A stretch of DNA of 64,000 nt, taken from Orobanche coerulescens. Its lineage: Eukaryota; Streptophyta; Magnoliopsida; Lamiales; Orobanchaceae. The stretch spans positions 144,443,001-144,507,000 of the forward strand of contig CM065815.1 of NCBI GenBank assembly GCA_033398695.1. Direction: 5' to 3'. Positions 1-64,000 of the stretch are shown here, piece by piece (positions within the stretch are counted from its first letter, which is position 1; each line of letters begins with the position of its first letter). The position numbers and the translations under genes are program-made. The notes below the pieces were generated by a model. It did no database searches. It was not told the DNA's origin and saw only the letters and a program-made list of their open reading frames with translations.

Positions 1-1133
1 TTAGAGAACGATGATGGAAAGGGTCCCATGAAATCAATTCCCCAAACGTCGAATATTTCAACTTCAAGGATGAAATTCATTGGCATTTCATTTCTTTTTG
101 ACATGTTTCCATTTCTTTGGCACTGGTCACACTTCGAGACAAGTGTATGTGCATCTTTGAACAGAGTGGGCTAATAGAATCCTGCTTCAAGAATTTTTGC
201 TGCTGTTTTTTAACCCCCAAAATGTCCTCCATAGTGAGAGGAATGACATCTTTCTAATACCTTCTCCATTTCTTCTTCCGGTATGCATCTCCGGATGATT
301 TGATCAGGTCCTCGTCTGAACAATAGAGGATCTTCCCAGTAATAGTATTTCAACTCGGAGAAGAATTTTTTCTTTTGATGATGGGAAAAATTTGGGTGAA
401 TTATTCCACCAACAAGGAAATTAACGATGTCAGCATACCATGGTGCATTTTGTTTTTCCTGGATATTAGAGATTTGGAACAGTTGTTTATCCAGAAATAC
501 TTCATTTATTTCCTTCTCTTGAGCATTGTTTTGGTCTAGTCTATAGAGATGATCCGCCACTTGGTTTTCTGTTCCCTTTCTGTCTCTGATTTCTATGTCA
601 AATTCTTGCATAAGTAGAACCCATCGGATTAGCCTTGACTTTGCATCTTGCTTTGTCATTAAATATTTCAAAGCTGAATGATCAGTGTAGACTATGACCT
701 TTGATCCCAATAAGTAGGATCGAAATTTGTCAAAGGCATAAACCACTGCAAGCATCTCTTTTTCAGTTGTTGTGTAGTTCAGCTGAGCATCATTCATAGT
801 CCTGCTAGCATAATGGATCACTTGCATCATTTTGTCCTTCTTCTGGCCCAGTACAGCCCCCACGGCATAATCACTTGCATCGCACATCAAAATGAATGGA
901 ATAGTCCAATCTGGAGAAATGATGATTGGAGCTGATGTAAGTTTATCCTTCAAAGTTGCAAAGGCCACGTGGCATTCATTTGTGAAAAGGAATGGTGTAT
1001 CTTTCTCAAGCAAAGAACAAAGAGGTTTTGCTATTTTTGAGAAATCTTTTATGAACCTCCGATAGAATCCTGCATGTCCGAGAAAACTCCTTACTCCTTT
1101 CACCGAAATTGGTGGAGGAAGTTTTGCAATCAC
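1..1133 (-). pseudogene. Athila RNase H and integrase N-terminal region
   Basis: The open stretch 210-1133 (307 aa) covers the end of reverse transcriptase ([20 protein letters not shown]), then RNase H with [15 protein letters not shown] and [12 protein letters not shown], and the start of the integrase zinc domain ([11 protein letters not shown]). After a stop at about 210 the same reading direction continues to the window edge: the second half of the H2C2 finger (CDQCQR) and the start of the catalytic core ([10 protein letters not shown]). At least two stops lie in the integrase part. RNase H would remove the RNA template and integrase would insert the DNA copy. The rest of integrase is outside the window. 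Confidence 0.85.
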
Positions 1134-2068
1134 TTAGATCTTTGCCTTATCGACTTCAATTCCATGTTGTGAGATTCTATGGTCAAGTACGATTCCTTCC
1201 TGGACCATGAAATGACATTTCTCCCAATTGAGAACTAGATTTGTGTCTTCACATCTTTCCAAGACCTTGCCTAAGTGATTTAGGCATTTATCAAATGAAT
1301 CTCCAAAAACCGAGAAATCGTCCATGAAAACTTCAATGAACTTTTCAACCATGTCTGAGAATATTGACATCATGCATCTTTGAAATGTGGATGGAGCATT
1401 GCACAATCCGAATGGGATTCTTCTATAGGCAAATGTTCCATAAGGGCATGTGAATGTTGTTTTCTCTTGGTCTTCTGGGGCTATTACGATTTGGTTGTAC
1501 CCTGAATAGCCGTCGAGAAAACAGTAGTAAGAATGTCCCATCTATCTAGCATCTGATCAATAAATGGGAGTGGAAAATGATCTTTTCTTGTCGTCTTGTT
1601 TAGTTTCCTGTAATCAATGCACATTCTTCATCCTGTGATCGGTCGTGTCGGTATAAGTTCATTGTGCTCGTTCTCTATGATCGTGATTCCACTCTTTTTG
1701 GACACCATATGTACAGGGCTCACCCATGGACTATCTGAGATTGGATAAATGATTCCTGCGTCTAGTAATTTAAGAATCTCTGCCTTCACAATTTCCTTCA
1801 TATTTGGATTCAAACGTCGTTGATGCTCAATTTAAGGTTTGCAGTCTTCTTCCATCAAAATCTTGTGAGTGCATATAGAGGGGCTTATTCCTCTAATGTC
1901 CGCAATAGTCCATCCAATTGCTCTTTTGTAATTCCTCAATACCCTTAGTAATTTCCCTTCTTCAAGTTCGGTCAATATGTTAGATATGATGACCGGAAGT
2001 GTAGAGGAAACGCCCAAGTAAGCGTATCTCAAATGTGTGGGTAGAGGTTTGAGATCAAGTATTGGAGC
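1134..2068 (-). pseudogene. Athila reverse transcriptase, broken
   Basis: Three pieces make up the domain. Frame 1832-2068 holds the N-terminal lead-in (LKPLPTHLRYAYLG, TLPVII). Frame 1628-1813 holds the first motifs (ILKLLDAGIIYPISDSPWVS, then VSKKSG). Frame 1134-1541 holds the palm, with [31 protein letters not shown] and the catalytic FMDDFSVFG. Stops at about 1541-1550, 1627 and 1830 break the frame. The lead-in continues directly from the protease frame beyond 6077 if the 4.0-kb solo LTR and one GGAGC are removed, which shows the insertion fell inside a once continuous coding region. Confidence 0.88.
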
Positions 2069-2926
2069 TGTAACACCCCCAAATCCCATTGGGTTATTAC
2101 AGTGCCGTGGACCCCACACCAGGAGATCCACCAGGCGAACATGACTAAAAATACAACAACTGACCAAAAGGGGAATCACAATCCCTACACTGACATCCAA
2201 CATAATATTCAGATATGGAATTTCAATGACAACAGTGGGCCTACAGGGCCTAAATAAAATACAACGACATCCACGAGCCTTGCTCGGATAATACAAAATG
2301 ACAAGGACTGAACAAAACTGGAGTACTCCAACTGTCTGACTGACATGAACACCAAAATATCTCGGACTAGTATCGCTTGAATGCCTCGTCGCCATCGTCA
2401 TGCCCCTGTGTCTCAACTCTCTCCTCGCAAGCACCTAAAACATGAAAACATGTTCCGCCCCCACGAGGTCAGTCATCTAGATAATGAATATCAAATACAT
2501 GTACAACATGATATGCATCCAAAGGCAGAATGAACAATACAACAATGGTAGTACGAGATACTCACAAACCAAAGTAAGAATTGAGCATTCGTGGAACACT
2601 ATGCCCATGGCATACGATCAATACCTGCTCAATAGGTTAGAACATAAGTGCCCAACGGAGAATCATCAATATAGAACACAACAATACATTACCCGAAGGT
2701 AAACCAAACCAACGCTAAGATAAATACGAATCACAATGCCCGAAGGCTCCAACGGAAATATCGATACATCACAATGGCCTAACAGCCGAACAGCCCGAAG
2801 CTGTTTATCATCATAATACCCTGGATGTCACTCAGCCGAAGCTGTCAAACACCACAATGGCCCGAAGCCAAAACAACCCGAAGCTGTATCAATGAGGGCC
2901 GAAGCCACGGCACGAAGCCGTATCAC

Positions 2927-3442
2927 AATGAGATCATTAAATGACCGTGACCTGCTGAATTGCAGGTGCTGGGAAACCAACCGCGAGGGTTCAAGCCCCA
3001 GACTTACCCATAATGAGATCATTAACATGACCGTGACCCACTGAACTGTAGGTGTTGGGAAACCAACCGCGAAGGTTCAAGCCCCAAGCTTACCCATAAT
3101 GAGATCATTAACATGACTGTGACCTACTGAACTGTAGGTGTTGGGAAACCAACCGCGAAGGTTCAAGCCCTAAGCTTACCCATAATGAGATCATTAACAT
3201 GACCGTGACCTACTGAACTGTAGGTGTTGGGAAACCAACCGAGAAGGTTCAAGCCCCAAGCTTACCCATAATGAGATCATTAACATGACCGTGACTCCAT
3301 CGAATCAGAGGTGTTGGGAAACCAACCGCGAAGGTTCAAGCCCCAAGCTTACCCATAATGAGATCATTAACATGACCGTGACCTACTGAACTGTAGGTGT
3401 TGGGAAACCAACCGCGAAGGTTCAAGCCCCAAGCTTACCCAT
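2927..3442. repeat. Tandem repeat, six copies of an 85-87-bp unit
   Basis: The word AATGAGATCATTAACATGAC recurs at 2927, 3012, 3098, 3184, 3270 and 3357, giving units of 85, 86, 86, 86 and 87 bp. Each unit contains GGTGTTGGGAAACCAACCGC and TTCAAGCCCCAAGCTTACCC. It lies in the part of the solo LTR that would be downstream of the promoter on the minus strand, so probably in transcribed R or U5. Confidence 0.95.
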
Positions 3443-3589
3443 CGAGCACTAGCCGAGACTAGCCTAATTAATCACAACAGTAATAATCCCAAGATTACCA
3501 AATTCACAAGAATAATAGCGTGCTGCCTTAAGTCGGCCAACACGACGACAACAACTCATGGATGTGCACCGTCCACGGCAGTCCCAATT

Positions 3590-4030
3590 CAAATACCTCG
3601 ACTGCCTTGGAATGTCCAATCGATCACAACAACTTAACGGATGGAAACTATCCTTGACAGTCCCAATTCAATACGTCGATTACCTTAGAACGGTTAATCG
3701 ATAACGATGACACAACGGATGGGAATTAACTTCGATAATCTCAATTAAATACATCGATTACCTTAGAACGGTCAATCGATACACAATGATACATCGGATG
3801 GGAATTATCTTCGATAATCCCAATTAAATACATCGATTACCTTAGAACGGTCAATCGATACACAATGATACAACGGATGGGAATTATCTTCGATAATCTC
3901 AATTAAATACATCGATTACCTTAGAACGGTCAATCGATACATAATGATACAACGGATGGGAATTATCTTCGATAATCCCAATTAAATACATCGATTACCT
4001 TAGAACGGTCAATCGATACACAATGATACG
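3590..4030. repeat. Tandem repeat, about five copies of a 79-bp unit
   Basis: The word CATCGATTACCTTAGAACGG recurs at 3752, 3831, 3910 and 3989, exactly 79 bp apart, with a close copy at about 3673 and a more diverged one near 3595. Each unit holds two ATCGAT sites. The array follows the 86-bp array within the same solo LTR. Confidence 0.93.
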
Positions 4031-5469
4031 GTAGAGTGGATGTCCCGGCGTCTTAAACTGACCACCGAAATAGATAGAATAAAGAATATATCAAACGCCT
4101 TCAGTCGGCCAATGCAACATCATAGTGACAGTTCCAATTCAATAATAGCAATTCAACGATGCCTCAGAACGACATTCACGTCAACAATAATAATCGATAC
4201 ATCGATGCCGCGAACCGGCTATCGACAACAAGAATCTCAATGCCTTAAACCGGCCGTTAACGAATAACAATCACATCTGGCATAATCATCGAAGGGTATT
4301 GCATCAAACAATTCCTGAATATCAACAAATCACGAAGAGACTAAGTCTCGAAATGATACAATACATTCATACACATATATGATAACATTAATCTCATTGA
4401 CCAGTACAAGTATAAAACTTGCCTCAAACCGAAGACGAACAAGTCCTTCCACGATCAACGACCTAGCACGAAACGACGAACGGCGCCTCCCGACGATCAC
4501 AAACACTCGAACAACCTTGAATGAAAACGATTCATTCAAAAACACAAAATCAATAGAAAACAACGACAAGGACAAAGCCCGATTCAAACACGAATCGATC
4601 ACACCGCACGAACAAATATCATAGTTCTCAACTATGAATTCTAACGTCCTCCAACACCTCGATGATCAATTAACATGATCATTACGTTCTTAACACTTGT
4701 GAAATCCATTTAACAAGATTCACTTAAGAACAATCATCAAAACAATCATCTCAAGATGATAATATCACCAATATCATCAAATTGATCCTCCTACAATGAT
4801 AATATCATCAATATTATCATTATCACCCCAAGAACATCATCAACTCAAAAATCATGATGTCTGAAACAAAAATCCTTCATCATAACCTCATGAATTTGGA
4901 TTAAACAACAAGATTCACTCAACCATTTTCAAATTATGATAATCACCTCATAAATCATCATAAATCCTTACTAAAATGGTTAAAATCTTTCAAGAACACC
5001 ACCAACAACAATAATCATCTCAAGACTATGTTAATCATATAACAAGCTTAACATAATCCTTCCTAGACATGATTATAACCTCCAAACAATCTAAAACATC
5101 AAGAACATAATCATACTCAAGCTATACCAACATGTTCTTCATCAAAAGTTCATCCAAACTATGAAGAATCATGATATACTCCATCAATCAAACAATACCC
5201 GAAGAAAACAACAACAACAACAACAACATCAAACTCGAAAATCACTTGAAGAACAAGAGATTGAGGGAACTTACCAAAGAAGAACAAGAAGAAACCTCCA
5301 AAAACCAAAGGAGCACCAACAAGCTTCCAACTTCAAGCTTCAATCCAAGCTAGGATGATCAAGATCGAGTTGGGAGGGGCTAAACATCAATAACAAGTCC
5401 GAACGGACGATTCTAGGGAGAGAAAATGTGTTTTGGTTCGTGAGGAAATGAAAGACGAAACCAAGATAA

Positions 5470-5875
5470 ATAGACTGACCAATTCATTACATACGTTATA
5501 CACTATGGTTAACGTATGTAAGAGGCATTACGTACGCCATGCTAAGACATTAACGTACGTAATGAAAAATCCAGAACTAACTGGACTGAAATACGAAGGC
5601 CTTAACGTACGTAAACAAGAACTTATTACGTACGTTAACAAGACCTACATTACGTACGTAGAGCTCACCTCTTAACGTACGTAAGGGTTCGTTGACTGCA
5701 ATAGTGAGATCCGATCGGAAGATGCTCGGGACCCACCGGCCGAAAGTGACTGCGAGGAAGGTTCCTGCCACCTACCAAGCATTACATACGTAACCTTGCA
5801 GGCATAACGTACGTAATATCAACACACTAGCGTACGTAATGCTACACCCATAGCGTACGTTAAGGCTATGAACTT
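5470..5875. promoter_or_regulatory. Palindrome array TTACGTACGTAA in the solo LTR
   Basis: About a dozen exact or near copies of TTAACGTACGTAA, CATTACGTACGTAATG or TAGCGTACGTAATG are spread over 400 bp. On the minus strand they lie directly upstream of a TATA-like CTATTTATC (5465-5473), which is followed by TTTCATTTCC as in the other LTRs. The position suggests U3 enhancer or silencer sites. Protein binding is inferred, not shown. Confidence 0.7.
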
Positions 5876-6077
5876 AGCCAAAAATCCAAACTCTCCAACC
5901 AACAATCAAACGACGAAACCAACCCGACGACAAGTATAAATATTTCGATCCCGAAATATTTCAATACAATATTAATGGTATCAGTCCAAAACAACAACAC
6001 TTGTACAATTCCAAATGAATACGTACAACTCAACAGTATCACAAAAAAAAAAAATTACCCCCGGATATTACAGGAGC

Positions 6078-6947
6078 TTCTTGTAAAGAAGGGAGGGGTT
6101 TAGCGGAGCTTGTCCCCAGTTCTTCAAAATGTGAATGCCTTCTTAAGGGTGGTAGTGCTTCTAGATAGTTAACTGTTTCGGCCAAGTGATATTCTTCTTC
6201 CATGCTGGTTAGAGAATTTGCTATACATGTCTCAAGAGGATCTTTAGATAGAATTTTCTCTAAAGACTTGTTCACCATGGCTTCGATTGCGTCTATTCTT
6301 AGACAATATTCATATGTGGAGGGTTGATTCAAAGTTTTTAGGGCATCGAAGATGACATGTTCGTCTTTTACTCTGAGAATTAGCTTTCCTTCATAGACGT
6401 CAATAAGAGCACGTCCGGTTGCGAGAAATGGTCGTCCCAAAATAATGGGAATATTCTGATCTTCTTCCATGTCAAGGATGATCAAATCTGCTGGAAATAT
6501 GAATTTATCAACCTTGACGAGCACATATTCTATTATCCCACGTGGATACTTGATTGACCGATCGGCTAATTGTAGTGAAACTGTTATTGCTTTTGCTTCT
6601 CCCAAGTTCAATTTGTTGAAAATTGACAGGGGCATCAAGTTGATACTTGCCCCTAAATCACAAAGAGCTTTGCCAAAATTCACTTCAACAATTGTACACG
6701 GGATTGTGAAAGTTCCCGGATCTTTTAGCTTGGGTGGCAACTTCTTTTGTAGTATTGCGCTACATTCCTCTGTTAGCATGACAGTTTCGTATTCTTCAAG
6801 CCTTCGTTTGTTGGAAAGAATATCTTTCATAAATTTGGCATAGCTTGGCATTTGTGCTAGAGCATTGGCAAAAGGAATGTTGATGTGTAGCTTTTTGAAA
6901 ATTTCCAAGAATTTCCCGAATTGAGCATCGAGCTTGTGATTCTTCAA
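6078..6947 (-). pseudogene. Athila protease region
   Basis: This reads as the segment after gag, with an aspartic protease of retropepsin type. The catalytic motif is CDLGASINLMPLSIF (DLGA where many families have DSGA or DTGA, as usual in Athila), followed by IILGRPFLATGRALID near the end of the fold. Upstream is the conserved FAKALAQMP-like region, here FANALAQMPSYAKFMKDIL. The frame runs on past 6073 into the inserted LTR, which adds a false tail (ISGGNFFFL). It is separated from gag by a frame break near 7050 at a run of eight A/T bases, probably a slippage mutation. Confidence 0.85.
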
Positions 6948-7020
6948 CCGTTGAGGAAATGGGATAGGTGGAACATAAGATTTTGTAGCAACTGGACCTT
7001 TTTGAGATGAAGGTCCTGTA

Positions 7021-8565
7021 TCAGATTCTTTTTCTGATTCTTGATTTTGTTAATTTTTTTTGTTTTTCCAGATGATTTTCCATAGAAATTTCGGGCAACT
7101 GCACTCCACTTCTTGTTGTGATAGCTTGGACATTTTTCCTTGGATTTACCTCGGTATTGCTAGGTAACATGCCATGAGATCTTTCTAAAAGTATTTTGGC
7201 CATTTGGCCAACTTGTGTCTCCAGATTTTTAATTGAAGCATCATTGCGTTGTTGATACTTCAGTTGTTGTTCAGCTAGCTTCGTGATTGCTTCTTCCCAT
7301 CCGGGCTTCTTTTCTTGATGTGTTGGATTCAACACATTGTTGTTGTTTGCATAAGAAAATTTTGGATGATTTTTGTACCCTGGATTGTATGTTGGCCCGT
7401 AAGGATTGTATGCGTGCCTTTGGAAATTCTGAGCATACGCCACTTGTTCTGGTGGTGGTGGTGACTGCTCCTGTTGCACTAAGGGACAGATAGTGTTGTT
7501 GTGAGTTGCTCCATAAATTTCACATGAAAAAGCTGAAACTTGTGGAGTTTGCACCGTCTTCACAGATTGAGGAGTTGAAAAAGACATTTCCTCGACTTTC
7601 TTTGATAGAGCTTCAATTTTTGCCAACATAAGTGAATAAGAATCCACTTCAAAAACACCATTTGGTTTCTTTTGGATATTTCTGTCTGGCCATCTTGCAC
7701 TTTGTTCACTTATAACCTCAAAAAGATTATAAGCCTCTTTCATAGTTTTGTTGCCCAGTGAGCCATTTGATGATGAATCGACATTGGCTCGGCATGAAGG
7801 TAAAATTCCAGAATAGAAGTAATTGACTTGTGCTCCCAAATTGAAACCATGGTTAGGACATTTTCGTAGCATATCTTTGTATCTCTCCCATGCTTCGTGG
7901 AATGATTCTGAATCTTGTTGACGAAATGTAGAGATTTCGTATTTGAGTTTCGCCACTTTTATTGGTGGAAAGTATTTAGTGGTGAATTTTTGGACAAATT
8001 CGGGCCAATTTGTTATGCTTCGTGGTGGCAAAGTATCTAGCCACTCTCTTGCTCTGTCCTTCAAAGTGTGCACGAAAAGTCTCATTTTGATTGCCTCGTC
8101 ATTTACATTTGGATATTTGAAATTTCCACATATCTCCACAAAACGGTTAATATGGAGATATGGATTTTCGTCGGTTCTTCCATAGAATGAGTTGTTGTTG
8201 GAGAAGAGATTGATGACATCTGGGCGAATTTGAAAATTGTCCACTCCAAATGGTGGATAGATTACACTTGATTGAACGCTCAAAGATGGGGGGTTCATGA
8301 ATTCCCCAAAGAGCATGTTGTCTTCATCTATTTCCGGCACAATAGGATATTGTTCATGTTGAATGTTTTGAACATTAGGTATTCCCCCCAGTGGAGGAAT
8401 TCTTTCGTTATCATTTCCTTGGGGGAGACGTGGATTTAGTTCGTCCGCCATTGATGGTGAAGAAATAATGTTTTTCTTTTGTTCTCTTCGCCTTCTTCTG
8501 AATGTGGCTTCGATCTCGGGATCTAGTGAAACTAAATCGCGATTGTACGTCCTTCGCATAGACAA
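7021..8565 (-). CDS. gag: Athila gag
   Basis: A 514-aa open frame. It has the N-terminal RRRRREQKK patch, then the plant retrotransposon gag domain at about residues 130-260 (REWLDTLPPRSITNWPEFVQ, KYFPPIKVAKLKYEISTFRQ, SFHEAWERYKDMLRKCPNHG). A C-terminal zinc-knuckle remnant follows, CEIYGATHNNTIC, in which the second cysteine has become tyrosine. The start codon is 76 bp downstream of the primer site, as expected for the first gene. Gag would form the particle that packages the RNA. The frame ends early near 7050. With a broken knuckle and dead pol this copy is unlikely to function. Confidence 0.85.
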   Translation of the reverse strand: MSMRRTYNRDLVSLDPEIEATFRRRRREQKKNIISSPSMADELNPRLPQGNDNERIPPLGGIPNVQNIQHEQYPIVPEIDEDNMLFGEFMNPPSLSVQSSVIYPPFGVDNFQIRPDVINLFSNNNSFYGRTDENPYLHINRFVEICGNFKYPNVNDEAIKMRLFVHTLKDRAREWLDTLPPRSITNWPEFVQKFTTKYFPPIKVAKLKYEISTFRQQDSESFHEAWERYKDMLRKCPNHGFNLGAQVNYFYSGILPSCRANVDSSSNGSLGNKTMKEAYNLFEVISEQSARWPDRNIQKKPNGVFEVDSYSLMLAKIEALSKKVEEMSFSTPQSVKTVQTPQVSAFSCEIYGATHNNTICPLVQQEQSPPPPEQVAYAQNFQRHAYNPYGPTYNPGYKNHPKFSYANNNNVLNPTHQEKKPGWEEAITKLAEQQLKYQQRNDASIKNLETQVGQMAKILLERSHGMLPSNTEVNPRKNVQAITTRSGVQLPEISMENHLEKQKKLTKSRIRKRI

Positions 8566-8640
8566 GAGGATCTACAACAAAGAAAAAGTTGTATTTATAA
8601 CAATAGTTAATAATGTAATTTTTCAAAAATAACTTATACT

Positions 8641-8658
8641 TCCCCGGCAACGGCGCCA
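8641..8658 (-). other. Primer-binding site of the Athila element (tRNA-Asp type)
   Basis: The minus strand reads TGGCGCCGTTGCCGGGGA, six bases from the LTR end (CGTGTCA). This matches the 3' end of plant tRNA-Asp, the primer typical of Athila and its relatives. It fixes the orientation and the inner LTR border. Confidence 0.88.
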
Positions 8659-8664
8659 AAAACT

Positions 8665-9991
8665 TGACACGTTGTTAGTGTAACTATCGCAAGTGCACGA
8701 TATCGTATCAAGTAGTAAAGTGGACTTTTTGAGTCCGGTTTATCGATCCCACAAGGAAGTTTGGTTATAATTTGAATTATACACTATTAGTCTATTTTTA
8801 TAGATACTAGGATGAGTGAAACACACAATTAAAGAGTTTGGTTTAATAGTTGCAAAGTAAATGCAATAATAGTTCTAATATTTTAAGGAAATAAAAAAAT
8901 TGCAATAATAATAGATTGATTAACGATAAAATGAAATAGTTGGGATTACAAACTTAGTTCGTCATTAGTTATAGAAGATGTATAGTAGATCATAAGATGA
9001 ATTTACTTATTATGTTGTGTAGATTCGATTTTCCTTAAAAAGACGGTTTCTCTTTCGAACTATAAAACGCCCCTTACATATTGAATCAATCCACTATATT
9101 TCTATGTTGATTGGCTTCCATACATAGCATTAGGATTTATGAAAATAACTCAAAGAATCATCTAAGGACTAGAGGTATATTTATATCCCCTAGAACAACT
9201 TAGAGTGAAGATCATTTGATCTAATCAAACATATTTTCTTTCGAAACATATGAAGACCATAAATATCGTCATTTATTGGCCAAATAAATAAAGATTGTTA
9301 AAACAATGAAAATCACACGCAATAATAAGTAATTCACAATAGATCTTTTATACAAACATAAACAACATGACTAACTTTGTTTATAATCCCAACTAAAGGT
9401 TACTTAGCCCATGAAGGGTTTATTATACATGTTACAAGCTTTGGTGGTCATGTTTAGTTGAATCAAGAGAAAGAATTGATCCTAACTCCCTTAGTAGATA
9501 AAGGAGATAGAAGCAATAAACTCTCTGAACAACATATGCTATGAGATAGAAGCTTTGGTGGTCATGTTTAGTTGAATCAAGAGAAAGAATTGATCCTGAA
9601 TGTTACGGCCGTAACTTGGCTTCGTAAATTTGTTCACTTGTTGCTTTGAAAGTTACGTTTTCAGCCCAAAATTTCTCAGACTTTGCGTTTTTGCCCCAGA
9701 TCTTCTTCGGATGATAACTTTTGATATATAACTCTGATTTTGAATCCGGAAAGACTGCCGAATTCGTCTCGGAAAGCCCTACAACATGAATATATCAAAA
9801 TTCAACAAAGAGAATATTTGTTAAACATGTTGTTTCTTGAGTAATTCAGTTATTTAATCCGATCATCATCCGATAAAAATAAAATTATTAAAACAAATTA
9901 ATTAAAAGCAAAAAACGAGTAGACTAGCTCAATTATGGGTGAATTTTATCGATACAAACCATGGATAAGTGTACAAAATTGACACTTATCA
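8665..9991 (-). repeat. 5' LTR of the Athila element
   Basis: 1327 bp, running on the minus strand from TGATAAGTGTCA to CGTGTCA, TG...CA at its ends. It contains a direct repeat of about 47 bp at roughly 9439-9486 and 9549-9596 (core TTGGTGGTCATGTTTAGTTG). One perfect 14-bp palindrome, GTTACGGCCGTAAC, lies at 9602-9615. The partner LTR is outside the window, so length and target duplication (TTAAA at 9992-9996 expected) cannot be confirmed here. Confidence 0.8.
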
Positions 9992-10308
9992 TTAAACTTG
10001 TAATACCCGTGATTTTTGTTCTGTTTACTTCAAATTATTCGTCGGTTGTGCCGGTCATTTTGTTTCATTGAGAATTATTCAGGATTTTCCCTATGTTGTG
10101 TACCATGTTGTGGCGTTTGTCGGGTATGACTTGTTGTTGTGTAAATCGTGCGGATCTGTGCATGCATGCGTGACTTGGCATATTGTCTTCCATTGTCATT
10201 TTGTCTCTTGGAGGGCGTTGCGAGTCCTTATTTTTGTTCCCTTTCGAGTTGGTTATATCCTGAGTACCTTTGGGGCCGTTTCGGGCTCGATATTAGCCTC
10301 CTATTGTA

Positions 10309-10510
10309 GAACACGAGCAGGCCACACGAGCACGTGGTCGTGCGTGGCGCTCGTGCGCAATCCAGCGCTCGGCAGTGAGCTCCAAGGACGCACGAGCAGG
10401 ACACACGAGCGACTGCTCGTGCGTGGTGCTCGTGCATGGTGTCAGTGGATGGGAAGTGTCCTAGCGCACGACCAAACACACGACCACTTGGTCGTGCGTA
10501 ATGGTCGTGC
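10309..10510. promoter_or_regulatory. Hairpin array upstream of the element A promoter
   Basis: Several inverted repeats occur close together: CACGAGC-GACT-GCTCGTG (10404-10421), ACGACCA-CT-TGGTCGT (10480-10495) and the related CACGAGCACGTGGTCGTG (10328-10345). They end about 10 bp before the TATA box at 10520. The 3' LTR has the same array at about 15765-15970 with small changes. The word differs from the TTACGTACGTAA type but the placement is the same. Confidence 0.7.
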
Positions 10511-11432
10511 GTCGCTGATGTATTTAAGGGGACAGACGGGCTTTTCACCCCATTTCCTCCCCTTCTCCTCTTCTCCTCGCGGCTGTCGGACGGGTGAGAC
10601 TAGGGTTCGAATTCTTGGTTGATTCTACTCAATTCCAAGGTGTTTTGGAGATATCTAGGTGATTGTAACATCATCTAATTCATTGTTCTTCACCGAATCA
10701 AGGTTAGATTTTCTACAAATCTAGTTTTGGGGAAATTGGGTATTTTGTTTGATTTCGTCCGTTTAATCCGATTTAACCTAGATTAGTGATGGATTATTGA
10801 TTATTAAGTTGTATTATTCTAATTTCCTTGTTGTTCCATGGTTTGATTTCCAAGGATTCGTTGTTTTGTTGAATTCCTAATCGACGCCTTGAAGGTGTCC
10901 GGTAGACTGTCATAGAGGGGTTTTCAGACGTTCTATGATTATTCTTCCTCGTATGATCGTTGATTATATGATTTTAGGGTCGAGTTTCTTGCGAAGAACC
11001 CGTGTTAAACCCTTCCATTCATCGTTGTCTTCATTTTCGATAGCATCGAGGGTTTCCAAGATTCCCGGTCGAGCCGTGTGCGACGGAGTACTTACGTGCT
11101 TATTTTGAGGCAAGTACCTTATCCATACATTTCTTGTTTTGTGAATATGATGATCGGTGATCGTCTAAATGTGTTTGTTTGGTTGTTTGAAATGAACTTT
11201 CAAAAGATTCGGTTAGCCTCGTTAAAGGCTCTCTTTCAAAACCGTGTGTATTTTGTGATTGGTGTGTTTCGTAAACGATTATGTGAATCCTATGGATATG
11301 GTTGGTGTTGATGTTGCGCTTGATAATGCGCGTGTACGTATATTGCCTCATTTCGGTGCATTATGGTTTGACATTGTGTTTTGCTAAGTGTTTGATGCCT
11401 CTGGGTGAATTGTTAGGATATCTTTGTTGTAA

Positions 11433-11700
11433 TGTGCTTTGCTCACCTCGTGAGGGTCCGTCGATGCCTCGAGGGAATCTATGACTTCACTCGGGATTCA
11501 CGAGTTTAAGTATATGATTTGTGAATGTGCTTTGCTCACCTCGGTAGGGTCCGTCGAGGCCACGAGAGAATCTATGACTTCACTCTGGATAAACGAGTTT
11601 GAGTATATGATTTGTGAATGTGTTTTGCTCACCTCAGGAAGGTCCGTCGAGGCCTCGAGGGAATCTATGACTTCACTTTGGATTCACGCGTTGGTGTTGT
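11433..11700 (+). repeat. 93-bp tandem repeat, three copies, 5' LTR of A
   Basis: The word GTGCTTTGCTCACCTC recurs with a 93-bp period from 11433, 11526 and 11619. Each unit carries GGGTCCGTCGAGGCCTCGAG, whose centre CGAGGCCTCG is self-complementary. The 3' LTR has four copies. Confidence 0.93.
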
Positions 11701-12493
11701 ATTTATGTGACCAATATTTGCGTATCTTGGGTGATTATGTTGTGTTGATTTTATGTCCGTCGAGGACACATGACGTGGGTTTTGACCCTGTGAATGGTTG
11801 TTGGTTTTATTTGTGAAAACAAAACCTTTGGGCTCTGACCCCTGTTGATTTTGGAAAGAGAAGGATTCGAAAATCCTGAATTGTTTTCTATCAAAACTCC
11901 CGATGGCATTTTAAACCATTTTATAAATCGTTTCCCTTGATTTGTGATCTTTCGATTTTGGAAAGCTTTACCTAAACTCTTGCCTCGGGAAGTATTTCCG
12001 TTATGTTTGAATCTTTAAGGATTCCTGGTTATTATTATTCTTGGAACTTAAATTGTATGACTCGTATTTTGCACTTTGTACTTGCACTAGCAAAATAGTG
12101 GAATTTTGCTAACCCCCGAGTAATGGGGGGGTGGATGTCTGTGTTTGCATTCAGGTTTTGGGAGCATAACACAGGGTCGTCATGAAGGATGATGAAAGAT
12201 GATCGATACTAATCACATGAGGACCCGTACATTGTTTTATTGGTTTCGTTGTATTTTATTCCGCTGTAGTATTTTTCCTCGTTGTACGGGAGTGTGTTGT
12301 ATTCGACCCCTGCATGGGCATGTATTGAGATTGAGTTGTATGTATATATTGAAAGACCAAATCGGTCTACTGAGTCATTTTAGTTTTAAAGGCGATGTTT
12401 AGATGTTTGATTTTAGTTACCAGCCTGGTAGATCTTTGAGGAAAGGGTCTACGGCGTGTAATATCCCTGAGTGGATTGGGGGTGTTACATAAA

Positions 12494-12510
12494 TGGTATA
12501 GGAGCTGAGG
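12494..12510 (+). other. Primer-binding site of element A (tRNA-iMet type)
   Basis: TGGTATAGGAGCTGAGG begins four bases after the LTR end. It is close to TGGTATCAGAGC, the usual complement of the initiator methionine tRNA, with a one-base change shared by no other copy in the window. Confidence 0.8.
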
Positions 12511-13746
12511 TTGTGGAAACCTAGGCTGTCGGGTCAGTAGTGGCTTTTGAGTTTTGTCTCGTCGGATTTTGTCTGACTAAGTCGTGTCGCGACACGTCAT
12601 CTGAGTTTGTTGGTCGTGATTAGTATCGTGGGGCGATCATCATTTTCGTGCGACCTGTGGATGTAAGTCTCCCTTCTTTGTGTTGTGCCTCGTGTGACAC
12701 GAGTTATTGGTATGATTATGTGTTAAGTGATGGAATCTTTATGCGGATTCTTGGTTTCGTGATGCGTTAATGTGACTCTCATATTTCGTTTATATGAGGA
12801 GTGTTGTCGCTATTATGTCCTTTCGACTGTTTGTTTTTTGGTAAAGGACATGTGTTATCTTGGTTTTGAATGAGTTGATGCGTGTATTATGATGTGTGTA
12901 AGTGAATGTCGATACGTGCGAGTTTTGGGCATTCTGGCCTATTGGATTTTTGAAAACCTTGAGTATCATAGAGAATAAATTTCGAGACGTACTTTTAAAT
13001 GGATTATATTTTCGAGACGCCTACTAGCACAACTATATGTTTCAAAATTCTTCTACTTTGAGGACCAAAATATTTTTAGATATTTCAGTAATTTAGAAAC
13101 GCATTTGCTTAGACCTGAAGGTCGAATATTTCTGAAAGTTTTAATTTAAAATCAAAGTGTCCTCATTTTGATCCAACGCAAGATGGTTTTTCAAAGTCTC
13201 GATAACGATGTTTGTGATACTTTTTCAAAGGTGATACTCAAAATCAACTGGTGTTTCCAAATTGTTTTCAAAAGGTGGTTTTCATTTTTAAAACCTATCA
13301 TTCCTATTTGCGGTACGAGAATGTATATATGATGTTAGCATTGCCGTTAGGGTGGGTGTTGGCCCTCTGAGTTGTGATTAAGTTGGTGGTGTGAGCGTTG
13401 AGTCGTTCGCCACACATTTGTTGTGTTAGCCCTCTGTCAGAGGTGTGATGTTGGTATTGGATGTTGTCGCTTTGGGGCGATTTGCGTGGTATCGCACCCG
13501 TGCGAGCTATTAGAACTTGAGTTTGTATGATCGTATACATCTCTGATTGTTTCATGATGTTTTGTAGCTGTGTGGTGGTTATCGATCGAACCATTGAAAT
13601 CGTCGAATGTATGCTGTCGTTGCTGTGATTCTGTGTAAGTGAGTTGCCTTACGTTGATATGTTGTGCTGAGTCGGCATCTCCAATATGTTGTTTTGCGAT
13701 GTTATATTCCATTGTACCTAACAGTTGTATATTCGGTATGTCGAGG
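12511..13746 (+). other. Non-coding leader of element A
   Basis: It resembles the leader of element B (30619-32109): shared stretches include GATTAGTATCGTGGGGCGAT, GTGCGACCTGTGGATGTAAG and TCGAGACGTACTTTTAAATG. No convincing reading frame is present. The start of gag that follows the same leader in B is missing here, so gag was removed by deletion. Confidence 0.75.
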
Positions 13747-13890
13747 TGCTTCAACTGTAATGTGTCGGGGCATGTACGTGCAAATTATCCTTCTCGCCAG
13801 TAACGTGTTACAAGTGTGGACTCGAGGGACACAGAATCCAGTTTTGTGAGTTGGTTGCCGAACCTTCCGGGTTACGAACTTCAGCACAGA
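13747..13890 (+). pseudogene. gag: gag zinc-knuckle pair, remnant
   Basis: Two CX2CX4HX4C knuckles typical of retroelement nucleocapsid are visible in different frames. CFNCNVSGHVRANY starts at 13747 with its last cysteine changed to tyrosine. CYKCGLEGHRIQFC at 13806-13847 is intact. A stop (TAA) and a frame change lie between them. They correspond to the knuckle pair of element B, but the sequence is clearly different, so this piece came from another Tekay subfamily. Confidence 0.8.
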
Positions 13891-13964
13891 TGTCAGGATC
13901 GGCTTTGAGAGGCCCTTGAAAGATGTTTCTGTCGGTTACTTGTTGTGTTGTTACCTTGCTTCTA

Positions 13965-14250
13965 TTGTTGTGAGTTTCGGGGACGACACTTCTTTTAAAA
14001 GAGGTCGAATGTAATACCCGTATTGTTTTTGACTTCTACATTTTCTCTTTCTCAATTCTATCGAATCGCTCGTGTTCGTTGATACTTTCTGAACTTGTTC
14101 GGTATCTCGGTTATCATCATTCGAACAGGTTGTGACCTTGTTTCGGATCAATCTATTTATCGTTGTGACTTTTCTGAGTTGGGTTCGATTCTTGTGAACC
14201 TTGTTCGAAATTAACGTCCTTTAGTTTCTACAAGTTTTTTTTTATATCTT
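13965..14250 (+). repeat. Internal polypurine tract plus 5' fragment of a foreign LTR
   Basis: A degraded GTTTCGGGGACGACACTTC and polypurine stretch (AAAAGAGG) precede TGTAATACCCG at 14010. This is the same arrangement as the true 3' LTR junction, but only about 230 bp of LTR-like sequence follows before a minisatellite begins. The LTR piece differs from those of A and B. Confidence 0.75.
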
Positions 14251-14274
14251 TTGTTGAATTGTGAACTTCGGAGT

Positions 14275-14470
14275 CATTGTTCGACCGTTGTTATTCGATC
14301 ATTATTGTTCGATCATTGTTGCTCGATCGTTGTTGTTCGATCGTTATTGTTCGATCATTGATGTTCGGTCGTTGGTATCCGATCGTTGTTGTTTGATCGT
14401 TGTTGTTCGATAGTTTTTGTTCGATCACTGTTATTCATTCGTGGTTGTACGATTGTTGTTGCCTGATCTC
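14275..14470 (+). repeat. 14-bp minisatellite, unit GATCGTTGTTGTTC
   Basis: About 13 imperfect units in a row, with GATCATTATTGTTC, GATCATTGTTGCTC, GATCGTTATTGTTC and similar variants. It separates two foreign 3'-end fragments inside element A. Confidence 0.9.
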
Positions 14471-14505
14471 GTTCAGTGAAGCATTGTCGTTCACCGTTAG
14501 TCAGC

Positions 14506-14640
14506 TGTTTTGATTGCGGTCAACTGGGACACCGAGCCGTGCATTGTGAGATGGTACCTGAGAGCTTCGGGATCGAGTTTGCATCTCTGCTCCGAAGGGA
14601 CACGGAGATGCCTAGTGTGGGTTTTGAGAATTTCGGCGTG
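14506..14640 (+). pseudogene. gag: Second gag zinc-knuckle fragment inside element A
   Basis: CFDCGQLGHRAVHC (14506-14547) is nearly the same as the second knuckle of element B (CFECGPVGHRAVHC). The following sequence, through the untranslated tail to 14992, also parallels B from about 33030 to 33532. This piece therefore derives from the 3' end of a B-like element. Confidence 0.85.
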
Positions 14641-14940
14641 GTCCAAATTCTTTGTGGCTATCCTTGCGGATCGTTGTGTGTGTATTTTCTATTTTCGACT
14701 GTGCGTGTTTCCTTGTCATAGGTGCTTTGTATCTTGTGATTGTTCGGATAATTGACTTGATTGTGTTATCTGTTTGGTGATACTTGGCACTTGTTGGTTT
14801 TATTATGTCTCCGCTTGTGGCATTGTGATGATTGTCGTTGAGCATGCTTTCATGCTGTTTGTCTCTTTGCGTTTCTTGTAGGGCGTAAGTTACGCAGTTC
14901 TTGTGTATCTCGTTGATATGTTCCTGGTGGGCTATCTCTT

Positions 14941-15340
14941 CTCCCTACTTGTTTTAAGTTTCGGGACGAAACTTCTTTTAAGAAGGATAATATGTAATAT
15001 CCGCAATTTTCAATTTTTGGTAATTTTTTTTGCAGGAGTTCGTTTTAACGGCTCGCTTGTGACCGTTTCATCATTCTGAGAATGTTTAATTCTGCCCTTT
15101 TTCTCATCCGAGTTCGTTTCGGTGTCGCTTTGTTGAGCTCTGTGTTCTTAAGCGACTTTTCCGCACTTGAGTTCGATTCTTGCGAATCTCATCGGAAATT
15201 ATTGTTTTGAGTTTCTCGTAAGTTCGTTTAACGTTATTAGTCATGTTGCGAGCTTTTGCTCGGTGTTTTGATCATGTATCGTGTATTTCGGTCGTTTGGA
15301 CCATTTCGTAATTTTCCAAAGTTTGGGGTGTTTGCCTTCG
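14941..15340 (+). repeat. Second internal polypurine tract and 5' fragment of a B-type LTR
   Basis: GTTTCGGGACGAAACTTC and AGAAGGATAATA lead to TGTAATATCCGCAATTTT at 14993. The next roughly 340 bp align with the first 340 bp of the B LTRs (27019 and 33533), for example GGCTCGCTTGTGACCGTTTC. The fragment then stops, and the true tract of A (15442-15454) and its 3' LTR follow. Confidence 0.85.
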
Positions 15341-15441
15341 TATCGCCTTTCCCAATCTTCAAGTTATCAGAATAATGTGTCATCTAGAGTTGCTCTGCCT
15401 TGATTGTTTCATGTTTTAAGTTTCGGGACGAAACTTCTTTT

Positions 15442-15454
15442 AAGAAGGGTAGAA
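15442..15454 (+). other. Polypurine tract of element A
   Basis: AAGAAGGGTAGAA lies directly before the 3' LTR and follows GTTTCGGGACGAAACTTC. It would prime plus-strand DNA synthesis. Confidence 0.8.
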
Positions 15455-18045
15455 TGTAATACCCGAGATTTTTGTTATGGTTACTTCGAATTATTCGTCG
15501 GTTGTGCCGGTCATTTTGTTTCGTTGAGAATTATTCAGGATTTTCCCTATGTTGTGTACCACGTTGTGGCGTTCGTCGGGTATGACTTGTTGTGTAAATC
15601 GTGCGGATCGTTTGCATGCATGCGTGACTTGGCATATTGTCTTCCGTTGTCGTTTTGTCTCTTGGAGGGCGTTGCGAGTCCTTGTTTTTGTTCCCTTTCG
15701 AGTTGGTTATATCCTGGGTACCTTCGGGGCCGTTTCGGGATCTATATTGGCCTCCTATTGTAGCACATGAGCAGGCCACACGAGCAAATGGTCGTGCGTG
15801 GCGCTCGTGCGCAATCCAGCGCTCGGCAGTGAGCTCCAGGGATGCACGAGCAGGACACACGAGCGACTGCTCATGCGCGGTGCTCGTGCGTGGTGTCAGT
15901 GGCCTAGCAAACGACCAAATACACGAGCACTTGGTCGTGCGTGATGGTCGTGCGTGATGGTCGTGCGTCGCTGATGTATTTAAGGGGACAGATGGGCTTT
16001 TCACCCCATTTCCTCCCCTTCTCCTCTTCTCCTCGCGGCTGTCGGACGGGTGAGACTAGGGTTCGAATTCTTGGTCAATTCTACTCAATTACAAGGTGTT
16101 TTCGGAGATATCTAGGTGATTGTAACATCATCTAATCCATTGTTCTTCAACGAATCAAGGTTAGATTTCCTACAAATCTAGTTTTAGGGAAATTGGGTAT
16201 TTTGTTTGATTTCGTCCGTTTAATCTGATTTAACCTAGATTAGTGATGGATTATTGATTATTAAGTTGTATTATACCAATTTCCTTGTTGTTCCATGGTT
16301 TGATTGTCAGGGATTCGTTGTTTTGTTGAATTCTTAATCGACGCCTTCAAGGTGTCCGGTAGGATGTCATAGAGGGGTTTTCGGACGTTCTACGTTTACT
16401 CTTCCTCGTATGATCGTCGATTTATTAATTATATGATGTTAGGGTCTAGTTTCTTGCGAAGAATCCGTGTTGAACCCTTCCGTTCGTCGTCGTCTTCATT
16501 TTCGATAGCATCGAGGGTTTCGAAGCTTCCCGGTCGAGCCATGTGCGACGGAGTACTTACGCGCCGATTTTGAGGCAAGTACCTTGTCTATACATTTCTT
16601 GTTTTGTGAATATGATGATCGGTGATCATCTAAATGTGTTTGTTTGGTTGTTTGAAACGGACTTTCAAAAGATTCGGTTAGCCTCGTTAAAGGCTCTCTT
16701 TCAAACCGTGTGTATTTTGTGATTGGTGTGTTTCGTAAACGATTATGTGAATCCTATGGATATGGTTGGTGTTGATGTTGCGCTTGATAATACGTGTGTA
16801 TGTATATTGCCTCATTTCGGTGCGTTATGGTTTGACGTTGTGTTTTGCTAAGTGTTTGATGCCTCTGGGTGAATTGTTAGGATATCTTTGTTGTAATGTG
16901 CTTTGCTCACCTCAGGAGGGTCCGTCGAGGCCTCGAGGGAATCTATGACTTCACTATGGATTCACGAGTTTGAGTATATGATTTGTTAATGTGCTTTGCT
17001 CACCTCGGGAGGGTCCGTCGAGGCCTCCAGGGAATCTATGACTTCACTCTGGATTCACGAGTTTGAGTATATGATTTGTGAATGTGCTTTGCTCACCTCG
17101 GGAGGGTCCGTCGAGGCCTCGAGGGAATCTATGACTTCACTCTGGATTCACGAGTTTGAGTATATGATTTGTGAATGTGTTTTGCTCACCTCAGGAGGGT
17201 CCGTCGAGGCGTCGAGGGAATCTGTGACTTCACTCTGCATTCACGAGTTGGTGTTGTATTTGTGTGACCAAGCTTTGCGTATCTTGGGTGATATGTTGTG
17301 TTGATTTTATGTCCGTCGAGGACACATGACGTGGGTTTTGACCCTGTGAATTATTGTTGGTTTTATTTGTGAAAACAAAACATTTGGGTTGTGACCCATG
17401 TTGATTTTGGAAAGAGAAGGATTCGAAAATCCTGAATTGTTTTCTATCAAAACTTCCGATGGCATTTGAAACCATTTTATAAATCCTTTCCATTGATTTG
17501 TGATCTTTCGATTTTGGAAAGCTTTACCTAAACTCTTGCCTCGGGAAGTATTTTCATTATGTTTGAATCTTTGAGGATTCCTGGTTATTATTATTCTTGG
17601 AACTTGAATTATATGACTCGTATTTTGCACTTTGTACTTACACTAGCAAAAGAGTGGAATTTTGCTAACCCCCGAGTAATCGGGGGGGTGGATGTCTGTA
17701 TTTGCATTCAGGTTTTGGGAGCATAACACAGGGTCGGCATGAAGGATGATGAAAGATGATCGATACTAATCACATGAGGACCCGTATATTGTTGTATTGG
17801 TTTGGTTGTATTTTATTCCGCTGCAGTATTTTCCCCGTTCTACGGGAGTGTGTTGTATTCGACCCGTACATGGGCATGTATTGAGATTGAGTTGTATGTA
17901 TTTATTGAAAGACCAAATCGGTCTACTGGGTCATTTTAGTCTTTAAGGTGATGTTTAGATGTTTGATTTTAGTTACCAGGCTGGTAGATTCTTGAGGAAA
18001 GGGTCTACGGCGTGTAATATCCCTGAGTGGATTGGGGGTGTTACA
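15455..18045 (+). repeat. 3' LTR of element A
   Basis: 2591 bp, 100 bp longer than its partner. Most of the difference is a fourth copy of the 93-bp repeat (starts at 16897, 16990, 17083 and 17176). The TATA box GTATTTAAGG is at 15976-15985. Substitutions against the 5' LTR are frequent (around one in 20-25 bases over the first 170 bp by eye), so the insertion is not recent. Confidence 0.9.
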
Positions 18046-18050
18046 AAACT

Positions 18051-19297
18051 TACCTCATGGCGCGAGGTTTCTAATGAACACACTGGAATCGACTACGATG
18101 ACACAAAACTTAGTTGTGTTATTGTAATGGATGTTATAGCATCCAATATCTTGTTAGTTAGATAGCTTCCCAAAACTGACTTGCAGCTTGTGGTTAAATC
18201 TTATCTTTAGTGGGGAATTAAGTTAAGTGATAAAGGATCTCGTGGTGGATCAGACTCAAATCAAGTGGCTCCTAACCATGGAGCGCGTTGACAAGTGAAT
18301 GTTGGGAACGCACACTAAGTATATACTTGATTTGGAAGAGATATGAAGCTTTTGCGAGTAAAATTAAGGGTTTATAGTGATGTACTGTTGTGAGACTAAG
18401 AGATTATGCTAAATTCAAATCTAAGAATGAAAGGATCTTAGGAAACTTGATGATGTGTATTCATAAAATCGGTTTAAGTCAATCTAGGGACGGTTTCCCT
18501 GAGAGATGATAAAATAATGCCTATATGATTCTCGATGACTAGTCGAAGTCACGATAAGACTGGCTCACTTAAGTAATGATGCAGTCTTAAGAGAAGTTCT
18601 CTCTATCAAAGTACGGTAGTATGTACTCACTTTTGACTTGACAAACTCATTCGTAATAATTCGGTAAATCCACTATAAGATGGCCTATGATGTGCTCACT
18701 CAATGTCTATGATTGACAAGAAGCTTGGAGCTTACTCTATCTCGATAAAAGGAGACTTGAAAACCTATATCCGAATTTGCCTAGAATGTATTGGTCTAAC
18801 TCCCATATGAACTACAGAGCAGCTTACTTTTTGGAAAATGGTAAAATTGGTACCACTGGAAAGGACTGTGTCTACTTTCCCAGGAACCAACCATTTGAAA
18901 ATATCCATCATGTTGAGTGACATGAATATTATTGCAAAGTAGGACGGATATGTCTGATAATTTGCGGAGTCAACTTTGATTGAGCTTTTTGATATGCTCA
19001 GGTCGATCTAGGTTATGTACTGTATGTGAATGAAAAGCTATGAGTGTCTAGTTTTCAGAAGTTCCTACAGTTTTGTTGATACCTATTGAATCAAAAAAGT
19101 TATGACTGATTTAGTACATGAAGGTCAAGACTTTGGAAAACTTGATTTTCGTATAAATCTTTAGCGACTTATGCACTTTGGATGTGTCGCGCTCTTTTGT
19201 CCTTAGATCAAGGTTTGCTTTCCCCATTTGGTTTTCACTTGGTAAGATTTTTCACGAGGCGTCCTATAAAAATATCCATACAATGATGTGTTGTACT
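18051..19297 (+). other. Degenerate copia-like sequence, left part
   Basis: No reading frame survives. The right end (CCATTTGGTTTTCACTTGGT, then CACGAGGCGTCC) resembles the untranslated 3' region of plant copia elements. It continues on the far side of the solo LTR at 21255, where TTTTCCCACTGGATTTTTTC and GAGGGCAACTTGG occur. The rest is unassigned. Confidence 0.5.
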
Positions 19298-21249
19298 TGT
19301 AACACCCCCAAGACGATCAGGGCATATTACAGCCCCGTGGACCCCACACATTGGAATCCACCAGGCTAACGTACCAACACGACATTTGACAAAGACAAAC
19401 ATCATTAACACACAGAAAATTTCTCAATCCACGACATTCAAAACAAAAAACCAAAATTTGACAATATAATTCGACATCAAATCCACTCCCAAAACGGGTA
19501 CACAATATTAATAAATTTAAGAAAGAAGTACTCGAGAACTTAAGCAAATGACATAATAAATAAACTCCAGAAACAAAACACCAACGGACAACCACTTAAC
19601 AGAATCACGCTTGCCCATCATCCTCGTACGGATCGCATGCTCGTTTACTTCCATGACCTGTACCTGAAATACAAAAGTATTTCCCCCATTTAAGGGGTTA
19701 GCGACAACTGCTAGTGCAAGTACAATCCATTTGAACAACATTCTAATCAGATGAAAATATGCGCCAAAAGTCATTTTAGAAATCATTTTTATTCTGTAAT
19801 ATTCACGGTGCACAAGCACAAAACACATTTCTCCAACAAAACAATTCAATGTTAACCGTTGGTACGAGACTCACGGCCACAGTACCCCGCATAGCCCCAT
19901 AGGACATCCCTGGGTGGTTAACCCTAGTTCGTGATATGCACACACACGACAATACGTATCCCTAGAGGCCCCGTCGGACCGTCCCTAGGTGAACATACAC
20001 ATATCCATCCACAACAACCACGAAAATCCGTAATTCAAATACTAGAACATATAAACAAATGTAAAGTACTTGCCTTTGAGACATCTTCGACGAAACGGGA
20101 ATGAACAACGACTACGAATGATCCGGAGGGAAAACGACCGTTCCTAAACGAAGGATTAACATAACTCAGTCCTATACGATAACAATAATCGAATGGAATA
20201 CGCCCACAACCCCGATTACAAGCTATGACATTATAGGTTCAATCGATACGGGCGAGGGTTTACGCAAAATCTCCCCGAATCGATAATTCCTGGATTAAAC
20301 TCGATGAAATCGTATTGGGAATCACCCGATAACAACAATCGGTAAGGAGTAATACAACATACTTGAACAATTCGAGATTAATCAAGCAAAACCCGAAAAA
20401 CCTCCAAAATTGACAAAGTTAGGGTTCTAAGCCAATTACCTCAGATTCAGACGGTGTAAGGTGATTTCGTTGATGATAATATGATACCACGACACTACGG
20501 TGATGGAAAATGAAGAACACCTAGATCAAGAACGGTGGAAATCGCTCCTGGAGGATTATTGGTGTCGCCCGACGAAAGAAAGACGAAGAGGAGATGAGAA
20601 ATGAGGTTCTGACTTCTGCCCGCTGTCTTAATACAGCGGGCTGTTACGGTCGTAATAGGGGCTGCCTTATGGCCGTAACAAGGCCAACATTACGGCCGTA
20701 ATGAATGGGGTGTTACGGCCGTAATACCCGACTGGACAGCAATCTAAGAAGCTGTTGTCCGAACAGTACCGGACGACTTCAAAACTCGGACCTGCTATCG
20801 AACCAAAAATATGGTTACGAAGTATTCTCGATGACGAACCTAAGCGTTAAAAGTAAACACAATTCCAATTCCCCGAAGGTTCGGAATTCGACGACGAACG
20901 TAAATTTCCCTTAAGTTTAAGAAAATTACAAAACGGCCCAAATATTCGAAAATCACGATACAACGTCGGATTGACAAACCAAAACTCACAACACGAACAA
21001 ATCAACCATACAAACTTATGTAAACAAAGAAACAACGAAAACGAACGATTTTAACGAGAATCGAACGTACATACGGCAAAACATAACATAGAATGGAATT
21101 ATGTAAAAACATCTCTGAAACTCGTCCAAATGGAAAAACTCCAAGAATAAAGTAGATTCAAAATGCCGAAACGGTTACAAGAGAGTCAATAAAAATAGAC
21201 ATACACCAAAAATGGAAACTGCTATAAATGAAAAGGTACAGATGTTATA
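19298..21249 (-). mobile_element. Solo LTR, Tekay-like, 1952 bp
   Basis: The plus strand begins TGTAACACCCCC and ends GATGTTATA (minus-strand start TATAACATC, a mutated TGTAATACC). GTACT is duplicated at 19293-19297 and 21250-21254. No internal region is present. It has a TTACGGCCGTAA array and a hairpin TATA region on the minus strand. It is the most diverged of the three solo LTRs. Confidence 0.88.
20619..20740 (-). promoter_or_regulatory. Core promoter hairpin and TTACGGCCGTAA array of the solo LTR
   Basis: On the minus strand an array of TTACGGCCGTAA-type palindromes (20641-20735) is followed by CCCGCTGT-ATTAAG-ACAGCGGG, an 8-bp-arm hairpin with a TATA-like loop. Downstream comes CTCATTTCTCATCTCC, like the start-site region of B. 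Promoter role is inferred from position. Confidence 0.65.
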
Positions 21250-21254
21250 GTACT

Positions 21255-21790
21255 TCTGTTCGACTTACACCAAGAGGTATTTTCCCACTGGATTTTTTCT
21301 TGGCATAGTTGTGAGGGCAACTTGGCATCTGACTCCTATGATTTGGGTGCTCATTAGGAGGAGTCGTGAATACATCAAGAGGAGTATACATGACATGTTA
21401 TGTTGGTGCGTTGCAATCTTTTCCTCATCAAGCCTTTATTTTTCCCATAAGGTTTTGTTTTGGCTTGGATAGGTTTTTACCAATGCAACATCTTCTACAC
21501 TATTATTGTATTAGTGCTCGACACAGTGGAAGTGTTGCGGGAATTACTATTTCCGTGATGTGTCTTACCTAATACTGATTAGCATAAGTATCATAGGTGG
21601 TAGAGATTCTAGATTCTTCTAGAAATAGTAGGATTCTACTTGATGTGTTTCCTTGTAAAAAATCCTATGTATAAAAAGAGTCTCATTGTAAAGCCTATAT
21701 AAAGACTCATTTATCAATGTTATCAATACAATGATTTACACATTTTGCTTTCTACTGCTTTCTTTACTACTTTCCTGAAACACATTTTAA
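21255..21790 (+). other. Copia-like remnant, right part with LTR-like end
   Basis: Continues the sequence before 19293. GCTCATTAGGAGGAG (about 21349) looks like a worn polypurine tract. The following roughly 420 bp have LTR traits: a TATA region CTATATAAAGACTC (21695-21708), then a pyrimidine-rich stretch ending near 21785. Exact ends are not clear. Confidence 0.5.
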
Positions 21791-21794
21791 TTTT

Positions 21795-22017
21795 TACTGG
21801 TCAAAATTCATAAACTTTGACCATAAATTACAATCAATATATAAAAAAATTATAGTAATATAAGTGTTTATTTGATTTATCCTCAAATGTATTTTAAATA
21901 TATTTTTTATAATTTTTATTCACATATAATTGAAATTATTGATGGTCAAATGTGTCAGGGAGAGACCGGTCAAAGTCAAATTAGACATATTTTTTATGGA
22001 TGAAGGGAATATATAAT
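21795..22017. mobile_element. Worn MITE-like element
   Basis: ACTGGTCAAAATTCATAAAC and GACCGGTCAAAGTCAAATTA frame an AT-rich centre. The right end TATGGATGAAGGGAATA resembles Stowaway-type termini. The left terminus is not visible. No coding sequence. Confidence 0.45.
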
Positions 22018-22019
22018 TA

Positions 22020-22266
22020 CTCCCTCTGTCCCGCTCAAAGCTTGACAGAAGGTGTATTCTTTATATATTTTAGGTAATAATTTGTGTAAATAATGATGAT
22101 AAATTAATGATATATAATGAAAAGTAAAAAGTATTGATGGTGAGTGTGTGATGGAGATTAAAAGTAAAAAATAGTTGTTTGATTTGATTGTGTAAAAATG
22201 ATAAATGTAAAGTTTAAAGGGACAAAAAAAGAAGTAACTCTAAAGCTTTGAGCGGGACTGAGGGAA
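22020..22266. mobile_element. Stowaway-like MITE
   Basis: 247 bp with inverted ends of about 24 bp: CTCCCTCTGTCCCGCTCAAA on the left and TTTGAGCGGGACTGAGGGAA on the right. TA is duplicated at 22018-22019 and 22267-22268. Size, ends and TA target fit Stowaway elements, which depend on mariner-type transposase. No coding capacity. Confidence 0.88.
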
Positions 22267-22268
22267 TA

Positions 22269-22570
22269 TAAGAGTTCATTTCATATTTATACGTCTTTTT
22301 AAAACAATTTGATTTTTGGTTTGTATATACACAACTTTGAGCATTAAATTTTTAAATTATAACAAATACTAAAAATAAAATATATTGAAAATATATATCA
22401 ATATTACTTAAATTTTTATGTAATAATTTTTGATTATTTTATATTACTATATACATGACCAAAATCAATATACGAATAGTGTATAATTTTAAGAAAATGT
22501 GACACGTGTTAAGTTAATCATAGTAAAGTCTAATTCCGTCCATAATAATCTGAAAGGCACGAAATTCAAA
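22269..22570. other. AT-rich sequence without recognised feature
   Basis: No reading frame or repeat end is recognisable. Confidence 0.5.
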
Positions 22571-22744
22571 TATAGTGGAAGTGATGGTATTCCCGCCTAT
22601 CATGCGGGTGACCAGGGTTCGATCCAAACTACTTCTAGTTCAGTCGGTTGAGCGCAAGGCTCTTGCCTTGTGGTTGTGGGTCTGAGCCCCACGATGGGCT
22701 TGCGCTCTTGCCTTGTGGTTGTGGGTCTGAGCCCCACGATGGGC
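22571..22744 (+). repeat. tRNA-Asp-like plus tRNA-Lys-like repeat with internal duplication
   Basis: 22571-22625 matches the body of plant tRNA-Asp (TATTCCCGCCTATCATGCGG, box B GGTTCGATCC), with the anticodon changed from GTC to ATC. Right after it, 22629-22699 matches tRNA-Lys (TAGTTCAGTCGGTTGAGCGC, GCTCTT anticodon arm), with box B altered to GGGTCTGAGCC. The last 41 bp of the Lys part (22659-22699) are repeated at 22704-22744. A T-rich stretch follows. It looks like a composite tRNA-derived SINE or fused tRNA pseudogenes, not a working tRNA gene. Confidence 0.75.
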
Positions 22745-23350
22745 CATTAATTTTTCGTTGTTTTTTTTCTGTTAGACTAAATTTCAGTTGGTAACATAAT
22801 TTGGTCAAGCAAAAAAAAGAGAATGGGGCCCGAAAAGCTTGGTAACGGTTGGTAATGAGCCTAAAAGTTCGGTATATCATTTTTATTGGTTGGTAACTAT
22901 TGGTAATGATTGATGATGATTGGTAATGGCACATATTAATACGAAATGAGTATATAAAATTGTAGTTAATTAATTATATATGTATATTGGTATGGTAGAG
23001 TGATACCATACTAAAAAATTCAATACCACTACCATACTGTGCGATAGTAAAAAGTTGGCAATATCGTACTGAATTTGCGATTGCCAATTTTTGATGGTTA
23101 CCAAGTCCAGTCAGTTCGGTAATTTTCGTTAGTAACCATATTAGCTGGTTATCAACCCATCCCTAAATATGTGTTTCCCAACTTTAGATGTCTAATGTTT
23201 TTTATAAGGTCCTATTGTTTTAACCCTACAGTAGGTAGAGAGAGTTTTAGAAGCTGTGAGAGATTTAGTTTTTTTCTTTTCGTGAATCCAGTTAGTTTAG
23301 TCACCTTCTAGTAAAACTTTTATGATCGTTTTTGGGCAATGTTCCGAATG
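22745..23350. other. Low-complexity spacer with GGTAAC/GGTAAT words
   Basis: Many short words such as GGTTGGTAAT and GGTAACGG, and TTGGTATGGTAGAGTGATAC, suggest a decayed non-autonomous DNA transposon. I see no clear ends and no gene. Confidence 0.35.
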
Positions 23351-24823
23351 ACAAATGTGAGACCCCGCATTTTCAATCTGGTGTAATTTCTAATTTTGAT
23401 TTTTTGGGGATTTTATCATTTTGTCGAACTCCCGATTCCGTTCCATATTTACTTCTGCTCGTTCATATGTCTCACCTTGATGTGATCCATAGTGATATAA
23501 CAAAATTGACACGCGATAACACCGAGGATTATTGTTATAATGCTAATCCATTTACATTTGTTATATGTGCTTAGAGGTTAATTTCATTTACAATAAATTA
23601 TTGCAAAATTATTTCGAAAACCCTCGGGAGGTCCAAAATATTTGAAGATCAATGTGTGATCTGAAGGATACTTGATTATTTAGCGATATGTGATTGTTGA
23701 TGTAATTATGTAAAGTATGTTTTATGTGTTCGTTTTACTTGCACCGACAATTGCTGACCTCTTCGGGGTGGATACATCTTGTGTGTCCAGGTACTCTCAG
23801 GCAGAGGAGCAACCACGAGATCAACATAGAGACGAAGGACCGCAACAACACTAATCAATCCAAGAGTCAGAGAATCTGATCCCAGCGGCCGCGAAGTAAA
23901 GTCTATGTCAGTGTATGTTAAGCCCATGTGAGGGTCATGTTATTATTTAAATTTATATCAAAGTTCAATTCTCAAGTTGATGTAAAGTGTACTGAATTAT
24001 CTTGTCGTATTCGACATGGTCGGTCGATATGGTATAAAGTCATACAAATTTTGTCTTGTAGATCCTCAAGGTGTAACACCCCCGATCCCCTCGGGAATAT
24101 TACAGCGCCGTAGACCCTCTCCGTGAGGATGTACCAGGCTAAATACAGAAACAAGACATCACATTACATACGACATGGATGAATAACGAACCATTCGACC
24201 GATTTGGTCTTCACCACAAACATACAACTTAAAACTTCAAATACATCTCTCGCTCAAAACTAATACCCGCACAGGGGTCAAATACGCTCACAAACTCATA
24301 CAACAGATAATACGACAGCGGAAAGGACAGTACAATGAACTCCGACTAACTGCACCCAGAACTGGCCTTCATGTAATTAGTATCGTTTGTCTTCCATCAT
24401 CCTTCATACCGATCTTGTGTCTTGCTCCCCAAGAACCTGCATGTACTTGGACGCAATACAGACATCCACCCCCCAATTACTCGGGGGTTAGCAAAACACC
24501 ACTATTTTGCTAGTGCAAGTATAAAGTGCAAATACGTGCCATACACAACATACTCTGAGAACATAATAATCGAGAACACCCAACCAGTTAAACGTAGCAA
24601 AAGACTTTCCGAGATAATTCGAAGCCATGAAAGGCAGGAATAAAGTAAGTAAACAATTTGTAAAGCATTTTACAGGTCTTGGGAGTTTTTGAGGGAAAAT
24701 AGTTTAAGACTAAAGAGTCCTTATCTTTTCAAAATCACTTAGGGTCACAACCCGAAGATTTACTCGGTTCTCGGCAACTAGAATATAATCACGGGTCATG
24801 CAAATTCGATAAAACATTATTTG

Positions 24824-25020
24824 TACTCATCAAGTAACGAATTCCATAGGCCTCTACCGACCCTACCTGGAGTCACACAAATACGGTTCGTACTCATCAA
24901 GTAACGAACCCCAGAGGCCCCATCGAACCCTTCCTGGTTCCACGCATATACTGTTCGTACTCATCAAGTAACGAACCCCAGAGGCCCCATCGGACCCTAC
25001 CGGGTTCCACACATCAACGC
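24824..25020 (-). repeat. 67-bp tandem repeat, three copies
   Basis: TACTCATCAAGTAACGAA recurs at 24824, 24891 and 24958. On the minus strand each unit has GGTAGGGTCCGATGGGGCCT or a variant, the same motif as in the 93-bp repeat of element A. Confidence 0.9.
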
Positions 25021-26014
25021 AACAATCCACAACGCATATCAATAACACCACGTTCACATACCTCAAGGAGATAAACTTCTCGAACAACACCAAAAAGCAC
25101 TACCTCCTTACAAAGGAGTCAGCAAACAATACAACCAATATCACACATCACAATACTCATCAATAAGCACACACATCCCCACACACACACCTTTCCGAAA
25201 GGATATAACTCTAAGTCCACTAGCAATATAGCCATGCACAACGATACCACATGAAAACAAGGCATTACAACATACAAGACTAATACACATTTTCAGAACG
25301 ACACATTCGTTTACAATACACAAGTTCATTTTGAAGAAAACCTTTATCGAGAATATACTGATTCTATTGAAAGTTCATTAAAAACATTCAAATTGAACGC
25401 ATAGTCATTTACCAGCTATTACATCTATGAAACACGAAATATATGGGCAAGATATTTGCCTCGATAATCGACACACAAATACTCCGATGAACACGACTTG
25501 ATCGGTGAACCACGACAACCTACAACCTCCAATTAAACAATGGAAACACGATCACTACGTATATAGAAACCAATTACAACGGTAAACGCACCCAACACTT
25601 GAAGGGAAAACCATGAGATATTTAATCGAACATTAAATGTTCATGGTTCCTTAAGAACACCAAAATCATCAACTGGGTTGAACGAATCGGAACTATGAAT
25701 ATGCAATCCATAGAACGTGATCAATAAAAATGTTTAACAATGATCGATTCAAAGAAATCGGATTAGAAACGAGATCAAGAACAAAATCCCAAAAAGGTCA
25801 ACTTTAGGAAATCAATAAAAATACCTCGATCCGATGAAGAACAACCGATTAGATGATGTTACAATCACCTAAGACCCTCGAAAACACGTAGGAATTGAGT
25901 AGAATCAACCAAGAATCCAAACGCTAGCCTCACTTGTCCGTCGACCGCGAGAAGAAGAGAAAAAAAAGGGGAAATGAGGTGAAAAATCTGTCCCGCAGAT
26001 TATATAATTAGACT

Positions 26015-26250
26015 GCATTACGTACGTAAGCTACATAAGCTTAACGTACGTTAATTGTTAACATACGTAAGAGCTTGTACATTACGTACGTAAACGCATT
26101 CCAGAACTTACAGCCCGATTCTCAACATATGATAACGGTCGTAACACGCTGGCCTTAACGGTCGTAACACGCTGGCCTTAACGGCCGTAATGAACTAGCC
26201 TTTACGACCGTAACATACTGCAGGTTACGACCGTAACCTGCTGTCCGGTC
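26015..26250. promoter_or_regulatory. Mixed palindrome array in the solo LTR
   Basis: Two kinds of word stand together: TTACGTACGTAA and TTAACGTACGTTAA (26019-26095), and TTACGGCCGTAA, AACGGTCGTAA and TTACGACCGTAA (26130-26245). Two units of TTAACGGTCGTAACACGCTG are exact copies about 29 bp apart. The array ends near the minus-strand TATA at about 26000. Confidence 0.7.
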
Positions 26251-26801
26251 AGCCCAAACGACCTCAAATTGCGACGACTCGAAAAATGCAACGTAACACT
26301 TACAAAGAATTCTCAACAATGAACAAAAGTGTTAAAAAACATGCGATTCCGACAATCTGAAGACAGGTAAAAACGAGTACGTAAGTGAGTACCCAAAACT
26401 TTGGAAAATTACAAAACGGCTCAAATGCCTGAAAAATCACGAAGTTCACAACACGACCAAAAAAGTTAAATGAGCTTGTAGGAACATCAAAACAGCAGTT
26501 CCGAGCATAACTCATAAGAATCGATCCCAAATGCGGAAAAGTCGCCCTGATATGCCAATTAATCCGAAACAACATCACAACTTGCTCGAATGACAAAAGG
26601 CGCAGAACAAAACATGCTCAAAATATGTCAATGAATACAAGCGAGTCGCTAGAATCGAAAATTACAGAGTTAAAAAACACGAGTATTACACAAGGGAGAG
26701 AAATCAATGTCTGTTGTTCTTGCAAATAGCGTGGTAAATCCTTGCGGAATGATTTACGGTGCTATAATATGCCTCGAATATCTCGGGAGTGTTATAGAAT
26801 G

Positions 26802-27018
26802 TGGTATCAAAGCTTAAGTTTTAGAAATTTAGGCTTCTGGGTCTAATGGGTCTTGCGTTGTGGAGTCAGTATGGTTCGAAGTAAATAGAAATGATTAGTA
26901 TCGCTGTGCGGTTGCCGTTATCACCCGACCTGTGGATGCAAGTCTCCTCAATCCAATAATATATAATTTAAGATATGAGTTATATTATCGATATAAACTT
27001 ATCTGTCTCCATGATGGT
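26802..27018 (+). other. Primer site and start of the leader of element E
   Basis: TGGTATCAAAGCTTAAG (26802-26818) is a tRNA-iMet-type primer site. The leader then shares AGTATCGCTGTGCGGTTGCC and CGACCTGTGGATGCAAGTCT-like sequence with elements A and B before B interrupts it. Confidence 0.75.
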
Positions 27019-27409
27019 TATAATATCCGCAATTTCGATTTTTGGTAATTTTTTATTTGCAAGAGTCCTTTTTGACGACTCGCTTGTGACCGTTTCGTCA
27101 TTCCGAGAATGATTAATTCTGCACTTTTTGACATCCGAGTTCGTTTCGGTGTCGTTTTGTTGAGTTCCGTGATCTTAGGCGACTTTTCCGCGCTTGAGTT
27201 TGATTCTTGCGAATCTCGTTCGAAATTGTTGTTTCGGTTCTCTTGCAAGTTCATTTAACGTTGTTATACGTGTTGTGAGCTTCGGTTTGGTTATTCATTG
27301 TCGTTTCGTGATTTTTCGGACGTTTGGGGTCGTTTTGTAATTTCCCAAAGTTGTGGGTATCCGTCATCGTGCTCATTTTTTTTTTGAGAGTTCTGTTGCT
27401 GTCTTTCCG

Positions 27410-27765
27410 AGTCGATAGCACGCGCTAAGGTGTTGTAGTTAGCGCATGCTACGGTTGTGGTAGCGCACACTAACTGGTAGTTCGAGGCAGTCCAGAAGCT
27501 ACTGGACTAGGACTGGGGTCTCGTTAGTGCACGTTAAGGTTGGTAGATAGTGCGCGTTATCGTCTGCTTAGCGCACGCTATTTGTCCTGTCTAGTGCACG
27601 CTACCTGGTAGGTGCAGTTTTGTCCAGGAGTCACTGGATTGGATCCGTGACTCATTAGCGCACGCTATGCTTATTGGCTAGCGCACGCTAACAGTGTTAC
27701 AAGCGGCATGTTTTGGAGCGTTGACCCTGTTAGTGCGCGCTAATGGTGTTTAGCATAGGCTAATA
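27410..27765. promoter_or_regulatory. TAGCGCACGCTA palindrome array, 5' LTR of B
   Basis: About eleven copies of TAGCGCACGCTA or close variants (TTAGCGCATGCTA, TTAGTGCGCGCTAA) are spaced 20-60 bp apart. A second near-palindrome, AGTCCAGAAGCTACTGGACT, is at 27489-27508. The array ends at the TATA hairpin. The 3' LTR copy (45965-46305) has gained and lost single palindromes. Confidence 0.75.
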
Positions 27766-27767
27766 AA

Positions 27768-27791
27768 CTGTCCAGTATAAATACTGGACAG
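27768..27791 (+). promoter_or_regulatory. TATA box inside a perfect hairpin, 5' LTR of B
   Basis: Eleven-base arms CTGTCCAGTAT and ATACTGGACAG flank AA, so that TATAAATA forms the tip. The 3' LTR keeps it unchanged at 46312-46335. GCGGGCTTTCTTTCTCATTT follows, the probable transcription start region. Confidence 0.8.
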
Positions 27792-28693
27792 CGGGCTTTC
27801 TTTCTCATTTCTCTTTCTTTTTCTCTCCTTTTCACTATCGGTCGACGGGACAAGCCCCTGAGGAAGATCTGGAGCGACCTCCATCTTCAAGCATCATCCT
27901 GGGATGGATTTATGTGTGTTTAATATCATTTAATCCATTGTTCTTCGCCGGATCAAGGTATTTTTTCTTGATTCCCTATAGTTGACTTTTTGGGAGTTTT
28001 GTTCTTGATTTTGTTTTCGATTCGGTTTTGATAAACCGATTGTTGTCAAATGATGTTGTTAAACATATCCTATGGATTGTATATCCATATTTCGGTTTGG
28101 AATTCCATTTTCCTGTTTTGTCGGGACGGTTCGCGTTCTTGGCCATTTTGGGGGAAACCCTTGAACTTTCGTCGTTTGTTTCTTTAATTCAGCGGCTTTG
28201 GGTCGTGCTATGGAATTTATTTTCATTGTTATTATTGTCATTCGTAGTTTATTGTCGCGAGTTGGCGTTCGGCAGACTCGGTAGCTTCATAGTCGGTTCG
28301 TGCCATCCTATTTCGATCGATTCTCTTCGTTTGTGATTATCCGAGGCAAGTACCTTGTTCATACATTCTTGTTTTGTGGATATGATGATTGATGATCGTC
28401 TAAATGTATTTGTTTGAGAACTTTCAAAAATTTGGTTTAGCCTCGTTGAAGGCTCTCCTTCAAGCCCGTGTGTATTTTGTGATTGGTGTTTTTCGTAAAT
28501 GGCTATGTGAATCCTATGGATATATTTGGTTATTATGTTGCGCTTGATAATGCGTGTGTACATTTATTGCCTCATTTCGGTGTGTTGTGGTTTGACGTTG
28601 TGTTGTGCTAAGTGGTTGATGCTTCTATGTGAATTGTTGGGATATCTTTGTTGTATTGTGTTATGTGTGTGAACGTGTGGTTATGGGAAGGGT

Positions 28694-28960
28694 CTACGGT
28701 GACACATGGCTAGTGATCATGTGGTCAGGATGCAACAAGTGATTGATCCAACCATGAGAGCCTCAGGATACCTACGGTGACACATGACTTGTGATCATGT
28801 GGTCAGGAGACAACAAGTGATTGATCCAACCGTGAGATAACGTGGCAAGTGATCACGGTGGTATAAGTAAACCTACGGTGACACATGACTTGTGATCATG
28901 TGGTCAGGAGACAACAAGTGATTGGTCAAACCGTTAGATGACGTGGCATGTGTTCACGGT
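28694..28960 (+). repeat. Imperfect tandem repeat CTACGGTGACACATG, 5' LTR of B
   Basis: Units of 78 and 101 bp start at 28694, 28772 and 28873, with shared GATCATGTGGTCAGGA and CAACAAGTGATTGATCCAAC. The same array is in the 3' LTR at about 47245-47510. It lies where element A has its 93-bp repeat. Confidence 0.85.
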
Positions 28961-29572
28961 GTGATATATGATTTTGGATGTGTTACCGAGATTTCGTATC
29001 TTGGGTGGTTATGTTTCATTGACATTATGTTCGTCGAGGACACGTGGCGTGGGTTTTGACCCTGTGAATTGTTGTTGGTTTTTATTTGTGAAAACAAATC
29101 TTTGGGCTGTGACCCTGTTGATTTTGGAAAGAGAAGGATTCGATAATTCTAAATTGTTTTCTGTTAAAACTTCCAATGGCATTTTAAACCATTTTATATA
29201 TTGTTTCCCTTGAATTGTGATCTTTCGATTTTGGAAAGTTTTACCCAAACTCTTGCCTCAGGAAGTATTTTTCGTTATGTTTGAATCTTTAAGGATTCCT
29301 GGTTATTATTATTATTCTTGAAACTTGAATTGTATGACTCGTATTTTGCACTTTGTACTTGCACTAGCAAAATAGTAGAATTTTGCTAACCCCCGAGTAA
29401 TTGGGGGTGGATGTCAGTATTGCATTCAGGTCTTGGGGAGCATAGCACAGGGTCGGCATGAAGGATGATGAAAGATGATCTATACTAATCGCATGAGGAC
29501 CCGTACATTGTTATATTGGTTTAGTTGTACTTTATTTCTGCTGCAGTATTCTTTCCCCATTGTACGGGAGCG

Positions 29573-30400
29573 TAGGGGTGTAAATGATGCGAGTCGATCT
29601 CGAGTATTGGTATACTCGACTCGAACTCGATAGCCATTTCTCAGGTTCGAACTCGACTCGAAAACTCGCGAGTAGTTAAAATCCAAGCTCGACTCGACTC
29701 GTTAGTATGTCGAGTCGAGCTCGAGTTCGAGTTGAGTGTTGACCTAGTTTTGATCGAGTCGATCTCGAGTAGCTCGTGAGTTGTCTCGTCTCATTTACAC
29801 CCTTACATAGTATCCTTGGACGAGGGCCCATAGCCACGTATATTAAATGAGAGCCTTCCAACATTTTTTAATAGTCTCACTTGAGAAGCAATCATAATTA
29901 CATGGGCGATGTCGGACAAGAGATTTGGCTTAAATTTATTACCCACTTGTGAGCCAAAATAAATAGCATCCAACAGATGTGGGAGAAGCTATTTTGCTTT
30001 TTACTTGTGTAAACACTTCAAACACTCTTAAAAAAAGCACTTCAAACACTCTTAATCAATATAGAATAATTTCTATTTTTTTATTATCTAACTAGTAATT
30101 TTAATTTTTGACCAATAAAATTGTTAGTTCTTTCATTTAAAATAAAAGTCTAATATGTATTAATAATTTTTGACCAATTAATAATTTTCTTATATTATAT
30201 TTTACAAATTATATTATAAAGCTAATTATATATAAAATAATTTCGAGTATCTCACGAGCTTATCGAGTCGATTATTGGGTAGCTCGACTCGACTCGTTAG
30301 TATGCCGAGTTGAGCTCGAATTCAAGTCGAGTATTGACCTAGTTTTGACCGAGTCGATATCGAGTAGCTCGCGAGTTGTCTCGTCTCATTGACAACCCTA
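29573..30400. mobile_element. hAT-like non-autonomous element in the 5' LTR of B
   Basis: 828 bp. Ends TAGGGGTGTAAATGA and (reverse) TAGGGTTGTCAATGA. An 8-bp target CGGGAGCG stands at 29565-29572, with CGGGAGCA at 30401-30408 (one change). Both ends are rich in CTCGACTCG and GAGTCGAGCTCGAG words. A 113-bp end block (about 29695-29808, finishing TCATTTACACCCTTA) is repeated at about 30285-30400, so the right end may have been duplicated around an AT-rich insert. The 8-bp target fits the hAT superfamily. No transposase. Confidence 0.85.
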
Positions 30401-30606
30401 CGGGAGCATGTTGTATTTGATCCCTGCGTGGGCATGTATTGAGATTAGGTTGTACGTATTAATTGAAAGACCAAATTGGTCTACTGAGTCATTTTAGCCT
30501 TAGAGGCGTTGTTGAGATGTTTGATTTTGTTACCAGTCTGGTAGATCCTTGAGGAAAGGTTCTACGGCGTGTAATATCCCTGAGCAGATTAGCGGTGCTA
30601 CATAAA

Positions 30607-30618
30607 TGGTATCGGAGC
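30607..30618 (+). other. Primer-binding site of element B (tRNA-iMet type)
   Basis: TGGTATCGGAGC, four bases after the 5' LTR. One base differs from the consensus TGGTATCAGAGC. Confidence 0.85.
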
Positions 30619-32109
30619 TTAGGTTGTGGAAACCTAGGTTGTCGGGTCAAGTTGTGTCTGCTGAATTTTGTCTGGTCAGATTTTGTCTGACTGAGTCGTG
30701 TCACGACGCGTCATCTGAGTTGGTTGGTCGTGATTAGTATCGTGGGGCGATCATCATCTTCGTGCGACCTGTGGATGTAAGTCTCCCTTCTTTGTGTTGT
30801 GCTTCGTGTGATGCGGGTTACTTGTGCGATTATTTTTTAACTGATGGAATCCTTATGTAGATTATGGTTTCGTGATATGTGTTTATTCGACTCTCATATT
30901 TTGTTTATATGAGGAGTGTTGTCGCTGTTTATGCCTTTTCGACTGTTGTTTTTGTCCGCTGCTAATGATTTTCAAAATGATTTGCTTGTTTTGCAAGTAT
31001 TTTTGGAGACCTTTACGCTTAACATGTATTGGGGATGTATTTGTGTGTGATTTTCTCACCTCGGTAGGGTCCGACGGGGCCTCGAGGGAATACAGTGGTT
31101 TAGCCCCGGATTCACGAGCTTGATTCGCTATCCAGCACGGGAGGGTCCTTAGAGGCCTCGAGTGCCCTATCCTAGGCGATGCCTGTGCGTGATTTGTTTT
31201 ATGATATGGCCAGCTCGGGAGGGTCCTTAGAGGCCTCGAGTGGGACCAGTGGTTTAGCCCCGGTCCTAGGCAAGTTTGAACCGTGATTTGACTGTTTGTT
31301 TTCCGGGAAGAGATATGTCTTGTTTTGAATTTGAACAATTTGATGCATGTGCTATGAGATGTGTAAGCGAATGTTGATACGCATGAGTTTTTGGGCATTC
31401 TAGCCTCATGGATTTTTGAAAACCTGAGTATCTTAGAGAATAAATTTCGAGACGTACTTTTAAAATGGATTATATTTTCGAGGCGCCTACTAGCGCAACT
31501 ATATGTTTCAAAATTCTTCTACTTTGAGGACCAAAATAATTTTGGATATTTCAGTAATTTAGAAATGCATCTACTTAGACCCGAAGGTCAAATATTTCTG
31601 AAATTTTAATTAAAGAAAAGTGTCCTTATTTTTATCAAATGCAAGATGGTTTTTCAAAGTCTCGATAATGAGGTTTGCATTACTTTTTTGAAATATGATA
31701 CTCAAAATCAACTGGTGTTTCCAAATTATTTTCAAAAGGTGGTTTTCATTTTTAAAACCTATGATTCCTGTTTGCGGTCTGGGAATGTATGTATGATGTT
31801 AGCATTGTCGTTACAAGGTTAGCCCTCTGTGTGAGGTGTGATGTTGGTATTGAATGTTGTCGCTTCGTGGTGATTTGCGTGTTATCGCACCTATGCGAAC
31901 TGTTGGAGCTTGGGTTTGTACTATCGTGTACATATGTGATTGTTTCATGATGTTTTGTAATTGTGTACTGGTTATCGTTCGAGCCGTCGATATCGCCGAA
32001 CGATGTCGTCGTTGCTGTGATATTCATATGTGTGTTGCCTTACGAGGGTAATCGTTGTATGTGTTATGTGTCATGATTTTCTGTTGTGCTGAGTGGTTAC
32101 TTATTCAGC
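30619..32109 (+). other. Leader of element B
   Basis: Non-coding, similar to the leader of A. It holds two close copies of CGGGAGGGTCCTTAGAGGCC (31138 and 31207) and one of CGGTAGGGTCCGACGGGGCC (31062). In A and in the solo LTRs this motif lies within the LTR. Possible RNA packaging or dimer site, by inference only. Confidence 0.6.
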
Positions 32110-33153
32110 ATGCCGAGGGGTAGAGGTCGTGGTCGTGACGATAAGGCGCGTGGTCGGGATCGTGCTACCGATGATGGTGTTGGTATCGGTGTTGCTACTA
32201 TTTTGCAGCAGGTAGCTGCACAGATGACTCAGTTGACTCGGGCAGTTCAGCGTAATACAGATGTGACCCAAAACATTGGTGCAAATCAGTGGCTTCGAGA
32301 AGTGGTTTATGTGAATCCCCCTCGTTTCGCTGGTGCCGCAGATGCATTGGGCTGGGATGGTTGGATTTTCCAATTGGAAAAGATATTCGAGGTAGTTGAT
32401 TGTCCAGAAGAGCGTAAGTTTCCAGTCGCTCAGTATCTTCTTGACAAGGATGCCGCTAGTTGGTGGGAGGCTGTTAAGCCTCGAGATCGTGTTGTCACGT
32501 GGGCCGAATTCCAGGGATTCATGAGAGATGAGTTTTGTCCGGAACCGATCAAGAATCATAGGATCAATGAATTCTTTTCGGCGAAACTGCAAGATGTACC
32601 GTTCTCTCAGGCTATTATTGATTTTAGCAAACAACTCAGCTATGTGCAGAATCAGGTAAGAACAGAGGAAGATATGATCTGTCATTTTAGTAGGCGAATG
32701 AAGCCGGAGATTCGTCAGTACATGGCGGGTCTCACTTGTACTTGATTGAGAGAGTATCAGAATAAGGCGTTAGCCTATGAGTTATCCATATTATCGACCG
32801 AGAAAATGTCTGAATCGAAGAAACAGAAAACCGTTGGGAACTTTTCAAGAAATCAGGAGAGTGGGCCCCCTGAGGTTGGGACTTCGTTTCGTCATCCTAA
32901 AAAGATTCATCGATCGCGTGATCAGAGAGGTAGTACCCCTGCAGTGAGTTATGTGAACAACACGAAGACATGTTATAACTGTAGTCGAATGGGCCATACC
33001 ACGAAGAATTGTCGTTCATTGTTAATCAGCTGTTTCGAGTGTGGTCCGGTGGGTCACCGAGCTGTGCATTGCGAGACGGTAGCCGAGAGATTTGGGGATC
33101 GAGGTTGCGTCTCTGCTCCGAAAGGACACGGAGATTCCAAATGTGGTTTTTGA
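32110..33153 (+). pseudogene. gag: Tekay-type gag, one in-frame stop
   Basis: Starts at MPRGRGRGRDDKARG and reads 347 codons in one frame, with a single TGA at 32743-32745. The gag domain lies at about residues 70-210 (PPRFAGAADALGWDGWIFQL, DKDAASWWEAVKPRDRVVTW, EFCPEPIKNHRINEF, FSRRMKPEIRQYMAGL). Two CX2CX4HX4C knuckles follow, CYNCSRMGHTTKNC (32971-33012) and CFECGPVGHRAVHC (33031-33072). It would coat the RNA in a particle. The stop would remove both knuckles. No protease or pol follows; the frame ends and an untranslated tail leads to the polypurine tract. Confidence 0.88.
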
Positions 33154-33532
33154 GGATTTCGGCGTAGTCCAAATTGTTTGTGGTTGTCCTTGTGGATCGT
33201 TTTGTGTTTATTTTCTGTTTTCTTAACTGTGCATATTTTCTTATATTAGTACCTCCTGCTTTGTGATTGTTCGGATAATTGACTTGATTGTACTATCTGC
33301 TTGATAACACTTGTCACTTGTTGGTTTTATTATGTCTCTCCCTGTGGCATTGTGATGATCGTCGTTGAGCGTGATTTCACGCCGTATGTTTCTTTGTGTT
33401 GCTTATAGCGTTTCACCTTTGGGTGTGAGTCTTTCAGTTCTTGTGTATCTCGTTGAGCTGTTCCTGGTGGGATGTTGCTCCTCCCTACTTATTTTAAGTT
33501 TCAGGACGAAACTTATTTTAAGGAGGGTAGTA
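33154..33532 (+). other. 3' tail and polypurine tract of element B
   Basis: Untranslated tail resembling 14640-14992 of element A. It ends in GTTTCAGGACGAAACTTATT and AAGGAGGGTAGTA (33520-33532), the plus-strand priming site. Confidence 0.8.
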
Positions 33533-33679
33533 TGTAATATCCGCAATTTTGATTTTTGGTAATTTTCTTTTTTGGCAAGAGTCCTTTTTGATGACTCGCT
33601 TGTGACCATTTCATCATTCCGAGAATGATTAATTCTGCACTTTTTGACATCCGAGTTCATTTCGGTGTCGTTTTGTTGA

Positions 33680-34579
33680 TGTTGTTACCCAAAATATTAT
33701 CCGGAGATGATATGCTGGAATTGACGAGTAACAAACAAAATGCGAGAGCACGTCTGTGGGGAAATAAATAACACAAGATTTGCCGGGGTTGTTAGTTCCG
33801 GGATTGAATGCTCTCGCGAGATATTATTAATATGAATACTGGTGAGTACAAATATTAATGTTAGAGTTCAATTACAATGAGTGTAAAAGACCCTAGTTAT
33901 CTTAGCTCCTGAGTGCTGAAGATTGCCGGAAGAACCAGAGTTGAAGCTCTGTGAGTTCTTATTACAAAGATGAGGAGTTCTCTGTGTTTTTTGCTGTGTG
34001 TAATCGTGTTAACGTCGTAACTCTCTCTCGCCAATGCTGGAGGCCTCCTATTTATAGGAGAAAAGGTTGTTGGGATGTCCCTGTCCACCGCGGGCGATCG
34101 TCGTTCCTGCATTTAATTAAGGCGGGCGATCATTCCAGCACGTGGGACTGTTTCTTTAAAGTCCGCAGCTCCTGCTGGCAGCCAAACGTGCGAACCAATG
34201 AGGAGGCGCAGGGGCCTCTTCTCGCTGCCTTGTGAGGTCCCACCTAGGACCTTTAGGCGGGTCTGTCGGTAGGTGAGGCCGTCCTTATCACTGACAGCTG
34301 CTGATGGGCTGGAGTAGGGCCTGTTCTTGCGGCGCCTTTTGCGGATCTGCTCGTGGGTCTTCACCCGAGATTCGGTCTTCGCATACTTTGACGGGTGTCG
34401 GATTCACACGTGGCATGGGACGGCCGTCCCCGGTCGGACAATAGAGGCGATCGCCAGATGCCAATAGGCGATCGTCTTGGATGTCGACTGCTAGGCATTT
34501 TGCCCAGCTTCTGTCTGCTTTGGTTGGCTTCCGACCATCATGCCGATCGCCATCGAGGCGTATAAAACGCCGCACAACA
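33680..34579 (-). repeat. 3' LTR of element C
   Basis: 900 bp. Minus strand TGTTGTGCGGCG to GGGTAACAACA. A TATA box lies in CTCCTATTTATAGGAG (34045-34060, 7-bp arms). GGCGATCGCC is at 34446-34455. Confidence 0.92.
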
Positions 34580-34590
34580 ATTTCCCCCCA
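34580..34590 (-). other. Polypurine tract of element C
   Basis: Minus strand TGGGGGGAAAT directly before the 3' LTR. Confidence 0.85.
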
Positions 34591-34950
34591 GCTCGCTCTG
34601 TTGTCGAAGACGTGGGGTGAGGTGGCTCTGTTGGAGATCGCTTGTTTTAGACGAGTGAGTCATCTTCTTATGAATCGGACGATCATCTCCGGACGAACTA
34701 ATTTTGAATTTGGCCGATCTCCTCGGACGTTGGAAATAGCGGGAAGTGGAGGCGGGCTTTGAAACGTCAATGGGACACGCGTCGCGCTCCCGTTGGGGGA
34801 GTTCGACGGTTTCTGTCAGACTTGTCATCTGGCGTGCCCTCGAAACGATGCGTATGCAGTTTTCGAGGGCTGCATTAAATGCGGCTCACCCGATGGTTGC
34901 ACTTCAGCCCTCGAGATTTCGCTTATTTGCCCAGAAGTCCCTGCTCTCGC

Positions 34951-34960
34951 CTATAAAAGG
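34951..34960 (+). promoter_or_regulatory. TATA box of the antisense gene in element C
   Basis: CTATAAAAGG lies 150 bp upstream of the ATG at 35102, just inside the 3' LTR of C and on the strand opposite to gag-pol. It is a strong consensus plant TATA box at a fitting distance. Confidence 0.7.
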
Positions 34961-35101
34961 GGCTAGGGTACTGGGGTTAGATCTTTATGCGCTCTTGCCT
35001 TTAGAAGAAGACTTAGCTAAAATTTCTTGAAGCTTCGTGCATCGATCTACGTTCTCTCTAGGTAAGAACAAAATCTTCTCTGCCCCCTTTTCTCTTCGAA
35101 C

Positions 35102-37760
35102 ATGTCTGGAGGAGGATCCACCGTGTATGAGGTGGGTAGCACTTCCGCCGCCGCGACTTCGCCTGCCCGGGATGAAACCTCCGTGGATTTCCACGTAGAG
35201 ATGGCCATCGAGGCCATTCGCGCTGGGATTGAACCCGCGGAGGTTGAAGAGCTTTTCAACGAGGCTGACGCAGCGAGGTCGTCGTCGGCGGAGCAGAAGC
35301 GCTAGCCGGTAGATAAGGATGAGGCAGTGAGACTGTATTGGGAGAAGAATAGTGTGTTTGGCCGGGCCTTTCTGGAATTTGCCGAGCTTATGGAGAGGCT
35401 GGCCGGACCACGACCTCAGTTTGATTTTCGCGCATACTCGGTCGCCCACCCCTATGAGCCCATAAAGCGGACGTCATTTCGGGCCGCGGACCGCTCCCCG
35501 TGGACCCTCGGCCAGCTCAGGAGTTCGGCGACTAAGAAGGACTTGAGTCGTTGGAGGACGGAGTTCCATGTCCCCTCCGATGTTTCACTGTATGTGCCCG
35601 CTGAGAACGAGCGCGCCGACCAACCTCCCGAGGGTATGGTCGCCGTTAACGAATTGATCATGGGGGCCGGATTGCGGTTCCCATTGCCGTTCGCCGTGTC
35701 ATATCTGCTGACCTCCTGGAATGTGGCGCCGCTCCAACTGACGCTGAACGCCTGGTTGCAGATCGTCAGTACTTTGACTCTTGTTGGCGGTCACTGGCTG
35801 TTCCGTCTTCCTTCTGCACTGGAAATGAACTACCTTTTTAATCTGACGGCGCAGAAGGGTTCAGTTGGCGGCTACCACATTCAGGGTCGCATGGGCCGGG
35901 TGGTCCTTGGGGTGCCGAACAAGGTCCGGGGCGACCTGACAAAATGGTGTTGGGTCAGCGGAGCGTGGAAGTCGGCGGCGAGTGATAAACCCGAGGATGA
36001 GTTGGACATCCCCACCGGCTTTCGGGAGAGGAATCCAGGTAAGGGTTTTAACTCTCCCTTTGTTCAGATACACCTTGAACTGATCTAATTTGGTTTACTT
36101 TTTGCAGGCTCTCTTGTTCCAGCGGTCGGCGACCTTTCATTTGACTTTTCGATCGTCTGGGAGTGAATCCTTAGTCTTCCGGACAACTACATCGACGCTC
36201 GCGTGATCAGCAACGAAGCTCATTGGTTGGGTGCTCGGTTGTTTCGCTTTCCCCGCCACTTGAAGGTCCAAGGTACAAATGTTTACGATATCCTTTCTGC
36301 TTGACGATCGCCTTTGATTGAAAGAGATGTCTAACCTAGTTGAATGTATTCTTTGATAGAGATCTACTTCCCCCGCTACTCCGAGCCTCCGAGAGAGATT
36401 GCTATGTCGAACCCTGGCCTTATGAATCATCTCCGCCAAGGGAAGAAGGCGGGCTGTGCCCCTGCAACGACGACCCGTCCTATCCCCGATGCGAGACCTC
36501 TCATGGCGCCGATCGTCGATCCGGAGGCTCGGGAAGAGGAGCAGCTTCAGCGCAACCGCAAGAGGTGGAGGCCGGAGGAGCCCTTGCCAACTGTTGTTGC
36601 TGAGGCGTCCGTAATGGTGCTGCCGGTCGCCGCGCCTCTTATTTCTGCTGTTCCAATGGTGGAGGGGCCTACGCCCTCATCGGCCTTCCTACAGGCCATG
36701 GCGACCGCTGACGCCCAGACTCCGTGGGGCAAGCCTTATTTCGGCCGCGACCCCGAGAAGGTCGAAAGGTAAGATTGGTTGATCTTGTTGAGTTAAGCCA
36801 TTTGTGTAGGGGGCATACTAACTCCTTTGTTCTTGTTGCAGGGTCCGCCTTGCCGACCCGAACTGCTCGCCGATGGTGTTGGACTTCCTTGCGATCAGAT
36901 CTCCTCGCGAGCCTAGCGACGTCCCTCACTATGTCTCTCGGACTATCTTCTCCCTACCGAAGGCTTGGACGACCGACCTGGATGCGATCGCACGCCGGTG
37001 GTCCGGAAACGCGATGCAGGCGACTCTTTCCCTGACCCTCCAAGCGGCGACGATGGACACTCAAGCTGTAAAGGATTATGAGGGGCGACCCTCTACTGCC
37101 CGTCTCCATTCGGACCTCGAGGCTGCTCGGAGTCGGAACGCTGAGTTAGTCGACAGGATTGCGACGATGGAGAATGAGTATGCTGAGACGGCCAAGCAGG
37201 CTAAACAGGATCTCGACCGGATGAGGCAGGAGCTCGAACGGGCCCGGGCGGCGACTGATCGGATGCGCGATCAGATGACGGAGGCCTGTCGGTTGCATGC
37301 GGCCTCGTAGGAGGAGGCGACCGGGCTAAAGGCGGTGGTGGATCCGTTAAATGGTGAGTTGGAGTCGTCGAAGGGGGAGCTGGCTGCCAAGGTTGTCGAG
37401 CTCCAGGATGCGGACAAAACCATCGCGGGGCTGAAGGAGAAGTTGGAGGCGACTGAGGCCGATCCCTTCCTTAACGTGGAGTACGTCGGTGAGTTTGCAT
37501 ATTACATGGCTTATGCTGACGCCAACCGCGCTTCCAAAAAGGGAGGGCTCGAGGTCGTCCCTCTGATCGATAACTTCAAAGCCTACGTGCTTGAGCATCC
37601 TCTGCAGCCGTCCAACTTTGTGTCGATCCTTGACCTCACCGACCTCGGAATCGACCTGAGCTGGTATCCGTCGCCGGACAAACTCGTTCATCCAGAAGCC
37701 GTCGAGGAAGCGCACGCCGATCTAGCTGTTGGTGACGAAGGCCAGGAGGGGGAGGCCTGA
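35102..37760 (+). pseudogene. Antisense extra gene of element C, four exons, putative gypsy-type transposon protein
   Basis: Exons 35102-36038, 36108-36272, 36360-36768 and 36842-37760, with GT-AG introns of 69, 87 and 73 bp, join to 810 codons with no frame change. Stops interrupt at 35303-35305 (TAG), 36164-36166 (TGA) and 37308-37310 (TAG). Exon 1 holds a domain like the plant putative gypsy-type transposon family (Pfam Transposase_28, from memory): NELIMGAGLRFPLPFAVSYL, then LQLTLNAWLQIVSTLTLVGG. Exon 3 has a basic stretch (RNRKRWRPEE). Exon 4 has a long heptad coiled coil (LHSDLEAARSRNAELVDRIA onward) and a conserved-looking end (SILDLTDLGIDLSWYPSPDK). The function of the family is unknown. 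Similar extra genes are known in Tat elements. It is not a host gene, as it lies within the element's LTRs. Confidence 0.82.
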
Positions 37761-38815
37761 GTCAGACCGCTTTCATTTTGTTTCCCCTTGTAATTTTTCA
37801 GTTTCTTTGTGTTTTGCCTTCGGGCGTATGTACAAATAACTTGAATGAAATAAAATACATAATTGCATCTGATTTCTTGTTTGTATGATCATCTGTCTGA
37901 ATGTTTCGCATTTGACTTTACACAAGTGTTTGAGGAGCGGCTATTGTATGAATAGCTCCGAATGTATTGGTATACTTAAAATTCTTACTTGTAAATTTCT
38001 GAACAAAACCGATCGTCATATGTTTGTTTGAACAAAGCCGATCGTATGTGGTTCCGTCCTCCTGATCGCATGTATGGATCCGTTTTGCCCCTTGTTTTGT
38101 GTACTTGGTGAAAGTAAGGGAACGAAAATAATTCGTTTAGTGAGCTATCTTTAGTTTGGTTCTTGCGATCTTCAATTTTGTTGATTCCTCGATGGAGGCC
38201 GAACGTCCCGTCCTGGACAGACTTCGCATAGTTGTGGGGTTCGATGGAACCGACCTCCACGACTATGTCTTGTGCGCGAGCGACATTCCGTCTGATGGTT
38301 AACTTCTCGCAACTCACTTAATTGAAAGGGTCCTTCGTAGGCTACGTTTTGCCTCGCAAAGTAGCGATGGGGCGGACGGTATCTGCCTGGAGGATTCCTT
38401 GCACGGGGCGCCGTCGGATCAATCGACTTCGCTACTGTGGCTTGTTAGCACTTTTCTGCCTAAGAGGGCATACGTTGTGATGGGGGAAAGGACGCGATTG
38501 CTTGCCTAGGTCCATCAGGTTAGATGAAGGATCCGAGGACGGGCGAGCGTGTCCATTGATCTATTTTGGAGGATCCTTCGACTACGCCCGCCTCGTATTT
38601 AAATGAAAGGGCGGGCGATCTCTGCACAAAGGAACCTAGCATGTCGGGCTATCGGTTCCATCGACTCCCAGAACCATGGCTGCACTTTTCTACCTCGGAT
38701 CACCATGTTAGATGACGGTCTTCGACGGTATACGTTGTGCTAGGGGGCGATCGCTTGCATAGGTCCATCAGGTTAGATGACGACCTCTTGGAGGGCGAGC
38801 GAGTCGCCCTCTTTT
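37761..38815 (+). other. 3' end of the antisense gene and duplicated untranslated region
   Basis: A poly(A) signal AATGAAATAAAAT (37845-37857) lies about 90 bp after the stop. Further on, a block of about 255 bp is partly doubled: ATACGTTGTG ... GGTCCATCAGGTTAGATGA occurs at about 38468-38525 and again at 38726-38780. No gene on either strand. Confidence 0.6.
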
Positions 38816-38869
38816 TTATTTGTTTGTTCTATCGAGGCGAATCATATAGAGGGGATCGGAAAATCTCAT

Positions 38870-39898
38870 TAAGCTCTTTGTACATTGGGTAACTAAATAC
38901 ATAGTTTTTATTGATAGTATTTCTTCAAATGTACGGAGTTCCAGGGATATTGGTCCAGAGTGCCGTCTCGGTGTTGGAGTTCGTAGGCTCCTTTGGTCAG
39001 CCATTTGGATATCCTGAAGGGTCCCTCCCAATTCGGGCCAAATACTCCCGTGTGAGTCTGGACCTTTTTGAGGACTAGGTCGCCCACTTAGAATCGCCTT
39101 TCCTTGACTTTTGAGTTGAAGAATTTCTCGGATTTCCTTTTGTGGATTGCGTTCTTCATTTCCGAGGTTAGTCGTCGCTCCTCGAGAATATCCAAGTCGA
39201 TCCGTCAAGCTACATCATTATCCGTCGTCATTTCTTGTTCAGTTTGGTGGCTGAGGACGGCGATCTCTGATGGGATCACTGCTTCTATTCCGAAGGCGAG
39301 GGCGAATGTGGTTTCGCCGGTTGAATTTTGGGTCGTCGTTCGGTAGGACCACAAAACATCCGGGAGCTCGCTCACCCATCGTCCTTGTTTGGATCTGAGT
39401 CTTGCTTTGATCGTGTGTTTGAGAATCTTGTTTACAGCCTCTACCTGCCCGTTCGTCTGAGGGTGGTAAGGGGAACAGTTTTTTAATTCCCCATTTCTCG
39501 CAGAATTGCATAACTTCCAAACCGTCGAACTGCTTTCCGTTGTCGGAGATGATAGCCTGTGGTAGACCGAATCGGCATATGATGTTCTTCCAAATGAACT
39601 TGATTACTTGTTCTTAGCCGATCTTGTTGAGTGGCTCGGCCTCAGCCCATTTCGTGAAATAATCGACCCCCACGATGGAAAATTTACATCCCCCTGGCGC
39701 CGTTGGCAACGGACCGATGAGGTCGATGCCCCATTGGGCGAACGGCCACGATCTGTACATAGAAGTGAGCTGCTCGGGGGAGAGCTTGATGTTCGGGCCC
39801 ATCACTTGACACCTGTGACAAGATCGGGCGTAGGCGATTGCGTCTTTTTGTAGGGTAGGCCAGAAAAAACCTTGTCTGGTCGTCTTGTGGATAAGAGC
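38870..39898 (-). pseudogene. Tat-type integrase, broken
   Basis: The zinc-finger half (ARSCHRCQ-like, at about 39830), the core start (WGIDLIGPLPTAPGGCKF, FSIVGVDYFTKWAEAEPL), the second-aspartate region (ISDNGKQFDG, about 39530) and the later core and C-terminal part (YELQHRDGTLVQ, near 38940) are recognisable in more than one frame. At least two stops and a frameshift near 39470, at a run of T bases, break it. Confidence 0.82.
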
Positions 39899-42000
39899 TC
39901 ATCCTCCAACGTGATTTCCACAGATCCCATCATGGATTTCGGCTAAAACAAGTCGGCCTTCCTCCGGCGTAATGCACTTGAGGAGAGGAAAGCTGAAAGC
40001 TCGCTTGTAAAACCGGTCGTCCAATAGAGTGTATCTGGTTGCTCGGAGCTGAAGCTGGCGAGCTTTGATCCGATCTGCGGGGACCATTCCGTCCTTCAAG
40101 TATTTAATGAACGAAGTCATCCAGTTCTCTTCGGCGATGGCAACCGTGGTGACAAGGCTTCTTTCGATCGCCGATTTCACTGACTTCGTGATTTGGATGT
40201 TAGAGAAGTCTGCCGCCCCATCTGACGATGCGTGTTTGGATAGGGCATCAGCCTGGGAGTTGTGCTCTCTCGGGACTTGTTCGATCAGCACTTCTTCAAA
40301 CTTTGTGCACATTTCGGCGACCAATTCTTGATATTTGATCATCTGTTCGCCGCGCGCCTCATATTCCCCCTTGAATTGGTTCACGATTAAGAGGGAGTTC
40401 ATGAAGATGTGGAGGCGACGAACATCCATGGCGAGTGCTAGATCGAGCCCGCCTACCAAGGCTTCGTATTCAGCTTCATTGTTGGTCGCACGGAACCCGA
40501 AACGCACAACATTTGTAAAACTTTGGCCGTCGGGGCTGATGAGGACAATCCCTGCCCCTGCTTGCGAGCTGGTCACCGAGGCAGGACGGCCGACCTGGGT
40601 CGGACTGGGCGGGAACGTTAGTTCCACCACGAAATCCGCCAGAGCTTGGCCTTTGATCGCCGTGCGAGGAGCATACGTGACACCGTATTGGGCGATATCC
40701 AGTGACCACTTGAGGAGTCGTCCATTGGTGTCTGGTCGGTGCAGAACTTGCCTTAGGGGGAGAGTCGTCAGAACCTCCACTTGGTGTTCGAAGAAGTAAG
40801 CCCTCGGCTTGCGAACACTCATTACTAATGCATAGGCGAGCTTCTCCAGAGGCGTGTAACGCGTTTCCGTGTCACGGAGCGCTTGACTAACGAAGTAGAT
40901 CGGCAAGTAGGCTTGCCCCTCTGCTCGCACTAATACAGCGCTCAGCGCGACCTCTGAGGCTGCCAGGTAGAGGAATAGCTTTTCGCCGGGGATTGGTTTC
41001 GCCAAAATTTGGGGATTAGACAGGTACTCCTTGATTTTGGAGAACGCTATTTGGATTTCCTTCGTCCATGCAAATTTCTTATTCTTTATGGTGGCGAAGA
41101 ATGGCTTGCTTTTATCTCCGAGCCGAGAAATGAAACGGTTAAGGGCTGCCAGACAACCCGTGAGGCGTTGCACCTGTTTGACATTCCGTGGCTCCTGCAT
41201 GTCGAGGATCGCCTGGATCTTGGTGGGGTTCGCCTCGATCCCCCTTTTGCTCACGATGTGCCCCAGGAACTTTCCGGAGCTTACCCCGAAGTTGCATTTC
41301 TTGGGGTTCAGTTTCATGTTAAATTTCTCGAGGATGGCGAACGTCTCGGCAAGGTCTTTGAGGTGATCTCCCTTTTTGAGGCTTTCGACCATGATGTCGT
41401 CAATGTAAACCTTCATGGTCTTGCCGATCTGGTCGGCGAAAATCCCGTTGACTAGTCGTTGGTAGTTCACCCCCGCATTCTTCAGACCGAACGGCATTCG
41501 TACCCAAAAGTACACGTCTTTTTCCGTGTGGAATGACGTGTGTTTTACGTCTTTCTCCGCCATTGGAATCTGATGGTACCCGGCGAAGGCGTCCATAAAC
41601 GACATCATTTCGCAACATGCCGTGCTATCGACCAAGTGGTCAATATGAGGCATCGAAAAGTGGTCTTTCGGACATGCTGTGTTGAGGTCAATGAAATCGA
41701 TGCATAACCTACATGAGTTGCTCGCCTTTTTGACGAGCACCGCGTTGGCTACCCACTGTGGCTCCTCGGTAGCTACTCCGCTTAGTTTGTTGTTGAGTAG
41801 CTTTTTGACTTCTACGTCGAGCGTAGCGTACTTCTCAGGACCGAATTTCCTACGTTTCTAGTGAACAGGCTTCCTCGCCGGGTCGATCTTTTGATAGTGG
41901 CAAGCGTGTTCAGGACTGATGCCGACCATATCTTGATGCTACCAGGCGAAGATTCCGATGTTCCTATGTAGTAAACTGATTAGATCGTCTTTTAACTCGG
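39899..42000 (-). pseudogene. Tat-type reverse transcriptase with two RNase H domains
   Basis: The open frame 39899-41740 (613 aa) starts within the first RT motifs. The preceding LLNNKLSGVATEEPQWVANA continues upstream in the same frame to about 41860, where a stop cuts it. RT signs are SFMDAFAGYHQIPMAEKD, VRMPFGLKNAGVNYQRLVN and the catalytic YIDDIMVES. The first RNase H is LYLAASEVALSAVL with THE-like spacing, in which the usual aspartate is missing. The second, archaeal-like RNase H carries GAGIVLISPDGQ, NNEAEYEALVGGLDLALAM and PREHNSQADALSKHAS. The frame ends at HDGICGNHVGG, the start of the integrase finger. Confidence 0.88.
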
Positions 42001-42054
42001 GACCGACACTTGAGCCGATCTGCACTTCCCGCTCCGGGCGAGCCTGATCGATTG

Positions 42055-43620
42055 TTATACTTTCCAACTCTTCAATGGGGATGGTTGCTTATCGTTTGGA
42101 ACGACTGCGGACTCGATCCTTGGATCAATATCGAGGCTTGGCTCAAAACTGATCCTTGGATCGATGTCATCCGATAATTGTTGCGAGAGGCCGTCCTCTG
42201 AGTCGGGTTGGTATGAGGTGCTTGGCTCGTCGTTCTCCATTGGTTGAATGTCGATCGCCTCAATGTTATAAATAATATGGGAAACGTTTAAAGAGGAAGT
42301 TACGACACAGGTGTAACTCAAACATTTCTTTGCCATTAGCTGGTCTCCTTTTACAATACCGACCGTCCCATCGGTAGTGGGGAACTTGATACAGCAAAAG
42401 AAAGAAGAGGCGACCGCCTCAAAGGTTTCTAGAAAGGGGCGACCTAGGAACCCATTATAGATGCTAGGCCTATCTATGATTACAAAATTGAGGTTCCTAG
42501 TGATCCTAACCTTGGGATCGTAACAGCATATTAGCTCGACAGAGAGCTTGATCCTTCCATAGGCTTGGACCGTGTTGTCGCCGAACCCTTGAAGCACGGT
42601 ATCAAATGGCTTGATGAACTTGGTCAGGTTGCCGAGCTGGTCCAGAGCAGATTTGAATATGATGTTGCAAAAGCTTCCATTGTCAACCAGCACGCGGTCG
42701 ACCATTTTCCCAAGGATACATGCAAAGATTACCAATGCATCCTCTTTGGGGCACTGCACTCCCTCCCTATCCTTGTTGGAGAAGGTGATGAGCGCGTCTC
42801 TGGAGATGGTCGGCTCTAGGGGCACCACGATATGGACTCCGGCGAACGCCCTCAGCTCGGCCTTCCACTTTCTATTTGATATGGTGGAAACCGGGGAAAG
42901 GCCTCCGAGGTTTCCACCTCCCGACTGAAGCATATTGATCCGGCCGCCGGGGTTGATCGGAGGGATTGACTCGTCTGAGTACTCCGGCTCGTTTTGCTCA
43001 ATCCTGGTGACCGGATTGGGAGGTATTCCGTCGTTCTGTCGGCGATCGCGCCCCCCGGTCCTTTCTGCCTGGGGTTCTGGCTTGGTCACCAAATTGTCCA
43101 ACTTGCCTTTCTCGAACAATCTCCATAGTTGTCTGAGGAGGTCGCGGCACTGGCTGGTGTTGTGTCCGGGACTTTTGTGGTAGGCACAAAATTTGCTGCG
43201 GTCCAGATGACCGTTGTCCCTCATCGGAATCGGCTTTCTAAGCCACTCGCGCCCCTTGATGGCGTTGAAAATATGGGCTGGAGACAGATTGAGGTTGCGG
43301 AGGAGGTGAACTTCCACATCCTCGAAGGCCTTGAACTCACCGGGCGGCTTTGCGACTGCCTTTCTGGGTTTGGCGACCGCCTTCTTCGGGATGGGAGATG
43401 GCGCCTTCCCTTCTCCGGTAGATCCCTCGCCTATGCGAAGGGTGAGCATCCTCTGCCTGGCCAGAAAGTCGGCGGCCTTGACGCGGAAGATCGCGTAGGT
43501 TGGGGGGATGTCCTTCGTGAGGTGCCTGAACATGGCTGAATGGCCATAGAATCCCCCTAGGACCGAGTAGAGGGCGAGCTCATCACTAATGGGCTCGCCA
43601 ATGAGGACTATTTCATCCAC
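42055..43620 (-). CDS. gag: Tat-type gag C-terminal part and protease
   Basis: A 521-aa open frame. It begins inside gag (GFYGHSAMFRHLTKDIPPTY, FRVKAADFLARQRMLTLRIG), passes a zinc-knuckle-like CAYHKSPGHNTSQCRDL and a GRINMLQSGG linker, then enters an aspartic protease with RVLVDNGSFCNIIF (VDNGS is usual in Tat elements) and NFVIIDRPSIYNGFLGRPF. Its start is not natural: gag continues upstream after a stop near 43655. Confidence 0.85.
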   Translation of the reverse strand: MDEIVLIGEPISDELALYSVLGGFYGHSAMFRHLTKDIPPTYAIFRVKAADFLARQRMLTLRIGEGSTGEGKAPSPIPKKAVAKPRKAVAKPPGEFKAFEDVEVHLLRNLNLSPAHIFNAIKGREWLRKPIPMRDNGHLDRSKFCAYHKSPGHNTSQCRDLLRQLWRLFEKGKLDNLVTKPEPQAERTGGRDRRQNDGIPPNPVTRIEQNEPEYSDESIPPINPGGRINMLQSGGGNLGGLSPVSTISNRKWKAELRAFAGVHIVVPLEPTISRDALITFSNKDREGVQCPKEDALVIFACILGKMVDRVLVDNGSFCNIIFKSALDQLGNLTKFIKPFDTVLQGFGDNTVQAYGRIKLSVELICCYDPKVRITRNLNFVIIDRPSIYNGFLGRPFLETFEAVASSFFCCIKFPTTDGTVGIVKGDQLMAKKCLSYTCVVTSSLNVSHIIYNIEAIDIQPMENDEPSTSYQPDSEDGLSQQLSDDIDPRISFEPSLDIDPRIESAVVPNDKQPSPLKSWKV

Positions 43621-43656
43621 CCGATCGATGTAATCTTCGTCGGGCTCGTCCTTCCC

Positions 43657-44674
43657 CTACCTAATCTTCATCATGCGGTGAGGACCTTCTGTCCGAGCGA
43701 CTTTGGCGGTGAAATATGACGTGAAGTCATTCGCCAGTTTCTCGAAATAGTTGATTGAGTGCGGTGGAAATGAGATGTACCACCTATGGAAAAGATCGCC
43801 CAGTGTTAATGGAACATTCGGCATTTCGTCGCGTCCGATGCCCCGCATCCGGTCATGTAGATCCGGAACTTGCTCAAGTGGGTCTCAGGGCCTGATCTCC
43901 CCTCATATAAAGGTGTTTGAGGAGGAGCGATCTTCGGTTGCACGGGGGCAAGCTTGATCTGGACCGCGAGCGGCTCACTCGGTCCAGCGATCGATCTCTT
44001 GGCGCCTGCCCCAGTTTCTATGAGCGCCTTCATTTCGTCGAGCTGGCGCTGCATTGGGGCCATTGTCGTAGCCTGACTGCTCGCGGTTTAGCTCTCGGAG
44101 TGGGATACGAGGCGATCATATACCGATCTCCTGGCCCCGTGGTAGGTGATGAGGTCTCTGTCGCCGAGCTCAATTCTTTGGTGAGCGAGAGACAGACGAC
44201 CGGCTTATCTTCTGGGAGTTGGGTACGCCGAACTCCTGGTGATGGATTCGGACTCCGATGTCTCACGGCTGGGGCCCGAATGCCCGGGTTGCCATGAGGG
44301 ATCACTCCCTAGGCGGCTGAAGACGAATCGTCCCGCCTTACGAGCGCCATTTCCTGCGGCTCGGGGCTTTTTGACGATTTCTCAACATATAGCCCCTTGA
44401 GCTTCCGCTTGCCAGCACGGCGGATGGCTGATGGAGTAATGGTGGGCGAGTCGCATGCTCTCCGTCGCTCCCTTAGGATGGCCATGGCCTCCTCGATCTA
44501 TTTTGCGGTTTGGAACTGATCGAGTGAGAGGTTGGGGCCGTCCCTCGGGGGCGGGAGTGAGAGTCTAGCGTCACCGCGGTCGCCTTACGTCGCATGTTAG
44601 GACTCTGCCTGGGCCGGAATAAGGTGTCCGGCAGATCGTAGAGTGGCTCTTTTCGAGGTCGTGGTAGACGTCAT
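43657..44674 (-). pseudogene. gag: Tat-type gag N-terminal part
   Basis: Likely start MTSTTTSKRA at 44674, 112 bp after the primer site. Pieces in three frames follow (44030-44305; 43806-44063 with MAPMQRQLDEMKALIETGAG; 43657-43848 with LGDLFHRWYISFPPHSINYF). Frameshifts near 44060 and 43830 and several stops break it. Confidence 0.75.
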
Positions 44675-44785
44675 GATTCTGAAGGTTTTTCTTTGAAAAA
44701 CAGTGAGTGTTTCTTCAAGTATATGCTCCGGAGAACAGTGAGTGTTCTTCGAAACGGTCGGAAAGAAAATGAAGGTAGACGCACC

Positions 44786-44801
44786 CCTTCCTCTAGCGCC
44801 A
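44786..44801 (-). other. Primer-binding site of element C
   Basis: The minus strand reads TGGCGCTAGAGGAAGG, two bases after the 5' LTR. The TGG start fits a tRNA CCA end. The tRNA is not the one used by the Athila element and I do not assign it. Confidence 0.7.
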
Positions 44802-44803
44802 AT

Positions 44804-45703
44804 TGTTGTTACCCAAAATATTATCCGGAGATGATATGCTGGAATGAACGAGTAACAAACAAAATGCTAGAGCACGTACGTGGGGAAATAAATAACACAA
44901 GATTTGTCGGGGTTGTTAGTCCCGGGCTTGAATGCTCTCGCGAGATATTATTAAAATGAATACTGGTGAGTACAAATATTAATGTTAGAGTTCAATTGCA
45001 ATGAGTGTAAAAGACCCTAGTTATCTTAGCTCCTGAGTGCTGAAGATTGCCGGAAGAACCAGAGTTGAAGCTCTGTGAGTTCTTGTTACAAAGATGAGGA
45101 GTTCTCTATGTTGTTTGCTGTGTGTAATCATGTTAACGTCGTAACTCTCTCTCTCTCTCGCTAATGCTGGAGGCCTCCTATTTATAGGATAAAAGGTTGC
45201 CGACGCCCTCGTCCACCACGGCAATCGCTGCCTCGCATTTAAATAAGGCGGCGATCGTCCCCAAAGACGTGGGACTGCTTTCCTTAAAGTCCGCAATGGC
45301 CGGGCAAGACGTGCGAACCAATGAGGAGGAGACAGGTGCCTCTTCTCGCTGCCTTGGGAGGTCCCACCTAGGACTTTTCGGCGGGTCTGTCGGTAGGTGA
45401 GGCCGTCCTTATCACTGACAGCGGTTGATGGGCTGGAGTAGGGCCTGTTCTTACGGCGTCTTTTGCGGATCTGCTCGTGGGTCTTCACCCGAGATTCGGT
45501 CTTCGCAGACTTTGATGGGTGTCGTATTCACACGTGGCATGGGACGGTCGTCCCCGGTCGGACATTAGAGGCGATCGCCAGATGCCAATAGGCGATCGCC
45601 TTGGACATCGACTGCTAGGCATTTTGCCCAGCTTCTGTATTCTTTGGTTGGCTTCCGACCATTATGCCTATCGCCATCGAGGCATATAAATCGCCGCACA
45701 ACA
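44804..45703 (-). repeat. 5' LTR of element C
   Basis: 900 bp, same ends as the other copy. The TATA palindrome at 45175-45190 has one changed base. GGCGATCGCC occurs twice (45570-45579 and 45591-45600) with CAGATGCCAATA-type spacing. A CT microsatellite has grown at 45145-45159. Confidence 0.92.
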
Positions 45704-45964
45704 GTTGAGTTCCGTGATCTTAGGCGGCTTTTCCGTGCTTGAGTTTGATTCTTGCGAATCTCGTTCGAAACAATTGTTTCGGTTCTCTTGCAAGTTCATT
45801 TAACGTTGTTATACGTGTTGTGAGCTTCGGTTTGGTTATTCATTGTCGTATCGTGGTTTTTCAGATGTTTGGGGTCATTGTGTAATTTACCAAAGTTGTG
45901 GGTACTCGTCATCGTGCTCATTTTTTTTGAGAGTTCTGTTGCTGTCTTTCCGAGTCGATAGCGC

Positions 45965-46335
45965 ACGCTACATCCAGGTGGATAGTGCGCGCTAAGGTGT
46001 TGTAGTTAGCGCACTCTACGGTTGTGGTAGCACACGCTAAATGGTAGTTCGAGGCAGTCCAGAAGCTACTGTACTGGGACTGGGGTCTCGTTAGCGCACG
46101 TTAAGGTTGGTAGATAGCGCACGCTATTGTCTGCCTAGCGCACGCTACCTGGTAGGTGAAGTTTTGTCCAGGAGTCACTAGACTGGATCCGTGACTCGTT
46201 AACGCACGCTACGCTTATTGGATAGCGCATGCTAACAGTGTTACAGGCGGCATGTTTTGGAGCGTTGACCCCGTTAGCGCGCGCTAATGGTGTTTAGCGC
46301 ATGCTAATAAACTGTCCAGTATAAATACTGGACAG
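45965..46335 (+). promoter_or_regulatory. Palindrome array and TATA hairpin, 3' LTR of B
   Basis: Same promoter module as 27410-27791. It has one extra palindrome (near 45965-45995, around CATCCAGGTGG) and lacks another present in the 5' LTR near 27590. The TATA hairpin (46312-46335) is unchanged although the sequence around it has diverged. Confidence 0.75.
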
Positions 46336-48315
46336 CGGGCTTTCTTTCTCATTTCTCTTTCTTTTTCTCTCCTTTTAACTACTGGTCGACGGGACAAGCC
46401 TCTGAGGAGATCTGGAGCGACCTCCATCTTCAAGCATCATCCTGGGATGGATTTATGTGTGTTTAACATCATTTAATCCATCGTTCTTCGCCGGATCAAG
46501 GTATTATTTCTTGATTCCCAAGAGTTGACTTTTTGGGAGTTTTTTTCTTGATTTTGTTTTCGATTCGGTTTTGATAAACCGATTGTTGTCAAATGATATT
46601 GTTAAACATATCCTATGGATTGTATATCCATATTTCGGTTTGGAATTCTGTTTTCGTGTTTCGTCGGGACGGTTCGCGTTCTTGGCCATTTTGGGGGAAA
46701 CCCTTGAACTTTCGTCGTTTGTTTCTTTAATTCAGCGACTTTGGGTCGCGCTATGGAATTCATTTTCATTGTTATTATTGTCGTTCGTAGTTTACTGTCG
46801 CGAGTTGGCGTTCGGCGGACTCGGCGGGTTCATAGTCGGTTCGTGCCATCCTACTTCGGTCGATTCTCCGCGTTTGTGATTATTCGAGGCAAGTACCTTG
46901 TTCATACATTCTTGTTTTGTGGATATGATGGTTGGTGATCGTCTAAATGTATTCGTTTGGTTGTTTGAGATGAACTTTCAATGATTTGGTTTAGCCTCGT
47001 TAAAGGCTCTCCTTCAAGCCCGTGTGTATTTTGTGATTGGTGTTTTTCGTAAATAGCTATGTGAATCATATGGATATGTTTGGTGATTATGTTGCGCTTG
47101 ATAATGCGTGTGTACATATATTGCCTCATTTCGGTGTGTTGTGGTTTGACGTTGTATTGTGCTAAGTGGTTGATGCTTCTATGTGAATTGTTGGGATATC
47201 TTTGTTGTACTGTGTTATGTGTGTGAACGTATGGTTATGGGAAGGGTGTACGGTGACACATGGCTAGTGATCATGTGGTCAGGATGCAACAAGTGATTGA
47301 TCCAACCGTGAGAGCCTCAGGATACCTACGGTGACACATGACTTGTGATCATGTGGTCAGGAGACAACAAGTGATTGATCCAACAGTGAGATGACGTGGC
47401 AAGTGATCACGGTGGTATAAGTAAACCTACGGTGACACATGACTTGTGATCATGTGGTCAGGAGACAACAAGTGATTGATCCAACAGTGATATGACGTGG
47501 CATGTGTTGATGGTGTGATATATGATTTTGGATGTGTTATCGAGATTTCGTATCTTGGGTGGTTATGTTTCGTTGACTTTATGTCCGTCGAGGACACGTG
47601 ATGTGGGTTTTGACCATGTGAATTGTTGTTGGTTTTTATTTTTGAAAACAAATATTTGAGCTGTGACCCCTGTTGATTTTGAAAAGAGAAAGATTTGATA
47701 ATACTAAATTGTTTTCTGTTAAAACTTCCAATGGCATTTTAAACCATTTTATAAATCGTTTCCCTTGAATTGTGATCTTTCGATTTTGGAAAGTTTTACC
47801 TAAACTCTTGCCTCGGGAAGTATTTTTCGTTATGTTTGAATCTTTGAGGATTCCTTATTATTATTATTCTTGGAACTTGAATTGTATGACTCGTATTTTG
47901 CACTTTGCACTAGCAAAATAGTAGAATTTTGCTAACCCTCGAGTAATCGGGGGGTGGATGTCTGTATTGCATTCAGGTCTTGGGGAGCATAGCATAGGGT
48001 CGGCATGAAGGATGATGAAAGATGATCGATACTGATCACATGAGGACCCGTACGTTGTTGTATTGGTTCAGTTGTACTTTATTCCACTGCAGTATTCTTT
48101 CCCCGTTGTACGGGAGCGTGTTGCATTTGACCCCTGCGTGGGCAAGTATTGAGATTGAGTTGTACGTATTAATTGAAAGACCAAATCTGTCTACTGAGTC
48201 ATTTTAGCCTTAGGCGTTGTTGAGATGTTTGATTTTGTTAGCAGCTTGGTAGATCCTTGAGAAAAGGTTCTACGTCGTGTAATATCCCTGAGCAGATTGG
48301 GGGTGTTACAATGGT

Positions 48316-48626
48316 GATAGACATAATGTGTGAAGTGAGTTAGTAATCTAATGTTCGTCCGTGTTGAGTTGATAAAAACTAACGGTGAAGCAAAGTCTTA
48401 GGTAGACCTTCTGGTGCCTCGTTTGCACCTTGTGCTTAATCAACATCATGTCTCGGTGGTCTCAGTCACCATTTGCTTACGAGCAGTGACAAAGACCCTT
48501 AACCACGACTAGAGATATTTAAGCCTGAAGATCTAAATACGATAAGTATTCGTAATGACATTTTTAATTTGAATATGTAAGCGTAATGTATTGAGATGAT
48601 AGTATAAAAATAAATACTATAATAAT
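48316..48626 (+). other. Continuation of the leader of element E
   Basis: Sequence following the ATGGT duplicate of B. No gene is seen. The border with element F is uncertain. Confidence 0.4.
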
Positions 48627-49072
48627 GATACGGAGCAAGTCGAGCAACCGGCTAGGAGTCCAAGACCGGTTCGGGAACGTCGCCGACCGAGTCGTTTGCA
48701 AGATTATTATTAATTAGTAATTAGGATCATCTTAGTAATTGTCAATATTTAAATGTAATTTTTTTAAAAGAGTTAAGACTCCTTCATGGGTTTTCTTTTC
48801 GGTTCTTTCCCATGACGCTTTTATTGAACCGACAGGATTAGCTATAAATATGGCAAACTATCATCTTAATGATAATAAGAAAAGATTTGCCCTAATCTCC
48901 TTCTCTCCTTCTCCCTCACGTCTTCTCTTTCCCTTTCCCTTTGGCCGATCGGCCGATCTTCTTTCCCGGCGATCGCCTTCGCCGTATTCTCCCAGCGATC
49001 ACCTTCGCCGTAAACTGGATACCATCGCCTTTGGTATCAACTGGTGCTCTCGTTCCCGAACTTCACGTTAGC

Positions 49073-51727
49073 ATGACGAAAAACAGCGACGAACCAGCAG
49101 CCGTCACCACCACCGAGCCCGACATCCACGACCTACTTCGCCAATTAACGATCGCCGTCCAGGTAACACAACAAGAAATCCGGAAGAATCGACAGGAACA
49201 AGACGTTCAACGGGCTAGGACGGATCAGATTTTTCACATCCTCGGCACACGCCATATCGCCGACGATAACCCTAATGCCGAACAGCGCAACCCACCGTCG
49301 CCGCAACAACAACCACCTCTACTACCGCTTCCGACGACCACCAACCAGGCACATGAACGTCGCGGCGCCATGCACGACCAGCCGCGACACGACAACCAGC
49401 CCCGAATCCGAGTCGACGCACCTCGTTTCAACGGGTCCGATCCGGTCGGATGGATATATAAGGTACAATGTTATTTTGATTATTTTCGTACGACGGCAAT
49501 GGAACGACTTCAACTTGTAGGGTTATTGTTTGATCATCCAGCCTCCGATTGGTTCCGTTATCAGAAAAGAAATAATTGTTTTCGAACTTGGGAGGAATTT
49601 TTAGATGCCGTCAAGCAGAGATTCGACCCTCATCATTACGAGGACTACGTCGGTCGCCTAGCCAAATTACAGCAAAAGACAACGGTTCTCGACTACCAAA
49701 CGGAATTTGAATCATTACTTAATAAAATTGAGGGGTTATCAGAAACTACATTGATTTCTCTGTTTAAAGCAGGATTGAAACAACCCGTTCAGCGCGAACT
49801 CAATTTGCGCAATCCAACCACCTTATCACAAGCCTTCGCCTTGGCTCGGGAACTCGCCTCATCTTTTGTCGACACATTTTCCAGTAATTCGAACACGCGT
49901 CGATGGAGCTCCAGCGGGTTTCGACCGGGAATTACGACCAACCCGAGCCCTACACCGGCTTCGACCAATCCGTCGGATAATATGCACACGCCTCAGGGTG
50001 CAAAGAATACTTTTTCGGCGCTACCGATCAAACGCCTCTCCTTCGCCGAACGGGAGGAACGAACAAAAAAGGGACTGTGTTGGAATTGTGATGAAAAATA
50101 TGTTCCAGGCCATCGTTGCAAACACCGATTCTTAGCCCTATTGGGTAACGAGGACACCGACGAGGAAGACGCTACGGAAAATATACAGGACGAGCTGATT
50201 GTTACAGGGGATATCTCTAGTATTCATTCGATGGAAGGTTTCGCGAACCCCAAATCATTAAAGATTTCCGGCTCTATTAATGATCTCACAGTGCAGGTTC
50301 TCATCGACGGCGGAAGTACACACAATTTTGTACATCCCACAGTTGTGGAACGATTACATCTCCCTCTATCTAAAGTAACACCGTTTCGGGTATATGTTGG
50401 AAACGGTGAGTATATGTTATGCACACAGCAGTGTGCATCGACACCAATAGGCCTTCAAGGACACATATTCCCGATTGATTTATTTGTGCTCGCGGTACAA
50501 GGACCGCAGATTGTTCTTGGAGTTCAGTGGCTCCGAACGCTGGGCAAGGTTTCTCATGATTACGCCCAGCTCACAATGGAATTCTTATGGCACGGAAAGT
50601 CTATATTTTTGCAAGGAGACAGTCATGCTCCGAAAAGGATCTCATTGAACACCCTACAGTCATTGTATGCCGCAGATACAATCGCGGAATGTTTCGAAAT
50701 CTGCCCCATTTTCACCGAGCCATTACCCTTGTCATCTCCGCCTCCCGTTGTTGAACTTCCCGACGACATTCATCCTCTAATTCGGGAACTGCTCCAGTTA
50801 CACGAGGAGGTTTTCACGTTACCAGTCGGGTTACCACCACAGCGGACTTGGGATCATCGAATTCACTTGCATCACGGGTCCAAGCCGATTAACGTTCGGC
50901 CCTATCGGTACCCTTATTTTCAGAAATCCGAGATTGAACGCCAAGTGCACGAAATGCTACAGCAAGGCTTGATTCGACATAGCACTAGCCCTTTCTCGTC
51001 TCCGGCTTTGTTGGTTAAAAAGAAAGATGGCAGCTTTCGTTTTTGCGTGGATTATCGAGCATTAAATGCAATTACAGTAGCTGACAAATTTCCTATTCCC
51101 ACAGCAGATGAGTTATTTGATGAACTAGGTCACGCTCTATTTTTTACAAAATTGGATTTGCGATCGGGATATCACCAAATCAGAATGCACACCTCCGACA
51201 TCTTCAAGACAGCATTTCGGACACATGATGGCCACTTTGAGTTCCTCGTCATGCCATTTGGGTTGACAAACGCACCCTCCACCTTTCAGGCCGCCATGAA
51301 TAATATTTTCTCAGCTTACTTACGGGAATTTGTTATCATCTTTTTCGACGACATTCTAGTCTACAGTTCTTCGATGGACCGCCACGTTCGTCACCTTGAT
51401 CTCGTCCTTCAACTACTACGGGACAACAAATTCTTTGTCAAGAGCTCGAAGTGTTCCTTCGCAACAACTAAAGTTGAGTACTTGGGTCACATTGTTTCGG
51501 GCGGCCGATTGTTAGCAGACCCGAGTAAGCTCGATGCCATGGCTAATTGGCCAAGACCCACAAACATCAAGCAATTACGCGGGTTTTTGGGACTGACAGG
51601 GTATTATCGGAAGTTTATTCGCAATTACGCCCTGATAGCGGCGCCGCTGACAACTCTCCTCCGTAAAGACAAGTTCACATGGACCGAGTTCGCCGACAAC
51701 GCATTTAACCGATCAAAACGACTATGA
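49073..51727 (+). CDS. gag-pol: Element F gag-protease-reverse transcriptase frame
   Basis: Begins at MTKNSDEPAAVTTTEPDIHD (the open frame upstream to 48941 lies in the presumed LTR). Gag at about residues 100-280: RFNGSDPVGWIYKVQCYFDY, FRTWEEFLDAVKQRFDP, LFKAGLKQPVQREL. One knuckle CWNCDEKYVPGHRC at about 340. Protease with VLIDGGSTHNFV. RT with YRALNAITVADKFPIPTADE, TKLDLRSGYHQIRM and catalytic FFDDILVYSS. It is open for 885 codons, then loses frame within the connection to RNase H (near 51715). Such a long open stretch suggests a younger or once-selected copy. Confidence 0.88.
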   Translation: MTKNSDEPAAVTTTEPDIHDLLRQLTIAVQVTQQEIRKNRQEQDVQRARTDQIFHILGTRHIADDNPNAEQRNPPSPQQQPPLLPLPTTTNQAHERRGAMHDQPRHDNQPRIRVDAPRFNGSDPVGWIYKVQCYFDYFRTTAMERLQLVGLLFDHPASDWFRYQKRNNCFRTWEEFLDAVKQRFDPHHYEDYVGRLAKLQQKTTVLDYQTEFESLLNKIEGLSETTLISLFKAGLKQPVQRELNLRNPTTLSQAFALARELASSFVDTFSSNSNTRRWSSSGFRPGITTNPSPTPASTNPSDNMHTPQGAKNTFSALPIKRLSFAEREERTKKGLCWNCDEKYVPGHRCKHRFLALLGNEDTDEEDATENIQDELIVTGDISSIHSMEGFANPKSLKISGSINDLTVQVLIDGGSTHNFVHPTVVERLHLPLSKVTPFRVYVGNGEYMLCTQQCASTPIGLQGHIFPIDLFVLAVQGPQIVLGVQWLRTLGKVSHDYAQLTMEFLWHGKSIFLQGDSHAPKRISLNTLQSLYAADTIAECFEICPIFTEPLPLSSPPPVVELPDDIHPLIRELLQLHEEVFTLPVGLPPQRTWDHRIHLHHGSKPINVRPYRYPYFQKSEIERQVHEMLQQGLIRHSTSPFSSPALLVKKKDGSFRFCVDYRALNAITVADKFPIPTADELFDELGHALFFTKLDLRSGYHQIRMHTSDIFKTAFRTHDGHFEFLVMPFGLTNAPSTFQAAMNNIFSAYLREFVIIFFDDILVYSSSMDRHVRHLDLVLQLLRDNKFFVKSSKCSFATTKVEYLGHIVSGGRLLADPSKLDAMANWPRPTNIKQLRGFLGLTGYYRKFIRNYALIAAPLTTLLRKDKFTWTEFADNAFNRSKRL

Positions 51728-53560
51728 TGACACCGCCTATTTTACGATTTGCGAATTTTGCAAAAGAATTCGTTGTTGAGACCGATGCTTCGGATGAAGG
51801 TATTGGAGCCGTGTTGTTACAAGAGGAACGGCCACTTTCTTTCTTCAGCAAGACACTAGGCATACGCCGTCGGGGTACATCTGCATATCATCGCGAGTTA
51901 TTTGCTATAGTTTCTGCGGTCCAGAAGTGGAGACAATATCTTTTGGGCAGAGAATTCCTCATTCGGACGGATCAGAAAAGTTTAAAGGAGCTTCTAACAC
52001 AGGTTATCCAAACCCCCGACCAACAATTTTTTATTCGCAAGCTTATGGGATATAAATTTCGAATTGAATATAAGACGGGCGCCAATAACAAAGTGGCCGA
52101 TGCACTTTCCCGCTGCATGATCGGCAATGACACCGCTTCTTCCGAACTCTTCGCACTGTCTGAACCAATACCCGAGTTGTTGCATAGAGTTCGCCAAGAA
52201 AATTCGACCCTACCGGACTTAGTCGCTTGGCATACCGCCGCGGCAAAGGGAGATCTCCCGAATCCTTTCCGTGTTCACGATGGCACCCTCTATTACGACC
52301 ATCGACTTGTTTTAGGCAAGGAATCATCTCTTAAAGCCGAAGTTCTTACCGAGTTTCATGCATCGCCGAGCGCCGGACACCCGGGTGTGGATCGCACCTT
52401 TCGACGAGTAGCGGCAGTATTTTTTTGGCAAGGGATGCGACGGGACGTCAAACAGTTTGTTGATTCTTGCCTTATTTGTCAATCAACGAAATACAAAGAC
52501 TAAGAAACCAGCAGGACTTTTACAACAGCTACCTATTCCACTGCATGTATGTGACGAGTTCTATATGGATTTTATTACCGGTCTTCCAAATTCTCGCGGC
52601 TATACGACTATTTTGGTAGTCATCGATCGCCTATCGAAATACGCCCACTTTGGCGCTTTGGCCACGAATTTTGATGCAATTAAGGTCGCCACTTTATTTG
52701 TCGATATGGTTGTCAAACACCATGGGATTCCACTTCTATCTTATCCGACAGAGATGCTATCTTTACCACTCGTTTTGGATGTAATTACATCGTTTAAGCG
52801 GAACTAAATTACGACGTAGCACCGCCTACCATCCTCGACGGACGGCCAAACCGGGTTAAGAACCGCGACTCGAACAATATCTCGTATGCTCACTCAAGGT
52901 CGTCCTAAACATTGGTTCGATTTTCTTCCGTGGGCGGAACTAGCACTCAATTGTACATTTCATGAAGGTTTGAAAATGTCGCCATTTAAAGCCCTCTATG
53001 GCCGAGAAGCACCGCCGATAATTCGGACTACAAAACCAACCGGTACTTCATCACAAGCCCTTGCAACTTTCCAAGAACGAGAAGAAGTTCTAGAGTTAAT
53101 TCGGAGAAACCTACGTAAGATGCGGCGTATGACCGCACAGGCTAATTCTCACAGGCGCGATATTGAATTCCAAGTCGGTGACATGGTGCTGTTGAAGCTC
53201 CAACCTTATCGCCAACATTCGGTAGCCAAACCACTCGCGGCCAAACTCGCTCGTCGATTTTACGGGCCGTTTAAGATCATTGAGCGGATCGGAGCTGTCG
53301 CATATCGCCTCGACTTGCCGCCCAATGCTCGTATTCACAATGTTTTCCACGTCTCGTTACTTCGGCCGTTCGTTGATGCACACTCGGGCCCCGTTCAAGC
53401 AGTGTTTCCGACCGAGTTCGTGCATGACAGACCGCTTTCCCGCCCCTTACGTGCCGTTGCCGAACGTCATATCTTATCGGGCGCTGCTGTAACATAAAAG
53501 ATGGTTATTCAAGCTGTCCATAAACTATGTTACGGCCATGCTGGAGCCTAAGTACGGCCA
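51724..53560 (+). pseudogene. Element F RNase H, integrase and worn chromodomain
   Basis: RNase H 51760-52110: VETDASDEGIGAVLLQ, YHRELFAIVSAVQKWRQYLL, NNKVADALSR. Integrase finger 52340-52490 (EFHASPSAGHPG, CLICQ). Core in another frame from 52505 (DFITGLPNSRGYTTILVVID). The second-aspartate region is in a third frame (about 52735). C-terminal part 52886-53497 (FGPFKIIERI-like RRFYGPFKIIERIGAVAYRL, HNVFHVSLLRPF). Beyond the stop at 53497 short pieces still resemble a chromodomain end. At least three frame breaks. Confidence 0.82.
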
Positions 53561-53884
53561 CCCAACCGAGAGTGTTATTACATTTACTTACTTGCAAAGT
53601 AACGAAATGTCTTATATATTTGGATATAAAATGCTAAATTTTTTTAAGGGTGTATTATTATCTATACATTTTGGAAATAGGTGATTAGGATCATTTTACA
53701 AATTTCTATTCGAATATAAACTAAAGTTATGAAATATTTCAATGAAAATCGGGTAGCTGAGACTTGTAATGCGAATTAGATTAATAAATGGAAAGTAGGC
53801 AGTACATAATTGCGATTTGTATCGCGATCATGTACCTTGACCATGACATGAAATTGACAAATCATATTTTTGTATATGTGTAGC
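53560..53884 (+). other. AT-rich stretch between F and E
   Basis: No gene. TAGGTGATTAGGATCATTTT (53685) faintly recalls the 5' LTR of F (AATTAGGATCATCTTAGTAA), so a worn 3' LTR is possible. Confidence 0.35.
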
Positions 53885-54330
53885 ATGCAAGGAGAGAGGA
53901 GTTTAGTTATGGTTGTGGCCAGTATCGTAGTCCTTCAGCTCGTTCTTCAACAGATGCTAATGATGCTAGTAGGTGGTAGTGGACCATTAAACCTGATGAA
54001 CATGAAGTAACGTGGGGGAATTCAAAGGGTCCGTGAAGCTAAGTATTGTCCAGTAATACCTGTAAGTGATATAGTGATTCCTCAAATGTTGAAGAGACAA
54101 GAGACAGTAGAGTTTGCTGAAGTCGGTTCCTCGCAGTGCAGTAAGGCGAGGAAGTTAAAAACTTCCACTAGCCTTACGAAAGGTAAAAGTATCAGCAGTT
54201 CCGGCATTAATCCAGGGTATGTTATAATTGTGGAAGCCCTGGTCACATTCGTGGTAGCTGTCAATCACCACCAGTTAGATGTTGCAGACAGGACAGACAC
54301 CGAGTGACATACTATGAAAGAGTTGCCAAT
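53885..54330 (+). pseudogene. gag: Element E gag C-terminal remnant
   Basis: An intact knuckle CYNCGSPGHIRGSC lies at 54220-54261. After it a second knuckle is worn (RCCRQDRHRVTYYERV in the same frame). Upstream text such as IKPDEHEVTWG is fragmentary. Knuckle order and the following tail and polypurine tract match the Tekay-type layout of B. Confidence 0.75.
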
Positions 54331-54468
54331 CTCATTTGAACTCGGATAGAGACCCTAAACGACTAGTGAAGATCATTTTTGGTCCCATTGGTTCTTTATT
54401 TACTTATTTAATAGTATGGTTGTTATATCTTTTTTCTGTTTAAAGTTTCAGGGACGAAACTTCTTTTT

Positions 54469-54480
54469 AGAGGGGAAGAG
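54469..54480 (+). other. Polypurine tract of element E
   Basis: AGAGGGGAAGAG after GTTTCAGGGACGAAACTTCT, directly before the LTR start TGTGAGACC. Confidence 0.85.
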
Positions 54481-54887
54481 TGTGAGACCACGCATTTTCA
54501 ATATGGTTTAATTTCAAATATTTATTTTCTTGGGATTTTATCATTTTGTCAAACTCCAAATTCCATTCCATATTTACTTCTGCTCGTTCATATGTCTCGC
54601 CTTGACGCGATCCAGAGTGGTATAACAAAATTGACACGCGATAAAATTGAGGATTATCGTTATAATGTCAATCTAGTTACATTCGTTATAAGTGCTTAGA
54701 GGTTAATCGTTCAATGTTAGGGATTCACTTTAATGTTTTTAACGATCATTCATTGGCCTTCAACTTTCCAGGGTCGATGTGGATGCAACGATCGGGGGAA
54801 TCTTATGGCCGGAAGGTCGTCGAGTTGTGGCCAATTTGTGATCTTCAAAAAATACGTAAGAGGAGCATTCGCAACGTATGTAAGGGT
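54481..54887 (+). repeat. 3' LTR of element E, first 407 bp
   Basis: TGTGAGACCACGCATTTTCA onward, aligned with the 5' LTR for roughly 240 bp and then different. The different part carries AATACGTAAG and CAACGTATGTAA, palindrome-like words missing from the 5' copy. Element H interrupts it. Confidence 0.75.
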
Positions 54888-55720
54888 TGTTGGGTTTCTC
54901 GTGTATCTAATACATCGAAATATGAGCAAGACGCAGCGGAATAAAATCGAAAAACCCAAGTTAAGGATCTTCATGCAGTAATTTAATTGATTTAATAAAG
55001 GGTTCATCCGAAGAACAAATCTAAATCCGGACCAGAAGCTGATGAAAGTCACCTTCCTCTTTCAGTGATCCACACACGAACAATTGTACAATCCGGATTG
55101 CCAGATCCTTAAGAATAATATTGATGAATAGTACAACAGATGATTCCTTGCCAGAAGGATTGTACTGTTGATCAAGATCAACTAAGGAAAGAATATGGGA
55201 TGGCCGAACCGAGACTTTGTAGACTAAAGAAGGGGTGGCCAATTTTTGTAGTTGGGGTCGATTTTTCTGTTGTTGTTTTCTGTGACAACTCCTTGTCATA
55301 GATCCCCTATTTATGCTAAGTAAACCCTAGAGTCAAAACTCTAGTATCTGCTTAGTTACCCTCGACTTATTAAATAATACAATATATAATATCTTACATT
55401 ATGTATATTACTTATTATTTAACTCTTTAATAAATATAATATCTAATATTATATTACCATTCTCAGTTGATATAATTAAATAATACGGAATATAATATCA
55501 TATATTATATATTACTTATTATTTATTTTCTTAGTAAAATAATATTCAATAATATATTTATTAATTATCCTTGATTGTCTTTAATTATCGTATGTGTGAT
55601 ACAAAAGGCTTATATTATGTTGGCAATTATTTAATATCTTATTAAATAATAAATCATAAGCGGTCTCTAGCAAGACATTATGACTCCCCACATAATATAA
55701 GTTTATAGTCCAGTACACCA
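54888..55720 (-). repeat. Element H: copia-type LTR, partial
   Basis: On the minus strand it ends CGAGAAACCCAACA. Upstream is CTTAGCATAAATAGGGGATC (TATA at 55308-55317), a TTCCGCTGCGTCTTG stretch near the end and an AT-rich U3. These are usual traits of plant copia LTRs. The rest lies beyond element G, outside the window. AGGGT (54883-54887) would be its target. Confidence 0.6.
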
Positions 55721-57272
55721 TGAAGAGATAAATTCACCACTAGAAGGGGGGTTGAATAGTGGTGATGCGGAATACCGAAATTTCTTGCGAGTAAATAGAA
55801 AATAGTGCGGAATTTAAAGACTCAAGAATTTATAGAGGTTCGGCAACTTGCCTACGTCCTCTCTCCGACTTTCTTTTTCTATTGGCTTAAGAAAAACCAC
55901 AATCTTAACTCGTCTTCTATCGGTCCGAGTTCAACAACCGTTACAATCGCTTGTCCTCTATCGGTCCAAGCTCAACCTTTCCCTCAATATAAATGTTTGT
56001 TTATCTAGTGTTCTATAGGAACTAGATAATCCTCACGTACTATACGAATATGGGAGTATAATCCTAACAATGCCGGATCAAAGATCCTAATAACACCGGA
56101 TTAGTGACTCTTGATTCGTTTCTTTTACGCTCAAGTGTAAGTGATGCAACACTTACAACCAAATGAAAGAATACAAAGAATAATAGATATTACAATGAAA
56201 ATCACTCTTGTATCTTTCTTTTCTCACAACTTGTAATGCAATAAAAGATATAAAACTGAGCTCAAGTATGCTTTGATTGCTTGTATGCTTGAATGCTTGA
56301 AGTTGTGTGTTTGATACCCAAGTCCTTCGGGTATTTATAGGTGAGATCCATCCTTCAAATGCTGAAAAACATACTATTAGCGTGCGCTAATAGTGCCTTG
56401 TAGCGTGCGCTATCGGTTTTTGACTTGAAAACACTGAACGGTCACAAAGACTGTTGCAACGGTAAAATACCATGTCTAGCGTGCGCTAGTAATGTAATGG
56501 TAGCGTGCGTTAACATCTGGTCAACTAGTCTTCGATCTTGACTTTGACAATGTCCGATTTTCTCTCCAACGACTCTTTATCCAACGGCTAGATTTATGAA
56601 TAGCGTGCGCTAGCAAGTATGCATAGCGTGCGCTAGCATTAATTAAATCCAACTTTTCCAGATTTCCCGGATCTGCATTGACTCTTGTCTTCCAACGGTT
56701 GAAATTCAAACGGTAATATGCAGACTCCTTTTAGCGTGCGTTAATGCCTTTACCTTAGGGTGCGCTACTGAGTTCTTTCATTAACGTACGTTACCTTGTG
56801 TAGCGTATGTAAAGGCCTTAACGAATTGAGTCCAGTAGCTACTGGACTACTGACCATAATATTGGTAGCGTGCGCTAGAGATGAGCAGTAACGTGCGCTA
56901 TATCCTTGCTTTAGCGTACGTAAAATGATATGTGTAGCGTGCGCAACATCCAGTTCTGATTTCCTTCCAGACTTCACTGTCCTCTGGTGAAATACGATAG
57001 CGTGCGTTATTTTTACTGTATAGCGTGCGCTAACTGTAGGTTCTTAGCATGCGCTAACATTGAATAGCTTGCGTGCGCTATCGATCAGGCGACTTCACTT
57101 GGCTGCAGCTGACTTGTCTGGTCTGTATATGTATGTCCCGATAGCGTGCGCTACTATATGATGAGTAGCGTGCGCTAGCTTTATTTTGCTCCTTCAAAAT
57201 ATTATCGAGCCGAGATTGATCTAATTAAATGTTTTGAATGTAATCATCATCAAAATACATTTTGAGTCAACA
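55721..57272 (-). repeat. 3' LTR of element G
   Basis: 1552 bp. Minus strand TGTTGACTCAAAATG to ATCTCTTCA. U3 carries about 20 TAGCGTGCGCTA-type palindromes (56378-57180) upstream of the TATA box CTATAAATACCC (56332-56343, minus strand). The first roughly 340 bp on the plus strand recur at 63663-64000 with few changes; a 4-bp difference occurs near 56036 (CACGTACTATACG against CACTATACG). Confidence 0.92.
56378..57180. promoter_or_regulatory. TAGCGTGCGCTA palindrome array in the LTR of G
   Basis: About 20 copies or variants (TTAGCGTGCGCTAA, TAGCGTGCGTTA, TTAACGTACGTTA, TAGCGTACGTAA), 25-60 bp apart. AGTCCAGTAGCTACTGGACT, a perfect 20-bp palindrome, is at 56829-56848. The array lies upstream of the LTR TATA box on the minus strand. 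Confidence 0.78.
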
Positions 57273-57287
57273 ATCTCCCCCTTTTTG
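57273..57287 (-). other. Polypurine tract of element G
   Basis: Minus strand CAAAAAGGGGGAGAT directly before the 3' LTR, the usual copia form. Confidence 0.88.
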
Positions 57288-57341
57288 ATGATGTCAAAAC
57301 ATTTAATTAATACCTGCAAAAACATTTTGAAATGATTCGAA

Positions 57342-58508
57342 TCAAGGTGAACTTGTTCGATATATTACATCCTCTCGAATCTCAGCCTGAGAGGTCTCGA
57401 TGCCCCGCATCCGAGCACAAAGGTCGTTCTCCTCTTCTTCCGTCACCACATCTCTCATTGGGCGTTTTCCTTTCGACGTAGGCTTCCTTACGAATTCCCC
57501 GGTCTGCATTTCTCGAAGGGTATGAGGTCCCCGACGAGTGATTTTTTCTTCTGCAGTAGGCATCCGCGACCCTTTCTCTACTTGGTCGTCGTCGCGTAGG
57601 TACGGAAAAAGAATCCAGCCTCTGTTGGACGTCCGGACATAGTGCATAGCTTTAAGCGAAGCGTCCGAGATCTCATGACCGAGGGAGACGGGGACTGCCT
57701 TGTCCTTCGACAAGTCGACTTGGTGAAAACTGAAAATGGCCGAGAGGATTGAGCCATAAGGCATTCCAGCCTTGCGAGAACGAGAGGCGTAGTTTTTCGA
57801 CCGAAACAAGTCGCCCTTCACCTTCATCCAACTGATGATGATATCGGAAAAATTAACTTTATCGTCATTGAGAACGCGATACACCACTTGCTTGTCCACT
57901 CCCACTAGTTTGTGCTGGGAATTAACCTTCGGCATTAGGCATTTCGTGAGAGCCACCAAAAGCAGGCGAATATTGACCCCAAAATCGTTGTTTTCGAAAA
58001 AGTCGTCCGTTATGTCAATAACGGCATTTGAGCTAAGAAACTCTTTCACATCTATTTCCCCGACTTCATTATCATCGGCCAAAGATTTTCCAGTACAAAC
58101 AAAACCATCACAGGGTAAACCAAAAATCTGATACAAAACATCTGAAGAAACTTTCACCCGAGTTCCTCCGACAAGACTTCCTAAAACAAGGGCTGAGGAC
58201 CCTTCACTTTCGGCCACATGCAGATTGGCATAAAACTCTCGGATGAGTTCAGGGAAGATGGGGTTTTTGCATTCGACAAAACGGGAAATACCAAGCGAGG
58301 AGAAGAAATTGGAAATATCGACATTTACCCGTTCTAGACTAGAGAGATTGAAGAAGTAGCAGTCGGTGATGTGTTCTTGTGGAAGAATGTCAAAGAAAAC
58401 CCTCGATGCGGTAGAGGAGATGAAACGATTCGCATCAAATTGGGCGTTGAGAGGTCGTTTGAGGTTGTTGTATTGTTTTGCCATGGCTGTGCGGTTCTTG
58501 CTCGACAT
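57342..58508 (-). CDS. Extra gene of element G, plant transposon-associated protein of unknown function
   Basis: 388 aa, unbroken, from MSSKNRTAMAKQYNNLKRPL. A second possible start is MAKQ, nine codons in. Residues about 25-270 look like one globular domain (SSTASRVFFDILPQEHITDC, FPELIREFYANLH, VKVSSDVLYQIFGLPCDGFV, LVALTKCLMPKVNSQHKLVG). The EFYANL and LxxIFGLP words recall the putative plant transposon protein family (Pfam Transposase_32, from memory). The end is charged (KPTSKGKRPMRDVVTEEEEN). No signal peptide or membrane helix, so it is not an envelope-like glycoprotein although it sits where SIRE elements may carry one. Its own TATA box and palindrome array lie upstream. Confidence 0.78.
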   Translation of the reverse strand: MSSKNRTAMAKQYNNLKRPLNAQFDANRFISSTASRVFFDILPQEHITDCYFFNLSSLERVNVDISNFFSSLGISRFVECKNPIFPELIREFYANLHVAESEGSSALVLGSLVGGTRVKVSSDVLYQIFGLPCDGFVCTGKSLADDNEVGEIDVKEFLSSNAVIDITDDFFENNDFGVNIRLLLVALTKCLMPKVNSQHKLVGVDKQVVYRVLNDDKVNFSDIIISWMKVKGDLFRSKNYASRSRKAGMPYGSILSAIFSFHQVDLSKDKAVPVSLGHEISDASLKAMHYVRTSNRGWILFPYLRDDDQVEKGSRMPTAEEKITRRGPHTLREMQTGEFVRKPTSKGKRPMRDVVTEEEENDLCARMRGIETSQAEIREDVIYRTSSP

Positions 58509-58579
58509 TAATCGGAGAAGGAATTGAAGTTTGGAGAATCCGATTAGCGGCTAGGGTTTTTGGCAAGATGAGAATTTTC

Positions 58580-58850
58580 TGTCGATTGCGTGCGTTAGGA
58601 AGTGTGTTTGTGTGCCTGGGTAGTACGGCATATATATAGTCAACGAACTTTTAGTTAGCGTACGCTAGGGTTTATAGAATTAGCGTACGTTAGGCAGAAA
58701 AGAAAGGCTTACTGGACTGTCCAGTAGCTAGATTGGAATTCGAAAAATTTTAAATTAGCATACGCAAGAAAGTAGAGTTTAGTGTACGCTATCGAAAGCA
58801 AATTTTAGCGCGCGTTAAGAAAATGAAGCTAGCGCGCGCTAGCGAGTGAT
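58580..58850 (-). promoter_or_regulatory. Likely promoter of the extra gene in G, with a palindrome array
   Basis: On the minus strand seven palindromes (CTAGCGCGCGCTAG, TTAACGCGCGCTAA, CTAACGTACGCTAA, CTAGCGTACGCTAA and variants) precede the TATA box ACTATATATATGCC (58630-58640), about 125 bp upstream of the ATG. TACTGGACAGTCCAGTAAG (58710-58728) is a further palindrome. The layout copies that of the LTR promoter. Confidence 0.65.
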
Positions 58851-58857
58851 CCGAATC

Positions 58858-61616
58858 AAGGATTTTGATGTTTTGAGTAGTAAGCTTATTTCAAAAGTTG
58901 TCTACATGTCCCATGCCAAGTTGTAAACGAATGGAGTTAAAAGATTCTTCGGGAAGAGGTTTTGTAAAGATGTCAGCAAGTTGATCCTTCGTCCCGACAA
59001 AAATTAAACATATGTCTTTTTTCTGAACATGATCACGTAAAAAATGATGTCTAATATCTATATGTTTGGTTCTACTATGTAGCACAGGATTTTTGCTCAG
59101 ATTAATTACACTAGTGTTATCACATAGGATAGGGTATTTTCAAAATGTATGCCGTAGTCGCGGAGTTGATTTTTAATCCATAGCACTTGAGCACAGGCGC
59201 TCCCTGCAGCGACATATTCGGCCTCAGCTGTAGACAATGCTACGCTGGTTTGCTTTTTACTTCCCCAAGATATTAAACAAGATCCAACAAAATGACATGT
59301 ACCACTAGTACTCTTTTTGTCAATTTTGCATCCGCCGAAATCGGCGTCACTATAGGTAATTAAATTAAAATCCAAGCAAGAAGGATATCATAGATCTAGT
59401 CCAATAGTTCCTTTCAAGTAGCGAAAAATGCGTTTACAAGCAATTAAATGTGATTCCTTGGGATTAGCTTGGAATCGAGCACATAGACATGTAGCAAATA
59501 TTATATCTGGCCTAGATGCAGTCAAATATAGCAAAGATCCGATCATACCTCGATATAATTTTTGATCTATGGATTTGCCATTTTCATCTTTCTCAAGCTT
59601 TAATGATGACGACATTGGCGTAGATATCACCTTGCTATTTTCCATATTGAATTTCTTGAGGAGATCGTTTGAGTACTTCGTTTGATGGATAAAAATTCCA
59701 TCTTCGCATTGTTTGATTTGAAGCCCGAGGAAGAACGTTAATTCTCCCATCATACTCATTTCGAATTCTCCTTTCATAAGATTAGAAAAATCTTGGCACA
59801 AGGATTCATTAGTAGCTCCAAAAACAATGTCATCAACGTAAATTTGGCAAACAAGTATATCATCATTTAGTATTTTAACAAACAAGGTATTATCGACTTT
59901 GCCTCTTTTATAGTCATTTGCAATTAAAAATTGACTTAAACGATCATACCATGCTCGGGGTGCTTGCTTCAACCCGTAGAGTGCCTTGTTGAGCTTGTAG
60001 ACATGATCCGGAAAATGATGGTCTTCAAAACCGGGAGGTTGCTTGACGTAGACTTCTTCTTGAATGAAACTATTCAAGAATGCACTTTTCACATCCATTT
60101 GAAATAGTTTAATCTTCTTATGAGCGGCAAATGCACAAAGCAAGCGAATGGCTTCGAGTCGAGCCACGGGAGCAAAACTTTCTTCATAATCAAGACCTTC
60201 TTCTTGATTATATCCTTGAGCGACCAAACGAGATTTATTTCGAATAGGATAGCCGTCTTCGTCACTCTTGATTTTATGCACCCATTTAGTTCCGATAATT
60301 GTTTTATTTTTAGGCGCGGGAACTAAATTCCATACATTATTGTGCTTGAATTGCACAAGCTCCTCTTGCATTGCCATCACCCAACTTTCATCATCGAGAG
60401 CTTCGGATATATTCTTGGGAACTATTTCGGATACAAAAGCACAATGAGCCATAAATTCGGTGGTTCTCCTTCGGGTTTGAACACCGTCTTCAATGTTTCC
60501 GATCACGAGATCCTTCGGATGGTCTTTGATGTGCCTCCAATCTTTCGGTAAATCAACGATTGTGTTCGTTTCGATTTCCGAAATTTTCTTCACTTCGGGT
60601 GAGGGATCCGGAAAGGTACCTGCATCATCAAAATATTCTACCTTTCTCGGGGGTGAGATCATATCATTGAATTTAACATGTATGGACTCTTCAACTTTAT
60701 TCGTTCTAATATTATAAACACGATATGCTTTACTATTAGTACAATAGCCAAGAAATATTCCGGAGTCGGATTCGGCATCAAACTTGCCCAAGTTATCCTT
60801 GTCATTGTTCAAAATAAATACATTGCAACCAAAAGGATGAAAGTAAGCAATATTGGGCTTTTTTCCCTTCCATAATTCATACGGAGTTTTAAGATGAGTT
60901 CTACGGACGTGAACTCGGTTAATCACATAGCATGCCGTAAAAATTGCTTCGGCCCAAAAGTATCGTGGAAGAGAGTATTCATTAAGCATTGTCCTCGACA
61001 TTTCTTCCAAAGATCGGTTTTTCCTTTCAACAACTCCATTTTGTTGAGGCGTTCTAGGAGCCGAAAAATTGTGATTAATATCGTATTTATCACATAAAAG
61101 TTCAAACGGGGTGCAATCAAATTCACCTCCGTGATCGGTGCGAATAGAAATTATGGAGAGATTTTTCTCATTTGATACCAAACGACACCATTTAGAAAAC
61201 TCGGAAAATGCATCATCTTTATGTGCTAAAAATCTAACCCAAGTAAATCGAGAGAAATCATCAACAATAACCAAAGTGTAAAGTTTACCATTTAAGCTAA
61301 CATGTCTAGATGGTCCAATCAAATCCATATGCACGATTTCAAGAACTCGACTAGTGGAAACCTCGAATTTTGGTTTAAACGATTCTCGAGTATGTTTCCC
61401 TTTTATGCATGATTCACACAAATGTTTTCTATCAAACTTGGGTTTGGGCAATCCACGAACAAGGTCGTGTCTAGATAAAATAGAAATAATAGGTAAAGAA
61501 GTATGCCCCAATTTTCGATGCCATAAGTATGCATTGTCATCCAAGGTAATAAGACATTTTTCATTGAATGAACTCTTATCATTAAGATCAACAATATATA
61601 TGTTTCCACATCTCAA
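58858..61616 (-). pseudogene. pol: Element G integrase, reverse transcriptase and RNase H
   Basis: Frame 59388-61616 (742 aa): pre-integrase finger ([21 protein letters not shown]), integrase core with [29 protein letters not shown] [14 protein letters not shown] and [16 protein letters not shown]. Reverse transcriptase with [40 protein letters not shown] and catalytic YVDDIVFG. A stop near 59385 separates RNase H (59106-59375: TYSDADFGGCKIDKKSTSGT, ALSTAEAEYVAAG). A shift near 59110 precedes the end (58891-59085: RTKHIDIRHHFLRDH, DQLADIFTKPLP). Otherwise well preserved. Confidence 0.9.
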
Positions 61617-63601
61617 ACCAATGAATGCAATTTTATTATTTCTAAATGCCGTGCAATGCGTTTGCTCAAATAGAATTTTAAAACCTTCATCACAAAGTTA
61701 CGAAACGCTAAGGAGGTTATGATGCAAACCTTCAACAAATAGTACTTTGTTGATAGAAGGAGAAGGTTCCTTATCGACTTTGCCGATTCCTTTGATTTTT
61801 CCCTTTTGATTATCTCCAAAGGTCACATGTCCTTGATCTTGATATTCGAGGTCTTCAAATAAGTCCTCGGAGCCGCACATGTGCCTTGAGCATCCGCTAT
61901 CAATGTACCACTTGTTTTTCCTTGGTGCCGGTACCTACAAAAGTAGAATTTCTCGGTTGTTTCGGTACCCAAGCCCGTTTGGGTCCTCCAAAGTTAACTA
62001 TGCTTATAGCATTCGGAACAATTGTCCCTTTAGGAACCCATATTTGCTTAACTTTGATAGTTCTTAACTTTGAATGAGCATTAACATTGTGAACTCGTTT
62101 GAACGGATCTTTTGAGTTCTCGGTTTCGGTTTTCTTTATTTTGTCAAGGTTGATAAGGGATTGTTCCCGTTTGAAAGGATCGAAACCAAGACCGTGTTTG
62201 AGCAAGGGCGATTTTTGAATAGATAGGAGCCTTTTGAATTTCTCGTTTCCGAGAGTAAATTTGTTCAAAATATATTTTAGCTCCTTTTGAGTTTTTGTTA
62301 ACTCGATTTTCAAAACATTTTCTTTTTCAAGACATGATGTATGGTCGATCTCAATAGTTTTGCCCTTGTTTTGAAGAGAGGAGTTTTCGAGTTCTAGAGA
62401 TTTTATTTTTCTCTTTAAATATATGTTTAATTTAACCATCTCGTCATACTCCGTATTTAATGATTCAAACGCACTCAACAACTCATCATCTTGATGAACT
62501 TCTTGTGAATCACAAAAATCAAAAGAGTCATATTCGTCATCATTGAGTTTAGAGCTTACCTCGATATTACTTTCGGAGTCGAGGGCCATGAATGCAAGAT
62601 TTGCGTCTAGAGATCTTTCAATCTCCTCCTCGTCATCACTCCAAGAAGCGATTAGAACCTCCTTCTTTTTGAATCTTTCCATTTGAGGTTTTGAAGAGGA
62701 TCCTCGGCATTCTTTGGCATAATGACCGGCTTGACCACATTTCCGACAATTATTGTCGAACTTCTTGATGGGAGTATGCTTTTGCTCCGGTTTTCCATCC
62801 CGACCAAGAAAACTTCGCCTCTTTTGAATTAGGTTTTTGTACCTTCTAAAGTTTTTGGCATAGAGAGCGAGTTCCTCGTCGTCTTCATCTTCGGCAACAT
62901 CTTCCTCAACGTCGCTATCAACATTGAATGCGACTACTCTTTCCCGAGGCTTTGGTTTTGTGCCTCTAGACTTGAGAATGATCTCATAGTTGATGAGTGA
63001 CCCGATGAGGGCACTAGAGCTTGTCGAGATCCTTGGATTCCATGATCGCGGTAATTGTGGCATCCCATTCTCGTGGCAACGATCGAAGGATTTTCTTAGC
63101 TTTGTCGCTGCTCGATATAGGCTTTCCAAAAGATGCAAGACCATTTGTTATAGACGAAAATCGATCCAACATATTTGTGATCGTTTCCTCGTCTTTCATG
63201 GAAAATAATTCGTAGTCATGGAGTAACATATTAATTTTGGTCTCCTTGACTTGGGCGGTTCCCTCGTGAGTGACTTCGAGAATTTCCCAAATTTCTTTTG
63301 CACTTTCATAGGACGATATCCTATTGAGTTCTTCGGGATTAAGAGCGCAATAGAGAAGTTGAGTAGCTCGTGAGTTGACGTGCGTGTTTCTCCAATCCTC
63401 GTCGTTGAATTCTTCGATCTTTTTCAACGATCCATCATCTTTCTTAGCAACTTTAGGACCAAGAGCAATAACTTTCCAGATTTCAATATCGTAGGCTTGA
63501 ACGAAGATCGCCATCTTCTTTTTCCACGTCATGAAATTGGAACCGTCAAAGAAAGGAGGACGGTTGAGAGCATTTCCTTCAATTTGGCCAAGAAGTGCCA
63601 T
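61617..63601 (-). pseudogene. gag: Element G gag and protease
   Basis: Gag starts at MALLGQIEGNALNRPPFFDG (63601). The gag domain is in frame 63014-63601 (FMTWKKKMAIFVQAYDIEIW, INMLLHDYELFSMKDEETIT, ILRSLPREWDATITAI). A shift near 63020 leads to the frame 61900-63144 with an acidic linker (DSDVEEDVAEDEDDEELALY), a knuckle CRKCGQAGHYAKEC and a long coiled coil (about residues 230-310). After a stop at 61900 the protease follows in another frame (WYIDSGCSRHMCG, about 61870-61915) with LFVEGLHHNLLSVS. Two or three frame breaks. Confidence 0.88.
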
Positions 63602-63648
63602 TTGCGGATCTTTTTCTCTTAGGTGGTTAAACCTTTAAAAAGAGACCC

Positions 63649-63660
63649 GCTCCGATACCA
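63649..63660 (-). other. Primer-binding site of element G (tRNA-iMet type)
   Basis: Minus strand TGGTATCGGAGC, two bases after the 5' LTR end (ATCTCTTCA). The same variant base (G for A) occurs in the site of element B. Confidence 0.88.
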
Positions 63661-63662
63661 AC

Positions 63663-64000
63663 TGAAGAGATAAATTCACCACTAGAAGGGGGGTTGAATA
63701 GTGGTGATGCGGAATACCGAAATTTCTTGCGAGTAAATAGAAAATAGTGCGGAATTTAAAGACTCAAGAATTTATAGAGGTTCGGCAACTTGCCTACGTC
63801 CTCTCTCCGACTTTCTTTTTCTATTGGCTTAAGAAAAACCACAATCTTAACTCGTCTTCTATCAGTCCGAGTTCAACAACCGTTACAATCGCTTGTCTTC
63901 TATCGGTCCAAGCTCAACCTTTCCCTCAATATAAATGTTTGTTTATCTAGTGTTCTATAGGAACTAGATAATCCTCACTATACGAATATGGGAGTATAAT
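63663..64000 (-). repeat. 5' LTR of element G, inner 338 bp
   Basis: TGAAGAGATAAATTCACCAC onward, nearly identical to 55721-56062, which points to a fairly recent insertion. The rest is outside the window. Confidence 0.92.

Follow-up and report, generated by a model that had tools for sequence, protein, structure and literature searches.

Palindromic arrays in the window

The LTRs of this locus raise the question of what the arrays of CG-bearing palindromes standing just upstream of their TATA boxes are for, and what kind of protein might read them. The window analysed (64,000 nucleotides of Orobanche coerulescens contig CM065815.1) contains 50 exact matches to the 12-bp dyad pattern TWRCGNNCGYWA, here called W1; 200 shuffles that kept dinucleotides within each 1-kb block gave 0.585 on average and never more than 3. 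Apart from a lone site at 9603, the exact matches (49 of 50) fall into seven clusters (5551-5851, 20644-20713, 26018-26225, 27569-27679, 45959-46275, 56378-57166 and 58586-58830), which become wider if mismatches are allowed (Table 1). Given these counts, the words and positions of the original prediction are real; its statement that almost every LTR family carries such an array agrees with the seven clusters, but not with the GC-rich 12-kb element, in which a scan of the whole element found no exact W1 site.

Table 1 Features of the window, in order of position
Feature	Position	Strand	Details
Array, 4.0-kb LTR	5487-5862	-	TTACGTACGTTA/TAACGTACGTAA words, 12 sites; TATA box 5465-5472, 14 bp past last site
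Array, 5' LTR of element A	10312-10509	+	Three dyads before TATTTAA; four CACGASC words per dyad
Array, 1.95-kb LTR	20644-20724	-	TTACGGCCGTAA words, 4 sites, exact 23-bp steps; TATA-like box 20626-20633, 10 bp past last site
Array, 2.6-kb LTR	26018-26236	-	9 sites: TWACGTACGTWA (4) and TTACGRYCGTWA (5), 23-bp steps; TATA-like box 25999-26007, 11 bp past last site
Array B5	27416-27762	+	11 dyads of TAGCGCACGCTA type; 5' LTR of gypsy-type element B
Second dyad, W2	27490-27507		RTCCAG-N6-CTGGAY, midway in a 64-bp gap of array B5
TATA box, 5' LTR of B	27776-27783	+	13 bp past last site
GC-rich 12-kb LTR element	33680-45706		LTRs 33680-34582 and 44804-45706, 91% identical; nested in 3' LTR of B
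Array B3	45959-46306	+	11 sites; 3' LTR of B; TATA box 46320-46327, 13 bp past last site
Array, 3' LTR of element C	56378-57177	-	20 sites, TAGCGCACGCTA in sense; TATA box 56332-56339, 38 bp past last site
Polypurine tract of C	57275-57282	-	AGGGGGAG, then AT/TG; Sirevirus signature at start of 3' LTR
Extra ORF of C	57342-58508	-	388 aa, between pol and 3' LTR
Second array of C	58586-58841	-	7 sites, ahead of the extra ORF
Putative internal promoter of C	58631-58638	-	TATATATA, 17 bp past last site; one more site past this TATA box
Copia pol ORF of C	59388-61697	-	gag-pre-integrase, rve, SH3, RVT_2

The sites keep a regular pitch. Between exact neighbours up to 30 bp apart, the step is 23 bp in 16 cases, 24 bp in four, and 21 and 25 bp in one case each. 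A constant step is what functionless tandem duplication of one 23-bp unit would leave behind, and in one local stretch (26133-26179) the spacers are indeed identical. Within the window arrays, however, spacers are only 28-35% alike, and the columns of the dyad word carry about 1.6-1.9 bits against 0.2-0.8 in the flanking columns, so that outside this stretch the arrays are not tandem duplicates. The CpG observed/expected ratio is high in some arrays (1.61, 2.03 and 1.83) and not in B5 (1.03) or B3 (1.16), the window giving 1.07; 'CpG island' is therefore a poor description of them.

Read in sense, the last site ends 10-14 bp before the TATA box in five of the LTR arrays. The TATA box of B is also central in a longer dyad, CTGTCCAGTAT-AA-ATACTGGACAG (27768-27791 and 46312-46335), and CCCGCTGT-ATTAAG-ACAGCGGG surrounds the TATA-like box of the 1.95-kb LTR (20624-20645). 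In both LTRs a dimer site may thus enclose the box.

B5 and B3 are the LTR arrays of one element, B, which has a gypsy-type gag (PF03732) and was split by a nested insertion. The LTR of B can be aligned with the 2.6-kb LTR before (27076-27380) and after (from 27804 on) the array but not within it, and the words of the two differ. Likewise, locus L019 can be aligned with the 1.95-kb LTR on the side away from TATA, whereas the arrays of the two cannot be aligned and their words differ. The array accordingly acts like a module that turns over fast. Overall LTR homology was rejected as the source of shared words, as the U3 regions of B and C have only pieces of 17-45 bp in common and the alignment of B with the 2.6-kb LTR covers the flanks of the array alone.

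The second dyad, W2, has further copies within arrays at 27622, 46057, 46166, 56830 and 5569; two 11-of-12 matches outside arrays are at 41201 and 57613. It is common to gypsy B and Copia C, and stands 31-33 bp (once 21 bp) from the adjoining sites in array gaps. No match at 11 or more of the 12 fixed bases was found in a 200-kb genome sample (see below); W2 may thus be peculiar to the families of the window.

Element A was predicted to use a different code, and does so: its CACGASC words follow each other at 13(12)-11-13 steps in the 5' LTR. In the 3' LTR (15779-15965) the dyads are partly decayed, and also stand just before TATTTAA. The R/U5 part of the A LTR is homologous to that of B, and a piece of about 340 bp inside A, before its 3' LTR (14995-15329), resembles the beginning of the B LTR (27021-27358) at 82%. 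The GC-rich element has its TATA-like box inside CCTATTTATAGG. Further arrays of a CG palindrome, GTGCCGCGGCAC, were seen at L017 (8340-8640) and L021 (4139-4400 and 9532-9790), with some pairs about 21-24 bp apart; this is perhaps another word class.

Occurrence in the genome and in gypsy elements

In the Orobanche coerulescens genome (3.65 Gb, 1279 contigs) the counts are 510,633 + 507,111 for TAGCGCACGCTA and 23 + 33 for its reversed form. Twenty random 10-kb stretches from contigs C1-C19 (200 kb) contain 143 exact sites, found in 15 of the stretches. The reversed-pattern control gives 2, and 60 shuffles give 1.65 on average and at most 5. A chance origin of the dyads is ruled out by the shuffles of window and sample, the palindrome density, which the original prediction proposed to compare with shuffled controls, being far above them in both. 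Five words (TAGCGCACGCTA, 35; TAACGTACGTAA, 21; TAACGTACGTTA, 13; TTACGTACGTAA, 10; TTACGGCCGTAA, 10) account for 89 of the 143 sites, and mixed words (TAACGTACGCTA and TAGCGTACGCTA, eight each) occur here too. The dyad-paired positions 3 and 10 match in 118 sites (A/T in 62, G/C in 56) and are mixed in 25.

Arrays in the sample, defined as at least four sites with one mismatch allowed, number 23. Exactly 23 bp separate neighbours in 66 of their 162 gaps (random placement: mean 3.5, maximum 12 in 2000 runs), and the 66 spacers share 27.1% pairwise identity (2145 pairs), which is near chance. A TATA box lies outward within 60 bp of the array end in 17 of the 23 arrays, against 698 of 5000 random intervals of equal length; in 11 of these 17 the distance is 11-14 bp. 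A longer step grammar, 23/24-18/19-23/24-51/54, returns with unrelated spacers before the ORF in all ten clade-II copies described below and in 4/6 clade-II LTRs, as well as in Sirevirus-like L023 and L026 (7799), gypsy L016 and several further LTRs. Its direction before the ORF is opposite to that in the LTRs, which is possible because the sites are palindromic. On the spacer divergence in window and sample, and with this grammar returning over unrelated spacers, we rejected tandem duplication, which appears very improbable.

Four sample arrays (L010, L013, L016 and L026) immediately follow a same-strand gypsy pol match, each with a TATA box 12-21 bp past the last site. In all but L026 the array comes after a GGACGAAACT stem and the LTR start TGTAATA. 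The pol match ends about 135-230 bp before the stem in these three and about 420 bp before the array in L026, so that there is no room for an additional ORF of the size found in element C. The four arrays also rule out a restriction of the sites to one superfamily.

A Sirevirus with a second array

Element C lies on the minus strand; its 3' LTR runs between 57272 and about 55.7 kb, and the window end cuts its 5' LTR. It is a Copia element with Sirevirus marks. Besides the polypurine tract at the LTR start, AGGGGGAG occurs once between pol/ENV and the 3' LTR in the window copy and three times in each of six clade-I relatives. Both LTRs have a C-rich CAACCCCCC run 25 bp before their end, where the 19-bp Sirevirus integrase signal, compared here by its C-rich run, is placed at about 21 bp. 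The 5' LTR junction, CA/GTTGG-TATCGGAGC, differs from the published CA/ATTGG-TATCAGAGC by one mismatch in the linker and one in the PBS.

The sense-strand word of C, TAGCGCACGCTA, is the word of gypsy B. The earlier assignment of the arrays to Tekay-type LTRs was too narrow, as a Copia Sirevirus with two arrays uses the same word. The second array precedes the ORF that occupies the ENV-like position between pol and 3' LTR; this array and the 23-bp pitch are features beyond the original prediction.

The extra ORF and its two clades

The ORF of the window scores 38.6 bits against PF20167 ('Putative plant transposon protein'), under the gathering score of 45, and its clade-II homologue P0025 scores 55.2 bits, above it. 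DUF1985 is absent among the Pfam matches listed for the ORF proteins, and a PDB sequence search with the ORF protein did not recover 9lnj. In structure, the protein is predicted to resemble VANC21, with a long C-terminal helix. Protein searches, which reached only proteins sharing 5-residue words, gave no homologue outside Orobanche.

P0025 and the window ORF are 38-41% identical. A first look at the genome gave 9268 candidates for the window ORF and 11,177 for P0025; 106 of the former and 103 of the latter were scored. Clade II comprises the scored copies found with P0025, which are 60-65% identical to it. We fetched the DNA before the ORF from 8 clade-I and 10 clade-II copies, and the 3' LTRs of six copies of each. 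At least four sites precede the ORF in 7/8 clade-I copies (L032 being the exception) and in 10/10 clade-II copies.

The word differs between the two clades. In the LTRs, the 103 clade-I sites, counted over the first 1300 bases, have G (72), A (30) or C (1) at position 3 and C (91) or T (12) at position 10, whereas the 67 clade-II sites all have A at position 3, with T (64) or C (3) at position 10. Before the ORF, the 46 clade-I sites carry C (45) or A (1) at position 10 and G (24) or A (22) at position 3; the 68 clade-II sites carry T (54), C (10) or G (4) and A (67) or G (1), respectively. The right half-site, CGCTA in clade I and CGTAA/CGTTA in clade II, therefore tracks the ORF clade both in LTRs and before the ORF, the left half-site and the two central bases being looser. 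Correspondingly, the commonest LTR word is TAGCGCACGCTA in clade I (48/103) and TAACGTACGTAA in clade II (36/67). As copies of one clade are nearly identical to each other, the covariation amounts to a single contrast between two clades. By pattern match, a TATA box follows the pre-ORF sites in 7/8 clade-I and 3/10 clade-II copies, which makes the internal promoter less sure in clade II.

Possible readers of the arrays

The reading that we favour, and hold to be evenly balanced between right and wrong, is that a dimeric, sequence-specific DNA-binding protein uses the arrays as multi-site promoters or enhancers, the likeliest candidate being the VANC-like ORF protein of Sireviruses in the same genome. 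This protein would bind each 12-bp dyad through the half-site of its clade and would fill sites every 23-24 bp beside the TATA box, leaving the promoter active or unmethylated. Such multi-site loading would activate or de-silence the LTR and the ORF's own promoter; because the latter has the same kind of sites, positive feedback could follow. Gypsy elements, with no space for the ORF between pol and LTR in the cases seen, would have acquired the sites and be activated in trans. The idea of sites co-evolving with a dimeric DNA-binding protein, put forward in the original prediction, gains from dyad symmetry, pitch, clade-specific words and a candidate protein, with binding itself putative.

The main rival, in our view possible but on balance unlikely, is a family of host dimeric transcription factors, with paralogues differing slightly in the word they prefer; in both superfamilies, LTRs would have converged on it or swapped promoter modules, and the ORF would merely stand behind such a promoter. 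Gypsy elements without the ORF bear the same words, no ORF partner is known for TTACGGCCGTAA arrays, mixed words exist, one grammar recurs with unrelated spacers in many LTRs, and the arrays lie where activator sites are expected. All of this would suit a host factor, but the system has its own ORF, predicted to be like a transposon-encoded DNA-binding protein and falling into two clades with different words.

The role of CG methylation deserves separate attention. Among single-mismatch sites near exact ones, 28/45 differ by a C-to-T or G-to-A change in the CGs and one by another change at these bases, which indicates that the CGs have been methylated in decaying copies; this is what an anti-silencing protein would need to counter. 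The same transitions would be left if the CG dyads were mainly targets of silencing (through symmetric CG methylation or hairpins producing small RNAs) that the host maintains in an arms race. In maize, palindromes of Sirevirus LTRs are reportedly tied to the host epigenetic response, as Bousios et al. are said to have found in 2016. Yet an element should lose such targets rather than keep 4-20 copies at a 23-bp pitch beside its TATA box, and hairpins have no need of pitch. We consider silencing targets improbable as the main explanation: the part of the original prediction that saw methylation targets in the dyads has support only in the CpG transitions of decayed sites, and silencing alone explains neither pitch nor TATA position.

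Returning to the ORF protein as reader, a wider and more tentative proposal, to which we give somewhat less than even credence, is that VANC-like anti-silencing operates in Sireviruses and, by way of these, in other LTR retrotransposons. The 'envelope-like' gene would be a palindrome-reading activator with feedback on its own promoter and lineage-specific words, gypsy elements would live off it, and the genome would hold more than one million sites of one code. If true, LTR retrotransposons would join DNA transposons in having sequence-specific anti-silencing, and there would be a cause for the spread of the two superfamilies in the 3.65-Gb genome, as elements sharing the code could be co-activated. 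The unnamed factor of the Sirevirus repeated motif (RM) boxes and the role of ENV, which 'remains highly controversial', would also be joined in a gene encoding the reader of the box, both being testable by one binding assay.

Comparison with known systems

The original prediction knew of no named element of this kind. However, Bousios et al. (2010, PMC2829016) described Sirevirus RM boxes upstream of TATA and of the ENV-like gene, and were unable to name a factor. RM boxes are palindromic and CG-bearing, occur in 8-32 copies per element, stand in the LTR shortly before TATA and again before the ENV-like gene, and vary in word by element while the architecture is constant. Element C has this layout (20 + 7 palindromic sites, before TATA and before the ORF in ENV-like position), its second array standing where extra RM boxes precede the Sirevirus ENV gene. 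Differences exist as well. The RM core CGG-CCG is present in TTACGGCCGTAA but absent from TAGCGCACGCTA and TAACGTACGTAA, most words here being CG-NN-CG; Tnd-1 likewise appears without this core in the 2010 table. RM boxes were called Sirevirus-specific, whereas here they are found in gypsy LTRs too, and a fixed pitch and a binding protein are not among the features seen for RM boxes in the parts of PMC2829016 compared. We therefore regard RM-type boxes as known. Searches of open-licence papers gave no precedent for a VANC-like reader, the 23-bp grammar or the use of this code by gypsy elements, which we take to be new, with overlap with Bousios 2016 and Sasaki et al. 2022 possible.

Additional sense ORFs between pol and 3' LTR, as in element C, are known as ENV-like ORFs of plant LTR elements (Vicient & Casacuberta 2020, PMC7264820). 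They have been compared with retroviral ENV, whereas the ORF found here is predicted to be like a DNA-binding protein and has boxes ahead of it.

The VANC anti-silencing system belongs to VANDAL (Mutator-like) DNA transposons (Hosaka 2017, PMC5735166; Sasaki 2023, PMC10398659), and the VANC21-DNA structure is 9lnj; here, LTR retrotransposons are concerned. VANDAL targets are tandem repeats with YAGTATTAY, in contrast to palindromic CG words at 23-bp pitch with diverged spacers. VANC is a DUF1985 protein with motif binding and demethylation, while the ORF found here has no DUF1985 match at sequence level and is likened to VANC21 by its predicted structure. Family-specific motifs that change with the protein, a trait of VANC, have their counterpart in the two ORF clades with two words (n=2), which would be the targets of their respective proteins.
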